A program made the position numbers and the translations under genes. Positions 1 to 64,000 of a stretch of 64,000 bases of DNA are shown here, one piece after another (positions within the stretch are counted from its first letter, which is position 1; each line of letters begins with the position of its first letter). Where the stretch lies: positions 2,232,001-2,296,000 of the forward strand of contig NZ_CP070968.1 in NCBI RefSeq assembly GCF_017086445.1. The letters run 5' to 3'. The DNA is from Brevundimonas fontaquae. GTDB taxonomy: Bacteria > Pseudomonadota > Alphaproteobacteria > Caulobacterales > Caulobacteraceae. A model generated the notes under the pieces. The model was not told the origin of the DNA. It searched no databases and saw only the letters and a program-made list of their open reading frames with translations.

Positions 1-113
1 TCCTTGGCGCGCTTCTGCTGCGGACGGATCAGCAGGAAGTAGAACAGGATGAAAATACCGATGATGGGCGCAAACCCGATCAACTGCGCCGTCAAGCCGC
101 CTTCAGCGCCCAT
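1..113 (-). CDS. yajC: YajC, preprotein translocase accessory subunit (partial)
   Basis: Only the first 37 codons are inside the window; the gene continues past base 1. The visible N-terminus has a short Gly/Ala-rich leader, one hydrophobic segment (about residues 11-30, including FILFYFLLIRPQQKR) and the RPQQKR basic turn that is diagnostic of YajC. YajC is a small single-pass inner-membrane protein that associates with SecDF and the SecYEG translocon. Known gene order in related genomes places secD and secF next, outside this window. The ATG at 113-111 is the only start compatible with the family's N-terminus. Confidence 0.9.
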   Translation of the reverse strand, partial: MGAEGGLTAQLIGFAPIIGIFILFYFLLIRPQQKRAK

Positions 114-218
114 GGGTAGTCTCCGCAAACAGATAGGGGGCGGCCGTCATCGGCGCCCATCAAAAACGAGGCGCGGAACCTAGGGCTCCGCTTCGTGGAA
201 TGCAACGCGGCGAAAGCG

Positions 219-1292
219 CTACCTGGGCAACACTGTCAAAGGATCGACGGCGACCGGATCGTCGCCGCGCATCTGACGGGTCTCGAAGTGGATCGAGGGT
301 CGTCCGTCGCCGGCCGTCAGACCCACGGTGCCGATCTGCTGGCCCGCGCGAACGTCATCGCCATCCTTGACCGTCGCCGAACCCAGATGGCCATAGACCG
401 TGCGCCAGCCGTTGGCGTGCACGATCAGCACCGTCAGCCCCTGCCCCACCAGATCGCTGCCGACATAGGCCACGCGCCCGGCCGCAGAGGCGCTGACCGT
501 CGCGCCGGCCGAGGCGCCGATGTTGATGCCGTTGTTCCGCTCGCCCATGCCGACCGGGCCGAAACGCCGCACGATGTCGCCGCGCACGGGCCACAGCAGG
601 TTCGGCTGACCGGCAGTGGCGCCGGCGTTGGCCTGTTCGACAGGACGCGTCTGGACCGGCAGGGCCGCATTGCCCGAGGGCGGCGGCGGGGGCGGCGGCA
701 CGGCGCCGTTGTTGGGCACCAGCACGCCGACGGGCGAGGCGCCGGTCGCGTAAGGATCGCGGCCGGTATCCACCGCCGCTTCTGGCAGGATGATTCGCTG
801 GCCCGTCGTGATCGCCCCGCGCGGCCCCAGGCCGTTCAGATCGATCAGCGTCTGGACCGGCGTCTGGAAGCGGCGTCCCACGCCCGAGATCGTGTCGCCC
901 GGTTGGATCACATAGGCCGCGCCCGGACGCACCGGGGCCGACGACGACGGATAGGACGGCGTGTAGGCGGGCGGCTGCGACGCCGGAGGCTGATAGGTCG
1001 GTTGGCTCGGACCGACGTTGACCGTCGGCGGCAAGGCTCCGCCGTCCACCTGCCCGATCGGCGCGGTCGCGGGGGGCGGCGATTCGTAGGGGGCCGGCCG
1101 ATAGGGCTGGTTCGAATTCTGGCTGGCGTTCGGATAGGTCGGCTGCGCCGGATAGGCGCCCTGCCCCGGACCATAGGACGGCGCCGGGTTCGCATGCGTC
1201 GAATAGCGCGGCTCCGAAGGATAGCTGATGCAGGCCGCCGTGCTCAACGCCGCCCCCGCGACCAGAACCGCTCTCATCCAGCCCGAAATCAT
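219..1292 (-). CDS. LysM/M23 peptidase lipoprotein (NlpD-like)
   Basis: Predicted envelope lipoprotein of 357 aa. The chosen ATG (1292) gives a clean lipoprotein signal peptide with the lipobox STAAC; an upstream in-frame start would add 26 hydrophilic residues and spoil it. A GGGAGC motif lies about 12 nt before the start. After the signal comes a long Pro/Ser/Tyr-rich linker, one LysM domain (around YVIQPGDTISGVGRRF), a second Pro-rich linker and a C-terminal M23/lysostaphin-like domain with the FETR stretch near the end. The conserved zinc ligands look degenerate: the usual HxxxD is replaced in the region NNGINIG, while the late H of SIHFE is kept. This fits the NlpD/EnvC type, which activates amidases rather than cutting peptidoglycan. 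Its position next to pcm and surE is the classical nlpD neighbourhood. Confidence 0.85.
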   Translation of the reverse strand: MISGWMRAVLVAGAALSTAACISYPSEPRYSTHANPAPSYGPGQGAYPAQPTYPNASQNSNQPYRPAPYESPPPATAPIGQVDGGALPPTVNVGPSQPTYQPPASQPPAYTPSYPSSSAPVRPGAAYVIQPGDTISGVGRRFQTPVQTLIDLNGLGPRGAITTGQRIILPEAAVDTGRDPYATGASPVGVLVPNNGAVPPPPPPPSGNAALPVQTRPVEQANAGATAGQPNLLWPVRGDIVRRFGPVGMGERNNGINIGASAGATVSASAAGRVAYVGSDLVGQGLTVLIVHANGWRTVYGHLGSATVKDGDDVRAGQQIGTVGLTAGDGRPSIHFETRQMRGDDPVAVDPLTVLPR

Positions 1293-1451
1293 CGCCACCG
1301 GCTGCTCCCATTCGTGGTTAAACTCGCCCGCCCGGTGTGCCCGCTCGCGCCCCATAAGCCAACCCCGCAAACCGCACGGAATTGGGGCGCGAAGATTAAC
1401 GGCTCAAACAGCGAGCAACCGGGTCGCGAGCGATAGCCAGCAGAAAGGAGC

Positions 1452-2096
1452 CTACCCCTCCTTCGCCGTCCCCTCGACCAGGGGCACGAACCGTACCTCG
1501 GTCAGGCTTTCGCGGTGGAACGACCCGTCGCCCTGCCCGACATACCGATGCAGCATCTGCACCGACGTGCGTCCCACAGGCGCGACCAGCACCCCGTTCG
1601 GCTTCAGCTGTTTCAGCAGTTCGGTCGGCTCGGTGGGCGAGGCGGCGGTGACCATGATCCGGTCGAACGGCGCCTGTTCGGCCCAGCCTAGGCCGCCGTC
1701 GCCGTGTTTGGTGATGACGTTCTCGATCTTCAGCACCCGCAGTCGCGCTTCGGCCTCGACCAGCAGACTGCGATACCGCTCCACCGAATAGACATAGCGC
1801 GCCAGCCGGCTCAGCACCGCGCACTGGTATCCGCTGCCCGTGCCGATCTCCAACACCCGGTGACGCGCCTGCACCTCCAGCGCCTGGGTCATCAGGCCGA
1901 CGATATAGGGCTGGCTGATCGTCTGGGCGCAGTCGATCGGCAGGGCCTGATCCTCCCACGCCTGGTCCAGGAACTTCTCGTGCACGAAGACCGCTCGGTC
2001 GATGCTCTCCATCGCCTTCAGCACGCGCGGATCCGTGACCCCCTGCTGCCGCAGCGACAGGATCAGCCGCCCGGCCCGGTCGTCGTGCAGATTCAT
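1452..2096 (-). CDS. pcm: Protein-L-isoaspartate O-methyltransferase
   Basis: Cytosolic SAM-dependent enzyme that methylates L-isoaspartyl residues in aged proteins, starting their repair. The 214-aa length is normal for the family. SAM motif I is VLEIGTGSGYQ (about residues 82-92), and the upstream block QTISQPYIVGLMTQ is the family signature that contacts the damaged residue. The start codon overlaps the surE stop as ATGA (2096-2093), so the two genes are translationally coupled. surE and pcm are a long-conserved stationary-phase repair pair, which supports the call. Confidence 0.95.
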   Translation of the reverse strand: MNLHDDRAGRLILSLRQQGVTDPRVLKAMESIDRAVFVHEKFLDQAWEDQALPIDCAQTISQPYIVGLMTQALEVQARHRVLEIGTGSGYQCAVLSRLARYVYSVERYRSLLVEAEARLRVLKIENVITKHGDGGLGWAEQAPFDRIMVTAASPTEPTELLKQLKPNGVLVAPVGRTSVQMLHRYVGQGDGSFHRESLTEVRFVPLVEGTAKEG

Positions 2097-2886
2097 GCGG
2101 CGGTCGCCACGCTCTTCGGCGGGGCCCCGCCCAGCACCTTCTTCAGGTCATGCACGCTGGTCATGTGCGTCAGGTCGATATGCAACGGCGTGACCGAGAT
2201 CCGCCCCTCCTCGATGGCGCGCAGGTCCGTGCCCTCGGCAGGGTCCTGCTTTTCCCCGCGGAAGCCCATCCAGTAATAGTCCCGTCCGCGCAGGTCCGTG
2301 CGCCGCACCGCATGCATCTCGCCGACATTGCGGAAGCCCTGGGTCGTCACCTCGACCTGATCGACGGCTTCGGGCGGCCGGTTGGGGAAGTTCAGGTTCA
2401 TCACCACCCCGTTCGCCCATTTCTGCTCCAGCAGGCGACTGATGATCGCAGGCGCAAAGGCTTCCGCCGTCTCCCAGTGCGCCACCGCCTCGTCGTGGAA
2501 CCGCTCCAGGCTCTGGCTCAGGGCGATGGAGCGGATGCCGAACGCCATCCCCTGCAAGGCGCCCGCCACCGTGCCGGAATAGCTGACGTCCTCGCCGATA
2601 TTGTGCCCGCGATTGACGCCGGACAGCACCAGATCAGGCTTCTCCGGCATCAGGTCGTTGACCGCCAGCACGACGCAGTCGGTCGGCGTGCCCGTCACCG
2701 CGAACCGCTTCTCGCCCAGGTTCAGCACCCGCAGCGGCTCGGTCAGGGTGATTCCCCGCCCCTTGCCCGACTGCTCGACGGCGGGCGCGCACACCCACAC
2801 GTCGTCGCTCAGCGTGCGCGCGATCCGCTCGAGGCATTCCAGGCCTTCGGCCTCGATCCCGTCGTCGTTGGTCAGAAGAATACGCA

Positions 2887-2887
<1 letters not shown>
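2093..2887 (-). CDS. surE: 5'/3'-nucleotidase SurE
   Basis: Metal-dependent survival-protein phosphatase that hydrolyses nucleoside monophosphates. It is 264 aa, close to the family norm. The N-terminus MRILLTNDDG carries the two metal-binding Asp residues. Further on are LVLSGVNRGHNIGEDVSYSGTV (quoted in part: SGVNRG and GEDVSYSGTVAGA), which hold the Ser/Asn metal ligands and the catalytic loop. A longer in-frame opening exists upstream, but ATG 2887 is chosen because the SurE fold starts exactly at MRILL and because the codon overlaps the serS stop as TGATG. The stop overlaps pcm by 4 nt. Confidence 0.95.
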
Positions 2888-5261
<2,374 letters not shown>

Positions 5262-7013
5262 ATGGCCACGCTTCGCCCCGACACGCTGGCGACCTCGCTC
5301 GCGCGAATCTTCGAAGGTCGCATGGTCGACCGGGCCAGCTGGTTTGCGCTGACCGGCGGCGAGCCGCTGTTCACCGAGGGCGATCCGGCCGACACCCTGT
5401 ATCTGGTCCGCTCCGGCCGACTGGGCGTGTTTCGAATGGAAGCGGATCAGCCGCCGCACATGCTGGGCGTGGTCAAGGCGGGCGAGCCGGTGGGCGAGAT
5501 GGCCATGCTGGCCGGCACGCCGCACACCGCCACCGTCGTCGCCTTGCGCGACAGCGAGATCCTGGCCCTGCCGCGCGAAGCCTTCTTCGAGGCCGCCCGC
5601 ACCGAGCCGGACCTGATGGTCGAACTGTCGCGGCTGATGATCCACCGCGCCCGCGAACGCACCGCCGGCGCGTCCGAGCCCAGCGTCTTCGGCTTCGTCT
5701 CGGCCCGTCCCCGACCCATCCGCGCCTTTGTCGAACGCATCGCCGCCGCCATCCAGGCCATGGGCTTCACCTGTCAGGTCATCGACCAGTCGGCCCTGGC
5801 CTCGGCGTCCGAATGGTTCAGCCGGGTGGAGGGCGACCACGACTATGTCCTCTATGTCGCCGAGCAGGATCAGCCCGCCTGGGCCAGCCTGTGCGCGCGT
5901 CAGGTGGACCGGATGTTCATCGTCGGCAGCGGCCTTCTGGCGCCGCCGTCCGCCGTGCCGCGCCGCCAGGGCTTCGGCGACGGCCGCCGCCTGACCGACC
6001 TGATCCTGCTGCGCGATCCGCGCATGCATCACCCGGCCAACACCCGCGTCTGGCTGGATGCCTTACAGCCTGACCGCTGGTTCCATTGCGTCGAGGGCGT
6101 GGCCTCGGACGCCGAGCGGATCGCCCGCGTCGTCACCGGCACGGCGGTCGGACTGGTTCTGTCCGGCGGCGGAGCCCGGGCCTATTGCCACATCGGCGCG
6201 ATCAGGGCCCTGGAAGAGGCCAAGGTGCCCATCGACTTCGCAGGCGGCGCCTCCATGGGCGCGGTCGTCGCCGCCGGCCCGGCCTTGGGCTGGTCCTACG
6301 AGCGGCTGGATTTCGAGATTCGGCGCGCCTTCGTCGAGTCCGATCCGCTGTCGGACCTCGCTGTGCCGATCATCGCCATGTCCCGCGCCCGCAAGGTCGC
6401 CCGTCTGCTGGAGCAGGCTTACGGCGACATCGACCTGGCGGACCTGGCCCTGCCCTTCTTCGCCGTCTCCTCGAACCTGACCTCGGGCCGGATCGAGGCG
6501 CATCGCACGGGCCTGATGCGGCGGGCCATGCGCGCCTCCATCGCCATTCCTGGCGTCCTGCCGCCGGTCGTCATGGACGGTCAGGTGCTGGTGGACGGCG
6601 CCGTGCTGAAGAACTTCCCCACCAGCGTGATGCGTCAACTGAACAGCGGCCCCATCATCGGCGTGGACATGTCCCAAACGCGCGGCGTCGATCCCCAGGC
6701 GCTGGAGAATCCGCCGTCCTGGTGGAAATGGGTCCTGTCCGGAGCCTGGAAGGCCGGCCCGCCTATCGTCTCGATCCTGATGCGCTCGGCCACCATTACC
6801 ACCGACGTCGAGATGACGCAGTCGCGCGCCGACGCCGACGTCCTGATCCTGCCCCAGGTCGCCGGCAGCGATATTCGCGACTGGAAGACCTACGACGGCC
6901 CCGTCGCCATCGGCTACGAGGCGACAAGGGCGGCGCTCGCCGACCTTGCCTGCCCCGTCACCCAGATGCGCCACTGCCCCAGCGCGCCCCCGGCGCCCTC
7001 ACCCGCCCCTTAA
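5262..7013 (+). CDS. Patatin-like phospholipase with N-terminal cyclic-nucleotide-binding domain
   Basis: NTE/RssA-type serine lipase of 583 aa. Residues about 20-130 form a cNMP-binding/Crp-like domain (TLYLVRSGRLGVF, then GEPVGEMAMLAG). The middle part resembles the linker of bacterial NTE proteins. The patatin domain starts near residue 295: oxyanion loop SGGGAR (301-306), nucleophile elbow GASMG with Ser331, and the catalytic Asp in DGA (445-447). The Ser/Asp dyad is therefore complete. Expected activity is hydrolysis of phospholipid or lysophospholipid acyl esters at the membrane, possibly controlled by a nucleotide ligand. Its stop overlaps the convergent pepP stop by 4 nt. Confidence 0.88.
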   Translation: MATLRPDTLATSLARIFEGRMVDRASWFALTGGEPLFTEGDPADTLYLVRSGRLGVFRMEADQPPHMLGVVKAGEPVGEMAMLAGTPHTATVVALRDSEILALPREAFFEAARTEPDLMVELSRLMIHRARERTAGASEPSVFGFVSARPRPIRAFVERIAAAIQAMGFTCQVIDQSALASASEWFSRVEGDHDYVLYVAEQDQPAWASLCARQVDRMFIVGSGLLAPPSAVPRRQGFGDGRRLTDLILLRDPRMHHPANTRVWLDALQPDRWFHCVEGVASDAERIARVVTGTAVGLVLSGGGARAYCHIGAIRALEEAKVPIDFAGGASMGAVVAAGPALGWSYERLDFEIRRAFVESDPLSDLAVPIIAMSRARKVARLLEQAYGDIDLADLALPFFAVSSNLTSGRIEAHRTGLMRRAMRASIAIPGVLPPVVMDGQVLVDGAVLKNFPTSVMRQLNSGPIIGVDMSQTRGVDPQALENPPSWWKWVLSGAWKAGPPIVSILMRSATITTDVEMTQSRADADVLILPQVAGSDIRDWKTYDGPVAIGYEATRAALADLACPVTQMRHCPSAPPAPSPAP

Positions 7014-8815
7014 AGCGGCGCGCAGGCCCGCTTCAGCCAGTCCAGCGCCTCACCATCCATCAACGGGCCGACCTTGGCCAGCGTTTCGGCGTGATAGGCG
7101 TCGACATAGGCCCGCTCGCCCGGCGTCAGCATCTCGACCGCGATCAGCTTGCGGTCGATCGGCGCGAACGTCAGCTGCTCGAACCCGTGCATGGGCCGCT
7201 CGCCGCCCTCGGGGACCTCAGCGGGCGTCACCACCTGCAGGGTCTCGATGCGGATGCCCCAATGGCCTTCGCGGTAATAGCCGGGCTCGTTGGACAGGAT
7301 CATCCCCTCCAGCAGCGGCTGGGACGTGCCCCATTTCGCGATCCGCTGCGGCCCCTCGTGGACCCCCAGATAGCTGCCGACGCCGTGGCCCGTGCCGTGA
7401 TCGTAATCCAGCCCCGCCGCCCACATCGGCGCCCTTGTAATGGCGTCCAGCGCCATGCCGCTGGTCCCCGCCGGGAAACGGATCGTCGCCATGGCGATAT
7501 GCGCCTTCAGCACCAGGGTGAACTTGTGGCGCTGATCTTCGCTCGGTTCGCCCACCGCCATGGTGCGGGTCACATCGGTCGTGCCGTCCAGATACTGACC
7601 GCCGCCGTCCACCAGCAGCAGCGAGCCCTTCTCGACCTTGCGAATGCTGGCGCCCACCGGCTTGTAATGCGGCAAGGCCCCGTTCGGCCCGGCCCCGGCG
7701 ATGGTGTCGAAACTCAGGTCCTTCAGCGCCCCGGTCTCCTCGCGGAATCGCTCCAGCGCCTCGACCACTTCACGCTCGTCCGGCAGGGTCTCCTGCACCA
7801 CAGTGTCGACCCAGTGCAGGAACCGGCTCAGCGCCGCCCCGTCGCGGATATGCGCCTGACGGCTGCCCTCGATCTCCACCGCATTCTTGGCCGCCCGGGG
7901 AATGGCGCAGGGGTCCATCGCCCGCACCACCGTCGCGCCCGCCGCGTCCAGCCGGTCGAAATACCAGGCCGAAGACAGCGACGGATCGATCATGACCTTT
8001 TGGCCCGACAGCCCGTCCAGCGCAGCCGGCAGCTGCTCGGTCGCCTCGATGCGAACATCGTCGCCCAGCCAGGCCGGCAACGCGTTCGTCACCTTGACCG
8101 GGTCCAGAAACAGCCGCGCCTTGCCGTCCGCCGCCAAGATGGCCTGGCCGATCGGAAGAGGCGACCGGATCACGTCCCCGCCGCGCACATTGAACAGCCA
8201 GGCGATCGACATCGGCGCCGTCAGCACCACCGCGTCTGCGCCGGCATCCGCCACGGCCTTGCCGATCCGCGCCCGCTTGGACGCATGGCTCTCGCCGGAA
8301 TGGACGTCCTCATGCGGCACGACCGGCGCCGTCGGCTGGGCCGGACGATCGGCGCCCCAGGCCAGGTCCAGCGGATTGGCGTCCACGGCGCGCAACTCGG
8401 CCCCCGCCTTCTGCGCCGCCGCCTTAAGGGCGACCAGCGCATCTGGGCTGTGCAGACGCGGATCATAACCGATCACCGCCCCCTTCGCCGCCGTCTCCAG
8501 ATAGGCCGCCACGTCATTGAGGTCGCGTCGCTCGAACAGGGCCGGATCGGTCTGGGCCTTCACCTGAACGGTGTAGCGGCCGTCGGTGAACATGCTGGCG
8601 CGATCCTGGAACACGACCGCCGCCCCGGCAGAGCCTGTGAAGCCGGTCGCCCAGGCCAGGCGCTCATTGGCGTCCGGCAGATACTCGTTCTGATGCTCGT
8701 CCTCGTGCGGGATCAGAAACCCGTCCAGCCCCTGCTTGGCCATTTCGGCGCGCAGCAGCGGCAGGTGCTTGGCCCCGAAGGACGGGTCGGTCGTCTCATC
8801 GAAAGTCTGGCGCAT
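7010..8815 (-). CDS. pepP: Xaa-Pro aminopeptidase (M24B family)
   Basis: Cytosolic metallopeptidase removing N-terminal residues that precede proline. It is 601 aa, the length of the three-domain eukaryote-like aminopeptidase P subclass. Two creatinase N-type domains (residues about 1-310) precede the M24 pita-bread domain. Metal-binding segments are visible: LLVDGGGQYLDGTTDVTRT with two Asp ligands, GTGHGVGSYLGVHEGP with the His, and NEPGYYREGHWGIRIE with the Glu ligands. It follows prmA with a 9-nt gap on the same strand, so the two are probably co-transcribed. Confidence 0.92.
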   Translation of the reverse strand: MRQTFDETTDPSFGAKHLPLLRAEMAKQGLDGFLIPHEDEHQNEYLPDANERLAWATGFTGSAGAAVVFQDRASMFTDGRYTVQVKAQTDPALFERRDLNDVAAYLETAAKGAVIGYDPRLHSPDALVALKAAAQKAGAELRAVDANPLDLAWGADRPAQPTAPVVPHEDVHSGESHASKRARIGKAVADAGADAVVLTAPMSIAWLFNVRGGDVIRSPLPIGQAILAADGKARLFLDPVKVTNALPAWLGDDVRIEATEQLPAALDGLSGQKVMIDPSLSSAWYFDRLDAAGATVVRAMDPCAIPRAAKNAVEIEGSRQAHIRDGAALSRFLHWVDTVVQETLPDEREVVEALERFREETGALKDLSFDTIAGAGPNGALPHYKPVGASIRKVEKGSLLLVDGGGQYLDGTTDVTRTMAVGEPSEDQRHKFTLVLKAHIAMATIRFPAGTSGMALDAITRAPMWAAGLDYDHGTGHGVGSYLGVHEGPQRIAKWGTSQPLLEGMILSNEPGYYREGHWGIRIETLQVVTPAEVPEGGERPMHGFEQLTFAPIDRKLIAVEMLTPGERAYVDAYHAETLAKVGPLMDGEALDWLKRACAPL

Positions 8816-8824
8816 GATCGATCC

Positions 8825-9688
8825 TCAGCCCTTGCGCAGTTGCAGGGCGCTCCAGGCGTCGTGATGGATGGTCTGCTCGACCTTGAAGCCCAGCGGCAGA
8901 TAGGCCTCCAGCACCCGCTCCTCCTGCGTGCGCAGCAGGCCCGACAGGATCGCGACCCCGCCGCTCTTCAGCGCTGCCCCGATCTCGGGCGCCAGATGCA
9001 CCAGCGGCGCGGCCAGGATGTTGGCGAACACCAGATCATACGGCTGATGCTGGGCGATGCGCGGATCGCTGAGACCATCGGCGAAATAGAAGTCGCACTT
9101 GGCGTCGTTGATCTCGGCGTTCTCATTGGCGATCCGGGCCGAGGGCTCGTCGATGTCGGTGCCGACGGCGATGGGCGTGCCCGTCTTGGCCGCCGCGATC
9201 GCCAGCACCCCTGTGCCGCAACCCACGTCCAGCACCTTCTCGAAGCTTTCGGTCTCCAGCAGCTTGTCGAACGCCTCCAGGCAGCCGACGGTCGTGCCAT
9301 GGTGGCCCGTGCCAAAGGCGGCGCCGGCGTCGATCTTCAGCGTGACGCGGCCCTCGGGCACCTTGCCCTGATCGTGCGCGCCATAGACGAAGAACCGACC
9401 GGCCTCGACGGGCGGCAGACCCGACAGCGACATGGCCAGCCAGTCGGCGTCCGCCAGCTTCTCGACCAGCACCGTCACCGGATAACCCGCCAGCACCGCC
9501 TTCAGACCCTCAACCTCGTCGTCGGTCGTGGGGAAGGCGTCGATGCGCCAGACGTCGTTATCCTCGTCCTCTTCCAGGATCGAATAGGTCGCGCCTTCCA
9601 GCCGCGGATCAGCGTCTACGGCCTCTGCGGCGGCCTCTGCGGCGGCGCGAGGGCCACGGGCGATTATCTGAAGTGCGGACTCGGACAT
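8825..9688 (-). CDS. prmA: Ribosomal protein L11 methyltransferase
   Basis: SAM-dependent methyltransferase that modifies lysines and the N-terminus of ribosomal protein L11. The protein has 287 aa. An N-terminal L11-recognition domain (about residues 1-120) precedes the Rossmann methyltransferase domain with motif [18 protein letters not shown] and the PrmA signature [19 protein letters not shown] run of Ala-rich codons near the start (EAAAEAVDA) is a small expansion. It is the first gene of a probable prmA-pepP unit and is divergent from the Lys-Ala-Pro-rich gene. Confidence 0.93.
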
Positions 9689-9782
9689 TTTTCAAACACC
9701 GGTAATATGGCGAATCGTAGCGATCCGGCGCTGTGAGCCCGTCGCCACCGCGTTTTTATCAAACCGAGGGGTCGGGGAATAC

Positions 9783-10448
9783 ATGGCCAAGTCACCGTCT
9801 ACGTCTAAACCAGCGTCGCCAAAGCCGGCGACCGCCGCTTCCAAGCCTAAAGCCGCGCCGAAGTCGAGCGCCGTGAAGACCGCCGCCGAGAAAACCGCTG
9901 CGCCCAAGGCCGCGGCAAAGCCGGCAGCGGCTGCGCCGAAGCCCGCTGCCGCCAAGGCTGTCGCGCCCAAGGCTGCGGCGCCCAAAACCGCCGCTCCCAA
10001 GGCCGCCGCTAAGCCCGTCCCCGCCAAGGCCGCAGCCAAGCCGAAAACCGCCCCTGCCGCCAAGGCTGCTCCGAAAGCCGCCCCTAAGGCTGCTGCACCC
10101 AAACCCTCAGCCAAGACCCCAGTGAAGGCTGCTGCTCCGAAAGCGGCCGCGCCCAAGGCGACGGCGACCAAGCCCGCAGCGGCAAAACCTGCTGCCCCCA
10201 AGGCCGCCGCTTCGAAACCCGCCGCCGCGCCGAAGGCCGCGCCTGTCGCCAAGCCTGCCGACCCCGTCGCCGCGCCCAAACCCGCCGCGGACGCCGCACC
10301 CGCCGCTGCGGCGTCCGCGCCTACGCCGGCTCCGGCTCCGGCTCCGGCTCCCAAGCCGGTCGAAGCCCCCAAGCCGGCGCCTGCCGCCAAGCCCGAGGAA
10401 AAGGGCTTCTTCGCCAAGCTGGGCGACATGATCTTCGGCAAGCGCTGA
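9783..10448 (+). CDS. Lys/Ala/Pro-rich low-complexity protein with amphipathic C-terminal tail
   Basis: A 221-aa protein made almost entirely of degenerate AAPKA/KPAAAPK-type repeats (residues about 5-205), similar in composition to histone H1-like bacterial proteins. It ends in a different, conserved-looking tail, EEKGFFAKLGDMIFGKR, which can form an amphipathic helix. The reading frame is supported by ATG 9783 and by strongly biased Lys and Ala codons. A DNA-binding or nucleoid-associated role is possible from the positive charge, but the repeat could equally be a flexible linker holding the tail at a membrane or at a partner. There is no transmembrane segment or signal peptide. I do not assign a function. 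Confidence 0.75.
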   Translation: MAKSPSTSKPASPKPATAASKPKAAPKSSAVKTAAEKTAAPKAAAKPAAAAPKPAAAKAVAPKAAAPKTAAPKAAAKPVPAKAAAKPKTAPAAKAAPKAAPKAAAPKPSAKTPVKAAAPKAAAPKATATKPAAAKPAAPKAAASKPAAAPKAAPVAKPADPVAAPKPAADAAPAAAASAPTPAPAPAPAPKPVEAPKPAPAAKPEEKGFFAKLGDMIFGKR

Positions 10449-10473
10449 TCTCACTTCCTCTCTGATCCAGCAG

Positions 10474-10502
10474 ATCGCCGGACGGTAAGCCCGTCCGGCG
10501 AT
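10474..10502. terminator. Bidirectional hairpin between convergent genes
   Basis: A perfect 12-bp stem, ATCGCCGGACGG and CCGTCCGGCGAT, with a TAAGC loop sits between two converging genes (the Lys/Ala/Pro-rich gene and dnaE2). The U-tract is short on both strands, so it may be a weak or factor-assisted terminator. Confidence 0.65.
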
Positions 10503-10518
10503 TTCCGTTGTGATCTTC

Positions 10519-13500
10519 TCAGTGAAAGTCGCGCGATCCCGGCAGGATACGGACATCGCGCGGATGTCGACCGGTCGGGCTGCGCGGCGCTTGTGGGTAT
10601 TTCACTGCATCCGCCCGCGACAATTCGACCTGTAAATCATAGTCTTCGGATAGCCGGCGCAACTCGGCCGAGCGGTCCACGACTTTTCGCACCATGATGT
10701 GCAGCACGCCTTCGATGCTTTTTTCGACCGTGCCCTCTACCTCCATCAGTCGCGCGGCCATCACCTCGCGCCGGAAGGTCTCGAACAGTCGCGCCCAGAT
10801 CAGCGCATTCACCACGCCCGTTTCATCCTCCATCGTCACGAAGATGGCGTTGCCCGTGCCCGGTCTTTGTCGAACCAGCACGACCCCTGCCGCACGCACC
10901 AGACGACCATGCTTTTGGGCCATGACTTCGGCGGCGCTGAGTACGCGCTCGGCGCGGAACATCGGACGCAAGATCTGCATTGGATGCCCCTTCAGCGACA
11001 AACGCGTCGTCTGATAGTCGGTGGCGATATGTTCCTTGAGCGGCATCATCGGCAGGTTCGCCGCCGCTTCTTCTCCCAGTTCTCTCGCCCGCGCCGCCTG
11101 AAACAACGGCAGCGGCTCATCGTCGGGCAATCGCCTGACCGCCCACAGCCCCTCGCGTCGATCCAGTCCCATCGACCGAAACGCGTCCGCATCCGCCAGC
11201 TTGCGCATCGCTGCGGATTCTACACCCGTCCGTCGCGCCATCTCCTCCACATCAATGAAGGGCGTGTCACGCGCCGTGACGATCCCGTTCGCCCAGGCCT
11301 GTTTGAACCCATCGATCTGTCGCATGCCCAAGCGCAGAGCCAAGCCCCGCTCGCCCGGCTCGAGCGTATTGTCCCAGACGCTGTGATTTACATCGATCGG
11401 CCGCACCTCGACCTTCTGCGGACTCTCCTGTGTATCCCTCACCAATTGCGCCGGCGCATAGAATCCCATCGGCTGGCTGTTCAGCAGCGCACAGGCGAAC
11501 ACCGCCGGATGGTGGCATTTGATCCAGGACGAGATGTAGACCAGCCGGGCGAATGAAATAGCGTGGCTCTCGGGAAAACCGTAGGAGCCGAACCCCTTGA
11601 TCTGTTCGTAGCACCGCTCGGCGAAGGCCGGATCATAGCCTCGCGCGACCATGCCTTTGACCATGAGTTGCCCGAAATAGTTCAGGTTGCCGTCGCCCCT
11701 GAAGGTCCCCATGGCCTTGCGCATGCCATTGGCCTGTTTGTCGTTAAAGCCGGCCGCGACCATGGCGACCTTCATCGCCTGCTCTTGGAAAAGCGGCACG
11801 CCTAACGTCTCCTTCAGGACGTCTTTCAACTCGTCGGGATGGCCATGTCCTTCGCCAGGCGATGGATAGTCGACGGTTTCCAGCCCTTGTCGTCGTCGCA
11901 AATAGGGGTGGACCATATTGCCCTGGATGGGTCCCGGCCGAACGATCGCCACCTGAATGGCGAGGTCATAGAACCGCTCCGGCTTCAGCCTTGGCAGCAT
12001 GTTGATCTGAGCCCGGCTCTCCACCTGAAAGACGCCGATCGACCGCCCCTCCTGCAACATCTTGTAGGTCGAATTGTCGGCGTCGGGGACCGTGTTCAGC
12101 TTCAACTCCTGCCTATTGTGTTCAAGCAGCAGATCGAACGCCTTGCGGATACAGGTCAGCATTCCCAGCGCCAGGACATCGACCTTCATCAAGCGCAGCG
12201 CGTCGATGTCGTCCTTGTCCCATTCGATAAAGGTCCGATCCGGCATGGCCGCATTGCCGATGGGAACCAGTTCATCCAGTCGATCCTGGGTCAGGACAAA
12301 GCCGCCGACGTGCTGAGACAGATGCCGAGGAAACTCCAGCAGCCGCCGGGTCATGGCGATAGCGCGCTTTAAGGTCGGATTGCCGATCTCAAGCCCGGCC
12401 TGCTCCACATGACGATCCGGGATATCCGATCCGAAACTGCCCCACTGGCTTCCCGCCAGCCGCGCCGTGACGTCTTCGGTCAACCCCATCACCTTTCCGA
12501 CTTCGCGAATGGCGCTGCGCGGGCGATAGCGGATCACGGTTGCGGCTATACCGGCGCGGTGGCGGCCATATCGCGAATAGATGTGCTGGATGACCTCCTC
12601 ACGCCGTTCATGTTCGAAATCGACATCGATGTCGGGCGGCTCGTTGCGGTCCGATGACAGGAAGCGTTCGAACAACACATTGTGCACACTGGGGTCGACT
12701 GAGGTTATCCCAAGAACGTAACAGACGGCCGAGTTCGCCGCCGAACCTCGTCCCTGACACAGGATGCCCTGGTCATCCGCAAATCTGACGATGTCGTGGA
12801 TTGTCAGGAAATAATGGGCGAGCCTTTCCTTTGAGATGAAGGTTAGCTCCTTTTTCAGAAGGTCTCGCACCTTGACCGGCACGCCATCCGGATATTTCAG
12901 GGTTTCATAGGTCGCCACCAAGGAAACCAGACGATCCTGCGCCGTCATGCCGGGTGGTACAGGCTCTTCCGGATAGTTGTAGGTGAGTTGGCCAAGATCG
13001 AACCTCACCCGCGCCAGGAAGTCCTGTGTCTCGGCTACCGCCTCGGGCGCGTCGGCGAACAGGCGGCTCATTTCGGCGGGCGGTTTCAGGTGGCGTTCTG
13101 CGTTCTGATCCAGACGGCGACCTGCCGCCTCCAGGGTCACGCCTTCACGAATACAGCTCACGACATCCTGTAAGTCTCGCTGTTCCACGTCGTGATAGAG
13201 GACATCATTGACCGCCAGTAGGGGCGTGCCGGTCTCTGCGCCAATCGCCTTCAACCTCGCCAGCCTTCTACGGTCGTCGCCCATTCGGTGCATTGCGACG
13301 CCCAGCCAGACTGCACCTGGAGCGGCCTCGTTCACCTGACCAAGCAAGGAGTCCAATCCCTGCGTCCGACGCGGCGGCATGACGATCAGCAGCAAGCCTT
13401 CAGGCGCTCGCAACAGATCGCCTAGACCCAGCTCGCACTGCCCTTTCTTTGCCCGGCGGTTGCCAAGCGTCAGCAGGCGACACAGACGACCCCAGCCCTG

Positions 13501-13875
13501 CCGATCTTCGGGATAGGCCAGGATGTCCGGCGTCCCGTCGTTGAAGCGCAGTCGCGCGCCCAGGATCAGCTTGAAGGCCTCGGCCCGCGTCTTGATTGTT
13601 TCCGGGTCGAGATCGACCGGGAACTTGTCCTCCACGAGTATCGTCTCGCCGGGACCGCCGCCCTGACGCACCTTGTCCGGCGGCGACCAGCCGTCTTGGC
13701 GCAGGGTCTTCAACGCACTCCATGCCCGCACCACCCCGGCCAGGGTATTGCGGTCGGCCAACCCCATGCCTGTATGTCCACGCAGGATCGCGCTCAGCAC
13801 CAGGTGCTTCGGATGCGACGCCCCTTCCAGGAAGGAGAAGTTGCTACGCGTCGCCAACTCGGCATAGGCGGTCAT
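10519..13875 (-). CDS. dnaE2: Error-prone DNA polymerase DnaE2
   Basis: Second C-family DNA polymerase used for damage-induced mutagenesis with ImuA and ImuB. It is 1118 aa from the ATG at 13875; the first residues MTAYAELATRSNFSFLEGAS are the family's PHP-domain start. The palm carries PPDIDVDFEHERREEV with catalytic Asp residues, followed by the finger region and an OB-fold near the C-terminus (GVVLVRQRPGTGNAIFVTME). ATG 13875 overlaps the imuB stop as ATGA, supporting coupling. Expression is expected to be LexA-controlled through the box upstream of imuA. Confidence 0.95.
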   Translation of the reverse strand: MTAYAELATRSNFSFLEGASHPKHLVLSAILRGHTGMGLADRNTLAGVVRAWSALKTLRQDGWSPPDKVRQGGGPGETILVEDKFPVDLDPETIKTRAEAFKLILGARLRFNDGTPDILAYPEDRQGWGRLCRLLTLGNRRAKKGQCELGLGDLLRAPEGLLLIVMPPRRTQGLDSLLGQVNEAAPGAVWLGVAMHRMGDDRRRLARLKAIGAETGTPLLAVNDVLYHDVEQRDLQDVVSCIREGVTLEAAGRRLDQNAERHLKPPAEMSRLFADAPEAVAETQDFLARVRFDLGQLTYNYPEEPVPPGMTAQDRLVSLVATYETLKYPDGVPVKVRDLLKKELTFISKERLAHYFLTIHDIVRFADDQGILCQGRGSAANSAVCYVLGITSVDPSVHNVLFERFLSSDRNEPPDIDVDFEHERREEVIQHIYSRYGRHRAGIAATVIRYRPRSAIREVGKVMGLTEDVTARLAGSQWGSFGSDIPDRHVEQAGLEIGNPTLKRAIAMTRRLLEFPRHLSQHVGGFVLTQDRLDELVPIGNAAMPDRTFIEWDKDDIDALRLMKVDVLALGMLTCIRKAFDLLLEHNRQELKLNTVPDADNSTYKMLQEGRSIGVFQVESRAQINMLPRLKPERFYDLAIQVAIVRPGPIQGNMVHPYLRRRQGLETVDYPSPGEGHGHPDELKDVLKETLGVPLFQEQAMKVAMVAAGFNDKQANGMRKAMGTFRGDGNLNYFGQLMVKGMVARGYDPAFAERCYEQIKGFGSYGFPESHAISFARLVYISSWIKCHHPAVFACALLNSQPMGFYAPAQLVRDTQESPQKVEVRPIDVNHSVWDNTLEPGERGLALRLGMRQIDGFKQAWANGIVTARDTPFIDVEEMARRTGVESAAMRKLADADAFRSMGLDRREGLWAVRRLPDDEPLPLFQAARARELGEEAAANLPMMPLKEHIATDYQTTRLSLKGHPMQILRPMFRAERVLSAAEVMAQKHGRLVRAAGVVLVRQRPGTGNAIFVTMEDETGVVNALIWARLFETFRREVMAARLMEVEGTVEKSIEGVLHIMVRKVVDRSAELRRLSEDYDLQVELSRADAVKYPQAPRSPTGRHPRDVRILPGSRDFH

Positions 13876-15437
13876 GCGAAAACGCCATGCAGGAACCAGC
13901 GTGGCGCCGGCTCCTCGCCGTAAAAACCCGAACGGAACAGCCAGAAGCGCCGCCCCTCCTGGTCCTCGACCCGATAATAATCGCGCGTGGCCTCCAGCGG
14001 CCCCCTCAATCTGCGCCACCATTCGGGCGCGATCCGTTCGGGACCTTCGACCCGAACCAGACGATGATCCACGCGACGCCAGATGAAGCGGTTCGGCGGA
14101 TGGTCGGGCACCTCCGCCGTGGCGAGGATCGGTTGGGGCGGGTCGAACATCTGCAAGGGGCGCAGCGGCGGATCGACGGGATCAGGCTCGGGCCAATCGA
14201 CCTGTTCGCCGGATGGCAGGGCCGCAGGTGTCAGTCGGACCGCGCGCTCGGGCCAGTGAGACTCCACAAGTTCGAACCGTCTGACAGCCTCGGGCCCCAG
14301 GCGCGCCGTCAAGCGATCCACGAGACGTCCCAGATCCTCGGCGCCCGGCGGGATGCGCTCGAAACCGCCCTGACGCGAAGCCAGTCGATCGGTGACAGGC
14401 GCCGACAGGCGCAACTGATCAAACCCGAACCCTGGATCCAGCGGCTTGGCCAGCGCCGCCAATCTTTCCCGAAACAGGCGCAGAACACCGGAAGCGTCCC
14501 GGCTCGGCCGCCCCGTTCGGACGGTGATATGGCGCACCTCCCCATCCACACGAAAGAAGCTGGCCCGAAAGGCGCGCCCGCCCTGACCGCGCAAATCCAA
14601 CTGATCCATCACCTCGACGAGCAGATCGCCGATGACGGCTTCGACATCGATCATTTCCGTGATCGGTTCGACCAGGATCCGGCTCACAGCGATCATCATG
14701 ACCGGCCGTTCGGGTCTTATCCGCGTATCCTCACGCCCCAGGACACGGTTCAGCCGGGTCGCCGCCACTGCGCCAAAGCGGGCGGCGATGGGGGCCGTGG
14801 GGCGATCGTCCAGATGCGCCAGGGTCTTCAGCCCAGCGCGCGACAGAGCCTGCGTCTCCTTGTCTGAAAGCTCCAAGGCCGCGACGGGAAGACGACGCAG
14901 GGCGTGACGCTGGCTCGAACCCTCGTAAATCCCACTGCTTCCAAACCGCGCCAAGGCACGCGCCGCTTCCGGCGTGCCGGCCATGGCCAGTCGCACCGCC
15001 AGACCGACGCGACGCGACCGCGCCTCGACGGCCTGCATCATTCCCATCTCGCCTCCAAACAAGTGGGCGCAACCGGTCACATCAAGCGCCAGGCCATCCA
15101 GACCGTCCGTCGCCGCCATCGGCGTGAACCGGCCGAAATCCAGCAGAACGCGCTTCAACAGCGTCGCATCCGCTTCCGGACAATGCACGACCACGCGAAT
15201 ATCCGGCGCCCTGGCCCGCGCGTCCGCCAGCGTCATTCCAGCAGACAGTCCCATCTCCAACGCCTGCCGATTTGCGGCTGCCATCCGCAGCGCGCCCTTC
15301 ACCTTCTCGACCAGCACGGTCGCCGGCTCAGCCGAAGCGTCGGATCGTCCCTCCTCGCGCCGCAGCCGATCTGTCGACAACAGAGGAAACCAGACCGACA
15401 GGTAGCGCCGGTCGTTGCGCGTGTTGATGTCCGGCAT
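13872..15437 (-). CDS. imuB: ImuB, Y-family polymerase-like protein of the mutasome
   Basis: Non-catalytic Y-family polymerase homologue that links DnaE2 and ImuA to the beta clamp. It is 521 aa from ATG 15437, the nearest start upstream of the conserved RRYLSVWFPLLSTDRL. Y-family palm features are present (LALDVTGCAHLFGGE), but the acidic catalytic set of true Pol IV/V is replaced here, as is typical of ImuB. The C-terminal third is the ImuB-specific tail. The first 110 nt overlap the 3' end of imuA in another frame; the stop overlaps dnaE2 by 4 nt. Confidence 0.92.
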   Translation of the reverse strand: MPDINTRNDRRYLSVWFPLLSTDRLRREEGRSDASAEPATVLVEKVKGALRMAAANRQALEMGLSAGMTLADARARAPDIRVVVHCPEADATLLKRVLLDFGRFTPMAATDGLDGLALDVTGCAHLFGGEMGMMQAVEARSRRVGLAVRLAMAGTPEAARALARFGSSGIYEGSSQRHALRRLPVAALELSDKETQALSRAGLKTLAHLDDRPTAPIAARFGAVAATRLNRVLGREDTRIRPERPVMMIAVSRILVEPITEMIDVEAVIGDLLVEVMDQLDLRGQGGRAFRASFFRVDGEVRHITVRTGRPSRDASGVLRLFRERLAALAKPLDPGFGFDQLRLSAPVTDRLASRQGGFERIPPGAEDLGRLVDRLTARLGPEAVRRFELVESHWPERAVRLTPAALPSGEQVDWPEPDPVDPPLRPLQMFDPPQPILATAEVPDHPPNRFIWRRVDHRLVRVEGPERIAPEWWRRLRGPLEATRDYYRVEDQEGRRFWLFRSGFYGEEPAPRWFLHGVFA

Positions 15438-16146
15438 TGCGCCCACCCTGTTCGAAAACTCCGCGCTCACGATCCCATTCCATGGTCCAGGCCTTCGGCG
15501 GCGCGCCCGACCGATGCCGCAACAACTCGACCCCATAGTTAGAACGGCCGGGAGCATCCGCCTCCAAGGCTTGGGACAAGGCTGCGCGAACGCGCCAGCG
15601 GGTCTCGGCTGCGCTGGGTTGGGGTTGAGCCGCCAGTCGGGTCAGGATTGCCGTCGCCCGCCCCTGCCCCGCCGCCATGGACAGACGTCGCGTCGCCGTC
15701 AGACTTAAGACCCGGCTTTCACCCCATGTCGTAAGCAGCACCGCACCCGCTGCGCCGCATGATAGAGCCTCCTCACCCGCCGCCAGCAGGTCCTTGGCTT
15801 CCTTGACGCTCACCAGGATCAATCGGCCGGGATCCAGACCCAGCTCGCGCAATCCGGGTCCGTAGATCTGACCGGTCTCCAGCCCGGCCATGGCCTGGAT
15901 GCCCCACACCAATGGTCGATCCTTCGAGGCCCGCTGAACCAGACCCATGGCAAACCCCAAGGCGGCCGTCGCATCCGGCGTCGTCGCCGCATAGATTTCG
16001 TGCAAACCATGGCTCGAAAGCCCGCCGATGTGCCGGTCCGCTTGTGCGTGACCCAAGTCAAAGCGGTCGGCGTCGGTCGGATGACCGTCCGTTTCCATCG
16101 CCTTCAAGCGCTGACGCAATGCCTCGATACCGCGGTCGGACCGCAC
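15328..16146 (-). CDS. imuA: ImuA, RecA/SulA-like mutasome protein
   Basis: First gene of the imuA-imuB-dnaE2 SOS mutagenesis operon, 272 aa. The family's entry motif GLHEIYA (about residues 47-53) and the RecA-like core (LVWGIQAMAGLETGQIYGPG, then LILVSVKEAKDLLAAGEEAL, quoted in pieces) are clear. The start is GTG at 16146, not ATG. An AAGGAG Shine-Dalgarno lies 7 nt upstream and is inside the LexA box. The C-terminal 36 codons overlap imuB. ImuA binds RecA and ImuB in the translesion complex. Confidence 0.92.
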   Translation of the reverse strand: MRSDRGIEALRQRLKAMETDGHPTDADRFDLGHAQADRHIGGLSSHGLHEIYAATTPDATAALGFAMGLVQRASKDRPLVWGIQAMAGLETGQIYGPGLRELGLDPGRLILVSVKEAKDLLAAGEEALSCGAAGAVLLTTWGESRVLSLTATRRLSMAAGQGRATAILTRLAAQPQPSAAETRWRVRAALSQALEADAPGRSNYGVELLRHRSGAPPKAWTMEWDRERGVFEQGGRNAGHQHAQRPALPVGLVSSVVDRSAAARGGTIRRFG

Positions 16147-16150
16147 AACA

Positions 16151-16165
16151 GTTCTCCTTTTGTTC
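16151..16165 (-). promoter_or_regulatory. LexA (SOS) box GTTC-N7-GTTC upstream of imuA
   Basis: GTTCTCCTTTTGTTC is an exact match to the alphaproteobacterial LexA site GTTC-N7-GTTC. On the minus strand its spacer contains the AAGGAG ribosome-binding site of imuA, whose GTG starts 4 nt beyond the box. Repressor binding would cover the transcription start or the early transcript region. A loose promoter (TTGACT ... TATAAG, 21-nt spacing) lies just upstream on the minus strand. Confidence 0.9.
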
Positions 16166-16264
16166 TCTTATATGCCGCTCGCCCCACCCTCGGAGTCAAG
16201 CGTATGCAACCTTGGCCATGGGAATTTATTCCGGCGCGCTCTGGCGGCCGAATATCGAGAATAC

Positions 16265-16292
16265 TTGACTTTGACGCAGGGACTTCTATATC
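16265..16292 (+). promoter_or_regulatory. Sigma-70-type promoter of the DEAD-box helicase gene
   Basis: TTGACT (16265-16270) and TATATC (16287-16292) are separated by 16 nt. They lie about 105 nt upstream of the ATG, leaving a long 5' leader. RhlE-type helicase genes commonly have such leaders for cold or autoregulatory control, but no specific element is visible here. Confidence 0.6.
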
Positions 16293-16396
16293 GCCCCCAG
16301 CCTCGGGACAGGTCTGCGATCCGCGCCGCCCGCTCGCCCAAAGAGGGGCGGTTCCGTCGCTGCTATGCACGCAGACGCTTTCTCTCCCAAGGATTC

Positions 16397-17962
16397 ATGA
16401 CCGAATTTTCCCAACTGGGCCTTTCGCCCACGACCCTTCAGGCCGTCGCCGACACCGGCTACACGACCGCCACGCCCATTCAGGAACAGGCGATCCCCGT
16501 CGCCCTCGCCGGCCGTGATGTGCTTGGCATCGCCCAGACCGGCACCGGCAAGACCGCCGCCTTCACCCTGCCCCTGGTCGATCGCCTGTCCACCGGCCGC
16601 GCCCGCGCCCGCATGCCGCGCGCCATCGTCCTGGCGCCGACCCGCGAACTGGCTGACCAGGTCGCCGAGAGCTTCGCCAAATACGCCAAGGGCACAAAGC
16701 TGAGTTGGGTGCTGCTGATCGGCGGCGTCTCCATGGGCGACCAGGTCGCGGCGCTGAACAAGGGCGTCGACGTCCTGATCGCAACGCCCGGCCGCCTGCT
16801 CGACCTGTTCGAACGCGGCAAGATGCTGCTGACCGGCGTCGAGATCATGGTCGTCGATGAAGCCGACCGCATGCTGGACATGGGCTTCATCCCCGACATC
16901 GAGCGCATCTTCAAACTGACGCCGCCGCGCCGCCAGACCTTGTTCTTCTCGGCGACCATGCCGCCGGAGATCACGCGCCTGACGACCGCCTTCCTCAAGG
17001 ATCCAACCCGGATCGAGGCTTCGCGTCCGGCGATGACCGCCGACACCATCACCCAATATATCGTCCGTATCCCGACCTCGGACCCCAAGGCGAAGCGGAC
17101 CGCCTTGCGCGCCCTTGTCGGCCGTGAGGACGTGCGTAACGGCATCGTCTTCTGCAATCGCAAGTCCGAAGTCGATATCGTCGCCAAGTCGCTGAAGACC
17201 CACGGCTTCGACGCCGCGCCGATCCACGGCGACCTGGATCAGTCGCACCGGATGAAGACCCTGGCGGACTTCCGCTCGGGCGCGCTTAAAATCCTGGTGG
17301 CGTCCGATGTCGCCGCGCGCGGTCTGGATATCCCGGACGTCAGCCACGTCTTCAACTACGATGTCTCGCACCACGCGGACGACTACGTCCACCGCATCGG
17401 CCGCACCGGCCGCGCCGGCAAGCTGGGTCAGGCCTTCATGATCGTGACCCCGGCGGACGACAAGTCGCTGGATAAGGTGCTGAAGCTGATCAAGAAGGAT
17501 CCGGAAGAGCTGCTTCTGGACGGCATCGACTTCGCCGCGATCAAGGACGGCCCGCGCCGCGACGACAAACGCTCGGGCGAACGCGGTCGCAGCCGGTCGC
17601 GCACAGTCAACGCGGCCACCCCGTCCGCCGAGCCCGTCGACATCGCTCCCGTCACCGCCGCGCCTTCGTCTCTAGAGGCCGAGGCGCCCCGCAGCCGCAG
17701 CCGCCGCAAGGCCCGCCCCGAGACTCCGGTCGAAGTTGCGGCTCCCGTCACCGCCGCAATCGAGGTTGAGGCGACCGTCGAACCCGTCGAAACGGCTCGC
17801 GCTCCGCGCCCCGACCGTACAGACCGCGAGCCGCACCTGCTGCAATCCGATCGCCGCGGCGATCGCAAGGCCGACAAGATTGACGCTCAACGTCAGGGTG
17901 TGCGTGGGTTCGGCGACGATATCCCTGCCTTCCTGCGCCGGCCCGTCGTCATTCGCGCCTGA
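16397..17962 (+). CDS. rhlE: DEAD-box RNA helicase (RhlE-like)
   Basis: ATP-dependent RNA helicase of 521 aa. Start ATG 16397 is chosen because AAGGA lies 5 nt upstream and MTEFSQLGLSP is the usual RhlE opening. All core motifs are present: Q motif with PIQEQAIP, Walker A AQTGTGKT, PTRELADQ, DEAD, SAT in FFSATMPPE, and HRIGRTGRAG. The C-terminal tail (about residues 380-521) is a disordered Arg/Ser/Ala/Pro-rich extension with RSRSR clusters, typical of RNA-binding tails. RhlE proteins assist ribosome maturation and mRNA turnover with the degradosome. Confidence 0.92.
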   Translation: MTEFSQLGLSPTTLQAVADTGYTTATPIQEQAIPVALAGRDVLGIAQTGTGKTAAFTLPLVDRLSTGRARARMPRAIVLAPTRELADQVAESFAKYAKGTKLSWVLLIGGVSMGDQVAALNKGVDVLIATPGRLLDLFERGKMLLTGVEIMVVDEADRMLDMGFIPDIERIFKLTPPRRQTLFFSATMPPEITRLTTAFLKDPTRIEASRPAMTADTITQYIVRIPTSDPKAKRTALRALVGREDVRNGIVFCNRKSEVDIVAKSLKTHGFDAAPIHGDLDQSHRMKTLADFRSGALKILVASDVAARGLDIPDVSHVFNYDVSHHADDYVHRIGRTGRAGKLGQAFMIVTPADDKSLDKVLKLIKKDPEELLLDGIDFAAIKDGPRRDDKRSGERGRSRSRTVNAATPSAEPVDIAPVTAAPSSLEAEAPRSRSRRKARPETPVEVAAPVTAAIEVEATVEPVETARAPRPDRTDREPHLLQSDRRGDRKADKIDAQRQGVRGFGDDIPAFLRRPVVIRA

Positions 17963-18071
17963 ATTCGTACACAACGGCGTGGCGAAGGCTACGCCGTTTA
18001 CCCTGCATTACGGAACATCCCCTAGTGTGCGCCCCGACACGGCTCCAGAACAGGGCCTCAGGGGAAGAAGA

Positions 18072-19121
18072 ATGTCGAAAACGGTCGAGACGGCGCTGAG
18101 AGCCCCTCAAGCTTATGCTTTGGCGCGCAACGTCATCGGCGAGATGGAAAAGGCCGGTGTCTGGCCGACCCCGCTGAATTTCGAACTCTGGTTGCATTAC
18201 ATCAGCGACCCCGACGGCCCTCTGGCCCAGGAAATCCAGCGTCTGCTCGCGCAGTCGACTGCCATCACCGACAAGACGTCGGAGATGTTGGCCGCCGAGT
18301 TCCTGCCGCGCGGGCGCTTGCCGGATCAGATCCGCGATGTCGGCGCTGTGCTGGACCGCGAACTGGCCAGCGTCGCCAGCGCTATCGCCACGGCCCACAA
18401 GACCCAGCACGACTATGGCGAAACCCTCGCCGACGCCTCTCAATGCATGGAAACGGTCGATGACCCCTCCTCTTTGAAAGATTTGGTCGGCGGGCTATCG
18501 ACTGCGACCAACCGCGTGCGTCGAGAGACGGCGATTCTCGAAAAGCGGCTGGAGAACTCCAACAGGGAGGTCATCCGCCTGCGCGAGAACCTGGAACAGG
18601 TGCGGCGCGACGCCATGACCGACGCCCTGACCAATCTGGCGAACCGCAAGGCCTTCGATGAACAACTGGAGGCCGCCTGCGCAGAGGACGACGGCTCTCC
18701 GCTCAGCCTGGCCATCCTCGACATCGATCACTTCAAGCGGTTCAACGACACTTGGGGACATCAGACCGGAGACCAGGTGCTGCGCTATGTGTCCACGGTC
18801 CTGTCCAACGTCTGCGGCAATACCCGTTTTGCTGCGCGATTCGGCGGCGAAGAGTTCGCCATCATCTTCCCCGATGAGGGTGCTGGCGTCGTCATGGCGG
18901 CGCTGGAGAGCATACGCCACGATATAGCCTCACGTGCTTTGCGTCGCCGCTCGACCAATGACGACCTCGGCTCGGTGACGGTTTCGGCCGGCTTCGCTCA
19001 GCGCCAAAAGGGCGAAACCGCCGCCAGTCTGCTCGAACGGGCCGACGCCGCCCTGTACGAATCCAAGCGCGCGGGTCGAAACTGCATCACGCAAGCCGCC
19101 CTCCTGGAAAAGGCGGCTTAG
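18072..19121 (+). CDS. GGDEF diguanylate cyclase (GGEEF active site)
   Basis: Probable c-di-GMP synthase of 349 aa. Start ATG 18072 follows a GGGGAAGAAG purine-rich stretch; longer frames upstream overlap the helicase. The N-terminal about 130 residues are a soluble helical sensor-like region of unknown ligand. A predicted coiled coil (RVRRETAILEKRLENSNREV) leads into the GGDEF domain, with DIDHFKRFND for metal/GTP binding and RFGGEEF as active site. The inhibitory RxxD I-site expected five residues upstream of GGEEF is not present (GNTR instead), so product feedback is probably absent. There is no transmembrane segment. Confidence 0.9.
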   Translation: MSKTVETALRAPQAYALARNVIGEMEKAGVWPTPLNFELWLHYISDPDGPLAQEIQRLLAQSTAITDKTSEMLAAEFLPRGRLPDQIRDVGAVLDRELASVASAIATAHKTQHDYGETLADASQCMETVDDPSSLKDLVGGLSTATNRVRRETAILEKRLENSNREVIRLRENLEQVRRDAMTDALTNLANRKAFDEQLEAACAEDDGSPLSLAILDIDHFKRFNDTWGHQTGDQVLRYVSTVLSNVCGNTRFAARFGGEEFAIIFPDEGAGVVMAALESIRHDIASRALRRRSTNDDLGSVTVSAGFAQRQKGETAASLLERADAALYESKRAGRNCITQAALLEKAA

Positions 19122-19157
19122 ACCTGACAAGGCCGAGCTTTCTGCCATAGTCGCTCC

Positions 19158-19910
19158 ATGCGCAGCTTCGCCTTCAATGTCGCCTACTGGATCCTGTCGA
19201 TCAGCTACGGGCTGACCGCCGCCTTCGCCGCGCTCGCCCCTGGCCGCGGCCCGGCCAGCTGGGTCATCCGCCGCTATGTGAAGCGAATGGTCCAGGCCAT
19301 GGCGGTCTTCGCCGGCATCAAGCTGGACGTTCGCGGCAAAGATCGACTGCCGGAGGGCGCCTTCATCATCGCCTCAAAACATCAAAGCTGGGGCGACGGC
19401 TTTGCGACCTATGATCAGTTCGACGACATCGCCTTCGTCACCGGCGATCACCTGGAAAAGTTTCCTCTGCTGGGCGGCGTCCTCAAGAAACTGGGCGCCA
19501 TCGTGGTCAACTCCTGCGGCGGCCACGAAGCCCGCAAGGCCCTGGCCATGCGCGCCGCCGAGGCCCGCGCCGAGAACCGCAAGATCCTGATCTATCCCGA
19601 AGGGCACCTCGCGCCTGTCGGCGAGAAATACAAATACCGCTCGGGCGTCTGGCATATGTACCGCGACTTCAACGTGCCCGTCGTGCCGCTCGCCACCAAC
19701 CTCGGCCTCTTCTGGCCCGAGGAGAAGTACGAAAAACATCCCGGCACGGCAACGCTGGAGTTCCTCGCCCCCATCCCCGTCGGCCTGCCCAAGGACGAGT
19801 TCCTCGCCCGTTTGGAAGGCGTGATCGAGGCGCGCACCGCAGAACTGGTTGCCCAGGCTACGGGCAAGCCCGTCACCCCGGCCATGCTGATCGACGCGCC
19901 GATAAAATAG
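19158..19910 (+). CDS. plsC: 1-acyl-sn-glycerol-3-phosphate acyltransferase (PlsC family)
   Basis: Membrane-associated acyltransferase of phospholipid synthesis, 250 aa, making phosphatidic acid from lysophosphatidic acid. The N-terminal hydrophobic segment is about residues 5-30. The catalytic HxxxxD motif is HQSWGD, and the substrate-binding motif is YPEGHLAPVG in place of the common FPEGTR. It starts 36 nt after the GGDEF gene on the same strand, so they may be co-transcribed. Several plsC paralogues normally exist, so the exact acyl preference is unknown. Confidence 0.87.
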   Translation: MRSFAFNVAYWILSISYGLTAAFAALAPGRGPASWVIRRYVKRMVQAMAVFAGIKLDVRGKDRLPEGAFIIASKHQSWGDGFATYDQFDDIAFVTGDHLEKFPLLGGVLKKLGAIVVNSCGGHEARKALAMRAAEARAENRKILIYPEGHLAPVGEKYKYRSGVWHMYRDFNVPVVPLATNLGLFWPEEKYEKHPGTATLEFLAPIPVGLPKDEFLARLEGVIEARTAELVAQATGKPVTPAMLIDAPIK

Positions 19911-19940
19911 CGTCTTCTAAGGCGCGACATCATCCACACG

Positions 19941-19969
19941 AAAAAGGCCGGAGCGATCTCGCTCCGGCC
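19941..19969 (-). terminator. Rho-independent terminator of clpX
   Basis: An 11-bp perfect stem GGCCGGAGCGA/TCGCTCCGGCC (19946-19969) is followed on the minus strand by TTTTT. It lies 26 nt after the clpX stop and can also act weakly on the plus-strand plsC transcript. Confidence 0.85.
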
Positions 19970-19995
19970 TTCGTCATTTCAGGTCGACCGCGTGA

Positions 19996-21264
19996 TTAGG
20001 CGGCGCCGTCCGCCTTCTTCTTGGAGGCTTCCGAGTAGATCAGCAGGGGCTGGGCCTTGCCGTCGATGACCTCGGCGTTGACCACCACTTCCTCGACGCC
20101 TTCGAAGGTCGGCAGTTCGAACATGGTTTCCAGCAGGATGCCTTCCAGGATCGAACGCAAGCCGCGCGCGCCGGTCTTGCGAGTGATGGCCTTCTTGGCG
20201 ACGGCGATCAGGGCGTCGTCGGTGAAGGTCAGTTCGACGTTCTCCATCTCGAACAGGCGCTTGTATTGCTTAACCAGCGCGTTCTTCGGCTCGGTCAGGA
20301 TGGTGACCAGGGCCGCCTCGTCCAAGTCTTCCAGCGTCGCCAGAACCGGCAGACGGCCGATGAACTCGGGGATCAGGCCGAAACGCATCAGGTCGTCCGG
20401 CTCGACGCCCTTCAGAATATCGCCCGTGCGACGCTCGTCGATTTCCTTGACCTGGGCCCCGAAGCCGATCGAAGCGCCCGCGCCGCGCGCCGAGATCACC
20501 TTCTCCAGGCCCGCGAATGCGCCGCCGACAATGAACAGGATGTTGGCGGTGTCGACCTGCAGGAACTCCTGCTGCGGATGCTTGCGGCCGCCTTGCGGAG
20601 GCACGGAGGCGACGGTGCCTTCCATGATCTTCAGCAGGGCCTGCTGCACGCCTTCGCCCGACACGTCGCGGGTGATCGACGGATTGTCCGACTTGCGGCT
20701 GATCTTGTCGATTTCGTCAATGTAGACGATGCCGCGCTGGGCGCGCTCTACGTTGTAGTCCGACGCCTGCAACAGCTTCAGGATGATGTTCTCGACGTCC
20801 TCACCCACATAACCGGCTTCGGTCAGCGTCGTGGCGTCAGCCATGGTGAAGGGCACGTCGATGATGCGCGCCAGCGTTTGCGCCAGCAGCGTCTTGCCCG
20901 AGCCTGTCGGCCCGATCAGCATGATGTTGGACTTGGCCAGTTCGACGTCGTTGTTCTTCGTCGCGTGGTTCAGGCGCTTGTAGTGGTTGTGGACGGCGAC
21001 CGAGAGGACCTTCTTGGCATGCGACTGCCCGATGACATAGTCGTTCAGGACATCGCGGATTTCCTTGGGCGTGGGTACGCCGTCGGTCGTCTTCTTGAAG
21101 CCGATCTTGTGCTCTTCGCGGATGATGTCCATGCACAGTTCGACGCACTCATCGCAGATGAACACGGTCGGGCCCGCGATCAGTTTGCGGACCTCGTGCT
21201 GGCTCTTTCCGCAGAACGAGCAGTACAGGGTGCTTTTGGCGTCGGTGCCGGCTGCTTTGGTCAT
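19996..21264 (-). CDS. clpX: ClpX, ATP-dependent unfoldase of the ClpXP protease
   Basis: AAA+ unfoldase of 422 aa that feeds tagged substrates to ClpP; in Caulobacterales it is central to cell-cycle proteolysis. The N-terminal zinc-binding domain has Cys15, Cys18, Cys37 and Cys40. Walker A is GPTGSGKT, Walker B is [10 protein letters not shown], and the pore loop GYVGED is present. The ClpP-contacting IGF loop appears as SIGFGAQV. Start [11 protein letters not shown] is the family norm. clpX is separated from clpP by a HAD gene and a small gene on either strand, unlike the contiguous clpP-clpX order of many bacteria. Confidence 0.97.
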
Positions 21265-21458
21265 AGACCCTTATCTCACTCCCGCGGCGCGGACCGAAAT
21301 GGCCCGCAACGCGCTTCCCTCACGTTGATTCCAGCACTCTGGACGCAAAGGTCTTCAAAAAATGACAATCACCCATCACACGTTCCGCGACAACCCCGAA
21401 GGCGACACGGGATTGTTGCAGTGCGCGAATGGATCAGTGTCGACGGGGATCAAGGCGA

Positions 21459-22106
21459 ATGTCTGACATGGGTATCGTGCAGGATTTACGCCAGTCCGCG
21501 GCGAATGGACGTGCCATCGTCGCCTTCGATTTCGACGGCACGCTGACGATTCGGGACAGCTTCACCGAATTTCTTCGTTGGCGGGCCGGTCCGGGCGCCT
21601 GGGCGTTGGGGCTGGTGAAGCTGGCCCCTGCCCTCGCCGCCTACGCCAAGGATCGTGACAGGGGCCGGATCAAGGCGGCGTCCGTCCGGGAGTTCTTACA
21701 CGGCATGGATCGGCAGACGCTGGAAGCGGAAGCCGCGGCGTTTGCGCAAGAAGTCTGGCCGCGCTTCATGCGTCCCGATGCGCTCGAGGTCTGGAACGCT
21801 TGGGGCGAACGCGGCGCACACCGTGTCATCGTGACGGCTTCGCCCACGACTACCGTCGCGCCCTTCGCCCGCAAGCTGGGGGCAGACGCCCTGCTGGGCA
21901 CCGAGTTCGTCTTCGACGTGGACGACCGAATCACCGGAGGCTTCGTCGGCCCTAACTGTCGGGGCGAGGAGAAGGTGCGGCGGCTGAAGTCGGCCTATGG
22001 CGACGACATGACGCTGACCGCCGCCTATGGCGACACCTCTGGCGACACGGATATGCTGGCGATGGCGCAGCAGCCGGGCTTCAGGGTCTTTCGCCAGAAG
22101 CCCTAG
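21459..22106 (+). CDS. HAD-IB family hydrolase (PSP-like phosphatase)
   Basis: Predicted phosphatase of 215 aa. Motif I is FDFDGTLTIRD with the nucleophile Asp, motif II is VTASP, and motif III/IV is AYGDTSGDTDML. The cap region and the SP after VTA fit the HAD-IB subfamily (SerB-like and CicA-like proteins). Start ATG 21459 has AAGGCG just upstream; the alternatives at 21429 and 21468 would change the N-terminus by 10 or 3 residues. A homologue called CicA is known near cell-cycle genes in Caulobacter; that identification is an inference. The substrate cannot be read from the sequence. Confidence 0.8.
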   Translation: MSDMGIVQDLRQSAANGRAIVAFDFDGTLTIRDSFTEFLRWRAGPGAWALGLVKLAPALAAYAKDRDRGRIKAASVREFLHGMDRQTLEAEAAAFAQEVWPRFMRPDALEVWNAWGERGAHRVIVTASPTTTVAPFARKLGADALLGTEFVFDVDDRITGGFVGPNCRGEEKVRRLKSAYGDDMTLTAAYGDTSGDTDMLAMAQQPGFRVFRQKP

Positions 22107-22109
22107 GGC

Positions 22110-22430
22110 TCAGTTCCCGTCGGCGTCCACGTCGAACACCATCGCCTTGCCGCGCGAAGCCGGATCCCAGCCGGCCTCGATCGCCGAGGCGATAGCGGTG
22201 CGGACGGCGTCGACATTGACGCGCTGCTTTTCCACATCCGGCCGGCCGTTGGGCCGAAGCGGCGGTGGAAACTGCACGATGGCCTCACGTTTGAAGTCGG
22301 CGTGGCGCAGCGAGACGGCCATGCCCTCCCAGACGTTGCCGCCCTTGGGTTGAGGTTGGCGGCGAAGCTCCCAGACGTAGCTTTCACCATCAACGTCGAC
22401 CGTGCCGCTTTGATCTCGTGTGAACTGCAT
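22110..22430 (-). CDS. Conserved hypothetical protein, 106 aa
   Basis: Small soluble protein without recognised domain. The opening MQFTRDQSGTVDVDGESY and the evenly spaced Trp, Arg and Pro residues suggest a compact beta-rich fold. There is no signal peptide or membrane segment. It ends 3 nt from the stop of the convergent HAD gene and lies downstream of the clpP terminator on the same strand, so it needs its own promoter in the roughly 25 nt before its start or read-through from clpP. Confidence 0.7.
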   Translation of the reverse strand: MQFTRDQSGTVDVDGESYVWELRRQPQPKGGNVWEGMAVSLRHADFKREAIVQFPPPLRPNGRPDVEKQRVNVDAVRTAIASAIEAGWDPASRGKAMVFDVDADGN

Positions 22431-22453
22431 GGCGGTTCCGATAGCACAAAATG

Positions 22454-22486
22454 AAAAGGGCGCGCCGCAGCGGGCGCGCCCTTTTT
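22454..22486. terminator. Intrinsic terminator after clpP (bidirectional)
   Basis: GGGCGCGCC and GGCGCGCCC form a 9-bp stem around GCAGCG (22458-22481). T-runs flank it on both strands (TTTT for minus, TTTTT for plus). On the minus strand it follows clpP by 18 nt. Confidence 0.85.
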
Positions 22487-22503
22487 GTCTTTCGACGGCG
22501 GCC

Positions 22504-23151
22504 TTAGTTGCCGGGCGTCTTCACGCCATCGGCGTCGGCCTGCTCGCGGCGATCATAAACATGATCCACGATACCCCAAGCCTTGGCTTCCTCGGCCGAC
22601 ATGAAGTGGTCGCGATCCAGGGTCTTTTCGACCTCCTCATAGGTCCGGCCGGTGTGATGGACGTAAATCTCGTTCAGACGACGTTTGGTATAGCGGATGT
22701 CGGCGGCGTGCAGTTCGATATCCGACGCCTGGCCGCGGAAACCGCCCGAGGGCTGGTGCACCATAACCCGCGCATTGGGCAGGGCGATCCGCTGGCCTGC
22801 GGCGCCGGCCGTCAGGATCAGCGAGCCGGCCGAAGCCGCCATGCCCATGACGACGGTCGAAACCGGGCTCTTGATGTATTGCATGGTGTCATAGATCGCG
22901 AGCGCCGAGGTCACCTGACCGCCGGGGCTGTTGATATACATGCTGATTTCCTTCTTCGGGTTCTCCGATTCAAGGAAGAGCAATTGGGCGCAGATCAGCG
23001 ACGCCATCCCGTCTTCGAACGGTCCCGTCAGGAAGATGATCCGCTCGCGCAGCAGACGCGAGAAGATGTCGAAGGAGCGCTCGCCGCGGCTGGATTGCTC
23101 CACCACCATCGGCACCAGGTTCATGTTCATCAGTTCGATCGGATCGCGCAT
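22504..23151 (-). CDS. clpP: ClpP, proteolytic subunit of Clp protease
   Basis: Serine peptidase subunit, 215 aa, forming the tetradecameric chamber used with ClpX and ClpA. The catalytic triad is visible: Ser in GMAASAGS, His in VMVHQPSGG and Asp in KTLDRDHF. The N-terminal [20 protein letters not shown] is the conserved processed region. It lies downstream of tig on the same strand, separated by a terminator-like hairpin. Confidence 0.97.
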
Positions 23152-23256
23152 ATAGCCTTCTCGGGAATGCTGGGGACGCGCGACTCAGGAACCGCACGTC
23201 TTGTTACTCTGCATATCGGTCATGAAGGCCGCCTTACAAGGCCGCGACCAGACATG

Positions 23257-23285
23257 AAAAAGGCGGAAGCCCTGCGACCTCCGCC
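23257..23285 (-). terminator. Rho-independent terminator of tig
   Basis: On the minus strand GGCGGA pairs with TCCGCC around a GC-rich loop, followed by TTTTT. It starts 26 nt after the tig stop. Confidence 0.75.
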
Positions 23286-23311
23286 CTTGGATCATTCAGA
23301 AACGAAAACGA

Positions 23312-24658
23312 TCAGCCCTCGTCTTCGTCTTCCTTCAGCAGCTCTTCCTTGGTGATCGCTTTGTCGGTCACGTCGGCGACGCCCACGATCAGGTCGACGA
23401 CCTTCTCTTCATAGATGGGGGCGCGCATCTGGGCGGCGGCGTTGGGGTTCTGGCGGTAGAAGTTCAGGACGGCCTGTTCTTGGCCCGGATAGTTGCGGGC
23501 TTCCTGCAGAATGGCGGCGTTCAGTTCCTGGTCGGTGACCTGGACGTTGTTAGCGCGACCGATTTCGGCCAGCACCAGGCCCAGACGCACGCGGCGCTCG
23601 GCGATCTTGCGGTATTCGGCCTTCAGGTCTTCGTCCGACTTGGCGGCGTCTTCTTCCGGCAGACGACCAGCGGTCTTGTCGGCCTCGACCTGCTGCCAGA
23701 TGCCGTCGAACTCGGCGTCCACCATCTTCGGCGGCAGCGGGAAGTCGTGGGCCTCGTCCAGTTGGTCCAGCAGGGCGCGCTTCAGCTTGAAGCGGGCGGC
23801 GCCGGCGTACTGCTGGTCCAGGTTGGACTTCAGCAGTTCCTTCAGCTTGTCCAGCGACTCCAGACCGATGCGGGTGGCGAAATCGTCGTCGATCTTGGAT
23901 TCGGCTTCAGCCTTGATGGCCTTCACCTTGATGTCGAAGGTGGCTTTCTTGCCTGCCAGATGGGCGGCTTGATAGTTCTCGGGGAAGGTGACCTCGATCG
24001 TCTTCTCTTCACCGACCTTGGCGCCCGTCAGTTGCTCTTCGAAGCCGGGGATGAAGCGGCCCGAGCCGATCACCAGGTCCGCGTCCTCGGCGGCGCCGCC
24101 TTCGAAGGGCTCGCCGTGCAGCTTGCCCAGGAAGTCGATCGTCAGTTGGTCACCCTCGGCGGCCTTGACGGTCTTGCCCTTCTTGTCTTCGTAGGTCTTG
24201 GCCTGACCGGCCAGTTCCGTCAGGGCCTCGTCCAGATCGGCGTCAGACGCTTCGTAGGTCGGACGTTCCAGCTTCAGGGTCTTGGGATCGACCGGCTCGA
24301 AGTCCGGCATGATTTCCAGCGACATTTCATAGGCCAGGTCTTCCTGACCGGCGATGACCTTGTCCATGTCCGAGGTCAGCTTCATCTCGGCCGGCGCGGC
24401 GGGACGAATCTTGGCTTCGTCGAGCGCCTTCTGGCTGGTTTCGTTCAGCTCGGCGTTGATGATCTCGCCCATGAACTCACGCCCGAAGGTCTTCTTGACG
24501 TGGGCGACCGGCACCTTGCCCGGACGGAAGCCCTTCAGCTTCACCTGCGGGGCGACTTCCTTGACGCGGGCGTCGAGCTTCTCGTTCAGCTCCGCGACGG
24601 GAATGGTGACCGCGATCACGCGGCTGAGGCCTTCGTTCGACTTTTCGACGACTTGCAT
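23312..24658 (-). CDS. tig: Trigger factor, ribosome-associated chaperone
   Basis: Peptidyl-prolyl isomerase and chaperone of 448 aa that binds nascent chains at the ribosomal exit. The ribosome-binding signature GFRPGKVP (about residues 43-50) is intact. The FKBP-type PPIase domain lies around residues 150-250 (DQLTIDFLGKLHGEPFEGG, split here for length), followed by the helical C-terminal arms. ATG 24658 (MQVVEKSNEGLSR) matches the standard start; an upstream in-frame extension has no family similarity. It ends in an acidic tail, EDEDEG. Confidence 0.97.
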   Translation of the reverse strand: MQVVEKSNEGLSRVIAVTIPVAELNEKLDARVKEVAPQVKLKGFRPGKVPVAHVKKTFGREFMGEIINAELNETSQKALDEAKIRPAAPAEMKLTSDMDKVIAGQEDLAYEMSLEIMPDFEPVDPKTLKLERPTYEASDADLDEALTELAGQAKTYEDKKGKTVKAAEGDQLTIDFLGKLHGEPFEGGAAEDADLVIGSGRFIPGFEEQLTGAKVGEEKTIEVTFPENYQAAHLAGKKATFDIKVKAIKAEAESKIDDDFATRIGLESLDKLKELLKSNLDQQYAGAARFKLKRALLDQLDEAHDFPLPPKMVDAEFDGIWQQVEADKTAGRLPEEDAAKSDEDLKAEYRKIAERRVRLGLVLAEIGRANNVQVTDQELNAAILQEARNYPGQEQAVLNFYRQNPNAAAQMRAPIYEEKVVDLIVGVADVTDKAITKEELLKEDEDEG

Positions 24659-24849
24659 GGTCGGGATTCTGACGCTCTGGGGCGCATGAGCCATCGAGAC
24701 GGCCGGCGCGGAATGGATAAAGCAAGAAGGCCGCCCCGTGTGGAGCGGCGCCTCGAAGCCCGCCCTTATGTCGAGAAGGGCCCGAAAGGTCAACGCGGGC
24801 GTGGTCAGAGCCGGTGGTTTCGCGGCCTTTGCGTGGCTATGTTGACCAA

Positions 24850-25551
24850 ATGAGCCAACCCGCCTCCCCCATCGGCGTCTTCGTCACGCCCGTCACCCCG
24901 CTTCAACAGAACTGCACGACCGTCTGGTGCACCGCGACCAATAAGGCCGCCGTGATCGATCCTGGCGGTTCGGTCGATGCAGTTCTGGGCGAGGTCACGC
25001 GGCGCGGCCTGACGCTGGATCAGATCTGGATCACCCACGGCCATCTGGATCACGCGGGCGGCGCGGCCGAAATGCAAGCGAAAACCGGCGTCCAGATCAC
25101 TGGGCCCCAGAAGGCCGACCAGTTCTGGATCGACCGAATCGTGGAGAGCGGCCGGATGTACGGCCTGCCCGACGCTCGCCCCTTCACGCCGGATCGCTGG
25201 CTGGAGGATGGCGACACAGTATCGTTGGGAGAAACGACCTGGGACGTGCGCCATTGTCCAGGCCACACGCCCGGGCACGTCATCTTCTTCAATCGCGCGG
25301 CGCGATTCGCTCAGGTCGGCGACGTTCTGTTCAAGGGGTCAGTGGGTCGCACCGACTTCCCGATGAGCGATCCGCCCGCCCTGATCCGCTCAGTGATCGA
25401 AAAGCTCTGGCCGCTGGGCGACGACGTCACCTTTGTACCGGGCCACGGGCCGATCTCCACCTTTGGTGAAGAGCGACGGACCAATCCGTTCGTGTCTGAC
25501 GCCGCAATGCGACAGGCCCCGATCCAGCGTGAGCCGTCGGGGCCTGCCTGA
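24850..25551 (+). CDS. Metallo-beta-lactamase fold hydrolase (GloB/YcbL-like)
   Basis: Probable thioesterase of the glyoxalase II-related group, 233 aa. Zinc ligands: THGHLDHAGG (HxHxDH), the His in CPGHTPGH, the bridging Asp in AQVGDVLFKGSVGRTDFP and the late His in VPGHGP. The GRTDFP motif is typical of YcbL-type proteins. Start MSQPASPIGVF at 24850 is preferred over a GTG at 24814 because the domain begins directly after it. It is divergent from tig. Confidence 0.87.
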   Translation: MSQPASPIGVFVTPVTPLQQNCTTVWCTATNKAAVIDPGGSVDAVLGEVTRRGLTLDQIWITHGHLDHAGGAAEMQAKTGVQITGPQKADQFWIDRIVESGRMYGLPDARPFTPDRWLEDGDTVSLGETTWDVRHCPGHTPGHVIFFNRAARFAQVGDVLFKGSVGRTDFPMSDPPALIRSVIEKLWPLGDDVTFVPGHGPISTFGEERRTNPFVSDAAMRQAPIQREPSGPA

Positions 25552-25569
25552 GCCCAATGATCGTGTGGC

Positions 25570-25863
25570 TTATCGGCGCAGGATCATGCCGATGATGACG
25601 CCGATGCCCAGCGCGTAGAGCGTCGCCTTCATCGGATTGTCTTGGATGTCTTCCTGCACACGGTGGACGCGTCCGGAAATCTTCTCACGCACCAGACCGG
25701 CGTCTTCTCTGACGGCCTGACGGACCGAAGTGGTCTTGCCGAAGCTGCGGCCCTCGCCCTCGGCGAGAATGGCGTCCGCCTGTCGGTCCAGACGTTGGGT
25801 CAGATCATCGTCTTCCAGGACGATGTCGTCGGGTGATGTCGCGCTGATTGGGGTGTTGGTCAT
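25570..25863 (-). CDS. DUF883-type (ElaB/YqjD-like) membrane-anchored stress protein
   Basis: 97-aa protein with a charged helical body and a C-terminal hydrophobic anchor ALGIGVIIGMILRR. Conserved features of the ElaB/YqjD/DUF883 group are the charged amphipathic helix, the preceding DNPMKATLYALG turn and the terminal double Arg. Related proteins tether ribosomes to the membrane in stationary phase. A promoter-like GGAAC-N16-GGTTT lies upstream, matching general stress (EcfG/SigT) control. Confidence 0.75.
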   Translation of the reverse strand: MTNTPISATSPDDIVLEDDDLTQRLDRQADAILAEGEGRSFGKTTSVRQAVREDAGLVREKISGRVHRVQEDIQDNPMKATLYALGIGVIIGMILRR

Positions 25864-25887
25864 GTCGATCTCCATGGTTCGCTGAAC

Positions 25888-25913
25888 AAACCGGCGTTGC
25901 GACCCATGGTTCC
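25888..25913 (-). promoter_or_regulatory. Candidate EcfG/SigT stress promoter of the DUF883 gene
   Basis: On the minus strand GGAAC and GGTTT are separated by 16 nt, close to the alphaproteobacterial general-stress sigma factor consensus GGAAC-N16/17-GTT. It lies 25 nt upstream of the ATG at 25863. Confidence 0.6.
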
Positions 25914-25917
25914 TTTT

Positions 25918-25942
25918 TGAACGTGGGCGATCACGGTGCGTT
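25918..25942 (+). promoter_or_regulatory. Candidate EcfG/SigT stress promoter of the Pro-rich small gene
   Basis: TGAAC and CGTT are separated by 16 nt: one mismatch in the -35 element and an exact -10. It is divergent from the DUF883 promoter and 24 nt upstream of the small ORF's ATG. Confidence 0.5.
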
Positions 25943-25966
25943 GGTTGATCGCATAAGGAGCCGCCC

Positions 25967-26128
25967 ATGACCTACATCGAACCCAACCCGAACACGCCGC
26001 AACCCGAGATCCAGCCTGAGCCGACGCAGCAGCCGGAAATACAGCCATCAGACACCCCCGATGAAGTTCCGCCGATGGAGCCGGATGGCGGCGGCGAAGG
26101 TGATTCGCGGCCTTATGGCGCTGGGTAA
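25967..26128 (+). CDS. Small Pro/Glu-rich protein, 53 aa
   Basis: Short gene with an AAGGAG ribosome-binding site 6 nt before ATG 25967 and stop TAA at 26126-26128. The product is acidic and dominated by Pro, Glu, Gln and Thr with imperfect PEIQP repeats, then a Gly-rich turn. It has no membrane segment or signal peptide and should be disordered. It lies between two probable stress genes and shares a divergent promoter region with the DUF883 gene. The good Shine-Dalgarno and codon bias argue that it is real; function unknown. Confidence 0.65.
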   Translation: MTYIEPNPNTPQPEIQPEPTQQPEIQPSDTPDEVPPMEPDGGGEGDSRPYGAG

Positions 26129-26180
26129 AGTCAAACTCACGAGGGCTTGAGGATCGCGACAGTAAAACGGAGTTCCCGAC

Positions 26181-26205
26181 GGAACCGTCACGGAGTCACT
26201 GGGTT
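26181..26205 (+). promoter_or_regulatory. Candidate EcfG/SigT stress promoter of the KGG gene
   Basis: GGAAC at 26181-26185 and GTT at 26203-26205 with 17-nt spacing, 39 nt upstream of the KGG-protein ATG. KGG proteins are known stress-induced proteins, which fits. Confidence 0.5.
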
Positions 26206-26244
26206 CACTTCAGCAAGCGCAACGGCAGCACTGAAAGGAACACG

Positions 26245-26466
26245 ATGGACAGCCAACCCACCCGACCCTCCGGCGTTTCCAAGCGAGGTTTTGCCTCCAT
26301 GGATCCCGAACGTCAGCGCGAAATCGCGCGCAAAGGGGGTGCCAGCGTCCCCAGCGAAAAACGCAGCTTCTCCCAGGACCGCAGCCTCGCCGCACAGGCC
26401 GGCCGCAAGGGTGGAGAAGCGTCGCACGGAACCAAGAAAGACGCGGACGCAGCCGAAGGGCAGTAG
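26245..26466 (+). CDS. KGG-motif stress-induced protein
   Basis: 73-aa hydrophilic protein with two KGG repeats: RGFASMDPERQREIARKGG and AAQAGRKGGEAS. This repeat defines the stress-induced KGG family (GsiB/YciG-like, Con-10-like). Such proteins are induced by desiccation, osmotic or stationary-phase stress. The start has an AAAGGAAC purine stretch upstream. An intrinsic terminator follows the stop, so it is likely monocistronic. Confidence 0.85.
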   Translation: MDSQPTRPSGVSKRGFASMDPERQREIARKGGASVPSEKRSFSQDRSLAAQAGRKGGEASHGTKKDADAAEGQ

Positions 26467-26488
26467 TCGGTTAGACTAGATACAAACA

Positions 26489-26521
26489 GGGCGGCCCATC
26501 GATCGATGCGCCGCCCTTTTT
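26489..26521 (+). terminator. Rho-independent terminator of the KGG gene
   Basis: GGGCGGC/GCCGCCC stem with an inner CATCGATCGATG palindrome, followed by TTTTT. It also lies just past the stop of the convergent ergothioneine gene. Confidence 0.85.
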
Positions 26522-26549
26522 CTTGTCCGCGATCAGCCGCGTTTTCGGC

Positions 26550-28709
26550 TCAGGCGCGCAGGACCGCCAAGGCCACGCTCGGCGCCGGAGAGGTATCGAT
26601 GCGCACGACCGTCCAGCCGGAGGCGGCCGCCATGGTCTGGATCGATTCAGGCGTGAACTTGCGCGAGCTTTCGGTGTGGATCGTCTCGCCGGTCATGAAG
26701 CGGAATGTCCGATCTCCGATGTGCGCGGTCGTCGGCGCAATCGCTTGCAGATGCATTTCCATGCGCGAGGCGTCCGGGTTCCACACGGCGCGGTGAACAA
26801 AGGCGTCCACATCGAAATCGGTATCCAACTCGTGATTGGCGCGGATCAGAACATTGCGATTGAAGGCCGCCGTAACGCCCTGGCTGTCGTCATAGGCGGC
26901 GACCAGGATCGCAGGATCTTTGACCAGATCGACGCCGAGAATGAACAACGCCCCCTCGCCCAGCATCCGACGCGCGGCCGCCAGGAATTGCTCCGCCTCA
27001 TCCGGCTGCAGATTGCCGATGGTCGAGCCGGGGAAGAAGCCGATCCGTCGCCCCGACGGAAGATCGTCGGGCAGCGGGGCCAGATGTTCGAAGTCGCCCA
27101 GAACCGGCTGCACGCGCAGGTTTGGATAATCAGCACGGACGCGAATGGCGGCGTCCATCAGAGCACTCTCGCTGATGTCGAGCGGAACGTAGGCGCCGAG
27201 GTCGGTGGCGGCGTCTAACAAAATCCGCGTCTTCTCGCTGGCGCCGGATCCGAATTCGACCAGCACCGCGTCGGGGCCGAAGTCGGCCGTCAGCTCCGCC
27301 GCGCGGTCGCGCAACAGCGCCATCTCCTGCCGGGTCGGATAGTATTCCGGCAGCACGGTGATGTCTTCGAACAAACGCGACCCCTCCGCGTCGTAGAACC
27401 ACTTTGGCGGCACGGCTTTTTGCGCGCGCGACAGCCCCTCGATCATATCCTTTCGAAAGGCGGCGGTTTGGGCGTCGTCCGCGGCGTCGTCTCGCGCCAT
27501 GGTCCGCTCCTCAGCCAGTCTCAAACCCATGAAGGCCCACCTCTGTTGGGGATAGAAGAAATTGCGATAGGTGATGCGATCATGGCCCGGCGGCGTGGCG
27601 AACGACCCGCCCCGCAGCACCATCTGATTGGCCATGAACTTGCCGTTGTATTCGGCAGCGGTGCCCGGCGTCGGCTGAAAACCGGGATAGGGCGCATAGG
27701 CGCTGGACGTCCACTGCCACACTTCGCCAGCCAGGTTCGAGAACGCATCAGGCGAAGAGGCGGCGGCATGTTCCCATTCCGCCTCGGACGGCAGTCGCTT
27801 GCCGGCCCAACGGGCAAAGGCGTCGGCCTCATAAAAGCTGATGTGGCGAACCGGCGCAGCAGGATCGACAGGTTTACGCCCCGTCAGACCCATCACGGTC
27901 CAGGCGCCATTAGCCAAACGCCAATACAGCGGCGCGGTCCAGCCCTCAGCCTTGACCGTCCCCCAGCCGTCCGACAGCCACAGCTCGGAACGCGAATAGC
28001 CGCCATCCTGAATGAAGGCGATCCAGTCGCCGTTCGTCACCAGATCCGCAGCCAGAGCGAACGGCTCAAGCCAGACGCGGTGCGACGGCCCCTCATTGTC
28101 GAAGGCGAAGCCCGATTGGTCGTGGCCGATCGTCACCAGACCGCCTTCGAACGCCACCGTTCCAACGCGCGTGTTTTGAAGCGCCTCGGCTCTGGGCTCA
28201 ATCTCATAGGCGGCGGGGTCGAGCGGAGAGCGCGACATCAGGTTCAGTATATCCATCAGGAAAAGCTCCTGATGCTGTTGATCGTGGTGCAGACCCAGCT
28301 CGAACAGATAGCGTTGATGGCCGCTGGTCTCGCCCTGCGCCAGCCAAGCGATCATCCGACGGTCGATCTCGCGCCGATACGCCAGAACCTCGTCGACGGA
28401 CGGCCTGGTCATCAGCCCGCGCTGGTCCCGCCTGACCCGCTCGCCCAAAGCCTCATAGTAGGAGTTGAACAGCTGCTGGAAGCGCGGATCAACCGGCTGG
28501 TATCCGGGATCAGACGACAGGATCATCGCCTCGAAAAACCAGCTGGTGTGCGCCAGATGCCATTTCCCTGGGCTGCAATCCGCCATCGACTGGGCTGACA
28601 GATCTTCCGCAGACAAACCTTCAGCCAGAGCGATCATGCGCGCGCGCACGGCCTTGAACCGCGCCACGTCTGACGCAACCCGCGGGTCGGGCTCGGAGCG
28701 CGCATTCAT
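26550..28709 (-). CDS. egtBD: EgtB-EgtD fusion for ergothioneine biosynthesis
   Basis: One polypeptide of 719 aa appears to carry two enzymes. Residues about 1-400 are EgtB-like: a DinB-type N-terminal domain with iron-ligand motifs HLAHTSWFFE and HHDQQHQE, then a formylglycine-generating-like domain (LPSEAEWEHAA, EVWQWTSS, VLRGGSF). Residues about 405-719 are EgtD-like histidine trimethyltransferase with SAM motif VEFGSGASEKT and PGSTIGNL. EgtD makes hercynine and EgtB attaches the sulfur donor. No stop separates the halves, and the linker is short (RLAEERTMARDDAADDAQ). ATG 28709 (MNARSEPD) is chosen; a GTG at 28808 would add 33 residues without family similarity. Confidence 0.87.
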   Translation of the reverse strand: MNARSEPDPRVASDVARFKAVRARMIALAEGLSAEDLSAQSMADCSPGKWHLAHTSWFFEAMILSSDPGYQPVDPRFQQLFNSYYEALGERVRRDQRGLMTRPSVDEVLAYRREIDRRMIAWLAQGETSGHQRYLFELGLHHDQQHQELFLMDILNLMSRSPLDPAAYEIEPRAEALQNTRVGTVAFEGGLVTIGHDQSGFAFDNEGPSHRVWLEPFALAADLVTNGDWIAFIQDGGYSRSELWLSDGWGTVKAEGWTAPLYWRLANGAWTVMGLTGRKPVDPAAPVRHISFYEADAFARWAGKRLPSEAEWEHAAASSPDAFSNLAGEVWQWTSSAYAPYPGFQPTPGTAAEYNGKFMANQMVLRGGSFATPPGHDRITYRNFFYPQQRWAFMGLRLAEERTMARDDAADDAQTAAFRKDMIEGLSRAQKAVPPKWFYDAEGSRLFEDITVLPEYYPTRQEMALLRDRAAELTADFGPDAVLVEFGSGASEKTRILLDAATDLGAYVPLDISESALMDAAIRVRADYPNLRVQPVLGDFEHLAPLPDDLPSGRRIGFFPGSTIGNLQPDEAEQFLAAARRMLGEGALFILGVDLVKDPAILVAAYDDSQGVTAAFNRNVLIRANHELDTDFDVDAFVHRAVWNPDASRMEMHLQAIAPTTAHIGDRTFRFMTGETIHTESSRKFTPESIQTMAAASGWTVVRIDTSPAPSVALAVLRA

Positions 28710-28811
28710 GTCAGCTGTCCCGTCCGACACCAGCCCCAGCGCCTTGTCAGTGCCGAACAAACGCACCAACAAGGCCAAGGTTCCCAAGCACTTGGCGTTC
28801 GGGATCACGCA

Positions 28812-30023
28812 TCAGCGCATCGGGCGGCCGCCATGTTTGGCGTATTCCAACCGCGCGATGGTGCGATTATGGACCTCGTCCGGGCCGTCGGCGATGCGCA
28901 AGGTGCGGACACCCGCGTAAAGCTCGGCCAAAGGCGTGTCGCCCGAAACACCGGCGCCGCCGAACGCCTGAATGGCGTCGTCGATGATCTGCAAAGCCAT
29001 CTTCGGCGCGGCGACCTTGATCTGGGCGATCTCGGAGCGGGCGTTCTTGGCTCCCGCCTGATCCATCATCCAAGCGGCCTTCAGCACCAGCAGACGGCAC
29101 ATCTCGATGTTGGTGCGCGCCTCCGCGACGCGCTGTTCCCAAACCGAATGCTCGGCCAACTGCTTCTTGAACGCCGTCCGGTTCAGTAGCCGCGTCACCA
29201 TCAGCTCCAGCGCCCGCTCGGCGGCACCGATGGTGCGCATGCAGTGGTGAATACGGCCCGGGCCAAGCCGCCCCTGCGCGATCTCGAAGCCCCTGCCCTC
29301 GCCTGCGATCAGGTTCTCGACCGGCACGCGGACGTTCTCCAGCACGACCTCGGCGTGGCCGATCGGCTTTTCGTCATAGCCGAACACCGACAGCATCCGC
29401 TCGACGCGGAAGCCAGGCGTGTCGGCCGGCACGATAATCTGCGACTGCTGGGCGTGGGATGCGGCGTCTGGATCTGTCTTGCCCATGACGATCGTTACGG
29501 CCAGATTCGGATGGCCCATGTTGGTCGACCACCACTTGCGGCCGTTAATGACATAGTGGTCGCCGTCCCGCTCGATCCGGGTCTGGATGTTGGTCGCGTC
29601 GGACGAGGCGACCTCAGGCTCGGTCATCAGGAAGGCCGAACGGATTTCGCCGGCCATCAGGGGCTTCAGCCAGCGCGCCTGCTGCTCGGCGTCTCCGTAC
29701 ATATGGAGCACCTCCATATTGCCGGTGTCGGGGGCGTTGCAGTTGAACACCTCGGCCGACCACAGATGCCGCCCCATCATCTCGGCCAGCGGCGCGTATT
29801 CGAGATTGGTCAGACCCGCCCCGTGTTCGCCGGGCAGGAACATGTTCCACAGCCCGGCCTCCTTCGCGGCCGACTTCATCGTCTCCATGACTGGCGGCTG
29901 ACGGTTCGAACCCTCGCGGACCTGGGCGAAATATTCGGCTTCACGCGGGATGACCTGCTCGTCCAGGAAGCGACGGACGCGGGCGTGCCAATCCAGGGCG
30001 CGGTCGGAGTGTTTGAAGTCCAT
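28812..30023 (-). CDS. Acyl-CoA dehydrogenase (ACAD10/11-like)
   Basis: FAD-dependent beta-oxidation-type dehydrogenase of 403 aa. It has the three-domain ACAD layout: helical N-terminus, beta core with [17 protein letters not shown] (substrate and FAD loop) and [10 protein letters not shown], and a helical C-terminus with [16 protein letters not shown]. The [18 protein letters not shown] end resembles the ACAD10/11 group, so 4-hydroxy or long/branched acyl-CoA substrates are possible. The stop lies close upstream of the ergothioneine gene. Confidence 0.9.
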
Positions 30024-30069
30024 GTCGTTTCCTCTTTCCCGTTCGCGCTTCTATCGAGCGCTCGATACG

Positions 30070-30102
30070 AAAACGGCGCGGCCCCTGGTCGGGAGCCGCG
30101 CC
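30070..30102 (-). terminator. Terminator-like hairpin after the SCP2 gene
   Basis: GGCGCGGC pairs with GCCGCGCC and is followed on the minus strand by GTTTTC. It lies between the SCP2 gene and the acyl-CoA dehydrogenase gene, so the two may be separate transcripts. Confidence 0.65.
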
Positions 30103-30128
30103 GCCATAACTGGTCGTTCAGACCGGCA

Positions 30129-30434
30129 TCAGCGCTTCAGCAGCGGAGCCAGCTTCTGGGCGATCATCATGTCGCCGGCGATCTTCAGCTTGCCTTGCAT
30201 GAAGGCCATCATCGGGTCCAGCTTGCCTTCCGACAGGGCCATGAAGTCATCCCATTTCATCGAGACGGTGGCGTCGGCGGGCTTGTCCTCGTTCGTCACC
30301 GTGTTCGGCGTGGAGGCTCCGTCGATGTAGATCTTGCCCTCGTCGCCGAGGTCGAGCTTGACGGTCTTGCCGAGGCCGGAGTTGTCGCCGACGGCGCCGC
30401 GGATGTGTTCGGTGACTTGTGCGAGATCGGGCAT
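30129..30434 (-). CDS. SCP2 sterol-binding domain protein
   Basis: 101-aa single-domain lipid-carrier protein. The SCP2 core is visible: VKLDLGDEGKIYIDG, ATVSMKWDDFMALSEG and PMMAFMQGKLKIAGDM. These proteins bind acyl-CoA or sterol-like lipids in a hydrophobic tunnel. Its neighbour is an acyl-CoA dehydrogenase, consistent with lipid metabolism. Confidence 0.9.
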   Translation of the reverse strand: MPDLAQVTEHIRGAVGDNSGLGKTVKLDLGDEGKIYIDGASTPNTVTNEDKPADATVSMKWDDFMALSEGKLDPMMAFMQGKLKIAGDMMIAQKLAPLLKR

Positions 30435-30519
30435 TGGGGGCGTCTCCCTGTTGGACGTTGTGAACTACGGGTTAGCCCGCATCGGCGGGGGCGCCAAGAT
30501 CACGTCGGGGAAAGCTCGG

Positions 30520-30630
30520 TCACTTCTCGTCAGCGGATCTGGAATACAGGCTGGCTGCGCCTAGCGCGACCATGAAGAAGGCGAACGCCGTCACGATAGC
30601 GGCGACGAAGGGAACAGCGGATTGCGGCAT
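30520..30630 (-). CDS. Single-pass small membrane protein, 36 aa
   Basis: Very short gene with an AGGAG ribosome-binding site 8 nt before ATG 30630 and stop TGA at 30522-30520. The product is one hydrophobic helix (about residues 6-29, with FVAAIVTAFAFFMVALGAA) and a short polar tail ending SADEK. It resembles the small accessory subunits of respiratory complexes in size and topology, but I see no specific family match. The strong ribosome-binding site and clean hydrophobic profile support it. Confidence 0.6.
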   Translation of the reverse strand: MPQSAVPFVAAIVTAFAFFMVALGAASLYSRSADEK

Positions 30631-30696
30631 TGGAAATCTCCTCTGCCGCCGTTCTGAGCCCTATCGCGCCAGCGCGCCTTGATCAGGATCAAACCC

Positions 30697-30975
30697 TTAT
30701 TTGTCGGGATCGCCGTCGCGGAACCGCCACTTCATCACAAGCACGCCGGACGCCATCACCAGGGCGCATGCGTTGGCGACCGTGACAGGCCAGGCCTTTG
30801 TCATGATCCCATAGACGACCCAAAGCACGAAACAGGTCACGGTCAGGGAATAGGTCTTCAAGCTGACCGACGACGCGTCACGCTCCTTCCAAATCTTGGC
30901 CGCCTGAGGCGCGAAGCTGGTGATCGAGCAAATCGCAGCCGCTGAGCCGACGACGTTGGCGATGAGGTCGCTCAC
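30697..30975 (-). CDS. SemiSWEET-type PQ-loop sugar transporter
   Basis: 92-aa protein with three predicted membrane helices and a single PQ-loop (FAPQAAKIWKERDASSVS), the layout of bacterial SemiSWEET proteins, which dimerise to transport sugars. The second helix ends in VLWVVYGIM, also typical. Substrate unknown. Confidence 0.85.
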   Translation of the reverse strand: MSDLIANVVGSAAAICSITSFAPQAAKIWKERDASSVSLKTYSLTVTCFVLWVVYGIMTKAWPVTVANACALVMASGVLVMKWRFRDGDPDK

Positions 30976-31047
30976 GCCGCAGTCACCGACATGACGTTGA
31001 GGCTAAATCTGCACATGCCGCACTCTCAGCGGCCGCCCCAAGGGATG

Positions 31048-32541
31048 TCAGCGTCGGACACCAGGCGGCGGCCGTCTGGCCTGGGTCACCTGTTCGAAGG
31101 CGTAACCCAGAGAAAGGATGCGCGCATCGTCCCACTTCCCGCCAAGGAAGCTGATTCCCACGGGCATTCCGCGATCAAATCCCATCGGCACGGTCAGGTG
31201 CGGATAACCGGCGACGGCGGCCAGTCGGCTTGCCGATCCTTGCATGTCGTCGTCATCCTTCGGATCGTTGGTCCAGCCCCGTGAAGTGGTGGGCGCGATC
31301 AAAGCAATCACGCCATTGTCCCTCATCAGTCGGTCTATTCCCTCCGGCCCCGCCAGCCGAAGCGACGTCGCCCGCGCCTCCAGATAGTCTGCGTCCGTCA
31401 AATCCGCCATCGCCTGGGCGCGCTCGAAGGTGTCCTGGCCGAACAGCACTGTCTCGCGCAGTTCGGCAGCGTTGAAGGCGATAACGTCGGCCAGGGTTCG
31501 GGTGCGGACCTGCTGTGGGTCGGTCGAGGCCAGATAGGCGTTCAGATCGTGCTTGAGCTCATAGAGCAGCACCTTGAACTCGGCCGCGCCTATGACCCGG
31601 CCATCCGGTCCCTCGGGCAGATCGACCAACACGGCGCCGGCGTCGCGCAAGGCCTTCAGGTTCTGCTCGAACACCGCCTGCGTTTCGGGCGAATAGCCCT
31701 TCAGGAACCGCATCACCCCGATCCGCGCGCCGCGCAGCGCGTTGGCGTCCAGCCCGGCGGCGTAGTTGACCTTGCGCGCATCGGCCTCGACCGTCGCCGG
31801 ATCGGCCGGATCGGACCCGGCGATGACGGTCAGCACCTTGGCCGCATCCCTGACGGTGGTCGCCATCGGCCCGGCCGTGTCCTGCGAATGGCTGATCGGC
31901 ACGATGTGGGTGCGCGAGACCAGGCCCACGGTCGGTTTGAACCCGACCACGCCGTTGACCGACGCCGGGCAGGTGATCGACCCGTCCGTCTCCGTTCCGA
32001 TGGCGACAGGCGTCAATCCCAGCGCCACCGCCGCCCCGCTGCCGGACGACGATCCACAGGGCGTGCGCGCGGGATCATAGGGGTTCAGCGTCTGGCCGCC
32101 GACCGCGCTCCAGCCACTGATCGAGTCCGACGACCGGATATTGGCCCATTCCGACAGATTGGTCTTGCCGACGATCACGGCTCCTGCGGCGCGCAGTCGC
32201 GCGACCAGCGGCGCGTCCCGTCCGGGCGCATTGTTCGCCAACGCCAACGATCCGGCGGTGGTCGGCATGTCCGCCGTCTCGATATTGTCCTTCAGCAGGA
32301 TCGGCATGCCGGAAATCGCCGACACGCCCTGACGGGGCGATCTTGCGGTCCAGACCAGCACCGAATGGGCGCTGTCGTTCGCCCGCCCCGCCGCGACCAC
32401 GGCGGATGCAGACGGATAGGCGCCCTGCCCGGTCGCGCAGCCCGCAAGGGCCAGCGCGACCGCAGCCGCCAGGATCAGTCGGCCTTGGGTTCGGCCCGTT
32501 TGCCGATCGTGCGGTCCAGGAAGTCGAGATAGGTGCGCCAT
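31048..32541 (-). CDS. Amidase-signature hydrolase, predicted lipoprotein
   Basis: 497-aa amidase signature enzyme. The Ser-cisSer-Lys triad is present: Lys in ILLKDNIET, cis-Ser in CGSSSGSGAAVALG and nucleophile Ser in ETDGSITCPAS. The N-terminus RLILAAAVALALAGCATG is a lipoprotein signal with lipobox LAGC, so the enzyme should be membrane anchored. ATG 32541 leaves a 17-residue n-region and a 67-nt overlap with the upstream peptidase gene; no ATG or GTG lies closer to the signal. Likely co-transcribed with the peptidase. Substrate unknown. Confidence 0.85.
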   Translation of the reverse strand: MAHLSRLPGPHDRQTGRTQGRLILAAAVALALAGCATGQGAYPSASAVVAAGRANDSAHSVLVWTARSPRQGVSAISGMPILLKDNIETADMPTTAGSLALANNAPGRDAPLVARLRAAGAVIVGKTNLSEWANIRSSDSISGWSAVGGQTLNPYDPARTPCGSSSGSGAAVALGLTPVAIGTETDGSITCPASVNGVVGFKPTVGLVSRTHIVPISHSQDTAGPMATTVRDAAKVLTVIAGSDPADPATVEADARKVNYAAGLDANALRGARIGVMRFLKGYSPETQAVFEQNLKALRDAGAVLVDLPEGPDGRVIGAAEFKVLLYELKHDLNAYLASTDPQQVRTRTLADVIAFNAAELRETVLFGQDTFERAQAMADLTDADYLEARATSLRLAGPEGIDRLMRDNGVIALIAPTTSRGWTNDPKDDDDMQGSASRLAAVAGYPHLTVPMGFDRGMPVGISFLGGKWDDARILSLGYAFEQVTQARRPPPGVRR

Positions 32542-34724
32542 TGTTGCAGTTGCCTCGGATCGCCGCGGACGCCGTGCCGCTGGCCGGGATAGAGCATCAT
32601 CTCGAACGGCACGCTCTTGGCCTGCAAGGCGTCGATGACGCGCGTCGCATTGCCAAAGATGACGTTGTCGTCGGCCATGCCGTGCAGCAGCAGCAGCCGC
32701 CCCGTCATGTCATCCAGCCGCGGCAGGACGTCGGTGGCGGCATAGCCTTCCGGATTGGCCTGGGGCGTGGACATATACCGTTCGGTATAGTGGGTGTCGT
32801 ACAGGCTCCATTCCGTCGGCGCCGCGCCCGCCAGGGCCGAGGCCAGGCCGGCGTCCTTGTCCGTCAGTGTCAGCAGGCTGAGGAAGCCGCCGAAGCTCCA
32901 GCCCATCACCGCGATATGGTCGGCATCGACGTAAGGCAGGGTCTTCAGCCATTGCGCGGCCTGAGCCTGATCCTCGACCGCCGGAATGCCCAGACGGCGA
33001 TAGATGCTGGTCTCGAACGCCTGCGACCGATCACCCTCTCCGCGATTGTCGACGCGGAAAACGATGTAGCCCGCCTCGGTCAGCAGTTGGTTGGTCAGGG
33101 GCTGCCAGCTCTTTTGCACGCCCGCGCCGGTGCCGGGGCCGCCATAGACCTGCATCACCACCGGATACTTCTTGGACGGATCGAAGTCGGGCGGCGTGGT
33201 CATGCGCCACACCAGGGTCTGACCGTGGCTCTGCATCGTACCGAACTCGGGCGTGCGCAGGCGTGAGACGTAAGGGGCGAACGGATGGCTGGCGTCGAGC
33301 TTGTTCTCTTCGATCCAGCGCACGCGCGTGCCGTCGATGCGATACAGCGCCGACTGCGTCGGGGTCGCCGGATCGGAATAGTTGCCGACATAGGCGGTTG
33401 CCGGACCGTTCACAGACACCGTCCACCAGCCGCCGCCCGGCGTCACCGCGACAGGATCGACCGTGCGGTTCAGATTGGCGCGGAACATCTGCTGCTCGAT
33501 CGGCAGCTCCTTGCCGTCGCGCATCGAGGCGGTGAAATAGACGTCGCCGGTCTGCTCGTTGACGCCGTCCAAATGTTTGACCGGATAGTCGCCGCGCGTG
33601 ATGGCCCTCAGCCGTCGCCCGTTGCGGTCGTACAAATACAGGTGCCGCCAACCCGAATCCTCGTTGGACCAGATGAACCGGCCGTCCGACAGGACGCGGA
33701 AGTCGTCGTTCAGATCGACCCAGGCCTGCGCCTTCTGGCTGAGAATCACGCGTGATGCGCCGGTCGTCGGATCGACGCTCAGCAGATCCAAAGTCTTCTG
33801 GTCGCGAGACTGGCGCTGGACATACAGGGTCTTGCCGTCGCCCGACCAGTTCACCCGCGCCAGATAGATGTCGGTGTTGGATCCCAGGTCCACCTTGACC
33901 CGTCCCCCGCCCTGCAAGTCGCGGACGTACAGTTCGACCACCGCATTGGGTCGGCCCGCGCGAGGATAGCGTTGCTCCACCATCGTCGCGCCGCCGCCGG
34001 TGATCTCGAAACGCGGCACGATATCGACCGGGCTCTCGTCCACGCGCGTCATTGCGATGTAGCGCTCGTCGGGGCTCCACCAGTATCCGGTGTCGCGATC
34101 CATCTCCTCCTGGGCGATGAACTCGGCGGTGGCCCAGGTGATCAGGCCCGCGCCGTCGTCGGTGATCGGCGTCTCCTTGCCGCTCGCCAGATCATAGACG
34201 ACCAGATTCTGATCGCGGACATAGGAGACATAGCTGCCCTTCGGCGACACCTTGGCGTCGATCTCGTCGGCGGGCGTCTCGGTCAGGCGGCGCACCTTGC
34301 CGTCCGCCCGGTTCGCCAGGAAGATGTCGCCTTCCAACGGCGCCAGGATGTAGCGGCCCTGCTGGTCCCACGAATATTCCACCACGCCGCGCGCGCTGAT
34401 CCGCATCCGCTCGCGCCGGGCCTTTTCGGCTTCCGACAGTTCGCCGGCGTCGGGAACCAGCGCCCGTGCGTCGATCAGCTTGTACGGTTCGCCCTCGCCC
34501 GTCGGCGCCGCCCACAAATCCTGAACGTCCACATTGTCCTCGCGCGAGCGCAGGAAGGCGACCAACTGGCCGTCAGGCGACAGGCTGACCCCCTTGGCCA
34601 CCGGCCCGTTCAGGCTGGGGCTGGAAAACACCCGCTCGGGCGTCAGGATGTTGGAGGGCGTCTCCTGCGCAAGCGCCGAACTGGCGGACAGGAGGATGGT
34701 CGAGGCGAGAAGAAGGGTGCGCAT
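32475..34724 (-). CDS. Secreted prolyl oligopeptidase-family (DPP IV-like) peptidase
   Basis: 749-aa S9 peptidase with a signal peptide MRTLLLASTILLSASSALAQ. An eight-bladed beta-propeller (about residues 30-480) is followed by the alpha/beta hydrolase domain. Nucleophile elbow GWSFGG, Asp in GMADDNV and His in GQRHGV complete the triad. The QEEMDR stretch in the propeller corresponds to the double-Glu site that binds the substrate N-terminus in DPP IV, so dipeptidyl aminopeptidase activity is likely. Periplasmic peptide use together with the downstream lipoprotein amidase is plausible. Confidence 0.92.
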   Translation of the reverse strand: MRTLLLASTILLSASSALAQETPSNILTPERVFSSPSLNGPVAKGVSLSPDGQLVAFLRSREDNVDVQDLWAAPTGEGEPYKLIDARALVPDAGELSEAEKARRERMRISARGVVEYSWDQQGRYILAPLEGDIFLANRADGKVRRLTETPADEIDAKVSPKGSYVSYVRDQNLVVYDLASGKETPITDDGAGLITWATAEFIAQEEMDRDTGYWWSPDERYIAMTRVDESPVDIVPRFEITGGGATMVEQRYPRAGRPNAVVELYVRDLQGGGRVKVDLGSNTDIYLARVNWSGDGKTLYVQRQSRDQKTLDLLSVDPTTGASRVILSQKAQAWVDLNDDFRVLSDGRFIWSNEDSGWRHLYLYDRNGRRLRAITRGDYPVKHLDGVNEQTGDVYFTASMRDGKELPIEQQMFRANLNRTVDPVAVTPGGGWWTVSVNGPATAYVGNYSDPATPTQSALYRIDGTRVRWIEENKLDASHPFAPYVSRLRTPEFGTMQSHGQTLVWRMTTPPDFDPSKKYPVVMQVYGGPGTGAGVQKSWQPLTNQLLTEAGYIVFRVDNRGEGDRSQAFETSIYRRLGIPAVEDQAQAAQWLKTLPYVDADHIAVMGWSFGGFLSLLTLTDKDAGLASALAGAAPTEWSLYDTHYTERYMSTPQANPEGYAATDVLPRLDDMTGRLLLLHGMADDNVIFGNATRVIDALQAKSVPFEMMLYPGQRHGVRGDPRQLQQWRTYLDFLDRTIGKRAEPKAD

Positions 34725-34833
34725 GGGTCGGGACGCTAGCGGTGCTTCTGCAAGCCGTCACGAGGAAATGTCGTCGCCGGGTGAAAGGCTTGTTCTTCCC
34801 TGCGAGGGGTTCTCAGATTAGAGAGACGGCACG

Positions 34834-35649
34834 ATGACAGACGCCGCCCTCTCCCCCGCCCCCGTGAAAGCCAGCCCCTTCAATGGGCTTGAGGTTCTGT
34901 GGGTGCGCCACTGGACCGACAGCCTGTTCAGCTTCGGCGTCAAACGGCCCGAGGACTTCCGCTTCCGCTCGGGCGAATTCGTGATGATCGGCTTGCCTGG
35001 CGAAGATGGCGGAAAGCCTGTCCTGCGCGCCTATTCCATCGCCAGCCCTTGCTGGGCCGAAGAGCTGGAGTTTTTCTCGATCAAGGTCGCCGACGGCCCC
35101 CTGACCTCGCGCCTGCAGAAGATCCAGCCCGGCGACACGGTCCTGATGGGCAAGAAGCCGACCGGCACCCTGGTTCTGGACGCCCTGACCGGCGGCGAGC
35201 GCCTCTTCCTGATCGGCACGGGAACAGGTCTTGCGCCCTGGCTCAGCGTCGCACGCGACCCAGAAACCTATTCCCGCTTCGGCCATGTCTATGTGATCCA
35301 CACGGTCCGCAGCGTCGCCGACCTTGCCTACCGCGACTTCTTCACCCGCGAGATCCACGACGATCCTCTGATCGGCGACGAGGCCAAGGCCCAGCTGACC
35401 TACTATCCGACGGTCACCCGCGAAGCGTTCGAGACGCCGGGCCGGATTACCGACCGCATCAAGTCCGGCGACTTCTTCCGGGACCTGGGCCTGCCCGAAG
35501 GGTTCGACCCCGCCCGCGACCGCGCCATGCTGTGCGGCTCCATGGCCATGATCAAGGAAGCCGGCGAACTGCTGGAGACCTACGGGCTGAAGGAAGGCTC
35601 CAACGCCGAACCGGCGGACTATGTGCTGGAGCGGGCCTTCGTTGGTTGA
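34834..35649 (+). CDS. fpr: Ferredoxin-NADP+ reductase
   Basis: FAD enzyme of 271 aa that exchanges electrons between NADPH and ferredoxin or flavodoxin. FAD-binding RAYSIASP, NADP-binding GTGTGLAPWLS and MLCGSMAMIKEAGELLE are clear. The end YVLERAFVG matches the bacterial FPR type, which finishes with AFVE-like residues and binds FAD in a bent form. It is divergent from the DPP IV-like peptidase and is followed after 40 nt by a chorismate mutase gene. Confidence 0.93.
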   Translation: MTDAALSPAPVKASPFNGLEVLWVRHWTDSLFSFGVKRPEDFRFRSGEFVMIGLPGEDGGKPVLRAYSIASPCWAEELEFFSIKVADGPLTSRLQKIQPGDTVLMGKKPTGTLVLDALTGGERLFLIGTGTGLAPWLSVARDPETYSRFGHVYVIHTVRSVADLAYRDFFTREIHDDPLIGDEAKAQLTYYPTVTREAFETPGRITDRIKSGDFFRDLGLPEGFDPARDRAMLCGSMAMIKEAGELLETYGLKEGSNAEPADYVLERAFVG

Positions 35650-35689
35650 CAGCCTTGGCTTGGGCGGCCTGACCCGCTAACCCGACGCC

Positions 35690-36022
35690 ATGTCAAAGCC
35701 TGCCCTAGTCGCCGTCGACGCGCGCGTCGATCCGTCCGAATGCCAGTCCATGGCCGAGGTCCGCCAGGGCGTCGACGCCCTGGACCGCGCCCTGGTCGCC
35801 CTGCTGGCCGAGCGCCAGCGCTACATGGACGCCGCCGCCCGCATAAAGCCCGACCGCGACGCCGTCTTCGACCAGGCCCGGATCGACGACGTGGTCGCCA
35901 AGGTTCTGGTCTCGGCGGAAGCGCACAACCTGTCGCCGGACATCGCCGAACCCGTCTGGCGCCTGCTCATCGACCGCTGCATCGCCCACGAGTTCGCCAC
36001 CTACGACCGCACGCGCAGCTGA
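35690..36022 (+). CDS. Chorismate mutase (AroQ class)
   Basis: 110-aa all-helical monofunctional enzyme converting chorismate to prephenate, or a PchB-like variant. The pattern EVRQGVDALDRALVALLAER, the RIKPDRDAVFDQARID stretch and RLLIDRCIAHEF fit the AroQ fold, with the active-site Arg, Lys and Gln residues in the usual helices. Placement next to fpr is not informative. Its stop is 15 nt from the convergent Hpt gene. Confidence 0.85.
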   Translation: MSKPALVAVDARVDPSECQSMAEVRQGVDALDRALVALLAERQRYMDAAARIKPDRDAVFDQARIDDVVAKVLVSAEAHNLSPDIAEPVWRLLIDRCIAHEFATYDRTRS

Positions 36023-36037
36023 ACGTGACAAGCCCAA

Positions 36038-36391
36038 CTAGGTCTTGAGACCTCTCAGCATGATTTCGTGGCGATAGGCCGCGACATCAGCCAAGGCCGC
36101 CTCCAGCGCATCGCGCACCCGCTCGACTGCCGGCGCGGCCAGCTTCTGATCCACCGCTTCCGCCTCGGCGCAGATCGCCGCCAGGCCTCTCGCGCCGATA
36201 CCCGCCGCCGCGCCTCGGATCGTATGGACCCCGTCGCGCCAGCCCTCGACCTTGGGATCCAGCATGACGGACCACAGGCCGGCCTGATTGACGAACAGGC
36301 CCAACACTTCCTCGTTGATGGCGTCGTCCCCGCCCGTCATGCCGTTCAGCACGGCGAAATCGACCGCGCCTGTCAGATCGCGCAAAGTCAT
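36038..36391 (-). CDS. Histidine phosphotransfer (Hpt) domain protein
   Basis: 117-aa single Hpt domain. The phospho-acceptor is His56 in HTIRGAAAGIGA, the canonical HxxKG-like helix with Arg replacing Lys. Such proteins relay phosphate between hybrid kinases and response regulators. The ATG overlaps the permease stop (TGATG), implying coupled expression. The partner kinase is not in the window. Confidence 0.82.
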   Translation of the reverse strand: MTLRDLTGAVDFAVLNGMTGGDDAINEEVLGLFVNQAGLWSVMLDPKVEGWRDGVHTIRGAAAGIGARGLAAICAEAEAVDQKLAAPAVERVRDALEAALADVAAYRHEIMLRGLKT

Positions 36392-37803
36392 CAGGCCGCG
36401 GTCTCCTCTCCCTTGGCGAGGCGGGAGTTCCGCGAGGACCAGAGCAGATAGATCGCCACGCCGACCACATTCCAGACCACGAAGCCGATCTGCGTCACTG
36501 GCTTAAGGCTCAGGAAGAAAACCAGGCAGCCGATCACACTGACCGCTCCAACGACCGGCCATAGCGGCGCTTTGAACACCCGCTTGCGACCCGGCTCGCG
36601 GATGCGCAGTACGATCAGGCAAACCCCGACCGAGCAGAAGGCCGCCAGCGTCCCGGCGTTGGCCAGCGACGCCAACTCATCCAGCGGCAGCAGCCCCGCC
36701 AGGATCGCCACGACGATGGCGGTGAACACGGTCACCACTGCCGGCACGCCCCGGCTCGACACCTTGGCCAGGCGGCGCGGCAACAGCCCGTCGCGCGCCA
36801 TGCCCAGGAAGATGCGGCTCTGGCCGAACAGGAAGGCCAGCAGCACCGTCGGAAGCGCGATCACCGCCGCGGCGGCGATCCACTGGGCCGCCGCCCCCTG
36901 CCCCATCTGGCGCAGGATCAGGGCCAGCGGCTCGGGGCTGCTGGCGAAGGTCGCGACCGGCCGCACGCCGATGGCTGCAGCCGCAACGACCAGATACAGC
37001 GCCGTGCAGATCAGCATGGAGCCGACGATGCCGATGGCCAGGTCACGCTCAGGCTTTTTGGTCTCTTCCGCCGCCGTCGAAATGGCGTCGAAACCATAGA
37101 AGGCGAAGAAGATGATCGCCGCCGCGGCCATCACTCCCGTCTGAACGAACGGGGCTCCGAAGCCGTTGGGCATGAAGGGCGTGAAATGCTCGGGCTTGAA
37201 CGCCGGCAGGGCGATGGCGACGAACACCAGCAGCGCCGCGATCTTGATCAGAACCAGCACCGCGTTCAGCGTCGCGCTCTCCTTGGTACCCAAGAGCAGC
37301 AGGCCCGTCACAACCCCGATGATGGCCACGGCCGGCAGGTTGATGATGCCCCCCGCATGCGGCCCAGCGACCAACGCCGTCGGCAAATCGATCCCCAGCC
37401 CGCTAAGGAAACCGACCGCATAGCCGGACCAGCCCACCGCCACGGCGCTGACGACCAGCGAATATTCCAGGATCAGACTCCATCCCACGATCCAGGCGAT
37501 CAACTCACCCAGCACGGCGTAGGAATAGGTGTAGGCGCTGCCCGCCGTCGGCATCATGGTCGACAGCTCGGCATAGGCCAGAGCCGCGCAGGCGCAGACC
37601 AGTCCCGCAAGTCCGAAGCTGATCAACACGGCCGGGCCCGCCAACCCCGCCCCGACCCCGATCAGTGTCAAAATGCCGGTGCCGACGATGGCCCCCACGC
37701 CCAGGGCCAGCAGGTGCGGCCAGCTCAACGTCGGCTTCAGCCGCGGTCCGTCGTGCGGCGCCATCATCGTGTCGATTGATCGACGCCGGTTCCAGAAGGC
37801 CAT
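36391..37803 (-). CDS. APC-family amino acid permease (CAT-like)
   Basis: 470-aa transporter with 12-14 predicted membrane helices. The first helix contains LGVGAIVGTGILTLIGVG and the FYGFDAISTAAEETKKPERD consensus of APC/CAT cationic amino acid transporters is intact. Start MAFWNRRRSIDTMM at 37803 follows the genuine family start, whereas an upstream in-frame extension is hydrophilic and unsupported. A C-terminal tail with basic and acidic residues follows the last helix. Substrate is likely an amino acid, exact identity unknown. Confidence 0.88.
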   Translation of the reverse strand: MAFWNRRRSIDTMMAPHDGPRLKPTLSWPHLLALGVGAIVGTGILTLIGVGAGLAGPAVLISFGLAGLVCACAALAYAELSTMMPTAGSAYTYSYAVLGELIAWIVGWSLILEYSLVVSAVAVGWSGYAVGFLSGLGIDLPTALVAGPHAGGIINLPAVAIIGVVTGLLLLGTKESATLNAVLVLIKIAALLVFVAIALPAFKPEHFTPFMPNGFGAPFVQTGVMAAAAIIFFAFYGFDAISTAAEETKKPERDLAIGIVGSMLICTALYLVVAAAAIGVRPVATFASSPEPLALILRQMGQGAAAQWIAAAAVIALPTVLLAFLFGQSRIFLGMARDGLLPRRLAKVSSRGVPAVVTVFTAIVVAILAGLLPLDELASLANAGTLAAFCSVGVCLIVLRIREPGRKRVFKAPLWPVVGAVSVIGCLVFFLSLKPVTQIGFVVWNVVGVAIYLLWSSRNSRLAKGEETAA

Positions 37804-37957
37804 GATGTTCGCTCCCCCGCCGCTTGCCGCGACTGATTCCACGGGGACCATACTCCGTCGCAGAAAGTTTGCGAAAGCGCTTGCCAACCCCCGAACCTCT
37901 GGGTAGTAGGAGCGCCCTTCGGCAAGGCCTCGCCCCCGAAGACGCAAACGATCGGTC

Positions 37958-38033
<76 letters not shown>

Positions 38034-38082
38034 TCGTCCCCCTTGTTTTTGCTAGAGAAAATCCCCCACCATTGGGAAGCGA

Positions 38083-38397
38083 CTATGTGCGCTCAGCCTT
38101 AGTTGGGAAAAAAGTTGGAAAGCCCGCTCTCGCTTCGAGCTTCTTGATCGCAGACACAGCGAGCGAATGATCGCGCTTGAGATAGTGGCCATCGAGGATC
38201 GCACCGACGTCTCGCAGGCTAGCCTTCCACTGATCATACGCACTTAGGGCGGGCTCTACGGTCACCCCGCCCTTTGAGATGCGGATCACGCCGTCAGGCA
38301 TTATCTCGACGCTGGTCGCGTCGAACCCCGCTTCATTGGCCCCTTTCAGGGCGCGCGCCACATCCGCCTTTGTGAATCTTGTTGAAGCCCTTGGCAT
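38083..38397 (-). CDS. Hypothetical protein, 104 aa, mobile-element type
   Basis: Small protein beginning MPRASTRFTKADVARALKG, a helix-rich N-terminus that I associate from memory with short proteins beside tyrosine integrases in alphaproteobacterial elements; this is a family impression, not a verified match. No full-length integrase follows between here and the tRNA, only 49 nt. It is 9 nt downstream of the next gene on the same strand, so the two form an operon. A role as an excision or DNA-binding factor is possible but not shown. Confidence 0.6.
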   Translation of the reverse strand: MPRASTRFTKADVARALKGANEAGFDATSVEIMPDGVIRISKGGVTVEPALSAYDQWKASLRDVGAILDGHYLKRDHSLAVSAIKKLEARAGFPTFFPTKAERT

Positions 38398-38406
38398 TAT
38401 CGCCCC

Positions 38407-38961
38407 CTACTCAACGATCGTGATCATGCGGCTGCGCGCGCCGAACAGGGTCGCGAGCTCTTCGAGCCGATCATCAGCAATCAGGGCCTGCTCCGCCCGC
38501 AGATAGACGAGCTGGACACAGAGATTGAGATTGATGGTTATGAGACCATCGAGCCAGCGATCCTGCCCGAGGGCTTCCTGGATGCTTTGCAGCTCGCTCG
38601 CGATGTCACTCGCTGATCCAACCAACGGAAACTGGTCGTCGGCGACAAGCGTCGTCTCTGCGATGCCGAAAGAGGTCACCACGCCGAGATAGATGGGATC
38701 GGTAGACTTGCGGTCGTTCTCGCTCGCGCGCTCGATGGCCACGTCGAAATAGAGATCGACCCACGCACGCGCGTTATTCTTTTTAACGCCACATCGCGCC
38801 AATGCGACCGCCGCCTCAAAGGCGATGGCGTCCTCAACCGTGAAATTCTGCCACCCCGAACCAGGAGACCGCCCACGCATCGGGACATGTTTACGGGCCT
38901 TGAGAAGATTGAAGGCCTCCTCGCTCAACCCCACCAACTTCACTAGCTGCGATCTGCGCAT
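38407..38961 (-). CDS. Hypothetical protein with MerR-like N-terminus, 184 aa
   Basis: The N-terminal 60 residues (QLVKLVGLSEEAFNLLKARK, then GWQNFTVEDAIAFEAA) look like a MerR-type helix-turn-helix that chooses its DNA site. The rest is helical with no domain I recognise. A good promoter (TTGATA-N17-TACCTT) precedes it. It is divergent from the nitrilase-like gene and could control it through the shared 180-nt region, which contains a GATATAACAATATC near-palindrome. Confidence 0.6.
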   Translation of the reverse strand: MRRSQLVKLVGLSEEAFNLLKARKHVPMRGRSPGSGWQNFTVEDAIAFEAAVALARCGVKKNNARAWVDLYFDVAIERASENDRKSTDPIYLGVVTSFGIAETTLVADDQFPLVGSASDIASELQSIQEALGQDRWLDGLITINLNLCVQLVYLRAEQALIADDRLEELATLFGARSRMITIVE

Positions 38962-38986
38962 GCCTTGCTTCTCCGTTTAAGGACGA

Positions 38987-39015
38987 AAGGTATCATGCTG
39001 ATATAACAATATCAA
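38987..39015 (-). promoter_or_regulatory. Sigma-70-type promoter of the MerR-like gene
   Basis: On the minus strand TTGATA and TACCTT are separated by 17 nt. The AT-rich near-palindrome GATATAACAATATC (39000-39013) overlaps it and could be an operator. Confidence 0.6.
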
Positions 39016-39079
39016 TCGGATATTTTTTGAACGCGGCCGGCTCAGCTCGGCGCTTTTTACATTCCTTTTCAATACGTTA

Positions 39080-39108
39080 TTGACATTCCAGCAAATCTAT
39101 GGTATCAT
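39080..39108 (+). promoter_or_regulatory. Near-consensus promoter of the nitrilase-like gene
   Basis: TTGACA (39080-39085) and TATCAT (39103-39108) with 17-nt spacing. It overlaps an upstream in-frame ATG at 39099, so that codon cannot be the start of the transcript's protein; ATG 39141 is the logical start. Confidence 0.8.
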
Positions 39109-39140
39109 GGATTGTTAGCCAAACACATCGAGATCAGTCC

Positions 39141-40145
39141 ATGCTCAGCGAAATGCGCGGCTCACGGCCGGCGCGGATCGTGAGCATTCACGTCAAAGGC
39201 TCCCCCGCCACACGCCCCCGATCGACCGAGCTTCGCCTCGACTTTATGGTCACAATCATGCGCGCCATTCGGCGCCGGGGGTGGCGCGCCCTCGACGCCA
39301 TCGTCTTCCCCGCTGGCTACCTTCGAACGGCAGACTGGCTCGCTCCGGCTCCAACCACACTCAGACGCGCGATGATCGACGCATCTGTCGGCGACATCTG
39401 CGTCCAGGCCGTTCGTAAGCTCAGTGAAGGGTCGCCCGGGTGCGTCATCGTGACAGGGATCGACACCAACCGGTTCCGCCCGTGGGGGTTTCGAGGAGAC
39501 CAGGCTCTAGCGGCATTCAATCAGGATGGCTGTCTCGCGGTCGTCCGAAAAATCTTCCCGACAGATGGCGATACCAATGAATATGGTCGTGCCCCGTATC
39601 TCTTGGACCATGAGGATGCTCTCACCGAAGATCGTTTTCTGCCGCTCCCCAACGGCGACATCGCGATGCTGTGCCTCTGCTACGACAGCTTCGTCTTCTC
39701 CGAACTTGCGCTAGGCCCAACGACCAAGCTGCGAGCCATGCGATACAAGACGGCCGTTCCAGATGGATGGGACGACCTGACGCCAACGGAATCGTGGCTC
39801 TGGCTTTCAGACCTTTACCACCGAATTCGCACTCATTGGCCCCGCGTGCTCCTCAACCCTATCCACGGGTTCGACGCCCCCGGTCGGGAAGTCCTTTGGC
39901 ATCGTCACGGGCTCGCATGCGCCAGCAGCTTCCTCGGCGGCGGCTTAGCAATCGGGGCAGCGCATTATCAAAGAACGCTACCAACCGAGGGCTTCGCCAT
40001 GCTGGCGGCTACACGGGCGCCGCCGGAGCAACTCGGGCTCGCGAACTTTCGAACGGCCTACACGCATGCCCCGACAGATAGCTTCAGCGTTCGGGGCAGC
40101 GGCCGTCGCCCGATGAACGCATTTATTCAGCTCCACGAGGGCTGA
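39141..40145 (+). CDS. Divergent nitrilase-superfamily-like protein, 334 aa
   Basis: The order of motifs follows the carbon-nitrogen hydrolase (nitrilase) fold: a strand LDAIVFPAGY where the family has the catalytic Glu (FPE), then VIVTGIDTN, then AVVRKIFP with Lys137 in the position of the catalytic Lys, then MLCLCYDSFVFSELA with Cys180 in the catalytic ICYDxxF position, then RVLLNPIHGF. Lys and Cys are present, but the Glu is replaced (FPAG, 56-59). It could therefore be a pseudoenzyme or use another acid. The gene has its own promoter and terminator. This assignment is by eye from motifs and remains tentative; the substrate is unknown. Confidence 0.5.
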   Translation: MLSEMRGSRPARIVSIHVKGSPATRPRSTELRLDFMVTIMRAIRRRGWRALDAIVFPAGYLRTADWLAPAPTTLRRAMIDASVGDICVQAVRKLSEGSPGCVIVTGIDTNRFRPWGFRGDQALAAFNQDGCLAVVRKIFPTDGDTNEYGRAPYLLDHEDALTEDRFLPLPNGDIAMLCLCYDSFVFSELALGPTTKLRAMRYKTAVPDGWDDLTPTESWLWLSDLYHRIRTHWPRVLLNPIHGFDAPGREVLWHRHGLACASSFLGGGLAIGAAHYQRTLPTEGFAMLAATRAPPEQLGLANFRTAYTHAPTDSFSVRGSGRRPMNAFIQLHEG

Positions 40146-40166
40146 CTTCGACAGCTCTTACCACCC

Positions 40167-40198
40167 TGCCCCCGCGCCCCAAGCGCGGGGGCATTTTT
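40167..40198 (+). terminator. Rho-independent terminator of the nitrilase-like gene
   Basis: Perfect 10-bp stem TGCCCCCGCG/CGCGGGGGCA with a 7-nt loop, followed by TTTTT. It separates the nitrilase-like gene from the recombinase gene only 21 nt downstream. Confidence 0.9.
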
Positions 40199-40219
40199 GC
40201 ATGCCCAGAAAGGAACTTC

Positions 40220-40795
40220 ATGGCCGGCAGACAAGCAAAGATCCTCACCAGCGGCGAGCTTCGGCGACTGCTCGCACACACTCGGCGCTCCCCGACCCCA
40301 GAGCGAGATCGCGTCATCGTGCTACTCTCGGTCCGCGCCGGGTTGAGAGCCTGCGAGATCGCGGGGTTGGACTGGTCCATGGTCACGGACGCTAGAGGTC
40401 AAGTGTCGAACATCATCGAGCTTAGAGACGCGATCGCTAAGAAGGGATCCGGCCGTCGCATTCCCATCCATCCAGAACTCAGTCAGGCCCTGGTCAAGCT
40501 GGCCCCAAAGGCACTACGCATAGGGCCGGTCGTGCGCTCGCTAAGAGGCGGAGGGATGCGCGCAAACAGTATCGTCAACTGGTTCAGCTGCGCATTTCAC
40601 GCCATTGGCGCGGACGGCTGTTCGTCGCACTCTGGACGGCGCACGTTCGTAACCGCCGCAGCAAAAGCAGCGCACCGCGCCGGCGCAAGCCTCAGGGATG
40701 TCCAACTTTTAGCCGGGCATCAGTCGATCGAGACGACGCAACGCTACATCGATGGCGATAGTCGCGCGCAACATCGATTGGTGCACACGCTGTGA
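40220..40795 (+). CDS. Tyrosine recombinase, catalytic domain only
   Basis: 191-aa phage-integrase-family protein with the complete catalytic set: Arg in RAGLRACEIAGLDW, Lys in AKKGSGRRIP, HxxR in SHSGRRTFVT, the second His in LAGHQS and the Tyr in TTQRYIDG. The N-terminal core-binding (SAM-like) domain of XerC/D or phage integrases is absent, so this is a minimal recombinase. Its GAAAGGAACTTC leader gives a Shine-Dalgarno sequence. The stop overlaps the next gene as GTGA. It may act in element integration or in multimer resolution. Confidence 0.85.
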   Translation: MAGRQAKILTSGELRRLLAHTRRSPTPERDRVIVLLSVRAGLRACEIAGLDWSMVTDARGQVSNIIELRDAIAKKGSGRRIPIHPELSQALVKLAPKALRIGPVVRSLRGGGMRANSIVNWFSCAFHAIGADGCSSHSGRRTFVTAAAKAAHRAGASLRDVQLLAGHQSIETTQRYIDGDSRAQHRLVHTL

Positions 40796-41010
40796 CCCGC
40801 TCGCTTTCTGAGCTGATCGACCCAGTCACGATCGCCATCCATTCCATCGCGTTAGACCCCCAACTAGAAATTGCGGGTATCGATCTCGATGGTGGCCATT
40901 CGGTGCGAGTGACAATTGAAACCACTGCGTTGGCTGATTTTCCGCGTCAGCTTTCCCAATCGAACGGGCTTGTGCTCGTTCTCACGCTGATGGCGCTGGA
41001 TCGAATCTAG
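40792..41010 (+). CDS. Hypothetical protein, 72 aa
   Basis: Starts at GTG 40792 and overlaps the recombinase stop by 4 nt (GTGA), a sign of translational coupling. The product has an amphipathic beginning (SLSELIDPVTIAIHSIALD), then a beta-like stretch, and a hydrophobic end LVLVLTLMALD. No domain recognised. The coupling suggests a job together with the recombinase. Confidence 0.55.
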   Translation: MTRSLSELIDPVTIAIHSIALDPQLEIAGIDLDGGHSVRVTIETTALADFPRQLSQSNGLVLVLTLMALDRI

Positions 41011-41039
41011 CGTCTTCGCCGCAAAAGGCATTTCCTAAA

Positions 41040-41372
41040 ATGACAGACGAAAAGACTGCGCGCATTCGCGAGCTGAACGATCAACTGCGCGCGTCCGGCC
41101 AAGGCGGGCTGATTCTTGTAACGCGAGGGCTGTTGGAATTCGGTTTTCCCTTCGCCGCTCAGGTTCGCGCTGCGATCGCGCGAGAAACCAACTTTCCCGC
41201 TGGTAACGACCCTTATAACGAGCACGATTTCGGCGCGATCGATATCGAGGGCAACCGTGTCCTCTGGAAAATCGATTATTACGATCTGGATCGTCGATAT
41301 GCCTCTGACGATCCGTCAGATCCAAACATCACCCAGCGCGTCATGACCATTATGCTGGCTGATGAGTACTAA
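41040..41372 (+). CDS. DUF3768 protein
   Basis: 110-aa protein of the DUF3768 type, which is common on alphaproteobacterial plasmids and integrative elements. Recognisable blocks are RIRELNDQLRASG, NDPYNEHDFGAI, LWKIDYYD and the end RVMTIMLADEY. No catalytic function is known. Its presence supports a mobile origin of this region. Confidence 0.85.
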   Translation: MTDEKTARIRELNDQLRASGQGGLILVTRGLLEFGFPFAAQVRAAIARETNFPAGNDPYNEHDFGAIDIEGNRVLWKIDYYDLDRRYASDDPSDPNITQRVMTIMLADEY

Positions 41373-41486
41373 GCGCCCCTCAGACCCATCTAGATGTGTT
41401 CCTGATCCATCTAAACGGCTTTTAGATCGGTCAACTGGGCCCAATTCTCGTTTTTCCCCAAAAGCTGTTGTGGGGATTATGTGGTC

Positions 41487-41771
41487 CTATTCGGCGCTTT
41501 TTGGTTCACCGACACGCGTCGCGACCATTGGGATCTTGGAAAGCTCACCAAGACCTACAAGCAGCCGGCCCGCGTCAATGTTTAGGGCGTCAGCCAACTT
41601 CAGAAACTGAATAACGTTGAGACGGACCCGTTCGGATTCAAATTTTCCGATCCAGGAGTGATCGACGCCCAGCCGCTCGGCCAACTGGCGCTGGCTTAAA
41701 CCGGCAGCAATTCTGGCCTCCACAAGCCGCCTGACGAGCTCTCGGTGAGGCTCGGAAAAAGCGACGTTCAT
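41487..41771 (-). CDS. XRE-family transcriptional regulator
   Basis: 94-aa protein with a classic Cro/CI helix-turn-helix: LVEARIAAGLSQRQLAERLG then VDHSWIGKFESERVRL. Short length without an effector domain suggests a phage- or plasmid-type repressor. It is divergent from the lipoprotein gene, and a perfect 15-bp inverted repeat lies between them, 40 nt upstream of its start, a likely operator. Confidence 0.88.
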   Translation of the reverse strand: MNVAFSEPHRELVRRLVEARIAAGLSQRQLAERLGVDHSWIGKFESERVRLNVIQFLKLADALNIDAGRLLVGLGELSKIPMVATRVGEPKSAE

Positions 41772-41810
41772 CGGGGGAAGAACTCAACCATCCCCTTCTC
41801 GCTAGACCCC

Positions 41811-41845
41811 GCCCAGGTTGCTGCTAAAAGAGCAGCAACCTGGGC
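41811..41845. repeat. Perfect 15-bp inverted repeat between divergent genes (candidate operator)
   Basis: GCCCAGGTTGCTGCT and AGCAGCAACCTGGGC are exact reverse complements around AAAAG. It sits between the XRE gene and the lipoprotein gene, where a terminator is not expected. A related 10-bp inverted repeat, AATGTTGCTT/AAGCAACATT, occurs at 43955-43975; both share GTTGCT and AGCAAC half-sites. Confidence 0.75.
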
Positions 41846-41865
41846 GACCTTTGATAGGATTTCAC

Positions 41866-43101
41866 ATGACCCGGCTTCCGCCGGCGGCCCTATTGGCTGC
41901 CATTCCCCTTTCGGCCTGCATCCCGCAATCGCCGGAGCAGGTCTGCGCATCGCCCCAAGTTCACCAGGATGTCATTTCTGTCCTGATCGCCAATCTCGGT
42001 GACTATCGTCTTCTTCTTGGAGATGGCGTTGACGCCGCTATCGCCCGGCGCTCTGACATCGCAGAGATCATCGCAGACGAGATCCAGTTCGCAGATATCG
42101 CCGTCGAAGGGCGAGATCCGCAGATCAAACGTGTCAGCTGTTCAACCACTGTCTCCCCTGCTTCAGGCGATGGTCAGAGCTATCGGTTGGAGTTCACGCG
42201 CCAGAAGGAAGCTGGAGGCCGCGAGTATCTCTATACCACATCGATTTCGGATGGATCTGGTAGCCGGCAAAAGCGCCTTAGACGAGCCGGGGAAGCGACG
42301 GATGCGGCGCAGCCCGCCGATGATCAAGGCAGGATATCCGATCCCTACTCCAGCGACCAAACGCTCTTCGAGCGCGGAGGTTTGAAGTTGGTCAGCAACA
42401 ATGAGGAGAACGACGTCTTCTGCATTGGATGCGAAGGGTCGCGAAGCCGTCGCGCACTGCGGTTGGGGCTCGTTTATTTCACGCAGGCCTGGGGTGACTT
42501 TGTGTTGTTGACCCAAAATACCGGCAATGCCGCAGGCGGAGGGACGACCTATGCGGTCAACCTCAAGACGATGAAGATTAACGATCTCCAAACAAACTCA
42601 GGCGCCGGCCCCACGTTTGAGTTCGAGCGATCTGACGGGGGAGTGATAATCGAGGTTTCCCAAAGCGGTCGAAAGCGAAGGCTTGTCCTGGTCCCGGCTA
42701 CGGCTAGCCCTCAAAGGCCCGAGACAGACCCCGCCCCATCTGAGAGATCCTCACCTCGCTCTGAAGACGCAATCCCTTCGCTAAATCACGACGTCTCAAG
42801 ACCGAGCGCGTCGCAGCCCCCAACCTTCACGCCTGCATCCTGGATTTCCCAGCCAAAGCCTACCATGCCTCAACGCGCGATAGATGCAGGCGTAACTGGC
42901 GCGGCGCTACTGCAGTGCACAGTTACAACCAACGGTCGTCTGGCCGATTGCGGGGCGCTCTGGGAAAGCCCACCGCGATATGGATTAGGTCCCGCAGCCG
43001 TCGCAGGAGCGTTATCATCCGGGAGACTGCGACCTGCCATGTCGGGCAATGATCCCGTGCCTTCAACCATCCGTTTCCATGTGACGTTTGCGGCTCAATG
43101 A
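41866..43101 (+). CDS. Lipoprotein with TonB-C-like C-terminal domain
   Basis: 411-aa predicted lipoprotein. Start ATG 41866 gives MTRLPPAALLAAIPLSAC with lipobox LSAC (Cys18); an upstream start would place the inverted repeat inside the gene. The middle part (about 20-310) is not recognised but has a Pro/Ser-rich linker around 310-330. The last 85 residues follow the TonB C-terminal pattern: PTMPQRAIDAGVTG, VTTNGRLADCG, then LGPAAVAGAL, and STIRFHVTF. TonB-C domains usually sit in energy-transducing proteins; here there is no transmembrane TonB segment, so the domain may bind another envelope protein. Coupled by ATGA to the following gene. Confidence 0.65.
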   Translation: MTRLPPAALLAAIPLSACIPQSPEQVCASPQVHQDVISVLIANLGDYRLLLGDGVDAAIARRSDIAEIIADEIQFADIAVEGRDPQIKRVSCSTTVSPASGDGQSYRLEFTRQKEAGGREYLYTTSISDGSGSRQKRLRRAGEATDAAQPADDQGRISDPYSSDQTLFERGGLKLVSNNEENDVFCIGCEGSRSRRALRLGLVYFTQAWGDFVLLTQNTGNAAGGGTTYAVNLKTMKINDLQTNSGAGPTFEFERSDGGVIIEVSQSGRKRRLVLVPATASPQRPETDPAPSERSSPRSEDAIPSLNHDVSRPSASQPPTFTPASWISQPKPTMPQRAIDAGVTGAALLQCTVTTNGRLADCGALWESPPRYGLGPAAVAGALSSGRLRPAMSGNDPVPSTIRFHVTFAAQ

Positions 43102-43496
43102 CCATGATCATTACAACACTGGCTTCGGCCCTGATTGCGGCTTCCTTTGCCCCGACCGAAATGGCTTCCCAGGCAGTCGCTGGATCTAAGAGTCGTCCAA
43201 GCTCGATCTCTGAGCATCTTCTTTCAGAGTATCGTTCGGTCTGTAACGGCACCAATCCGCGAGGCGGACTTAATCGTATCAATGACCAAGATGAAGACCG
43301 CGACGTCCGAAAACGGTTCGGCTGGACACTAGTGCGAATGGCTGTGTCTTTGGAACGCGGGCCTGAGCACGTTATTCTGACAAAAGAGGATCGAGAGTGC
43401 TTTGTCACGCTGATCGAGCGTTTACATCAGGAGGATATGCTCGACGGTTTAGCGGAGCAACTTGACCAAGACCGGCTTGACAACGAGCAACACTAA
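43098..43496 (+). CDS. Secreted hypothetical protein, 132 aa
   Basis: Begins MTMIITTLASALIAASFA, a signal peptide-like segment, with the ATG overlapping the upstream stop (ATGA). The mature part is hydrophilic and helical (VRKRFGWTLVRMAVSLERG, then ECFVTLIERLHQEDMLDGL). No domain recognised. As it is coupled to a lipoprotein, the two probably work together in the periplasm. Confidence 0.6.
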   Translation: MTMIITTLASALIAASFAPTEMASQAVAGSKSRPSSISEHLLSEYRSVCNGTNPRGGLNRINDQDEDRDVRKRFGWTLVRMAVSLERGPEHVILTKEDRECFVTLIERLHQEDMLDGLAEQLDQDRLDNEQH

Positions 43497-43986
43497 TCCC
43501 CCCCATGCCTGATATCATTCCATTCATTCAGGACTGTGATCCAACAGCTTCCCCTCCCTTTGATTGTTCGCGATCAACATGCGTTTGGGACGTACGACGA
43601 GGAAAACAGCCTGGAGATGACCTCAGGGTAGAATAGGGAAATCGCCTCAGGGCGAGCAAGGGTCAGGCGGTCGAGATTACGTCGGCTTACTCGATACATT
43701 TGCCCCGCGCCAAGATGCCTCACCAGTCTGTATGGGCCGAGGTAGGGTGAGCGGCGGATGGATTAGGTTTGGCGACCACGCAACACGCTTCTCAGGATGC
43801 GAAGCGCATCGCGAAAACTCCGACAGGTTGATGTGAGTGGCAACGGTGGTCACCCAATCGAATCTCAGCGTCGCTTTAGGGCGAACTGCCGGACCGACAG
43901 CGCGCAGTAACCCAAGCACAGTGTGATCTGGACAACGCCGGCTTGTCGCGCGATAATGTTGCTTTAAGCAACATTCCAGGTGATGA
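43497..43986. other. Intergenic region with a palindrome, no gene seen
   Basis: About 490 bases without a supported gene. The right end holds the palindrome AATGTTGCTT-T-AAGCAACATT (43955-43975), 11 nt before the next ATG, where a repressor would overlap the ribosome-binding region. Open frames on the minus strand here lack a Shine-Dalgarno site and resemblance to any family. Confidence 0.45.
43955..43975. promoter_or_regulatory. Palindrome upstream of the basic-protein gene (candidate operator)
   Basis: Perfect 10-bp arms AATGTTGCTT/AAGCAACATT around one base, 11 nt upstream of the start at 43987. It shares half-sites with the XRE-associated inverted repeat at 41811-41845. Confidence 0.5.
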
Positions 43987-44892
43987 ATGCCCCCTAAAAG
44001 CACGCTTCGGAAGCGACAGCGAAACCAAGCGGTTCGTATCGGCGCAGCCAGACGAGAGAAGATAGAGAAGGCTTGTACACGTCCCGACATTACGCCAGAC
44101 GACGCCAAGCGGCTACTCGCCGACGCGGACCCTGCTGATTTTCAACAGTGGTTGGAACAGGTAGCCGAGCTTACTACCAGCCGCCTCGCCCTCCAGGAAC
44201 GCCGCAAGAAGAGCCTTCAGCTCGCCCTCGCCTATCAAGCCCTCCTCCGCCTCGATAGCTTCACAACCGAAGAGCGCGTGACGGTCGTAGAAAGTTTGAT
44301 GCGGCAACTCGAAGCGCTCGATCGAGCAGGGCCTCCGGATAGGCGGGGCGGTAAAGTCAAAAACGCCGACCCGACGACGGTGATCCTAAAAAGCCTTGCC
44401 CTTTATCGAGTCGACGATCCCAGCCATCGAGCGACGCTGAGCAAAGACAAAGCTTTGCTAATTTTCGCCAAGCGTCAGTCAATACCATCTGCTGAGTTCG
44501 AGTCGGCCATCCCTCGACTGCGGAAGGAAATGTCCGCCGCAAAAAGCACGAGGGCTAAGCACGAAACGTCAGCGCCCGCAGCATCGACCCTCAACAGCGC
44601 GGCTTCACACTCTGCGCCGTTCATCAACGGAGCCGCCGCGAAGGCAATATCCAATTCGGCGACTACCGCTGGAGGGCGCACCACGAGAGTTCGCGGACTC
44701 AAAAAGCTGAAGCATCCAGGGGTCTACCTCGCCATCATTGAGGTCGATCCCGACGGAGACGTAGGAATCCGGACACCGTCACGCGCTTTCGGCGAAACCA
44801 ACCGAATGAAGATGATGAAAAAATCAGACGTAAAAGAGGTGATGAGTGATGCAACCACGGTTCTCACTGACTTCGTGAATAGGAGATCATAA
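43987..44892 (+). CDS. Basic hypothetical protein upstream of the HUH gene, 301 aa
   Basis: Begins with a very basic segment (MPPKSTLRKRQRNQAVRIGA) then mostly helical sequence with charged clusters (ALQERRKKSLQLALAYQALL). A low-complexity Ala/Ser region (around 180-225) leads to a small C-terminal domain with VRGLKKLKHPGVYLAIIEVD. No family recognised. The stop overlaps the HUH start (TAATG), so it is translationally coupled to a replication-type endonuclease and might be its DNA-binding partner. Confidence 0.6.
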   Translation: MPPKSTLRKRQRNQAVRIGAARREKIEKACTRPDITPDDAKRLLADADPADFQQWLEQVAELTTSRLALQERRKKSLQLALAYQALLRLDSFTTEERVTVVESLMRQLEALDRAGPPDRRGGKVKNADPTTVILKSLALYRVDDPSHRATLSKDKALLIFAKRQSIPSAEFESAIPRLRKEMSAAKSTRAKHETSAPAASTLNSAASHSAPFINGAAAKAISNSATTAGGRTTRVRGLKKLKHPGVYLAIIEVDPDGDVGIRTPSRAFGETNRMKMMKKSDVKEVMSDATTVLTDFVNRRS

Positions 44893-45305
44893 TGCGTCGA
44901 CAATACGAGGCCTGGCTGACGGAATTCGACCCTGATCTGTTCATGACACTCGGCGCGAATAGACCCGTCTCAAAAGAAATGATGGATCGGACCGCACGTG
45001 AATTTTTTAATCGCGTGCATAGAAAGGGCCTCGGGCCACGCTGGTCAAAAAGGCCAGATTGCGACCGAGGACACGCCATCGGATTTCTCGAACATCCGCT
45101 GACGAATACCCACTTGCACTTAGCTGTCAGGGCCCCGGACCCGATCCAGGACATCATCGTCAACGGCGGCGAGATTTGGAAAGGAATTTTATCGGGCGGC
45201 CACTTCTACGCCGGTCGAGCCGAAAATCCGGAAGCCATCGCGCGCTACGTAACCAAGGATTTCTGGAAGCTTGGTCCGGATGCAGCAGTCTTTCTCTACG
45301 CGTAA
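44892..45305 (+). CDS. Small HUH-type endonuclease (Rep/relaxase-like)
   Basis: 137-aa protein with the three motifs of HUH single-strand nucleases in order: FMTLGANRPV (about 17-26) as motif 1, NTHLHLAV (His74-Leu-His76) as the metal-binding HUH motif, and ARYVTKDF with Tyr119 and Lys122 in the catalytic YxxK motif. The family nicks ssDNA through a Tyr-DNA bond in rolling-circle replication, conjugation or transposition. It is smaller than most Rep proteins and lacks a helicase domain. AGGAGATCATAATG gives a good start, coupled to the upstream gene. Confidence 0.75.
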   Translation: MRRQYEAWLTEFDPDLFMTLGANRPVSKEMMDRTAREFFNRVHRKGLGPRWSKRPDCDRGHAIGFLEHPLTNTHLHLAVRAPDPIQDIIVNGGEIWKGILSGGHFYAGRAENPEAIARYVTKDFWKLGPDAAVFLYA

Positions 45306-46681
45306 AATCGCGAAAATAAGCAAACTGTAATTTGATGGTGAGCGAACTATGACGACCCGGGGCGAAGCGAGGCTCCCCCGGCGAGTAAGGACCTCTCCCC
45401 GACAGGGTGGCGCATCGCCAGAAATTTGTCTGATTGAGGATCAAGGGCTTCAAAAGCTTCTTGAGCGAGTTAAGACTTTCATCTCCACGGTGCACATTTC
45501 GAGAGCTTGTGCTCCAGCACCAACATCTAGAACTTAGCCAGTCGCACAAGAAGAAGTGTTACCCCGGAGGGGGCATACGTCTAACAATATGGCTGATTAG
45601 GCCCCCAGCAAAATGGGCTGAGCGATCGAACTGAGTCGTCGACCATCGGGAACTGGGTTGCCGCTCGTAACCACCAGGCCAACCAGACCAGATTTAGATC
45701 CATGGAATGGGACGCGTAGGTCCGAGGGAAGAACTGACGCGACTCAGTCGGATCGGCCATATCATAGGGCTGATTGCAAGGTACGACGGTCGAAACCGGT
45801 GTCGCTTTAGGTCGCGTGATGACAGGCCAGCACGATCGAAATCGGCAGAGAAATAGGCACTGCACGTCGCCATGAAGCGGCTTGACGTGTCTCTGTTTGT
45901 CTAGCCCCTGACAATCTTTGCACGACGCGACGCAGCAGGTTCGAAGAGGTCATAAACGTCGCGCCCTTAGCCGGAAACGGCCAAACCTGTTTCCAGAACC
46001 GGGGACGGTGGATTGAGCACATTGTGGGTATGTCTGAATCTTCGAGGCGGGCTTTATCTATATCCCCAGGAACGTTGAGATCGATGGCCAGGGAATTTTC
46101 AGCATCGATGAACACACGCTGATGTGAATGCAAGCGGCTGATAAAAATGCAGCCCGCACAGCCTTGAAGAAGGCATACTCGCTGCCTGCTCATCTGACTT
46201 GAATCCACACCTCATCAAGCGGACTCTTGTTCGAACATCGATCAAACCAAAACGGCATGCAATCGACTGGACCATCTAATGCACTTGATCGCGCAAAGCT
46301 TCATTGATGATGCGGCGTGAGACTTTCATTGACCGCGACGAAAAAGGCCAAGCATCAAATTGGAAGCTGAAAGCCTTCCAAATTGCCGGGCCCCTGCAAC
46401 AATAGTCCCACTTTCGTTTTCAGACCGCGTGGTCATAGCGTGTACTCGACGTAATTTCGGACGTCTAACGCTAAGCTGCATCCAAGACATCCAATTCAAG
46501 CCCGCCCCTCAGGACCGAGACCCGTCAACTTACACACCACTACGTCTAAATCACCAAAGCACTTTTGAACTGTAAATATTATATAATCGGCTTTGTTATT
46601 GATCGATAGAGTTGATTAAAACGCGCCTCATGGGCGCTAATTTTACAATTGCTTCAAACGACCTTCAAAGGAAACCAACGC
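45306..46681. other. Gene-poor stretch with hairpins, no supported gene
   Basis: About 1.38 kb of lower-GC DNA. The open frames (for instance 133 codons on the minus strand at 45807-46208) have no Shine-Dalgarno sequence and no family resemblance. Near the HUH gene, CCGGGG...CCCCGG (45357-45381) forms a hairpin with an inner AGC/GCT stem, a possible nick-site context. Near 46350-46385 AATTGGAAG...CTTCCAAAT forms another imperfect hairpin. A TATAAT lies at 46582-46587, the likely -10 of the next gene. Confidence 0.5.
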
Positions 46682-47089
46682 ATGACAAAATCAACGCGAG
46701 AGAGTGCAAGCCGCGGTGCTGAAAAGTTAACGCCGGGACTAAAGTTCCGACCCCCTACCCCTCTTTTCGAGGCTCGGACCTATTGCGGCTCGGAGCACCA
46801 CTTGAGAGGTTTTGAGATAAACAAACGTGGATCCGCAAATGACAAAGAAATAGATAAAACCCAGAGGAAGCAAATTTACAAATTGATAGACCAGCTTCAT
46901 GATGAAGGGATATCGGCAAGCAGCATCGTCATCGCGTTGCTAGATTGCGCGGTTGATCTTACCGCTGCGTATCTTCCAAACGAAGGCAAGGCGTATACGC
47001 CGTTTGTGGAGGCTACCGCCCACCTTTTCAATCATTACGCTGCAGTCGGGGTGTCTGACATTGACACACCATGGGATTTGTACGGATGA
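46682..47089 (+). CDS. Hypothetical low-GC protein, 135 aa
   Basis: Start ATG 46682 is preceded by AAAGGAAACC. The first 50 residues are basic and probably flexible; the last 85 form a helical domain (RKQIYKLIDQLHDEGISASS, then ALLDCAVDLTAAYL). No domain recognised. It has its own TATAAT-containing promoter region and a strong terminator, so it looks like a complete monocistronic gene. Codon use and GC differ from neighbours, in keeping with recent transfer. Confidence 0.6.
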   Translation: MTKSTRESASRGAEKLTPGLKFRPPTPLFEARTYCGSEHHLRGFEINKRGSANDKEIDKTQRKQIYKLIDQLHDEGISASSIVIALLDCAVDLTAAYLPNEGKAYTPFVEATAHLFNHYAAVGVSDIDTPWDLYG

Positions 47090-47134
47090 AATCCTATGCC
47101 TGAAGGCAACAGAATGCTTTTGTGAACGTGGTAT

Positions 47135-47166
47135 AGACGGGGCTTAAACTGGTAAGCCCCGTCTTT
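47135..47166 (+). terminator. Rho-independent terminator at the element's right side
   Basis: Perfect 12-bp stem AGACGGGGCTTA/TAAGCCCCGTCT with loop AACTGG, followed by a short T-run, 46 nt after the stop of the low-GC gene. Confidence 0.85.
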
Positions 47167-48330
47167 AGCATTTGACACCAATCCCACTCTATTCGGTCCA
47201 TCAAAGGCGCCTACGACCCTATATTGCTATACGATACGAAAGTGCGACTCATATCGGACATCGGGCTGGTGTGACTTCGACCACACCTGGAATGTTCACA
47301 GCGCCTGCCCCGGCGCGTAAAACGGGCCGATGCGGTTGGATTTTTCCCCGCATCAGTGGGTTTGTCTGGATCTACACTTAGACAGGCCTGCGCCGGCTTT
47401 GCGCCAGGAACGACCGTTTTTATTCACCCAGAAAGGCGAGCTTCGAGTGCTCGACCAAGCAACGAAAATCGGATCTGTGCGTCCCGCGCGGCGGCGATGC
47501 TGGGTCATTTGTAGACTATCGCCAGACCGTAGATTCGGAGATCCGCGCCCCTTGCCATCTCAACAACTCGCGTTACGTTAAAGGCATCCGGGAGGGAATA
47601 ACCGGGCAGGCCCGTTCCGAACCTTCAGTGGCTCAGGGGCGGGCCGAACTTGGTTTTGACCGCTGCGGCGAGTCTGTTTCGACAAAATTACAGGCCCTCC
47701 CCCCCTACCAACGCCGGCTGACATGACCATGCGTTAAGGCTAAGCTGGCGCGTCGCGGCTCATGCCCGAACTGCGTCAGGCGGCCTGGCTGGGCGAGGAC
47801 ATCATCGGCCAGGCCGCATTACCGCCCTTGAGGGCTGCGATGGATGGAGTGGCACTGGATCGGAACGCAATGCGGGTCCACCAGATGTTCGCTGCCAGCC
47901 TCGCCGATGGGCAGCAGTCGCTGGCGGGTTGTTCTTTCCCGGGACGACATATCCGGGCAGATCGCAAACACAGCTCCCGTCAGCAGTCATGAAAAGGAGC
48001 GTGGCGCTTTCGAATTCCTTGGCGGCTTGCTGGGCAAGCCCGCTTCGCCTGCGACGGCGCCCGGGAGAGGGTGAATGGTTGGCCGCAGGCGGCGGTTTCC
48101 GTGTCGGCCGAGGGACGCGGTCAGGTGGGGCGGTCGGCCGGCCTCGTCGTTCACTGGAAGCGGACTCGTCGGAAGTTGCGCAGAACCGTGTCGGACGCGG
48201 CCCGCTGGTGCTCGCGGCGGTCGAGACCTGCGCCTGCGTCCGCCTACCCGCCTGCCCTGCGAACAGGAACCAATAGAGCCGCCTGCCCTTTTTGCTGGGC
48301 GCGCTAGGCGCATCATCAGGAGTTTGCACC
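47167..48330. other. Gene-poor region, no supported gene
   Basis: About 1.16 kb with a gradual return to high GC. Several frames exist (for example 47762-47992 plus strand, 47802-48380 minus strand), but they have no Shine-Dalgarno site, no domain and overlapping alternatives, so I leave them out. The transition in composition between about 47500 and 47750 may mark the true junction of the inserted DNA. Confidence 0.45.
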
Positions 48331-48834
48331 ATGGCCGAGAAAACCCTCGACACCCTGTTCCACGACACGCTTAAGGACATTTATTATGCCGAAAGGAAGA
48401 TCCTGAAGTCTCTGCCGAAGATGGCCCGGGCCGCGCAGTCCCCCAAGCTAAAGGCCGCCTTCGAAAAGCACAAGGATCAAACCGAAGGCCAGATCGAACG
48501 CCTGCAGCAGGTGTTCGAGATCATCGGCAAGGCTCCCCGCGGCAAGACCTGCGACGCAATCGAAGGCATCCTTGCCGAGGGGGACGAGATCATGGAGGAG
48601 TACAAGGACACAGCTGCGCTCGACGCAGGCCTGCTGGCCGCGGCCCAGGCCGTGGAACACTATGAAATCACGCGCTACGGCACGCTTAAGCGCTGGGCGC
48701 TGGTGCTGGGTCTTGAGGACGCCGCTGCCCTGCTAGACGAGACGCTCGAGGAGGAGTCCCAGACCGACGAAGACCTCACCACGATCGCTGATGCTGCAGT
48801 CAACGCCGAAGCGATGCAACGCAAAGGCGCGTAG
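48331..48834 (+). CDS. DUF892/YciF-type ferritin-like stress protein
   Basis: 167-aa four-helix protein of the YciE/YciF (DUF892) family. MAEKTLDTLFHDTLKDIYYAE is the conserved opening, and the metal-binding Glu and His residues of a ferritin-like site are in IYYAE, HKDQTEGQIERL, AQAVEHYEITRYGTL and LEEESQTDEDL. Start 48331 has CAGGAG 9 nt upstream. Proteins of this family are induced by osmotic and stationary-phase stress. It is followed by a perfect 10-bp hairpin. Confidence 0.9.
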   Translation: MAEKTLDTLFHDTLKDIYYAERKILKSLPKMARAAQSPKLKAAFEKHKDQTEGQIERLQQVFEIIGKAPRGKTCDAIEGILAEGDEIMEEYKDTAALDAGLLAAAQAVEHYEITRYGTLKRWALVLGLEDAAALLDETLEEESQTDEDLTTIADAAVNAEAMQRKGA

Positions 48835-48851
48835 AGCCTCGAACCCCAACG

Positions 48852-48874
48852 GCCCCGTCGCCCAGCGACGGGGC
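48852..48874 (+). terminator. Hairpin after the ferritin-like gene
   Basis: GCCCCGTCGC and GCGACGGGGC pair perfectly around CCA, starting 18 nt after the stop; no U-tract follows, so termination may need help. Confidence 0.55.
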
Positions 48875-48941
48875 GTCAACCGGCCGCCGCAACTGACGCT
48901 TTAACAATGGCTGGCAGGGGCGGCGGATCCGATGCAGTGAC

Positions 48942-49878
48942 TCAAGCCCCGGGCGCCGGTTCCAGTGGCGTCCGCTCTTCGTCGGGAGAGACCTTCGCGA
49001 GGCCTGGCCTGTTTATCGTAACCTGATGAGGATAGGGGAAGCTCAACCCATGCGCCTCCAGGGTCTCCTTGATCGCCTTGGTCAGGTCGAACCGCGCATC
49101 GACATAGTCATCGGAGCTTGCCCAGCAGCGCAGGGTCACATTGACGGCGTTGTCCCCCAAACTGGTGACCTTGGCCCAGGGCGGCGGATCGTTCAGGACG
49201 CTTTGATTTGCCTGGGCGCACTCGATCAGGAGCCGCAAGGCCGTGTTCAGATCGTCGTCGTCATCGACGCCGAAGACGAGTTCGATGCGTCGATGGCCGG
49301 ACTGGCTCATGTTGACGATCATCTCGCCGAACACCTTGCCGTTGGGCAGGTAGAGGGTCAGTCCGTCGAAATCGACGACCGTCGTGTTGAAAAGGTCGAG
49401 ATCGACCACCTTCCTGTCGCCCGTTGAGCTCGACCTTGTCGCCGACCCGATAGGGTCTCAACAGGACAATCATCTCCCCGGGGGCGACGTTGCCCAGTGT
49501 GCCCTGGAGCGCCAGCCCGATCGCTAGGGACGCCGCCCCCAGGACGGCGAGGACCGACGTGGCCTGGACGCCGATCTGCTGCAGGACCGCAATTAACCCG
49601 ATCGCGATGACGAGATAACGGACCAGGGCGGACACGAAGTCAGCCAGGGTCTCGTCAGCGGTGTGGTGGTGGGGCAGTCGGTCGACAGCTCTGTGCACTA
49701 GACGGGCCAGACGCTTTGATGCCCATAGCGTCACCGCCAGGATGAGGAGAGCGACGAGGAGGCGAACGGAATAGACGCCGACGACGCCGGCCAGTTCACG
49801 CGCCATGGGCGCGTCACCGGAAAAGGCGCTTTGCACGGTCCCCACGAGCCCCGGGTCGCCGGCAGCGACTGTCGTCAT
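48942..49878 (-). pseudogene. MscS-family mechanosensitive channel with a single-base frameshift
   Basis: Two adjacent minus-strand frames together make one MscS-like channel. The first (from ATG 49878) encodes the membrane helices, including the pore helix ASLAIGLALQGTLGNVAPGE, up to RVGDKVELNG. The cytoplasmic beta domain (VVDLDLFNTTVVDFDGLTLY, LPNG) continues in the next frame to 48942. The switch happens near 49405-49420, where deleting one G of CAGGAAGG would restore a continuous protein of about 310 aa. Either a sequencing error or a true inactivating mutation would explain it. Confidence 0.8.
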
Positions 49879-50030
49879 GCAAGGCTCCCTAGGTTGCCCA
49901 CCGGTCAAGCCTGACGAAGGTTCTCGACGGCGGATCAGGGCTGTGTCCCGGACGCGACGGAACTTGCGGCGAGCTCACAGGTTTTACCGAATGGAACACC
50001 CCGCGAAGGCGCCGGGTTTGAGAGGGCTCT

Positions 50031-51332
50031 ATGCAAACGACAGACTACGATTTCATCAGCTGGAACGCGCTCGTTTATGAGTGGGCGCCCAAGGCGATCG
50101 GCGCCGTCCTGATCCTCTTCGTGGCCTGGTTCATCGGCAAGGCGGTCAAGTGGGCCCTGGCCAAGGTAATCAACCGCATTCCCGGCGCCGCGAAGGCTAC
50201 GGCGAGCGACAATCCCAAACACTCCATCGGCGCCAGCCTCGGCGATGTGGCCTTCTGGCTGATCCTGCTCTTCGGCGTTGTCGCCGCCCTCGGCGTCCTC
50301 AATCTGGGCCAGGTCGTCACCCCTCTCAACTCGATGCTGAATCAAGTCGCCTCGTTCGTTCCGAGCGTTCTCGGCGCGGTGCTCATCTTCTTCATCGGCT
50401 TCGTGGTCGCAACCTTGGCCAAGCGCGTCGTTGAGGCGGCGCTGCAAGCCGCCAATGCCGACCGCTGGCTTGAGAAGTCTGGATTGACTAAGGCGACCGG
50501 ATCGACGGGCGTAAGCTCGGCGATCGGCACCCTCGTTTTCGTCCTAATCCTCATCCCGATCACCATTGCCGCCCTCGAGCAGTTGGGCATCGAATCCCTG
50601 ACCATCCCGGCGGTCGCCGTTCTCTCGACCGTCCTCGCAGCCATTCCTCACGTGCTCGCCGCCGCGATCGTTCTGGCCGTCGGCTGGTTCATCGGCCGCT
50701 GGGTCGCTCAGCTGATCGAGCGCGTCCTCCCTGCGACCGGGTTCGACCGCAGCATCTCGAGTCTGACCTCGCTGACAGCTTCGACTTCAACACCCGCGGC
50801 GCCGAATCCGGCCACGGCTCCCTATGCCGGTGACGTCACTCCTGCGACTGCGCGGGCTCTTGGCGGCGAGGGGTCGAATCCGATGACCCCATCCGGCATC
50901 GTCGGCAAGATCGCCATGGTCGCCATTGTCGCCTTCACGGCGGTGGAGGCGGCCAAGCTGCTGCAGTTCGGCACAATCGCCGTCACCCTCCAGGAAATCT
51001 TGGCGCTTGCCGGCCATGTCATCGTCGGCGGGATCATCATCACCGCCGGCGTGCTGATCGGGGGCGTTCTGGCAAACCTGATTAACAAGGGCACGGGCGG
51101 CGCGGACGGGTTCGCCTCCACCTTGGTGCGCTGGGCGACGATCGCTCTGGCTACCGCCATGGGCCTGCGGTTCATGGGGATCGCAGACGACATCGTGCTT
51201 GTGGCGTTTGGCCTGATCCTGGGGGCCGCCGCTGTCGCCGCGGCTCTTGCCTTCGGGCTTGGTGGACGGGAAGCTGCGGGCAAGGTGGCCCAGATGTGGG
51301 CGGACAAGGTCACCAAGACGCCACTCCAATAA
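50031..51332 (+). CDS. CmpX-like mechanosensitive channel family membrane protein
   Basis: 433-aa inner-membrane protein with repeated two-helix units typical of the TM-helix repeat/CmpX family: VLILFVAWFIGKAVKWALAK near the start, VLGAVLIFFIGFVVATLAKR, AAAIVLAVGWFIGRWVAQL and GIIITAGVLIGGVLANLI. It lacks the MscS beta domain. A Thr/Ala/Pro-rich loop (around 245-280) separates the second and third units. Members affect cytoplasmic-membrane stress and c-di-GMP in Pseudomonas. It is divergent from the broken MscS gene. Confidence 0.82.
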   Translation: MQTTDYDFISWNALVYEWAPKAIGAVLILFVAWFIGKAVKWALAKVINRIPGAAKATASDNPKHSIGASLGDVAFWLILLFGVVAALGVLNLGQVVTPLNSMLNQVASFVPSVLGAVLIFFIGFVVATLAKRVVEAALQAANADRWLEKSGLTKATGSTGVSSAIGTLVFVLILIPITIAALEQLGIESLTIPAVAVLSTVLAAIPHVLAAAIVLAVGWFIGRWVAQLIERVLPATGFDRSISSLTSLTASTSTPAAPNPATAPYAGDVTPATARALGGEGSNPMTPSGIVGKIAMVAIVAFTAVEAAKLLQFGTIAVTLQEILALAGHVIVGGIIITAGVLIGGVLANLINKGTGGADGFASTLVRWATIALATAMGLRFMGIADDIVLVAFGLILGAAAVAAALAFGLGGREAAGKVAQMWADKVTKTPLQ

Positions 51333-51427
51333 CATTCCGTGTTATCGCCTACAGCGGGGCGGGCGCCAGCCGGCGTCCCGCCCCCCTGCCCCACCCTCGG
51401 CGTCTTTTGGGAGGAAAGTCGTCCCTG

Positions 51428-51778
51428 GTGTCCAGCCTGACGTGTAGAGACCTTGAGCGCGCAGCGCTTGATCTTCTTCAACATCTCAGCCTGAGCAGCG
51501 CAGGCTCTCCTGGAGGCGACCGGGATTGTGTTCTCGTTTTTGCCCGGTCTTTGAATGGCAGCCAGCTGGATGCCTCGATCCGCTATTTCGGACAGGCAGG
51601 CTCACCGGCAACATCGCTTGCGACCGAAATTCTGACCGAAGTTCTAATTGAGCGGCTGGCCCTCGACGGAATCGAGGCTGCAACAGGCGCGCCGAGAGCC
51701 GAACTAACAGACAACCGCGCCGGGTCGCCGGGCAGGCCGCTTGCTAGCTCCGCGGGAGCGACGCGATCAGATTTGTGA
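51428..51778 (+). CDS. Hypothetical protein, 116 aa (uncertain)
   Basis: Frame from GTG 51428 to TGA 51778. The middle part LDLLQHLSLSSAGSPGGDRD and TEILTEVLIERLALDG gives a mixed helical and beta profile, but no domain is recognised and the Shine-Dalgarno site is weak. Its end overlaps the start of a receiver-domain remnant on the other strand. It could be a chance frame in GC-rich DNA. Confidence 0.3.
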   Translation: MSSLTCRDLERAALDLLQHLSLSSAGSPGGDRDCVLVFARSLNGSQLDASIRYFGQAGSPATSLATEILTEVLIERLALDGIEAATGAPRAELTDNRAGSPGRPLASSAGATRSDL

Positions 51779-51821
51779 TCATATCAAGATGGTAAGGCTT
51801 GGCGATGAATTGGCCATCGTC
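51744..51821 (-). pseudogene. Response-regulator receiver domain, 3' remnant
   Basis: The last about 25 codons on the minus strand read DIPDDGQFIAKPYHLDMITN and then LIASLPRS, which match the end of a CheY-like receiver (conserved Lys-Pro in FIAKP, then the last helix). No phospho-acceptor part is present upstream; the sequence before it is unrelated. It is a decayed fragment left by a rearrangement. Confidence 0.55.
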
Positions 51822-51896
51822 GGGGATGTCGGCGGGGGCCGTCGCCGAGCCGACACAGGAACGAGTAGAGGCACGCGCCGTTGGCCTGCCATCCCT

Positions 51897-52145
51897 ATGT
51901 ACGAACTTCGCTATCGCTACGGCGCCTCCTCCGAACCGGCGATCGAGCACGCCGACCTGAACGACGACGGACAGGCGGCGGTACGCGCCGTGCGAGAGTT
52001 GTTGGGAATGCCGAGCCGTCACGCAGTTGAGGTCCGGCGCGAGGGGGTCCTTATATTCTGCCGGACTCGAACCCGCCTCGTCCAGGAGACGACGGATTCC
52101 GTCTCAAGTGCAAAGTCACGCAATCGGCGGGAACCGACGCAATAG
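51897..52145 (+). CDS. Hypothetical protein, 82 aa (uncertain)
   Basis: From ATG 51897 the product begins MYELRYRYGASSEPAIEHAD and contains a plausible alpha/beta pattern with RAVRELLGMPSRHAVEVRRE then VLIFCRTR. No signal peptide and no family recognised. There is no strong ribosome-binding site; kept because the first 60 residues look protein-like. Confidence 0.4.
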   Translation: MYELRYRYGASSEPAIEHADLNDDGQAAVRAVRELLGMPSRHAVEVRREGVLIFCRTRTRLVQETTDSVSSAKSRNRREPTQ

Positions 52146-52331
52146 TCCAGGGGCCAGTGAGTTGAGCTAAACCTTGCCGAGCCGCTTTATCGCGGCGACA
52201 ACAGGCCGCTCTCCTTCGCAATAGTCGTCCCAGGCGGAGAGTTTCTTAACCAGGCCCGGGACCGTGCGAACGGGGTGCTAGCGACGGGGACGTCGCGGCG
52301 CCCCACAACGCAGGCGTCGTCCCCGTCGCCG

Positions 52332-52442
52332 TCGGATCTGGCGGCTGAGGTGGCCCGGTTGCGGCGGGAGAACGGTCAGCTTCGGATGGAGGGGGACATC
52401 CTAAAAAAAGCCGCGCTCATCTTCGGAGCGACCTCCCGATGA
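52332..52442 (+). pseudogene. IS3 OrfA, C-terminal remnant
   Basis: Encodes the Leu-zipper end of OrfA: EVARLRRENGQLRMEGDILK followed by KAALIFGATSR and TGA at 52440-52442. The helix-turn-helix half is missing or unrecognisable upstream. The stop overlaps the OrfB ATG at 52439, and the A7 run allows a -1 shift into an open OrfB frame. Confidence 0.75.
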
Positions 52443-53299
52443 AGTTCGGGTTCGTCGATGGGCATCGTCAGGTCTGGCCGGTCCGCGTGATGTGCGCGGT
52501 CCTCGGCTTGTCGTCCAGCGGATACTACGCCTGGCGCGGTCGCCCTGAGAGCCCAAGATCTGTCGCCAATCGCGAGCTGACCGAGAACATTCGCCTGATC
52601 CATGCCGAAAGCAGCGGCTGTTACGGCTCACCGCGTGTCCACGCCACCCTGCGGCGGCATGGGCGTCGGGTCGGTCGATCCCGCGTGGAGCGGCTGATGC
52701 GCCGCGCCGGCCTGCGGGGACTGGCGGCCCTGCCGCGTCGCGCCCGGACGACGAACAGCCGTCACGGCTATCCCATCGCGCCCAACAGGCTGGCCCGGAA
52801 CATCGAGGCGGCGGCTCCCAACCAGGTCTGGCTCGCCGACCTGACCTACATCCCGACCGGCGTAGGCTGGCTCTACCTCGCCGCCATCCTCGACATGCAC
52901 ACCCGCAAGATTGTCGGCTGGTCGATGCGCCAAACCCTGCACACCGAGATCGCCCTCGACGCACTCAACCTGGCTGTCGAACGCCAGCGGCCCGCGACTG
53001 GGCTGATCCATCATTCGGATCGCGGGATCCAATATGCAGCAGAAACTTACCGCTTGGCTCTCGCCCGATCCGGCATCACCCCGTCGATGAGTCGCAAGGG
53101 CGACTGCTGGGACAATGCCCCGATGGAGAGCTTCTTCCACACCCTCAAAGCAGAGCGTGTCCATCACCGCGTCTACGCAACCCGAGACTAGGCCCGGCGA
53201 GATCTGTTCGGATACATCGAGGGCTTCTACAATCCCCGTCGCCTGCACTCGTCACTGGGCTATATCAGCCCCGCCGAGGCCGAACGCAGAGCGGCTTAA
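52439..53299 (+). pseudogene. IS3-family transposase OrfB interrupted by a stop codon
   Basis: DDE transposase of the IS3 group. The catalytic residues are present: Asp in VWLADLTYIP, Asp in HHSDRGIQYA and Glu in CWDNAPMESFFHTLKAE. A TAG at 53189-53191 stops the protein at 250 aa; the last 35 codons (ending [15 protein letters not shown]) follow in the same frame. The missing C-terminal segment contains the [12 protein letters not shown] motif that IS3 transposases share, so the product is probably inactive. Confidence 0.85.
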
Positions 53300-53327
53300 C
53301 CCCGTCCACTTTGCGGGGGAAGATCAA

Positions 53328-53719
53328 ACATCTGAAGGCGCGCCTTGAGATGCGTCTGGCTGACTTCGCCACCTTGCGGATCATCAAGCACCAAGGCCGC
53401 GGCGACCAGCTTCCAAGGCACAGCCACCGTATTAAGGCTTTGAAGTTCAAAGCTCCGAAATCATGCTGAGCAAAGACTTCTGCGTCGGTTTGAGGCCCCT
53501 CGTCGCGCGAGGCTCACCCGGTCAAAACCGTGAGGCACAGAGCGAGGGTGAGGTGGGCTCTCATGGACTTTCACCCTGGCTGAGGAGCAGGCCGACCGCC
53601 ATCCCAAAAACTGCTCGCCGTATGTCGACGAATGCCAGTCCCCTCTCAATCGGGCTCCTGCGCTTCTTCGTATTTGGTCTAGCCTGGTGGCGGATGGGAG
53701 GTGCAACCGCTGCTCCCTC
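53328..53719. other. Intergenic region, no gene seen
   Basis: About 390 bases between the IS remnant and the XRE gene. Frames here are short, lack ribosome-binding sites and match no family I know. Probably decayed DNA next to the insertion. Confidence 0.45.
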
Positions 53720-54043
53720 CTACTCGAAAGACTCAATCATCGAGGTCACCGCATCTCGCTGATGCGCATTCAGTTTCGACCACGCCCTGATCAATCGGGC
53801 AGTTCCAGGAAGATCCTCACGCTCTTCCCCAACCAGCTCAGCGACATCACAACGCAACGCTTTCGCTGCGAGTACGAGCTTCGATGCGGCGACGCGGTTT
53901 TTACCAATCTCGTATTTCTGAACTTGCTGGAACGTCACCCCCATCGCTTCGCCCAAACGGCGCTGCGTCATTCCAACAGCTTCACGGCGATCGGTAATCG
54001 CTTTGCCAATGGCGACGTCCAGTCGCTTTTCATAGTCGCTCAT
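53720..54043 (-). CDS. XRE-family transcriptional regulator
   Basis: 107-aa regulator with HTH GMTQRRLGEAMGVTFQQVQK and the following YEIGKNRV recognition segment. MSDYEKRLDVAIGKAITDRR at 54043 is the natural start; the longer upstream frame is unsupported. The C-terminal half has an acidic helical tail (LVGEEREDLPGTARLIRAW) of the type found in alphaproteobacterial XRE proteins. It lies downstream of the DUF2130 gene on the same strand. Confidence 0.88.
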   Translation of the reverse strand: MSDYEKRLDVAIGKAITDRREAVGMTQRRLGEAMGVTFQQVQKYEIGKNRVAASKLVLAAKALRCDVAELVGEEREDLPGTARLIRAWSKLNAHQRDAVTSMIESFE

Positions 54044-54229
54044 GACCACGAATAGTCTCCAAATTCGGAGCCTCCGCAAGAGCCGATCTCCGTACGGCAA
54101 TGGCGCTTTGCACCGGCGGCACGACCTGTGATCGAAAGCCGCGTCGCCGCTCTCAGTGCCTTTTTCTACATCCACACTGAGAGGGATCTCTCGCGCGGAT
54201 TCCGCCCGCGATGGGGGATGATCAGCCGA

Positions 54230-55501
54230 TCAGTCTTCGTCGTCTGGCGCTTCAAGCAAGGGCGCTTCCAGAGCTTCGATCTCCAGCATCGATCGACCTG
54301 CAATACCCTGCAGATCGCCGTAAAGCCCCGCCGTAGAGTCGAGCACCGTGTGCAGCTGCTGCTCGCGCTTAGCCCATCGTTTCATCGTCGCTTTGCGCTC
54401 GCTAGCAAGGTCATCCTGCATGTCTGAAAACTTCTCGACGACCGCTTCGATACGGTGCCGAAAACGCGGGCCGGTCAGATAGTCATACATCAACGCAGAC
54501 TTGGTCTGTTGGCCTTCGCCTGCCGCCCGCACCCCGTTCATGAGCACAAGACTTTCACGCAAACTCATCGCGACGGGCATGGCGCACTTCGGTCCGGTGA
54601 TCCAAACCCCCTCCATCTGCCCAAACGTCTCGATGTCCTTTGGCAGCGCATGAGAGACGATCAGCGCGAGGTCAGCTTTGGCCGCCCGCAGATCACCCTT
54701 CAACTTGCTCAGCCAGCCATCGCTCCACGTTCGCGTGCGCTTGGTTTCCCAAAGGATGGATCCGCAAACCTGGCCGGCTGGATTGACCACCCGCTGAAGA
54801 ACATCGCCGCCGAACTCGCCCTTTCCGACCGGTTCGATCTGGTCGAACGGGAAGCGTGCGCGCAGCATGTCTTCCAGCATCAGTTCCTGCGCTTCCCCCT
54901 GAAGCTGCTGAGACCCCTGCTCTGCCTTCTTTTTTAGCTCTTCGATCTTCTGCTGCATCGACGCGATCTGCGTGTCGCGCTCTTTGACCTTCAACGAAAG
55001 CGCGTCTTCGGCTTCCTGTTTGGCTGTCGCTCGAACAGCCTCCAGGCCCTCATTGACCTGCTGCTGCACAGCGAGATCCACTTCTCGCAGCTTGTCATCG
55101 AGCTCGCGCTGCTTCTTCAGCATCTCAGCCTCTGCGGCCTGTGACAGCCTCAGCTTCTCTTCTCGGCTGGCCAGGGTTTCCTGGAGCTCAGCGAACTTGC
55201 GATCGCGCTCCTCCATATCGGCGGCGACGACGCGCTTTGCGCGCTCAGCCTCATCGACGGCAATCTGTTTTCGCGCCTCGTCCAACCTGGCGCTGAGCGT
55301 CGCATCGATCGCTTGCCGCTCAAGTTCGATGCGCTTTTTTTCAGCGGCGACCTCCGCATGAGCCTGCGCTACCAGCTGATCCTTAGCCGACAACTGCTCA
55401 ACGAAGGCGAGACGGGTTTGCTCGACGAGCGGCCCGGCCAGAGACTCAGTCAGCTTGATGTCTGACTTGCAGGTCGGGCACGTAATAGTGGGTTCGTTCA
55501 T
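54230..55501 (-). CDS. DUF2130 protein: coiled coil plus nuclease-like domain
   Basis: 423-aa protein. An N-terminal zinc-ribbon-like motif CPTCKSDIKL is followed by a long Glu/Lys/Ala coiled coil (about residues 30-200) and the DUF2130 domain. This domain has a PD-(D/E)xK-like arrangement: an acidic residue in GEFGGDVLQRV, then ILWETKRTRTW with Glu and Lys. RmuC-like proteins share the coiled-coil-plus-nuclease design. A role in DNA recombination, repair or phage defence is possible from the domain but not shown. Standalone gene, 100 nt upstream of which lies an SNase gene. Confidence 0.8.
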   Translation of the reverse strand: MNEPTITCPTCKSDIKLTESLAGPLVEQTRLAFVEQLSAKDQLVAQAHAEVAAEKKRIELERQAIDATLSARLDEARKQIAVDEAERAKRVVAADMEERDRKFAELQETLASREEKLRLSQAAEAEMLKKQRELDDKLREVDLAVQQQVNEGLEAVRATAKQEAEDALSLKVKERDTQIASMQQKIEELKKKAEQGSQQLQGEAQELMLEDMLRARFPFDQIEPVGKGEFGGDVLQRVVNPAGQVCGSILWETKRTRTWSDGWLSKLKGDLRAAKADLALIVSHALPKDIETFGQMEGVWITGPKCAMPVAMSLRESLVLMNGVRAAGEGQQTKSALMYDYLTGPRFRHRIEAVVEKFSDMQDDLASERKATMKRWAKREQQLHTVLDSTAGLYGDLQGIAGRSMLEIEALEAPLLEAPDDED

Positions 55502-55602
55502 CGTCGTATTCCTCCCATCGTCCTTCGACCGTTAACGTTTCGAATCGAGGGCTAGCGCGACGATACGTCAGAAGCGGTCGGAGCGGTTGTGCTGTTCGCG
55601 CT

Positions 55603-56412
55603 CTAATGGGCGGTCCCACATAGCATTTCACACGGTTCGCCGTCACTGTTTCCGTCCAGCGATGCCACCCCGCACTGCGTGAGATAGAAGTGCGCTTCCG
55701 CGCATGAGCTCATCTGGCGACAATAGCGCTTGCCGGAGCAGCTAAAGCTTCCGTTTGCCGGTTCGGTCACCACGCTCTGACGAGGGGCGACGAGTGAACG
55801 GACCCCGCGGGCGCCGTCGGTCGGGATGTTGCCGTCACCCTCGCGCTTTCCCTTTCGCCATTCCCATGGCTCGACCGTCTCAGCATCGCTGAGCGACCAC
55901 AGCCCCTGCCGATCCTGGCGAGCCCTCGCTTCGACAGCGATCAGTGTCTGGTCACTCAGGTATCGTCTGTACGCCCACGCGGCGCCCTGCCCGACCATCG
56001 CGCGATTGACGTCTTCACCATCGGCGAACACGCGCGCCACGACACGGTCATAGCGATCAGTGTCGGTCTGCTGTAGCGAAACCGTTTTGCCGAACACGAG
56101 CGATGATAGCGTCTGCTTGGCGCGTGCGCCCCATGGCTGTCCACGTTCAGGGGCGTCGATCTCGGCGAGTCTGATCGTGTGCTGCTGATTGCTCTCATCA
56201 AGCACAGTCAGCGTATCGCCGTCGGTCACGTCGACAACGCGGGCGCGAAAGGCAACTGCGGGCTCTGAACGCGGACCGATGCCGATGAGATCGGTGGTCT
56301 TCTGCGCCGCGACGCCGATCTGGTCGCATGCGGAGACGGCGAGCGACGCCAACGCGATCATAAGCATCGGCAGTCGTGAAAAGTGTCTCAGGGTGTTTGT
56401 CGTGATCTGCAC
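55603..56412 (-). CDS. SNase-family nuclease lipoprotein with Excalibur-like C-terminus
   Basis: 269-aa secreted thermonuclease-like protein. The signal MLMIALASLAVSAC is a lipoprotein type (Cys at SAC) although the start codon could be Met1 (56412) or a nearby Met. The OB-fold SNase core is visible: VVDVTDGDTLTVLDES, IRLAEIDAPERGQPWG with active-site Arg and Glu/Asp, TDRYDRVVARVFADG. The C-terminus has the Cys-rich CSGKRYC...CGVASLDGNSDGEPCE pattern of Excalibur-type calcium-binding motifs. Presumed extracellular or envelope nuclease. Confidence 0.87.
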   Translation of the reverse strand: MQITTNTLRHFSRLPMLMIALASLAVSACDQIGVAAQKTTDLIGIGPRSEPAVAFRARVVDVTDGDTLTVLDESNQQHTIRLAEIDAPERGQPWGARAKQTLSSLVFGKTVSLQQTDTDRYDRVVARVFADGEDVNRAMVGQGAAWAYRRYLSDQTLIAVEARARQDRQGLWSLSDAETVEPWEWRKGKREGDGNIPTDGARGVRSLVAPRQSVVTEPANGSFSCSGKRYCRQMSSCAEAHFYLTQCGVASLDGNSDGEPCEMLCGTAH

Positions 56413-56595
56413 TGAGCAAGTTTCCGTCGAAACACCTACGAAGCCGTGACCGGCTTTGACTCATTGCTGACCTTCCGAAGGTCCGCTTCCGGCGGAATGG
56501 AAGTTTGTGTCTAGTGGGACCACACTTTTCGTGTCCCGACCAACACTGAGAAAGAGGGGGATGGGCGGGACGTGGCGATGGCCTTCGCCTCGCAG

Positions 56596-57021
56596 CTAGA
56601 TGGTCGCCTTGCACCAGATCGTTTCGATCGAAACTGTACCTACGAGCATCCGATGAATTGGGCACTTGTCGGCGATCTCCAGCAACCGGATCCTCTGTTC
56701 CTCCGGTAGCCCAGTCGGCAGAGTGATTGTTCGGGTGAACTGATCCGACGGTGTCGCCCCCAAGTCCCGGGTCAACAAGACCTCGACGGACATGGCGCCC
56801 AAGGTCCAGCCTTTCCGGTTGGCGTACAGGCGCAGGGTCTGGGCCGTACAGGAGGCGAGCGCCGCCTGCACCAGCTCGTGAGGGGTCGGACCGAGATCCA
56901 GCCCGCCCAGGGCGACGGGTTCGTCGACCACGAAGCGGGCGGGGCCCGCGGTGATCGTCAGTTGTAGGCCGCCGAGACCGGCGTCGGTCGCGATCGAGGG
57001 CCGGGAAGCTGCGTCGGTCAT
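56596..57021 (-). CDS. OsmC/Ohr-family peroxiredoxin-like protein
   Basis: 141-aa protein with the two reactive cysteines of the OsmC fold: ALASCTAQTLRLYANRKG and EIADKCPIHRML. The PHELVQAALASC helix is characteristic. Members reduce organic hydroperoxides with thiol partners. The start MTDAASRPSIATDAG is the only good one. A hairpin lies upstream between it and malate dehydrogenase. Confidence 0.87.
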   Translation of the reverse strand: MTDAASRPSIATDAGLGGLQLTITAGPARFVVDEPVALGGLDLGPTPHELVQAALASCTAQTLRLYANRKGWTLGAMSVEVLLTRDLGATPSDQFTRTITLPTGLPEEQRIRLLEIADKCPIHRMLVGTVSIETIWCKATI

Positions 57022-57055
57022 GGGAATCCTTCGGCGAAGTTTGGAAAACAGGGAC

Positions 57056-57079
57056 GCCGTCGCCTGCCTTGGCGACGGC
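57056..57079 (-). terminator. Hairpin between mdh and osmC
   Basis: GCCGTCGCC and GGCGACGGC form a 9-bp stem around a 6-nt loop; on the minus strand a CTGTTTT stretch follows some nt later. It lies 34 nt downstream of the mdh stop, so it may end that transcript. Confidence 0.5.
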
Positions 57080-57112
57080 GACTACATGAGCATGTTCGAC
57101 GGCGTCGGATGA

Positions 57113-58102
57113 TCAGGCGTCCGCCAGGACCGCGAGCGCGGCGTCGCGCTCCTCGATCAACTCCTGCACCGAAGCGGCCAGACCGGCGCGCGTGAAGGCG
57201 TCGAGCTCCAGACCCGTGACGGGCGCATAGACGCCGTCGCGGCAGGTCGTCGGCACACCGCAGACCAGCCCTTCGGGAATGTCGTACTGGCCGATCGAGG
57301 CGACGCCCATCGAAACCCAACGGCCGTTCGAGCCCTGCACCCAGTCGCGCATATGGTTGATGGCGGCGTTGGCGGCCGAGGCCGCCGAGGAGGCGCCGCG
57401 GGCTTCCAGCACGGCCGTGCCGCGACGGGCCACCTCAGGGATGAGGGTGTCGCGATACCAGGTCTCGTCGTTGATGAGCCCGGCCAGAGACTGGCCCTCC
57501 ACGGTCGCATGGCTCCAGTCGGCGAACATGGTCGGGGAGTGATTGCCCCAGACCGCGAGCTTCTCCACGGCATCGACGGGGACGCCCGCGCGGCGCGCGA
57601 ACTGGGCGGCGGCGCGGTTGTGGTCGAGGCGGATCATCGAGGTGATGGCGCCGGGCGGCAGATCCGGCGCGGACTGGATCGCCACCCAGGCATTGGTGTT
57701 CGCCGGATTGCCAACCACCAGAACCTTGACGGAGCGTTTGGCGACCGCGTTCAGGGCCGCGCCCTGGGTCTTGAAGATGGCGGCGTTGGCCGCCAGCAGG
57801 TCGCGGCGCTCCATGCCCTTGGCGCGGGGGCGCGACCCGACCAGAAAGGCGGCGTCGATGTCGTCGAAGGCGATAATGGGGTCGTCGGTGGTCTGGATGG
57901 AGGTTAGTAGCGGAAAGGCGCAATCGTCCAGCTCCATGACCACGCCCTGGAGCGCCGCCTGAGCCTGAGGCAGGTCGAGGAGGCGAAGATCGATCGGGGT
58001 GTCGGGCCCGAACACATCGCCCTGGGCCAGGCGGAACAGCAGGGCGTAGGCGATCTGGCCGGCGGCGCCGGAGACGGCGACCTTGACGGGGGCGTTGGGC
58101 AT
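57113..58102 (-). CDS. mdh: Malate dehydrogenase (cytosolic-type, 329 aa)
   Basis: NAD-dependent oxidation of malate to oxaloacetate in the TCA cycle. Features: NAD-binding [16 protein letters not shown], substrate-binding [21 protein letters not shown], and the catalytic His in [14 protein letters not shown]. The length and the GAAGQIAY form match the cytosolic-type MDH of many proteobacteria. Many Caulobacterales carry an LDH-like MDH, so this may be an additional or acquired copy; its neighbours are not TCA genes. Confidence 0.9.
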
Positions 58103-58109
58103 CGGAACC

Positions 58110-58733
58110 TCAGGATTGCGGGGTTTGAGAAAGGGCTTGGTCGATCGAGGCGGAGACGGCTTCGAGGGTCAGGGCGGTGTCCAGACGTCGGTGCTGGACG
58201 AAGAGCGTCGGCGTTCCATTCACCCCGGCGTCGCGGGCACGGGCGACACGGCGCTCCAGGGCCGCGATGGCCTCGGGATCGGTGATGCAGGATTGAAGCC
58301 GCGCCTCGCTGATGCCGAACCGCGCCGCGATCCTCAGGAGGGCGTCGCGCGGGCCGCCGCCGTTCGCCCATTCGGACTGGCCGTGCATCAGGGCGTCGAT
58401 GACCTCGAAATAGCGATCTTCGCCTGCGCACCGCGCCAGCAGAACGCCGGCGGCGGAGAGGTTGGCGGGGCCGGTGATGAATTCGCGATAGATCAGCCGG
58501 ACCCGCCCGGCGTCGATGTAGCGCCGCCGGAGTTCGGGCAGCACCTCGATGGCGAAGCGGGCGCAGGGGCCGCAGGTGGTCGAGGCGTATTCGATCAGGG
58601 TCACGGGCGCGTCAGCCTGGCCCAGCACCATGTCGTCGGCTTCGGCCGCGCGCGGCGCACAGGCGGTGATCAAGGCGCCGACGCCGCCCGCCATGAGGAC
58701 GCGGCGTGACGGCGTGAAAAGGTCATGAGGCAT
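58110..58733 (-). CDS. DsbA-like thiol-disulfide protein, exported
   Basis: 207-aa thioredoxin-fold protein. The N-terminus has a signal ([10 protein letters not shown]) with lipobox-like end. The active-site motif is CGPC (in [15 protein letters not shown]), and the cis-Pro loop is NGTPTLFV. The DsbA helical insertion lies between. It may oxidise or reduce periplasmic cysteines, similar to BdbD or DsbA-like proteins. It starts 34 nt after the transporter stop and is 7 nt upstream of mdh, so the four genes from 60492 to 57113 look like one transcription unit. Confidence 0.85.
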
Positions 58734-58766
58734 TGGTGATTCCAGAAAGGACGGAGTGGAGGCGGA

Positions 58767-59948
58767 TCAGCGTGCGCAAGGGATGTCGCGCTTGGCCGCC
58801 TCGGCGAGGCAGGGGGCGACGAACAGGTCTCCGCGCCAGGCGCCGCGCACCGTACGGGCGCCGACGATCAGCCACAGCACCAGCAGTGCGGCGACCAGGG
58901 CCATGCCGAACAGGTTGAAGGCCGGGATGGGGAGCAGGGTTCCCAGCTTCAGCGTCGCGACAGAGAAGACGCCGAGTGGGAAGGTGTAGCCCCACCAGCC
59001 CAGATTGAACGGCAGGCCCTGACGCAAGTAGCGCAGGGTGATCAGCACGGCCATCGCGGCCCACCACAGGCCGTAGGCCCACAGCAGCAGGCCGCCGATC
59101 AGGCCGATCCCGCGCGCGGCGTCGCCGTACTGGCCCAGACCGGCGGCGGTGAAGATGGCGGGCGCGGCCTGGCCGAGCACCAGCATGCCGAGCGCGCCCG
59201 TGCCGATCGGGCCCAGCGACAGCCAGCTGGAGGCCGCCATACCGGCGTGCGGCAGTTTGTGGATCGCCATGCGGAGCACGAGGATGACCAGGATGCTCAT
59301 CGCCAGCGGCACGGACAGGGCCCACAGGCCATAGCTGACTACCAGCACCGACAGGGCGGCGTTCGGGTCCGCGAGGTGCGGCGCGATCAGGCCGCCGGTG
59401 ACGGCCGCGACCTCGGCCGCCACGACCGGCAGCAGCCAGACGGCCGTCATCTGGTCGATGGCGTGCTCCTGGCGGGTGAACATCATGAAGGGGATGCCGA
59501 TGCCGCAGGCGACGGCAAGGGCCACGTCGATCCACCACAGGGCTTCGGCGACCGGCACGACGCCTTCGCCCCAGCGCGCCAGGCCGAAGGCCATCAGGCC
59601 GTTGATGATGGTCGCCAGCCCCATCGGGATGCAGCCGAAGAACATCGACACGACCGAATGGCCGAAGATTCGTCGCGCGCCGTCGAAGAAGAAGATCCAG
59701 CGCGCCGCGTAGAGAACGGTGAACAGGGCGAACAGGCCGATGTTGAAAACCCACAGGGCTTCGGCGACGATTTTTACGCCGGGTATGGGGACCGGAAGCT
59801 GGTTCAGCGCCAGGGCGAGGATGCCGGTTCCCATGGTGGCGGCGAACCAGTTCGGCGTGAACTGCCGCACGATCTCCCTGGGCGATTGCAGACTCGCCAA
59901 CGGGCGAAGGCCGAAGGCGACGTCGCGAACGTGAATGTCATGAGCCAT
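58767..59948 (-). CDS. TDT/SLAC1-family transporter (TehA-like)
   Basis: 393-aa membrane protein with about ten hydrophobic helices, of the tellurite-resistance/dicarboxylate transporter (SLAC1) family. The family pattern FTPNWFAATMGTGILAL is near the start, with later helices such as NLGWWGYTFPLGVFSVATL, the typical GWWxxxFPLG motif. Substrate may be an anion such as sulfite or a dicarboxylate. The C-terminus after the last helix is short and ends KRDIPCAR. Confidence 0.88.
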   Translation of the reverse strand: MAHDIHVRDVAFGLRPLASLQSPREIVRQFTPNWFAATMGTGILALALNQLPVPIPGVKIVAEALWVFNIGLFALFTVLYAARWIFFFDGARRIFGHSVVSMFFGCIPMGLATIINGLMAFGLARWGEGVVPVAEALWWIDVALAVACGIGIPFMMFTRQEHAIDQMTAVWLLPVVAAEVAAVTGGLIAPHLADPNAALSVLVVSYGLWALSVPLAMSILVILVLRMAIHKLPHAGMAASSWLSLGPIGTGALGMLVLGQAAPAIFTAAGLGQYGDAARGIGLIGGLLLWAYGLWWAAMAVLITLRYLRQGLPFNLGWWGYTFPLGVFSVATLKLGTLLPIPAFNLFGMALVAALLVLWLIVGARTVRGAWRGDLFVAPCLAEAAKRDIPCAR

Positions 59949-59970
59949 GAGAGGTTATCCAGACGAGCGG

Positions 59971-60492
59971 TCAGCCCGCGGTGAAGCGATAGACGGCGCC
60001 GAGCACGACGGCGGTGACCAGAAGGCAGGCGGGCAGGGTCAGCATCTGCAACGCGGCTTCGCGGCCGCTGATCCAGCCCGTGTCGATGATCACGCGACCG
60101 GCGAGGCAATCGTTCAAGGAGCGGATGCGCTCGCCCGGCGCAGGCGTATCGGCCAGCAGGCTCATCCCGGTGAGAAGGCCGAAGAACATCAGGCCGAGAA
60201 CGGTGATGAAGCCCAGGGCGAGCATCGCCTCGCCGTGACCGAACACCAGCCAGAACACGGCCACCATGGCGGCGTAGAGACCCGCGACCGCCTTGACCAT
60301 TGCGGGGTGAACGCCGGTAAGGCCGACGCCAGGCTGGACCCGGTGCAAGGTCTCGCCGGATTGGGTCGCGGCGATGGGAGAAGGCGGAATGAAAGGCGTC
60401 TGCGGTTTTACATTCTCAGGACCGATGGCCTGGCGCCTGGCGACGGACCTGCGGCCTTGGCGCATGGCCGGAGCGGCGAGAAGGGTGGTCAT
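59971..60492 (-). CDS. Hypothetical membrane protein, 173 aa
   Basis: Start ATG 60492 is chosen. The N-terminal 60 residues are Arg/Pro-rich and likely cytosolic. Then come two to three membrane segments (VAGLYAAMVAVFWLVFGHGE, LALGFITVLGLMFFGLLTGM, and near the end LTLPACLLVTAVVLGAVY). No family recognised. Being directly upstream of a TDT-family transporter gene with a 22-nt gap, it may be functionally linked to it. Confidence 0.65.
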   Translation of the reverse strand: MTTLLAAPAMRQGRRSVARRQAIGPENVKPQTPFIPPSPIAATQSGETLHRVQPGVGLTGVHPAMVKAVAGLYAAMVAVFWLVFGHGEAMLALGFITVLGLMFFGLLTGMSLLADTPAPGERIRSLNDCLAGRVIIDTGWISGREAALQMLTLPACLLVTAVVLGAVYRFTAG

Positions 60493-60619
60493 GGCGGCTC
60501 TCCTTTCGGAGTGGAGGCCAGTCTTCGGCGCGCTCCTCGACATCCGGGATGCGCCTCTTGGATCATCAGCTCCAACGGATGTTTTAGATAGGTTTGTTCG
60601 CTTTGATCGAATGAACGCC

Positions 60620-61225
60620 CTAGGGGGTGATCAGCGCGGCTGCCCACGCAAAGGCGGCCTGCAGGCCAAGACGATGCTCGGGGGCGGTGTTGATGAACGT
60701 CGGGCTCGGGTGTGGCGCGAGACACAGCTCCACTTCAGGCCGCAGGCGGGTCAGCGTCGGAGCCGCCATCGCGGCGACGCGGCCGCACAATACCGCGGCC
60801 CTGAGGCGATGAAGCGGGGTGACCAGTCCCTCTAGCGTGGTCAGGCCGGAGGCGATCTCCTGTCTTGTCAGCGGTCGCGCGGACCCCGAGCGAAGCCAGG
60901 GGACCGTGTTCCAAAGGACGATGCGGCGGCGGTCGAGCCCCGCTGCTTCCATCGCGCGCTTCAGGTTGCGCGCGGTGCCCGTGGGATTGTCGATGGAGAC
61001 GAGGCGATCCGCTTGCGGTCCCGGGGCCGGTGTCTCCAGAAGCACAAGGATTTCCGCCTCGTCTCCACCGTCGAGGGGGTCGAACTTCGGCGTACCTTGT
61101 TGAGCGCCCACGCCCCTATCCAGAGCTCTCAGGAATCCGTTCAGTCCCTCGAGATGCGTGTGAGGCGGCGCGCGGTCATTCACCAGTGAAGGCCAGACAC
61201 CGCCTTGACGAGCCGACGCGCTCAA
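60620..61225 (-). CDS. Uracil-DNA glycosylase superfamily-like protein
   Basis: 201-aa protein with the order of UDG motifs: FDPLDGGDEAEILVLLETPA near the start for the water-activating/phosphate-binding loop, VLWNTVPWLR for the pyrimidine-binding Asn region, and the late APHPSPTF for the DNA-binding HPS loop. The exact catalytic residue cannot be read. UDGs remove uracil or other damaged bases. The start is a TTG (61225) overlapping the LysR stop as TTGA; an internal start is also possible. Confidence 0.7.
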   Translation of the reverse strand: MSASARQGGVWPSLVNDRAPPHTHLEGLNGFLRALDRGVGAQQGTPKFDPLDGGDEAEILVLLETPAPGPQADRLVSIDNPTGTARNLKRAMEAAGLDRRRIVLWNTVPWLRSGSARPLTRQEIASGLTTLEGLVTPLHRLRAAVLCGRVAAMAAPTLTRLRPEVELCLAPHPSPTFINTAPEHRLGLQAAFAWAAALITP

Positions 61226-62106
61226 TGGCGTGACGCCGTCAGGGACGCCAGGAACACCTCGCCCGCCTTTGAGCGATAGCGCTGCTTGTGCCGCAGGAGC
61301 CAGAACGGGCGGTCGGGCAAGGTCAGGGGCAGGGCGGCGAGGATGCCGGCGCGCAGGCGCGCGGCGACGACATTGCGCGACACGACCGTCGCTCCCGCAC
61401 CGGCCTCGACGGCGGCGGCGACCGCCTCATTCCCGGGCAAGGTCATGGCCACGTCCAGAGCGTCGATGGCCAGCCCGCGCTGATTGAGGGCCGTCTCAAA
61501 AGCCGACCGGGTGCCGGAGCCGGGCTCGCGCAACACCCAGGTCATTTGCTTCAGGTCCGGCGGCCCGGCGCCGTCCTGGGCGGCGGGGTGGTCGGCCGCC
61601 ACGACCAGCACCAGTTCGTCGTGATCCAGAACCGAACGGCTCAACGCCGGCTCGTTCAGTTCGCCCTCGACCAGACCCAGTTCAGCGCAGCCCTCCAGGA
61701 CAGCGTCGGCCACCTCGCGCGTATTGCCGATCGAGACCTCGATGCGGATGCCGGGATGAGCCTGATGAAACCGGGTCAGTCGGGCGGGAAGCCACCAGCC
61801 GGCGATGGTCTGGCTGGCGTGGATCGACAGTCGTCCGCGTTTCAGGCCGCCCAGGTCGTCGAGCGCGTCCTGCGCCGCCTCGACACGGGCGAGGATCGCC
61901 TTGGCCTCGACGAGGAAGGTTGCGCCCGCCTCGTTCAGGACGATGTTGCGGCCAACGCGGTCGAACAGGGCGACGCCGTGGCGGCCCTCCAGCGTCGTCA
62001 CCGCCGAGCTGACCGCCGACTGGGTCAGGTTCAGGGCCTCGGCGGCGCGGGTTACGTGCTGGCGCTCGGCGACGGCGACGAAGATGCGGAGCTGGTCCAG
62101 GGTCAT
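61222..62106 (-). CDS. LysR-family transcriptional regulator (CysB/YeiE group)
   Basis: 294-aa regulator. The N-terminal winged HTH is LDQLRIFVAVAERQHVTRAA, EALNLTQSAVSSAVTTLE. The rest is the periplasmic-binding-like effector domain, with REPGSGTRSAFE (ligand loop) in the middle. This group controls sulfur-, copper- or CO2-related genes. It is divergent from the DUF305 operon with about 115 nt between starts, the standard arrangement for LysR control of the adjacent operon. Confidence 0.92.
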   Translation of the reverse strand: MTLDQLRIFVAVAERQHVTRAAEALNLTQSAVSSAVTTLEGRHGVALFDRVGRNIVLNEAGATFLVEAKAILARVEAAQDALDDLGGLKRGRLSIHASQTIAGWWLPARLTRFHQAHPGIRIEVSIGNTREVADAVLEGCAELGLVEGELNEPALSRSVLDHDELVLVVAADHPAAQDGAGPPDLKQMTWVLREPGSGTRSAFETALNQRGLAIDALDVAMTLPGNEAVAAAVEAGAGATVVSRNVVAARLRAGILAALPLTLPDRPFWLLRHKQRYRSKAGEVFLASLTASRH

Positions 62107-62221
62107 GGGACAATCCTAACCCACGAAGCGGCGACTTCGACAGGGAACGTTCGGCGACGGCGAACGTTCCGAGCGGAACATCGCGTTGGTCGTCCGGGAC
62201 GATCGCCTGCAGGATCGGATC

Positions 62222-62629
62222 ATGACCCACGCCCCACCCTCCCGATGGATCAGAACCGGCGTCCTGGCGCTTGGCTCGGCGATTGCCGGTGCCGCAGTTA
62301 TGGCCTTCGCACAGATGCCCGGCTCGGACTTCGATGCGGCGATGGCCGAGGCGATGGAGCGGATGCACCGCGACATGGCGGTAGAATCCACCGGCGACCC
62401 AGACGTGGACTTCGCCGCCATGATGATCCCGCATCATCAGGGCGCCATCGACATGGCGCGCGTCGAGCTTCTGTACGGGCAGGACGAGACCATGAAGCGT
62501 CTGGCCCAGGGGATCATCATTGAACAGACCCAGGAAATCGCCCTGATGCGCGACTACCTGACCCGCCATTCTGATGCGCCGACGCCGACCGGCGGCGCGA
62601 CCTCGACCCATCACGGACACGGATCATGA
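62222..62629 (+). CDS. DUF305 exported metal-associated protein
   Basis: 135-aa protein with a signal anchor (TGVLALGSAIAGAAVMAFAQ) and the DUF305 core: MMIPHHQGAIDMARVELLYG, IIEQTQEIALMRDYL. The conserved HHxGAI residues and a His-rich end (THHGHGS) suggest copper or other metal binding. Start MTHAPPS at 62222 is preferred. The stop overlaps the next start as ATGA, so it is coupled to the beta-propeller gene. Confidence 0.87.
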   Translation: MTHAPPSRWIRTGVLALGSAIAGAAVMAFAQMPGSDFDAAMAEAMERMHRDMAVESTGDPDVDFAAMMIPHHQGAIDMARVELLYGQDETMKRLAQGIIIEQTQEIALMRDYLTRHSDAPTPTGGATSTHHGHGS

Positions 62630-64000
62630 CCCTGACAGCCCGCGCCATCGCCGCCCTTGTTCTCAGCCTGTCCGCCGGACACGCCTTGGCCGATCAGGTT
62701 CCGGGCGCGGCGGCGGCGCCCGCCATCCCGATCAGCAGCCAGGATCGGTTCTATTCGGCCGACCAGTTCTCCAACACCGTCTCGGTGGTCGATCCCTCGA
62801 CCAACGGCCTGCTGGGGGTGATTTCCCTCGGCGAACCGACTCCGGCCAACCTCAGCCCGCTCTACAAGGGCCAGTTGCTGGTCCACGGCATCGGCGCGGC
62901 GCCGGACGGCAAGACGATCGCCGTGGTCTCGATCGGGTCCAACTCGGTCAGCTTCATCGACACGGCCAGCAACACCGTCAAACATACCACCTATGTCGGG
63001 CGCTCTCCGCACGAGGCCTTCTTCACGCCGGACGGCCGCGAGGTCTGGGTCACGGTGCGGGGCGAGGCCTATGTTTCGGTGCTGGACGCCGCGACCTATC
63101 AGGAGACCGCCCGGGTCGAGACGCCCAACGGGCCGGGCATGACCATCTTCTCGCCGGACGGCCGCTACGCCTACATCTGCTCCAGCTTCAGTCCCGAGAC
63201 GGTGGTAGTCGAGACCGCGACCCGTCAGATCGTCGGTCGGGTGGCCCAGGCCAGTCCGTTCTGCCCCGACATCGCCGCCACGCCCGATGGAAGCCAGGTC
63301 TGGATGACGCTGAAGGACGTGGGCAAGACCATGGTTTTCAACGCCCGTCCGCCGTTCGCTGTCCTACAGACGCTCGACACCGGCCCCTTGACCAACCACG
63401 TCAACATCGTGCGCAACGCGGCGGGCCAGTTCGCCTATGTGACCGTCGGGACCGAGAACCGGGTCAAGGTCTATCGCACCGACACCTTCACGCTCGTGAC
63501 GGAGATCGAGGTGGGGTCGCTGCCGCACGGTCTGTGGCCCTCCGGCGACGGCTCGCGGATTTACGTCGGGCTGGAGAATGGCGACGGCGTGGCGGTCATC
63601 GACACCCTGGCCAACCGCGTGATCGCCACCGTGCCGATCGGTCAGGGACCGCAAGGGGTCACCTATGTGCCGCGTGCGGTCACTCAGGGTGACGGCAGGG
63701 CCAACCTCACGCCCCTGGGCGCAGCTCGCGCCTCGCATCAACTCGTTCTGACGGGCGAGGGCGACACCCGGTCCCAGGCGACCTTGTTCGAGCAGGGGCA
63801 GGTCCAGATGCTGCAGATCGCCGCCGCAGGCCTCCAACCCGGCAAGCCCTATGTCCTCGCCTTCGCCAATGCGGCGGACGGATCGGGGACGCTCGAGCCT
63901 CTGACGAAGTTCATGACCAATCCGGCTGGGTCTGCGGTCGTCAACGCCGTGGGCCCGATCCGTCAGGTGGTCGCCGCCGACGCCGGCGCACCCCGCCGTT
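62626..64000 (+). CDS. Exported YVTN beta-propeller protein (partial, runs off the window)
   Basis: Starts ATG 62626 (MTLTARAIAALVLSLSAGHA then ADQ, a signal peptide with AxA cleavage) and is open to the last base, 458 codons, no stop seen. Repeated blades such as VSVVDPSTNGLLGVISLG, VSFIDTASNTVKHTTYVG, YVSVLDAATYQETARVE and VAVIDTLANRVIATVPIG, with spaced SPDGRYAYI/TPDGREVWV lines, are typical of YncE/YVTN propellers. These periplasmic proteins often accompany metal- or redox-related proteins. The ATGA overlap with DUF305 and the divergent LysR suggest one regulated unit. Confidence 0.88.
   Translation, partial: MTLTARAIAALVLSLSAGHALADQVPGAAAAPAIPISSQDRFYSADQFSNTVSVVDPSTNGLLGVISLGEPTPANLSPLYKGQLLVHGIGAAPDGKTIAVVSIGSNSVSFIDTASNTVKHTTYVGRSPHEAFFTPDGREVWVTVRGEAYVSVLDAATYQETARVETPNGPGMTIFSPDGRYAYICSSFSPETVVVETATRQIVGRVAQASPFCPDIAATPDGSQVWMTLKDVGKTMVFNARPPFAVLQTLDTGPLTNHVNIVRNAAGQFAYVTVGTENRVKVYRTDTFTLVTEIEVGSLPHGLWPSGDGSRIYVGLENGDGVAVIDTLANRVIATVPIGQGPQGVTYVPRAVTQGDGRANLTPLGAARASHQLVLTGEGDTRSQATLFEQGQVQMLQIAAAGLQPGKPYVLAFANAADGSGTLEPLTKFMTNPAGSAVVNAVGPIRQVVAADAGAPRR

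What the first reader, a model, noticed from the sequence alone, without database searches (positions are those of the whole stretch)
38034..47166. Unusual integrated element at tRNA-Lys with a novel gene set
Directly after the tRNA-Lys 3' end the sequence changes in GC, codon use and gene content. The block joins a minimal tyrosine recombinase, a nitrilase-like protein, DUF3768, an XRE repressor with palindromes, a lipoprotein/secreted pair and an HUH endonuclease with a basic partner. I know no described element with this set. Seen: gene order, motifs, promoters, terminators. Inferred: integration at the tRNA and a shared history of these genes.
Basis: partly seen in the sequence, partly recalled or inferred. 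Interest (0 to 1): 0.8.

Follow-up and report, generated by a model that had tools for sequence, protein, structure and literature searches.

The report
Left end of tRNA-lysine genomic island
The block is the left end of an 89-kilobase piece of foreign DNA inserted at a lysine tRNA gene; its own integrase has been deleted, but it still carries a small DNA-nicking-type protein, a partner gene and a nearby DNA hairpin, an unusual kit for an inserted element.

Summary
The integration is real, but the block is one end of something larger. Two relatives with both island ends (G360, G482) and two empty sites (G028, G002) show an island from 38,034 to 126,769 (window scale), flanked by an exact 45-bp repeat of the tRNA-Lys 3' half; 47,166 is no border. 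The integrase is not the 191-aa recombinase: the true one is broken. ORF 38,083-38,397 fuses a small upstream ORF to the integrase C-terminus after a ~0.94-kb deletion; G482, near-identical there, has it intact. G482 in turn lost the HUH gene and partner, with an IS3-type insertion at the break. The module recurs at this tRNA in G017, G360, G031 (no HUH found) and G482, and partly at tRNA-Ser and tRNA-Gly. The HUH protein has the invariant residues of rolling-circle nickases. In three of three tRNA-Lys islands that keep HUH and partner, a hairpin with a TTTAA centre lies beside their start; M13 gene II protein, a possible distant relative, nicks TT/AA in a loop. I propose a rolling-circle initiation module (inferred, about 45%). 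A conserved dyad marks the xre-lipoprotein gap. New variant of a known kind.

The parts
37958..38033 (+). tRNA-Lys (CTT), the integration target
37989..38033 (+). left attachment repeat (45 bp from the anticodon loop to the 3' end); exact second copy at 126720-126764 on the window scale (outside the window)
38083..38397 (-). 104-aa fusion ORF: residues 1-59 = small ORF upstream of the integrase, 60-104 = integrase C-terminus; about 0.94 kb between them deleted (junction near 38220)
38407..38961 (-). 184-aa protein next to the integrase, taken for a helix-turn-helix regulator or excision factor by reading; conserved in the family, no library hit
39141..40145 (+). 334-aa nitrilase-fold protein; the listed start at 39099 is probably 14 codons too early; the catalytic Glu position is Ala or Gly
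40167..40193 (+). terminator-like stem-loop
40220..40795 (+). 191-aa minimal tyrosine recombinase (not the tRNA integrase)
40792..41010 (+). 72-aa ORF overlapping the recombinase stop
41040..41372 (+). DUF3768 protein
41487..41771 (-). XRE-family regulator
41810..41846 (.). perfect dyad with 16-nt arms; carries the family xre box TG[AC]TGCTAAA..GCA (probable operator)
41866..43101 (+). lipoprotein-like ORF with TonB_C domain
43098..43496 (+). 132-aa exported-looking ORF (by eye); only residues 1-70 match in G482
43955..43975 (+). 21-nt odd palindrome with TTTAA centre, just before the partner-HUH genes; candidate nick hairpin
43987..44892 (+). 301-aa basic partner protein, probable homologue of the HUH partners of G017, G360 and G241
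44892..45305 (+). 137-aa single-domain HUH protein (Rep-like)
46682..47089 (+). 135-aa ORF, 98.5% identical in G482
47171..64000 (.). island continues, and on to 126769 beyond the window

Best explanation
Shown by comparison: the block is the left end of an 88.7-kb genomic island inserted in the 3' half of tRNA-Lys(CTT). It was presumably put there by a phage-type tyrosine integrase encoded beside the tRNA; the repeat begins in the anticodon loop. In this genome a ~0.94-kb deletion has removed that integrase except for its last 45 residues, so the island can hardly excise by its own integrase. Inferred: the 184-aa protein and the small ORF guide integration and excision; XRE binds the dyad beside its gene and sets the module on or off; after excision the small HUH protein, with its basic partner, nicks the TTTAA hairpin beside their genes and starts rolling-circle copying of the circle, either to keep it or to hand it to another cell through a conjugation machine supplied in trans. 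The minimal recombinase-DUF3768 unit is an associated module whose job I cannot assign (dimer resolution is a guess).
Against: The hairpin is absent at the G241 HUH-partner pair and at the 8 other HUH loci scanned, and in G017 it seems to overlap the 5' end of the partner gene. The motif was chosen after seeing it. No Foldseek match in the PDB reached E 0.001, and unrelated ferredoxin-like folds score the same Z as most Reps. The window's own HUH protein hits no Pfam family. No PF03432 relaxase or PF03135 VirB4 hit lies in the G000 or G360 islands. G482 keeps its island and integrase without HUH or partner, and no HUH was found in G031, so these are not needed for residence. No activity was measured.
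Confidence: 0.8

Rival explanations
1. The TTTAA dyad is an operator, bound by the partner or another regulator of the divergent or operonic HUH-partner genes, and the HUH protein nicks elsewhere or not at all.
For: The dyads lie in promoter position; in own it overlaps the end of a promoter-like -35/-10 pair at 43929-43957 (such sites are at chance level), and half-site GTTGCT recurs at the xre dyad, 2 hits against 0.04 expected in the window (pattern chosen afterwards).
Against: In G017 and G360 the xre-side and HUH-side dyads show no common half-site; the centre stays TTTAA while the arms change.
Confidence: 0.35
2. The HUH-partner pair is inert cargo of an island that moves, or moved, by its integrase alone and is now decaying.
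For: G482 lost the pair and kept the island; G031 has the module but no HUH hit; G012 has integrase, HTH and recombinase without HUH in the 20 kb examined and is not among the hits; G000 lost its integrase.
Against: The pair keeps its place and its catalytic residues in three diverged tRNA-Lys islands and recurs in G241, a Caulobacter.
Confidence: 0.25
3. Phage satellite or degraded prophage using a filamentous-phage-type Rep.
For: Integrase, repressor and gene II-like Rep.
Against: Of ten proteins sent to PHROGs, besides integrase and regulator hits only one weak match to a family of unknown function; no phage record with the HUH protein; no capsid genes seen by eye in the island ORF list.
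Confidence: 0.04
4. One reading: a separate 9-kb element ending near 47,166.
For: GC rises again after 47.5 kb.
Against: No repeat of the tRNA end in the window other than at the tRNA, up to 3 mismatches; 98.8% identity to G482 crosses 47,166.
Confidence: 0.03

Closest known systems
Integrative and mobilizable elements with rolling-circle-type relaxases (PMC5357655: abstract and passages read)
   Same: Site-specific integrase plus a relaxase related to rolling-circle initiators; the abstract reports 118 of 144 streptococcal IMEs with one.
   Different: Those belong to Rep_2, Viral_Rep, PHA00330 or MobT families, often with a TcpA coupling protein, in streptococci. Here a 137-159-aa protein, weakly G2P-like, in Caulobacterales islands of 89 and 122 kb (the two with both ends and HUH); no coupling protein was searched for.
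IMESag-rpsI (PMC5090054: passages read)
   Same: Integrase, Cro/CI regulator, rolling-circle Rep, flanking att sites.
   Different: 9.5 kb, has its own MOBV relaxase and oriT; nicking and transfer tested in that paper.
ICEBs1 and Tn916 with Rep_trans/MobT (review PMC5714925: passages read)
   Same: Rep-like nickase that starts both replication and transfer of an excised element.
   Different: Conjugative elements; different nickase family.
M13 gene II protein (PMC11765958: passages read)
   Same: Rolling-circle nickase; possible relation through PF23343; nicks TT/AA in a hairpin loop.
   Different: Phage Rep with a larger recognition region; no integrase.
SIRV1 ORF119 Rep (PDB 2x3g; its role as a Rep is recalled)
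   Different: Archaeal rod-shaped virus; 15% identity.
[quoted passage not shown]
   Same: Integrative elements with more than one tyrosine recombinase.
   Different: SEs have no HUH gene and leave no empty site on the donor.

Membership tests
tRNA-integrated genomic island | Insertion abutting the tRNA 3' end, flanked by direct repeats | tested here: met
   45-bp exact repeat at 37989 and 126720
tRNA-integrated genomic island | Empty site in relatives | tested here: met
   G028 and G002 of 8 relatives assembled over 33-68 kb; G019 and G009 regain the core after other inserts; 4 not resolved; G028 junction read
tRNA-integrated genomic island | Cognate integrase beside the tRNA | tested here: met
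   Open full-length frame in G017, G031, G360 and G482; only a remnant in G000
HUH endonuclease | HxH metal motif and Y..K nucleophile motif | tested here: met
   Invariant in 11 of 11 aligned sequences
HUH endonuclease | Rep-like fold | tested here: inconclusive
HUH endonuclease | Strand nicking | not testable with these tools
   Needs protein
Pfam REP_ORF2-G2P | Score over the family's cut-off | tested here: inconclusive
   4 of 11 members match at E up to 1, best 3.7e-5; cut-off comparison not shown; window member no hit
Integrative and mobilizable element | Own relaxase acting at an oriT | tested here: inconclusive
   HUH and hairpin candidates only; no PF03432 in the island; other relaxase families not searched
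Integrative and conjugative element | T4SS genes in the element | tested here: inconclusive
   One marker only: PF03135 hits of G000 lie outside the island and G360 has none; none seen by eye; G017 has one about 9 kb from its second repeat, on another contig
Nitrilase superfamily (39141-40145) | Fold | tested here: met
Nitrilase superfamily (39141-40145) | Glu-Lys-Cys triad | tested here: not met
   Lys137 and Cys180 invariant; the FPE Glu (motif recalled) is Ala in 18 and Gly in 3 of the 21 rows that cover it
SE elements | No HUH gene; no empty site formed | tested here: not met
   HUH present; unoccupied sites in relatives

The most novel reading that the evidence does not exclude
A family of large Caulobacterales islands (89 and 122 kb where both ends and HUH are known) that, once excised, copy or transfer themselves from a minimal gene II-type origin: a 137-159-aa stand-alone HUH nickase, a basic partner and a TT/AA hairpin whose stem changes with the enzyme, gated by an XRE switch. 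It would be a new class of rolling-circle relaxase/replicase for integrative elements.
Probability: 0.3. Interest if true: 0.7.

Novelty: new variant of a known kind. Interest (0 to 1): 0.5.

Why it matters
Two near-identical islands have decayed in complementary ways (one lost the integrase, the other the HUH pair), which makes the role of each part testable in natural strains. Large elements such as the 89-kb R391 are already reported to copy themselves from their relaxase (review PMC5714925, passage); if the HUH-hairpin pair is an origin, a far smaller Rep-type protein would do this for islands, and gene II-type proteins should be looked for as unrecognised relaxases. The nitrilase-fold family without its catalytic Glu, and a DUF3768 unit for which one search of the paper library found no paper, are open protein questions.

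Tried and rejected
Separate 9-kb element: rejected. Minimal recombinase as tRNA integrase: rejected. Core-genome explanation: rejected. HUH protein on plasmids or phages: no match in those two collections; the protein search found 3. Defence label by PADLOC for the six block proteins sent: none (a weak LmuB hit is to 54230-55501). ncRNA at gathering score: only the tRNA. A genome-contig scan with the HUH alignment gave 3 loci, one weak; a viral-contig scan with the recombinase gave 11 loci, not followed up. PDB sequence search with the HUH alignment gave nothing that I take for a relative (best IceA2, E 0.0013). The six-frame island comparison by tblastx was noise, its output cut, and was replaced by blastn. 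Homology of window ORF 46682-47089 to the G017 121-aa protein: none. BLASTP between the window's partner and the others gives at best E 0.052 in a four-sequence set. DUF3768 in the paper library: 0 papers. The listings of paper searches showed no title or abstract start describing this island family. VIA rows for the HUH model include many unrelated ferredoxin-like folds at similar Z, so the fold match alone is weak.
Full report
WHAT IS THERE. The window is G000:C1:2232001-2296000 of a 3.30-Mb genome in one contig. tRNA-Lys(CTT) ends at 38033.

IT IS AN INSERTION, BUT NOT A 9-kb ONE. In 29 same-genus loci fetched by the permease-tRNA sequence, 27 lose DNA similarity to the window at 38037-38056; the other two (G017, G031) continue into related DNA. 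One of the 27, G035, has a remote integrase (29% identity) at the site. On a scale extended beyond the window with the genome's own DNA, the last 45 bp of the tRNA recur exactly at 126720-126764. G360 carries an island of 121.9 kb between its tRNA-Lys and the same core genes; its last 7,186 bp are 98.4% identical to own 119584-126769 and end at the repeat. G482 carries a 79.6-kb island with two exact repeats (8874, 88440); long stretches are shared with own, among them 46536-54183 (98.8%), 69106-93354 (99.7%) and 122167-126769 (99.0%). G028 has the core straight after the tRNA, G002 within about 155 bases. So the island of the window is 38034-126769; own 126770 to about 135980 is a second, presumably older insertion with a decayed repeat. 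In a pattern search of 19 genomes (up to 3 mismatches) 11 match at all and 4 hold a second copy of the repeat (G000, G016, G017, G019); G482 was not in that search.

THE INTEGRASE IS BROKEN. ORF 38083-38397 is a fusion. Residues 1-59 match the small ORF before the integrase (in G017 and G360 residues 1-42), and the part from 60 on matches the integrase C-terminus, in G017, G031 and G360, and at 98% in G482, whose integrase is intact. About 0.94 kb is missing at 38220/38221. The remnant keeps the Tyr-containing tail but not the upstream catalytic residues (roles recalled; alignment). G000 has no other good match to this integrase (next: 28%, E 2.6e-5). Seven of 131 genus genomes hold a match at E 1e-60 or better: G360, G017, G031 and G482 at tRNA-Lys(CTT), G014 (one stop in the frame) beside tRNA-Lys(TTT), G426 (one stop) and G251 (both 45-47% identical) beside tRNA-Arg. 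G000 is not among them, since only the remnant is left.

A RECURRENT MODULE. Order: integrase, small ORF, HTH-like protein (leftward); recombinase, 72-aa ORF, DUF3768 (rightward); XRE (leftward); lipoprotein; HUH with partner. It is found at tRNA-Lys in G017, G360, G031 up to xre and the start of a lipoprotein, where the contig ends, and G482 without HUH and partner. G031 has no HUH hit anywhere in its 80-contig assembly. G012 has integrase, HTH and recombinase-DUF3768 beside a tRNA-Ser, without HUH in the 20 kb examined. G241 has integrase, an HTH-like ORF (by eye) and a nitrilase N-terminus on one contig beside tRNA-Gly, and the recombinase C-terminal part, DUF3768, partner and HUH on another; that these join is inferred. 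A C39-like protein follows DUF3768 in G017, G360, G031, G012, G104 and G029 (name by eye), where the window has none. In the order, the recombinase (E 1e-30) is in 8 of 398 genomes, HUH (E 0.001) in 11 of 398 and the nitrilase-like protein in 2 of 398. In the genus, HUH is in 12 of 131. Beside HUH, the partner was recognised in G000, G017, G360 and G241 and not in the 8 loci, which reach at most about 1.5 kb on either side; the partner was not searched for genome-wide.

G482 LOST THE HUH PAIR. Own 43307-46535 is replaced in G482 by 1,266 bp encoding an IS3-type transposase (recognised by eye) with inverted ends. Since G017 and G360 keep HUH in this place, loss in G482 is the simpler reading.

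TWO DYADS. (a) xre-lipoprotein gap: own GTTGCTGCTAAAAGAGCAGCAAC, G017 GATGATGCTAAACTAGCATCAAA, G360 AATGATGCTAAACTGGCATCACA, and G031, not used to see the pattern, AATGATGCTAAACAGGCATCTTA; G482 has the own form. The box occurs once in the 143 kb of own and once in the 180 kb of G360. (b) HUH or partner start: own GTTGCTTTAAGCAAC, G017 GTCCGTTTAACGGAC, G360 GTCTGTTTAACAGAC. Perfect GTNNNTTTAANNNAC dyads occur 3 times in 266,791 bases of 12 HUH loci, all three there. Perfect dyads with arms of 7 or more and this centre occur 4 times in 363 kb, 3 of them there, about 0.0044 per 400 bp, and not in the four stretches, which include the HUH-less left end of G482. As single strands they fold better than shuffles (z -2.7, -4.9, -5.1). 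Against: chosen after the fact, absent at the G241 and 8 other HUH loci, and overlapping the partner's 5' end in G017. M13 gene II protein is reported to nick TT/AA in the loop (PMC11765958, passages), hence the nick-site proposal.

THE NITRILASE-LIKE PROTEIN. 23 relatives, 22 of them aligned with the window's (P0004, 99% identical, left out); model pLDDT 91.3; clear nitrilase fold. Lys137 and Cys180 are invariant; the Glu position is Ala or Gly. It may be a pseudo-enzyme or use another base.

MOBILITY. PF03135 and PF03432 hits of G000 and G360 lie outside their islands; G017 has a VirB4-like gene about 9 kb from its second repeat on another contig. The right end has two RepB-like proteins and a serine recombinase. 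I did not scan the whole island with Pfam.

VERDICT. A real, recurrent tRNA-Lys island family. The window copy has lost its integrase. Novel parts: the small HUH-partner-hairpin module (function inferred) and the pair of complementary decayed islands.

Noticed in passing
126770 to about 135980 on the window scale (L057, L058): Second, presumably older insertion behind the island, with a decayed tRNA-like repeat at its right end and an RND-type pump cluster (by eye).
   Followed up: partly
L057:14420-17747: Two RepB-like partition proteins and a serine recombinase next to the right repeat, inside DNA 98-99% identical at the right ends of the G360 and G482 islands.
   Followed up: partly
L055:1798-12080: Type II secretion-like gene cluster inside the island (by eye).
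   Followed up: no
G360 right repeat (L122): Right att copy differs at 8 positions, with paired changes in the T arm, so the incoming element may have carried another tRNA-Lys variant.
   Followed up: no
L090 and L091 (G060): Two distant HUH genes with identical listed scores and the same translation, about 19 kb apart in one genome.
   Followed up: no
G241:C83 about 34557-40073 (in L120): The G241 contig carrying recombinase, DUF3768 and HUH also has an 1838-aa ORF with a sacsin-like start (by eye), a possible defence gene.
   Followed up: no
window 52439-53191: IS3-type transposase ORF (by eye) inside the island.
   Followed up: no
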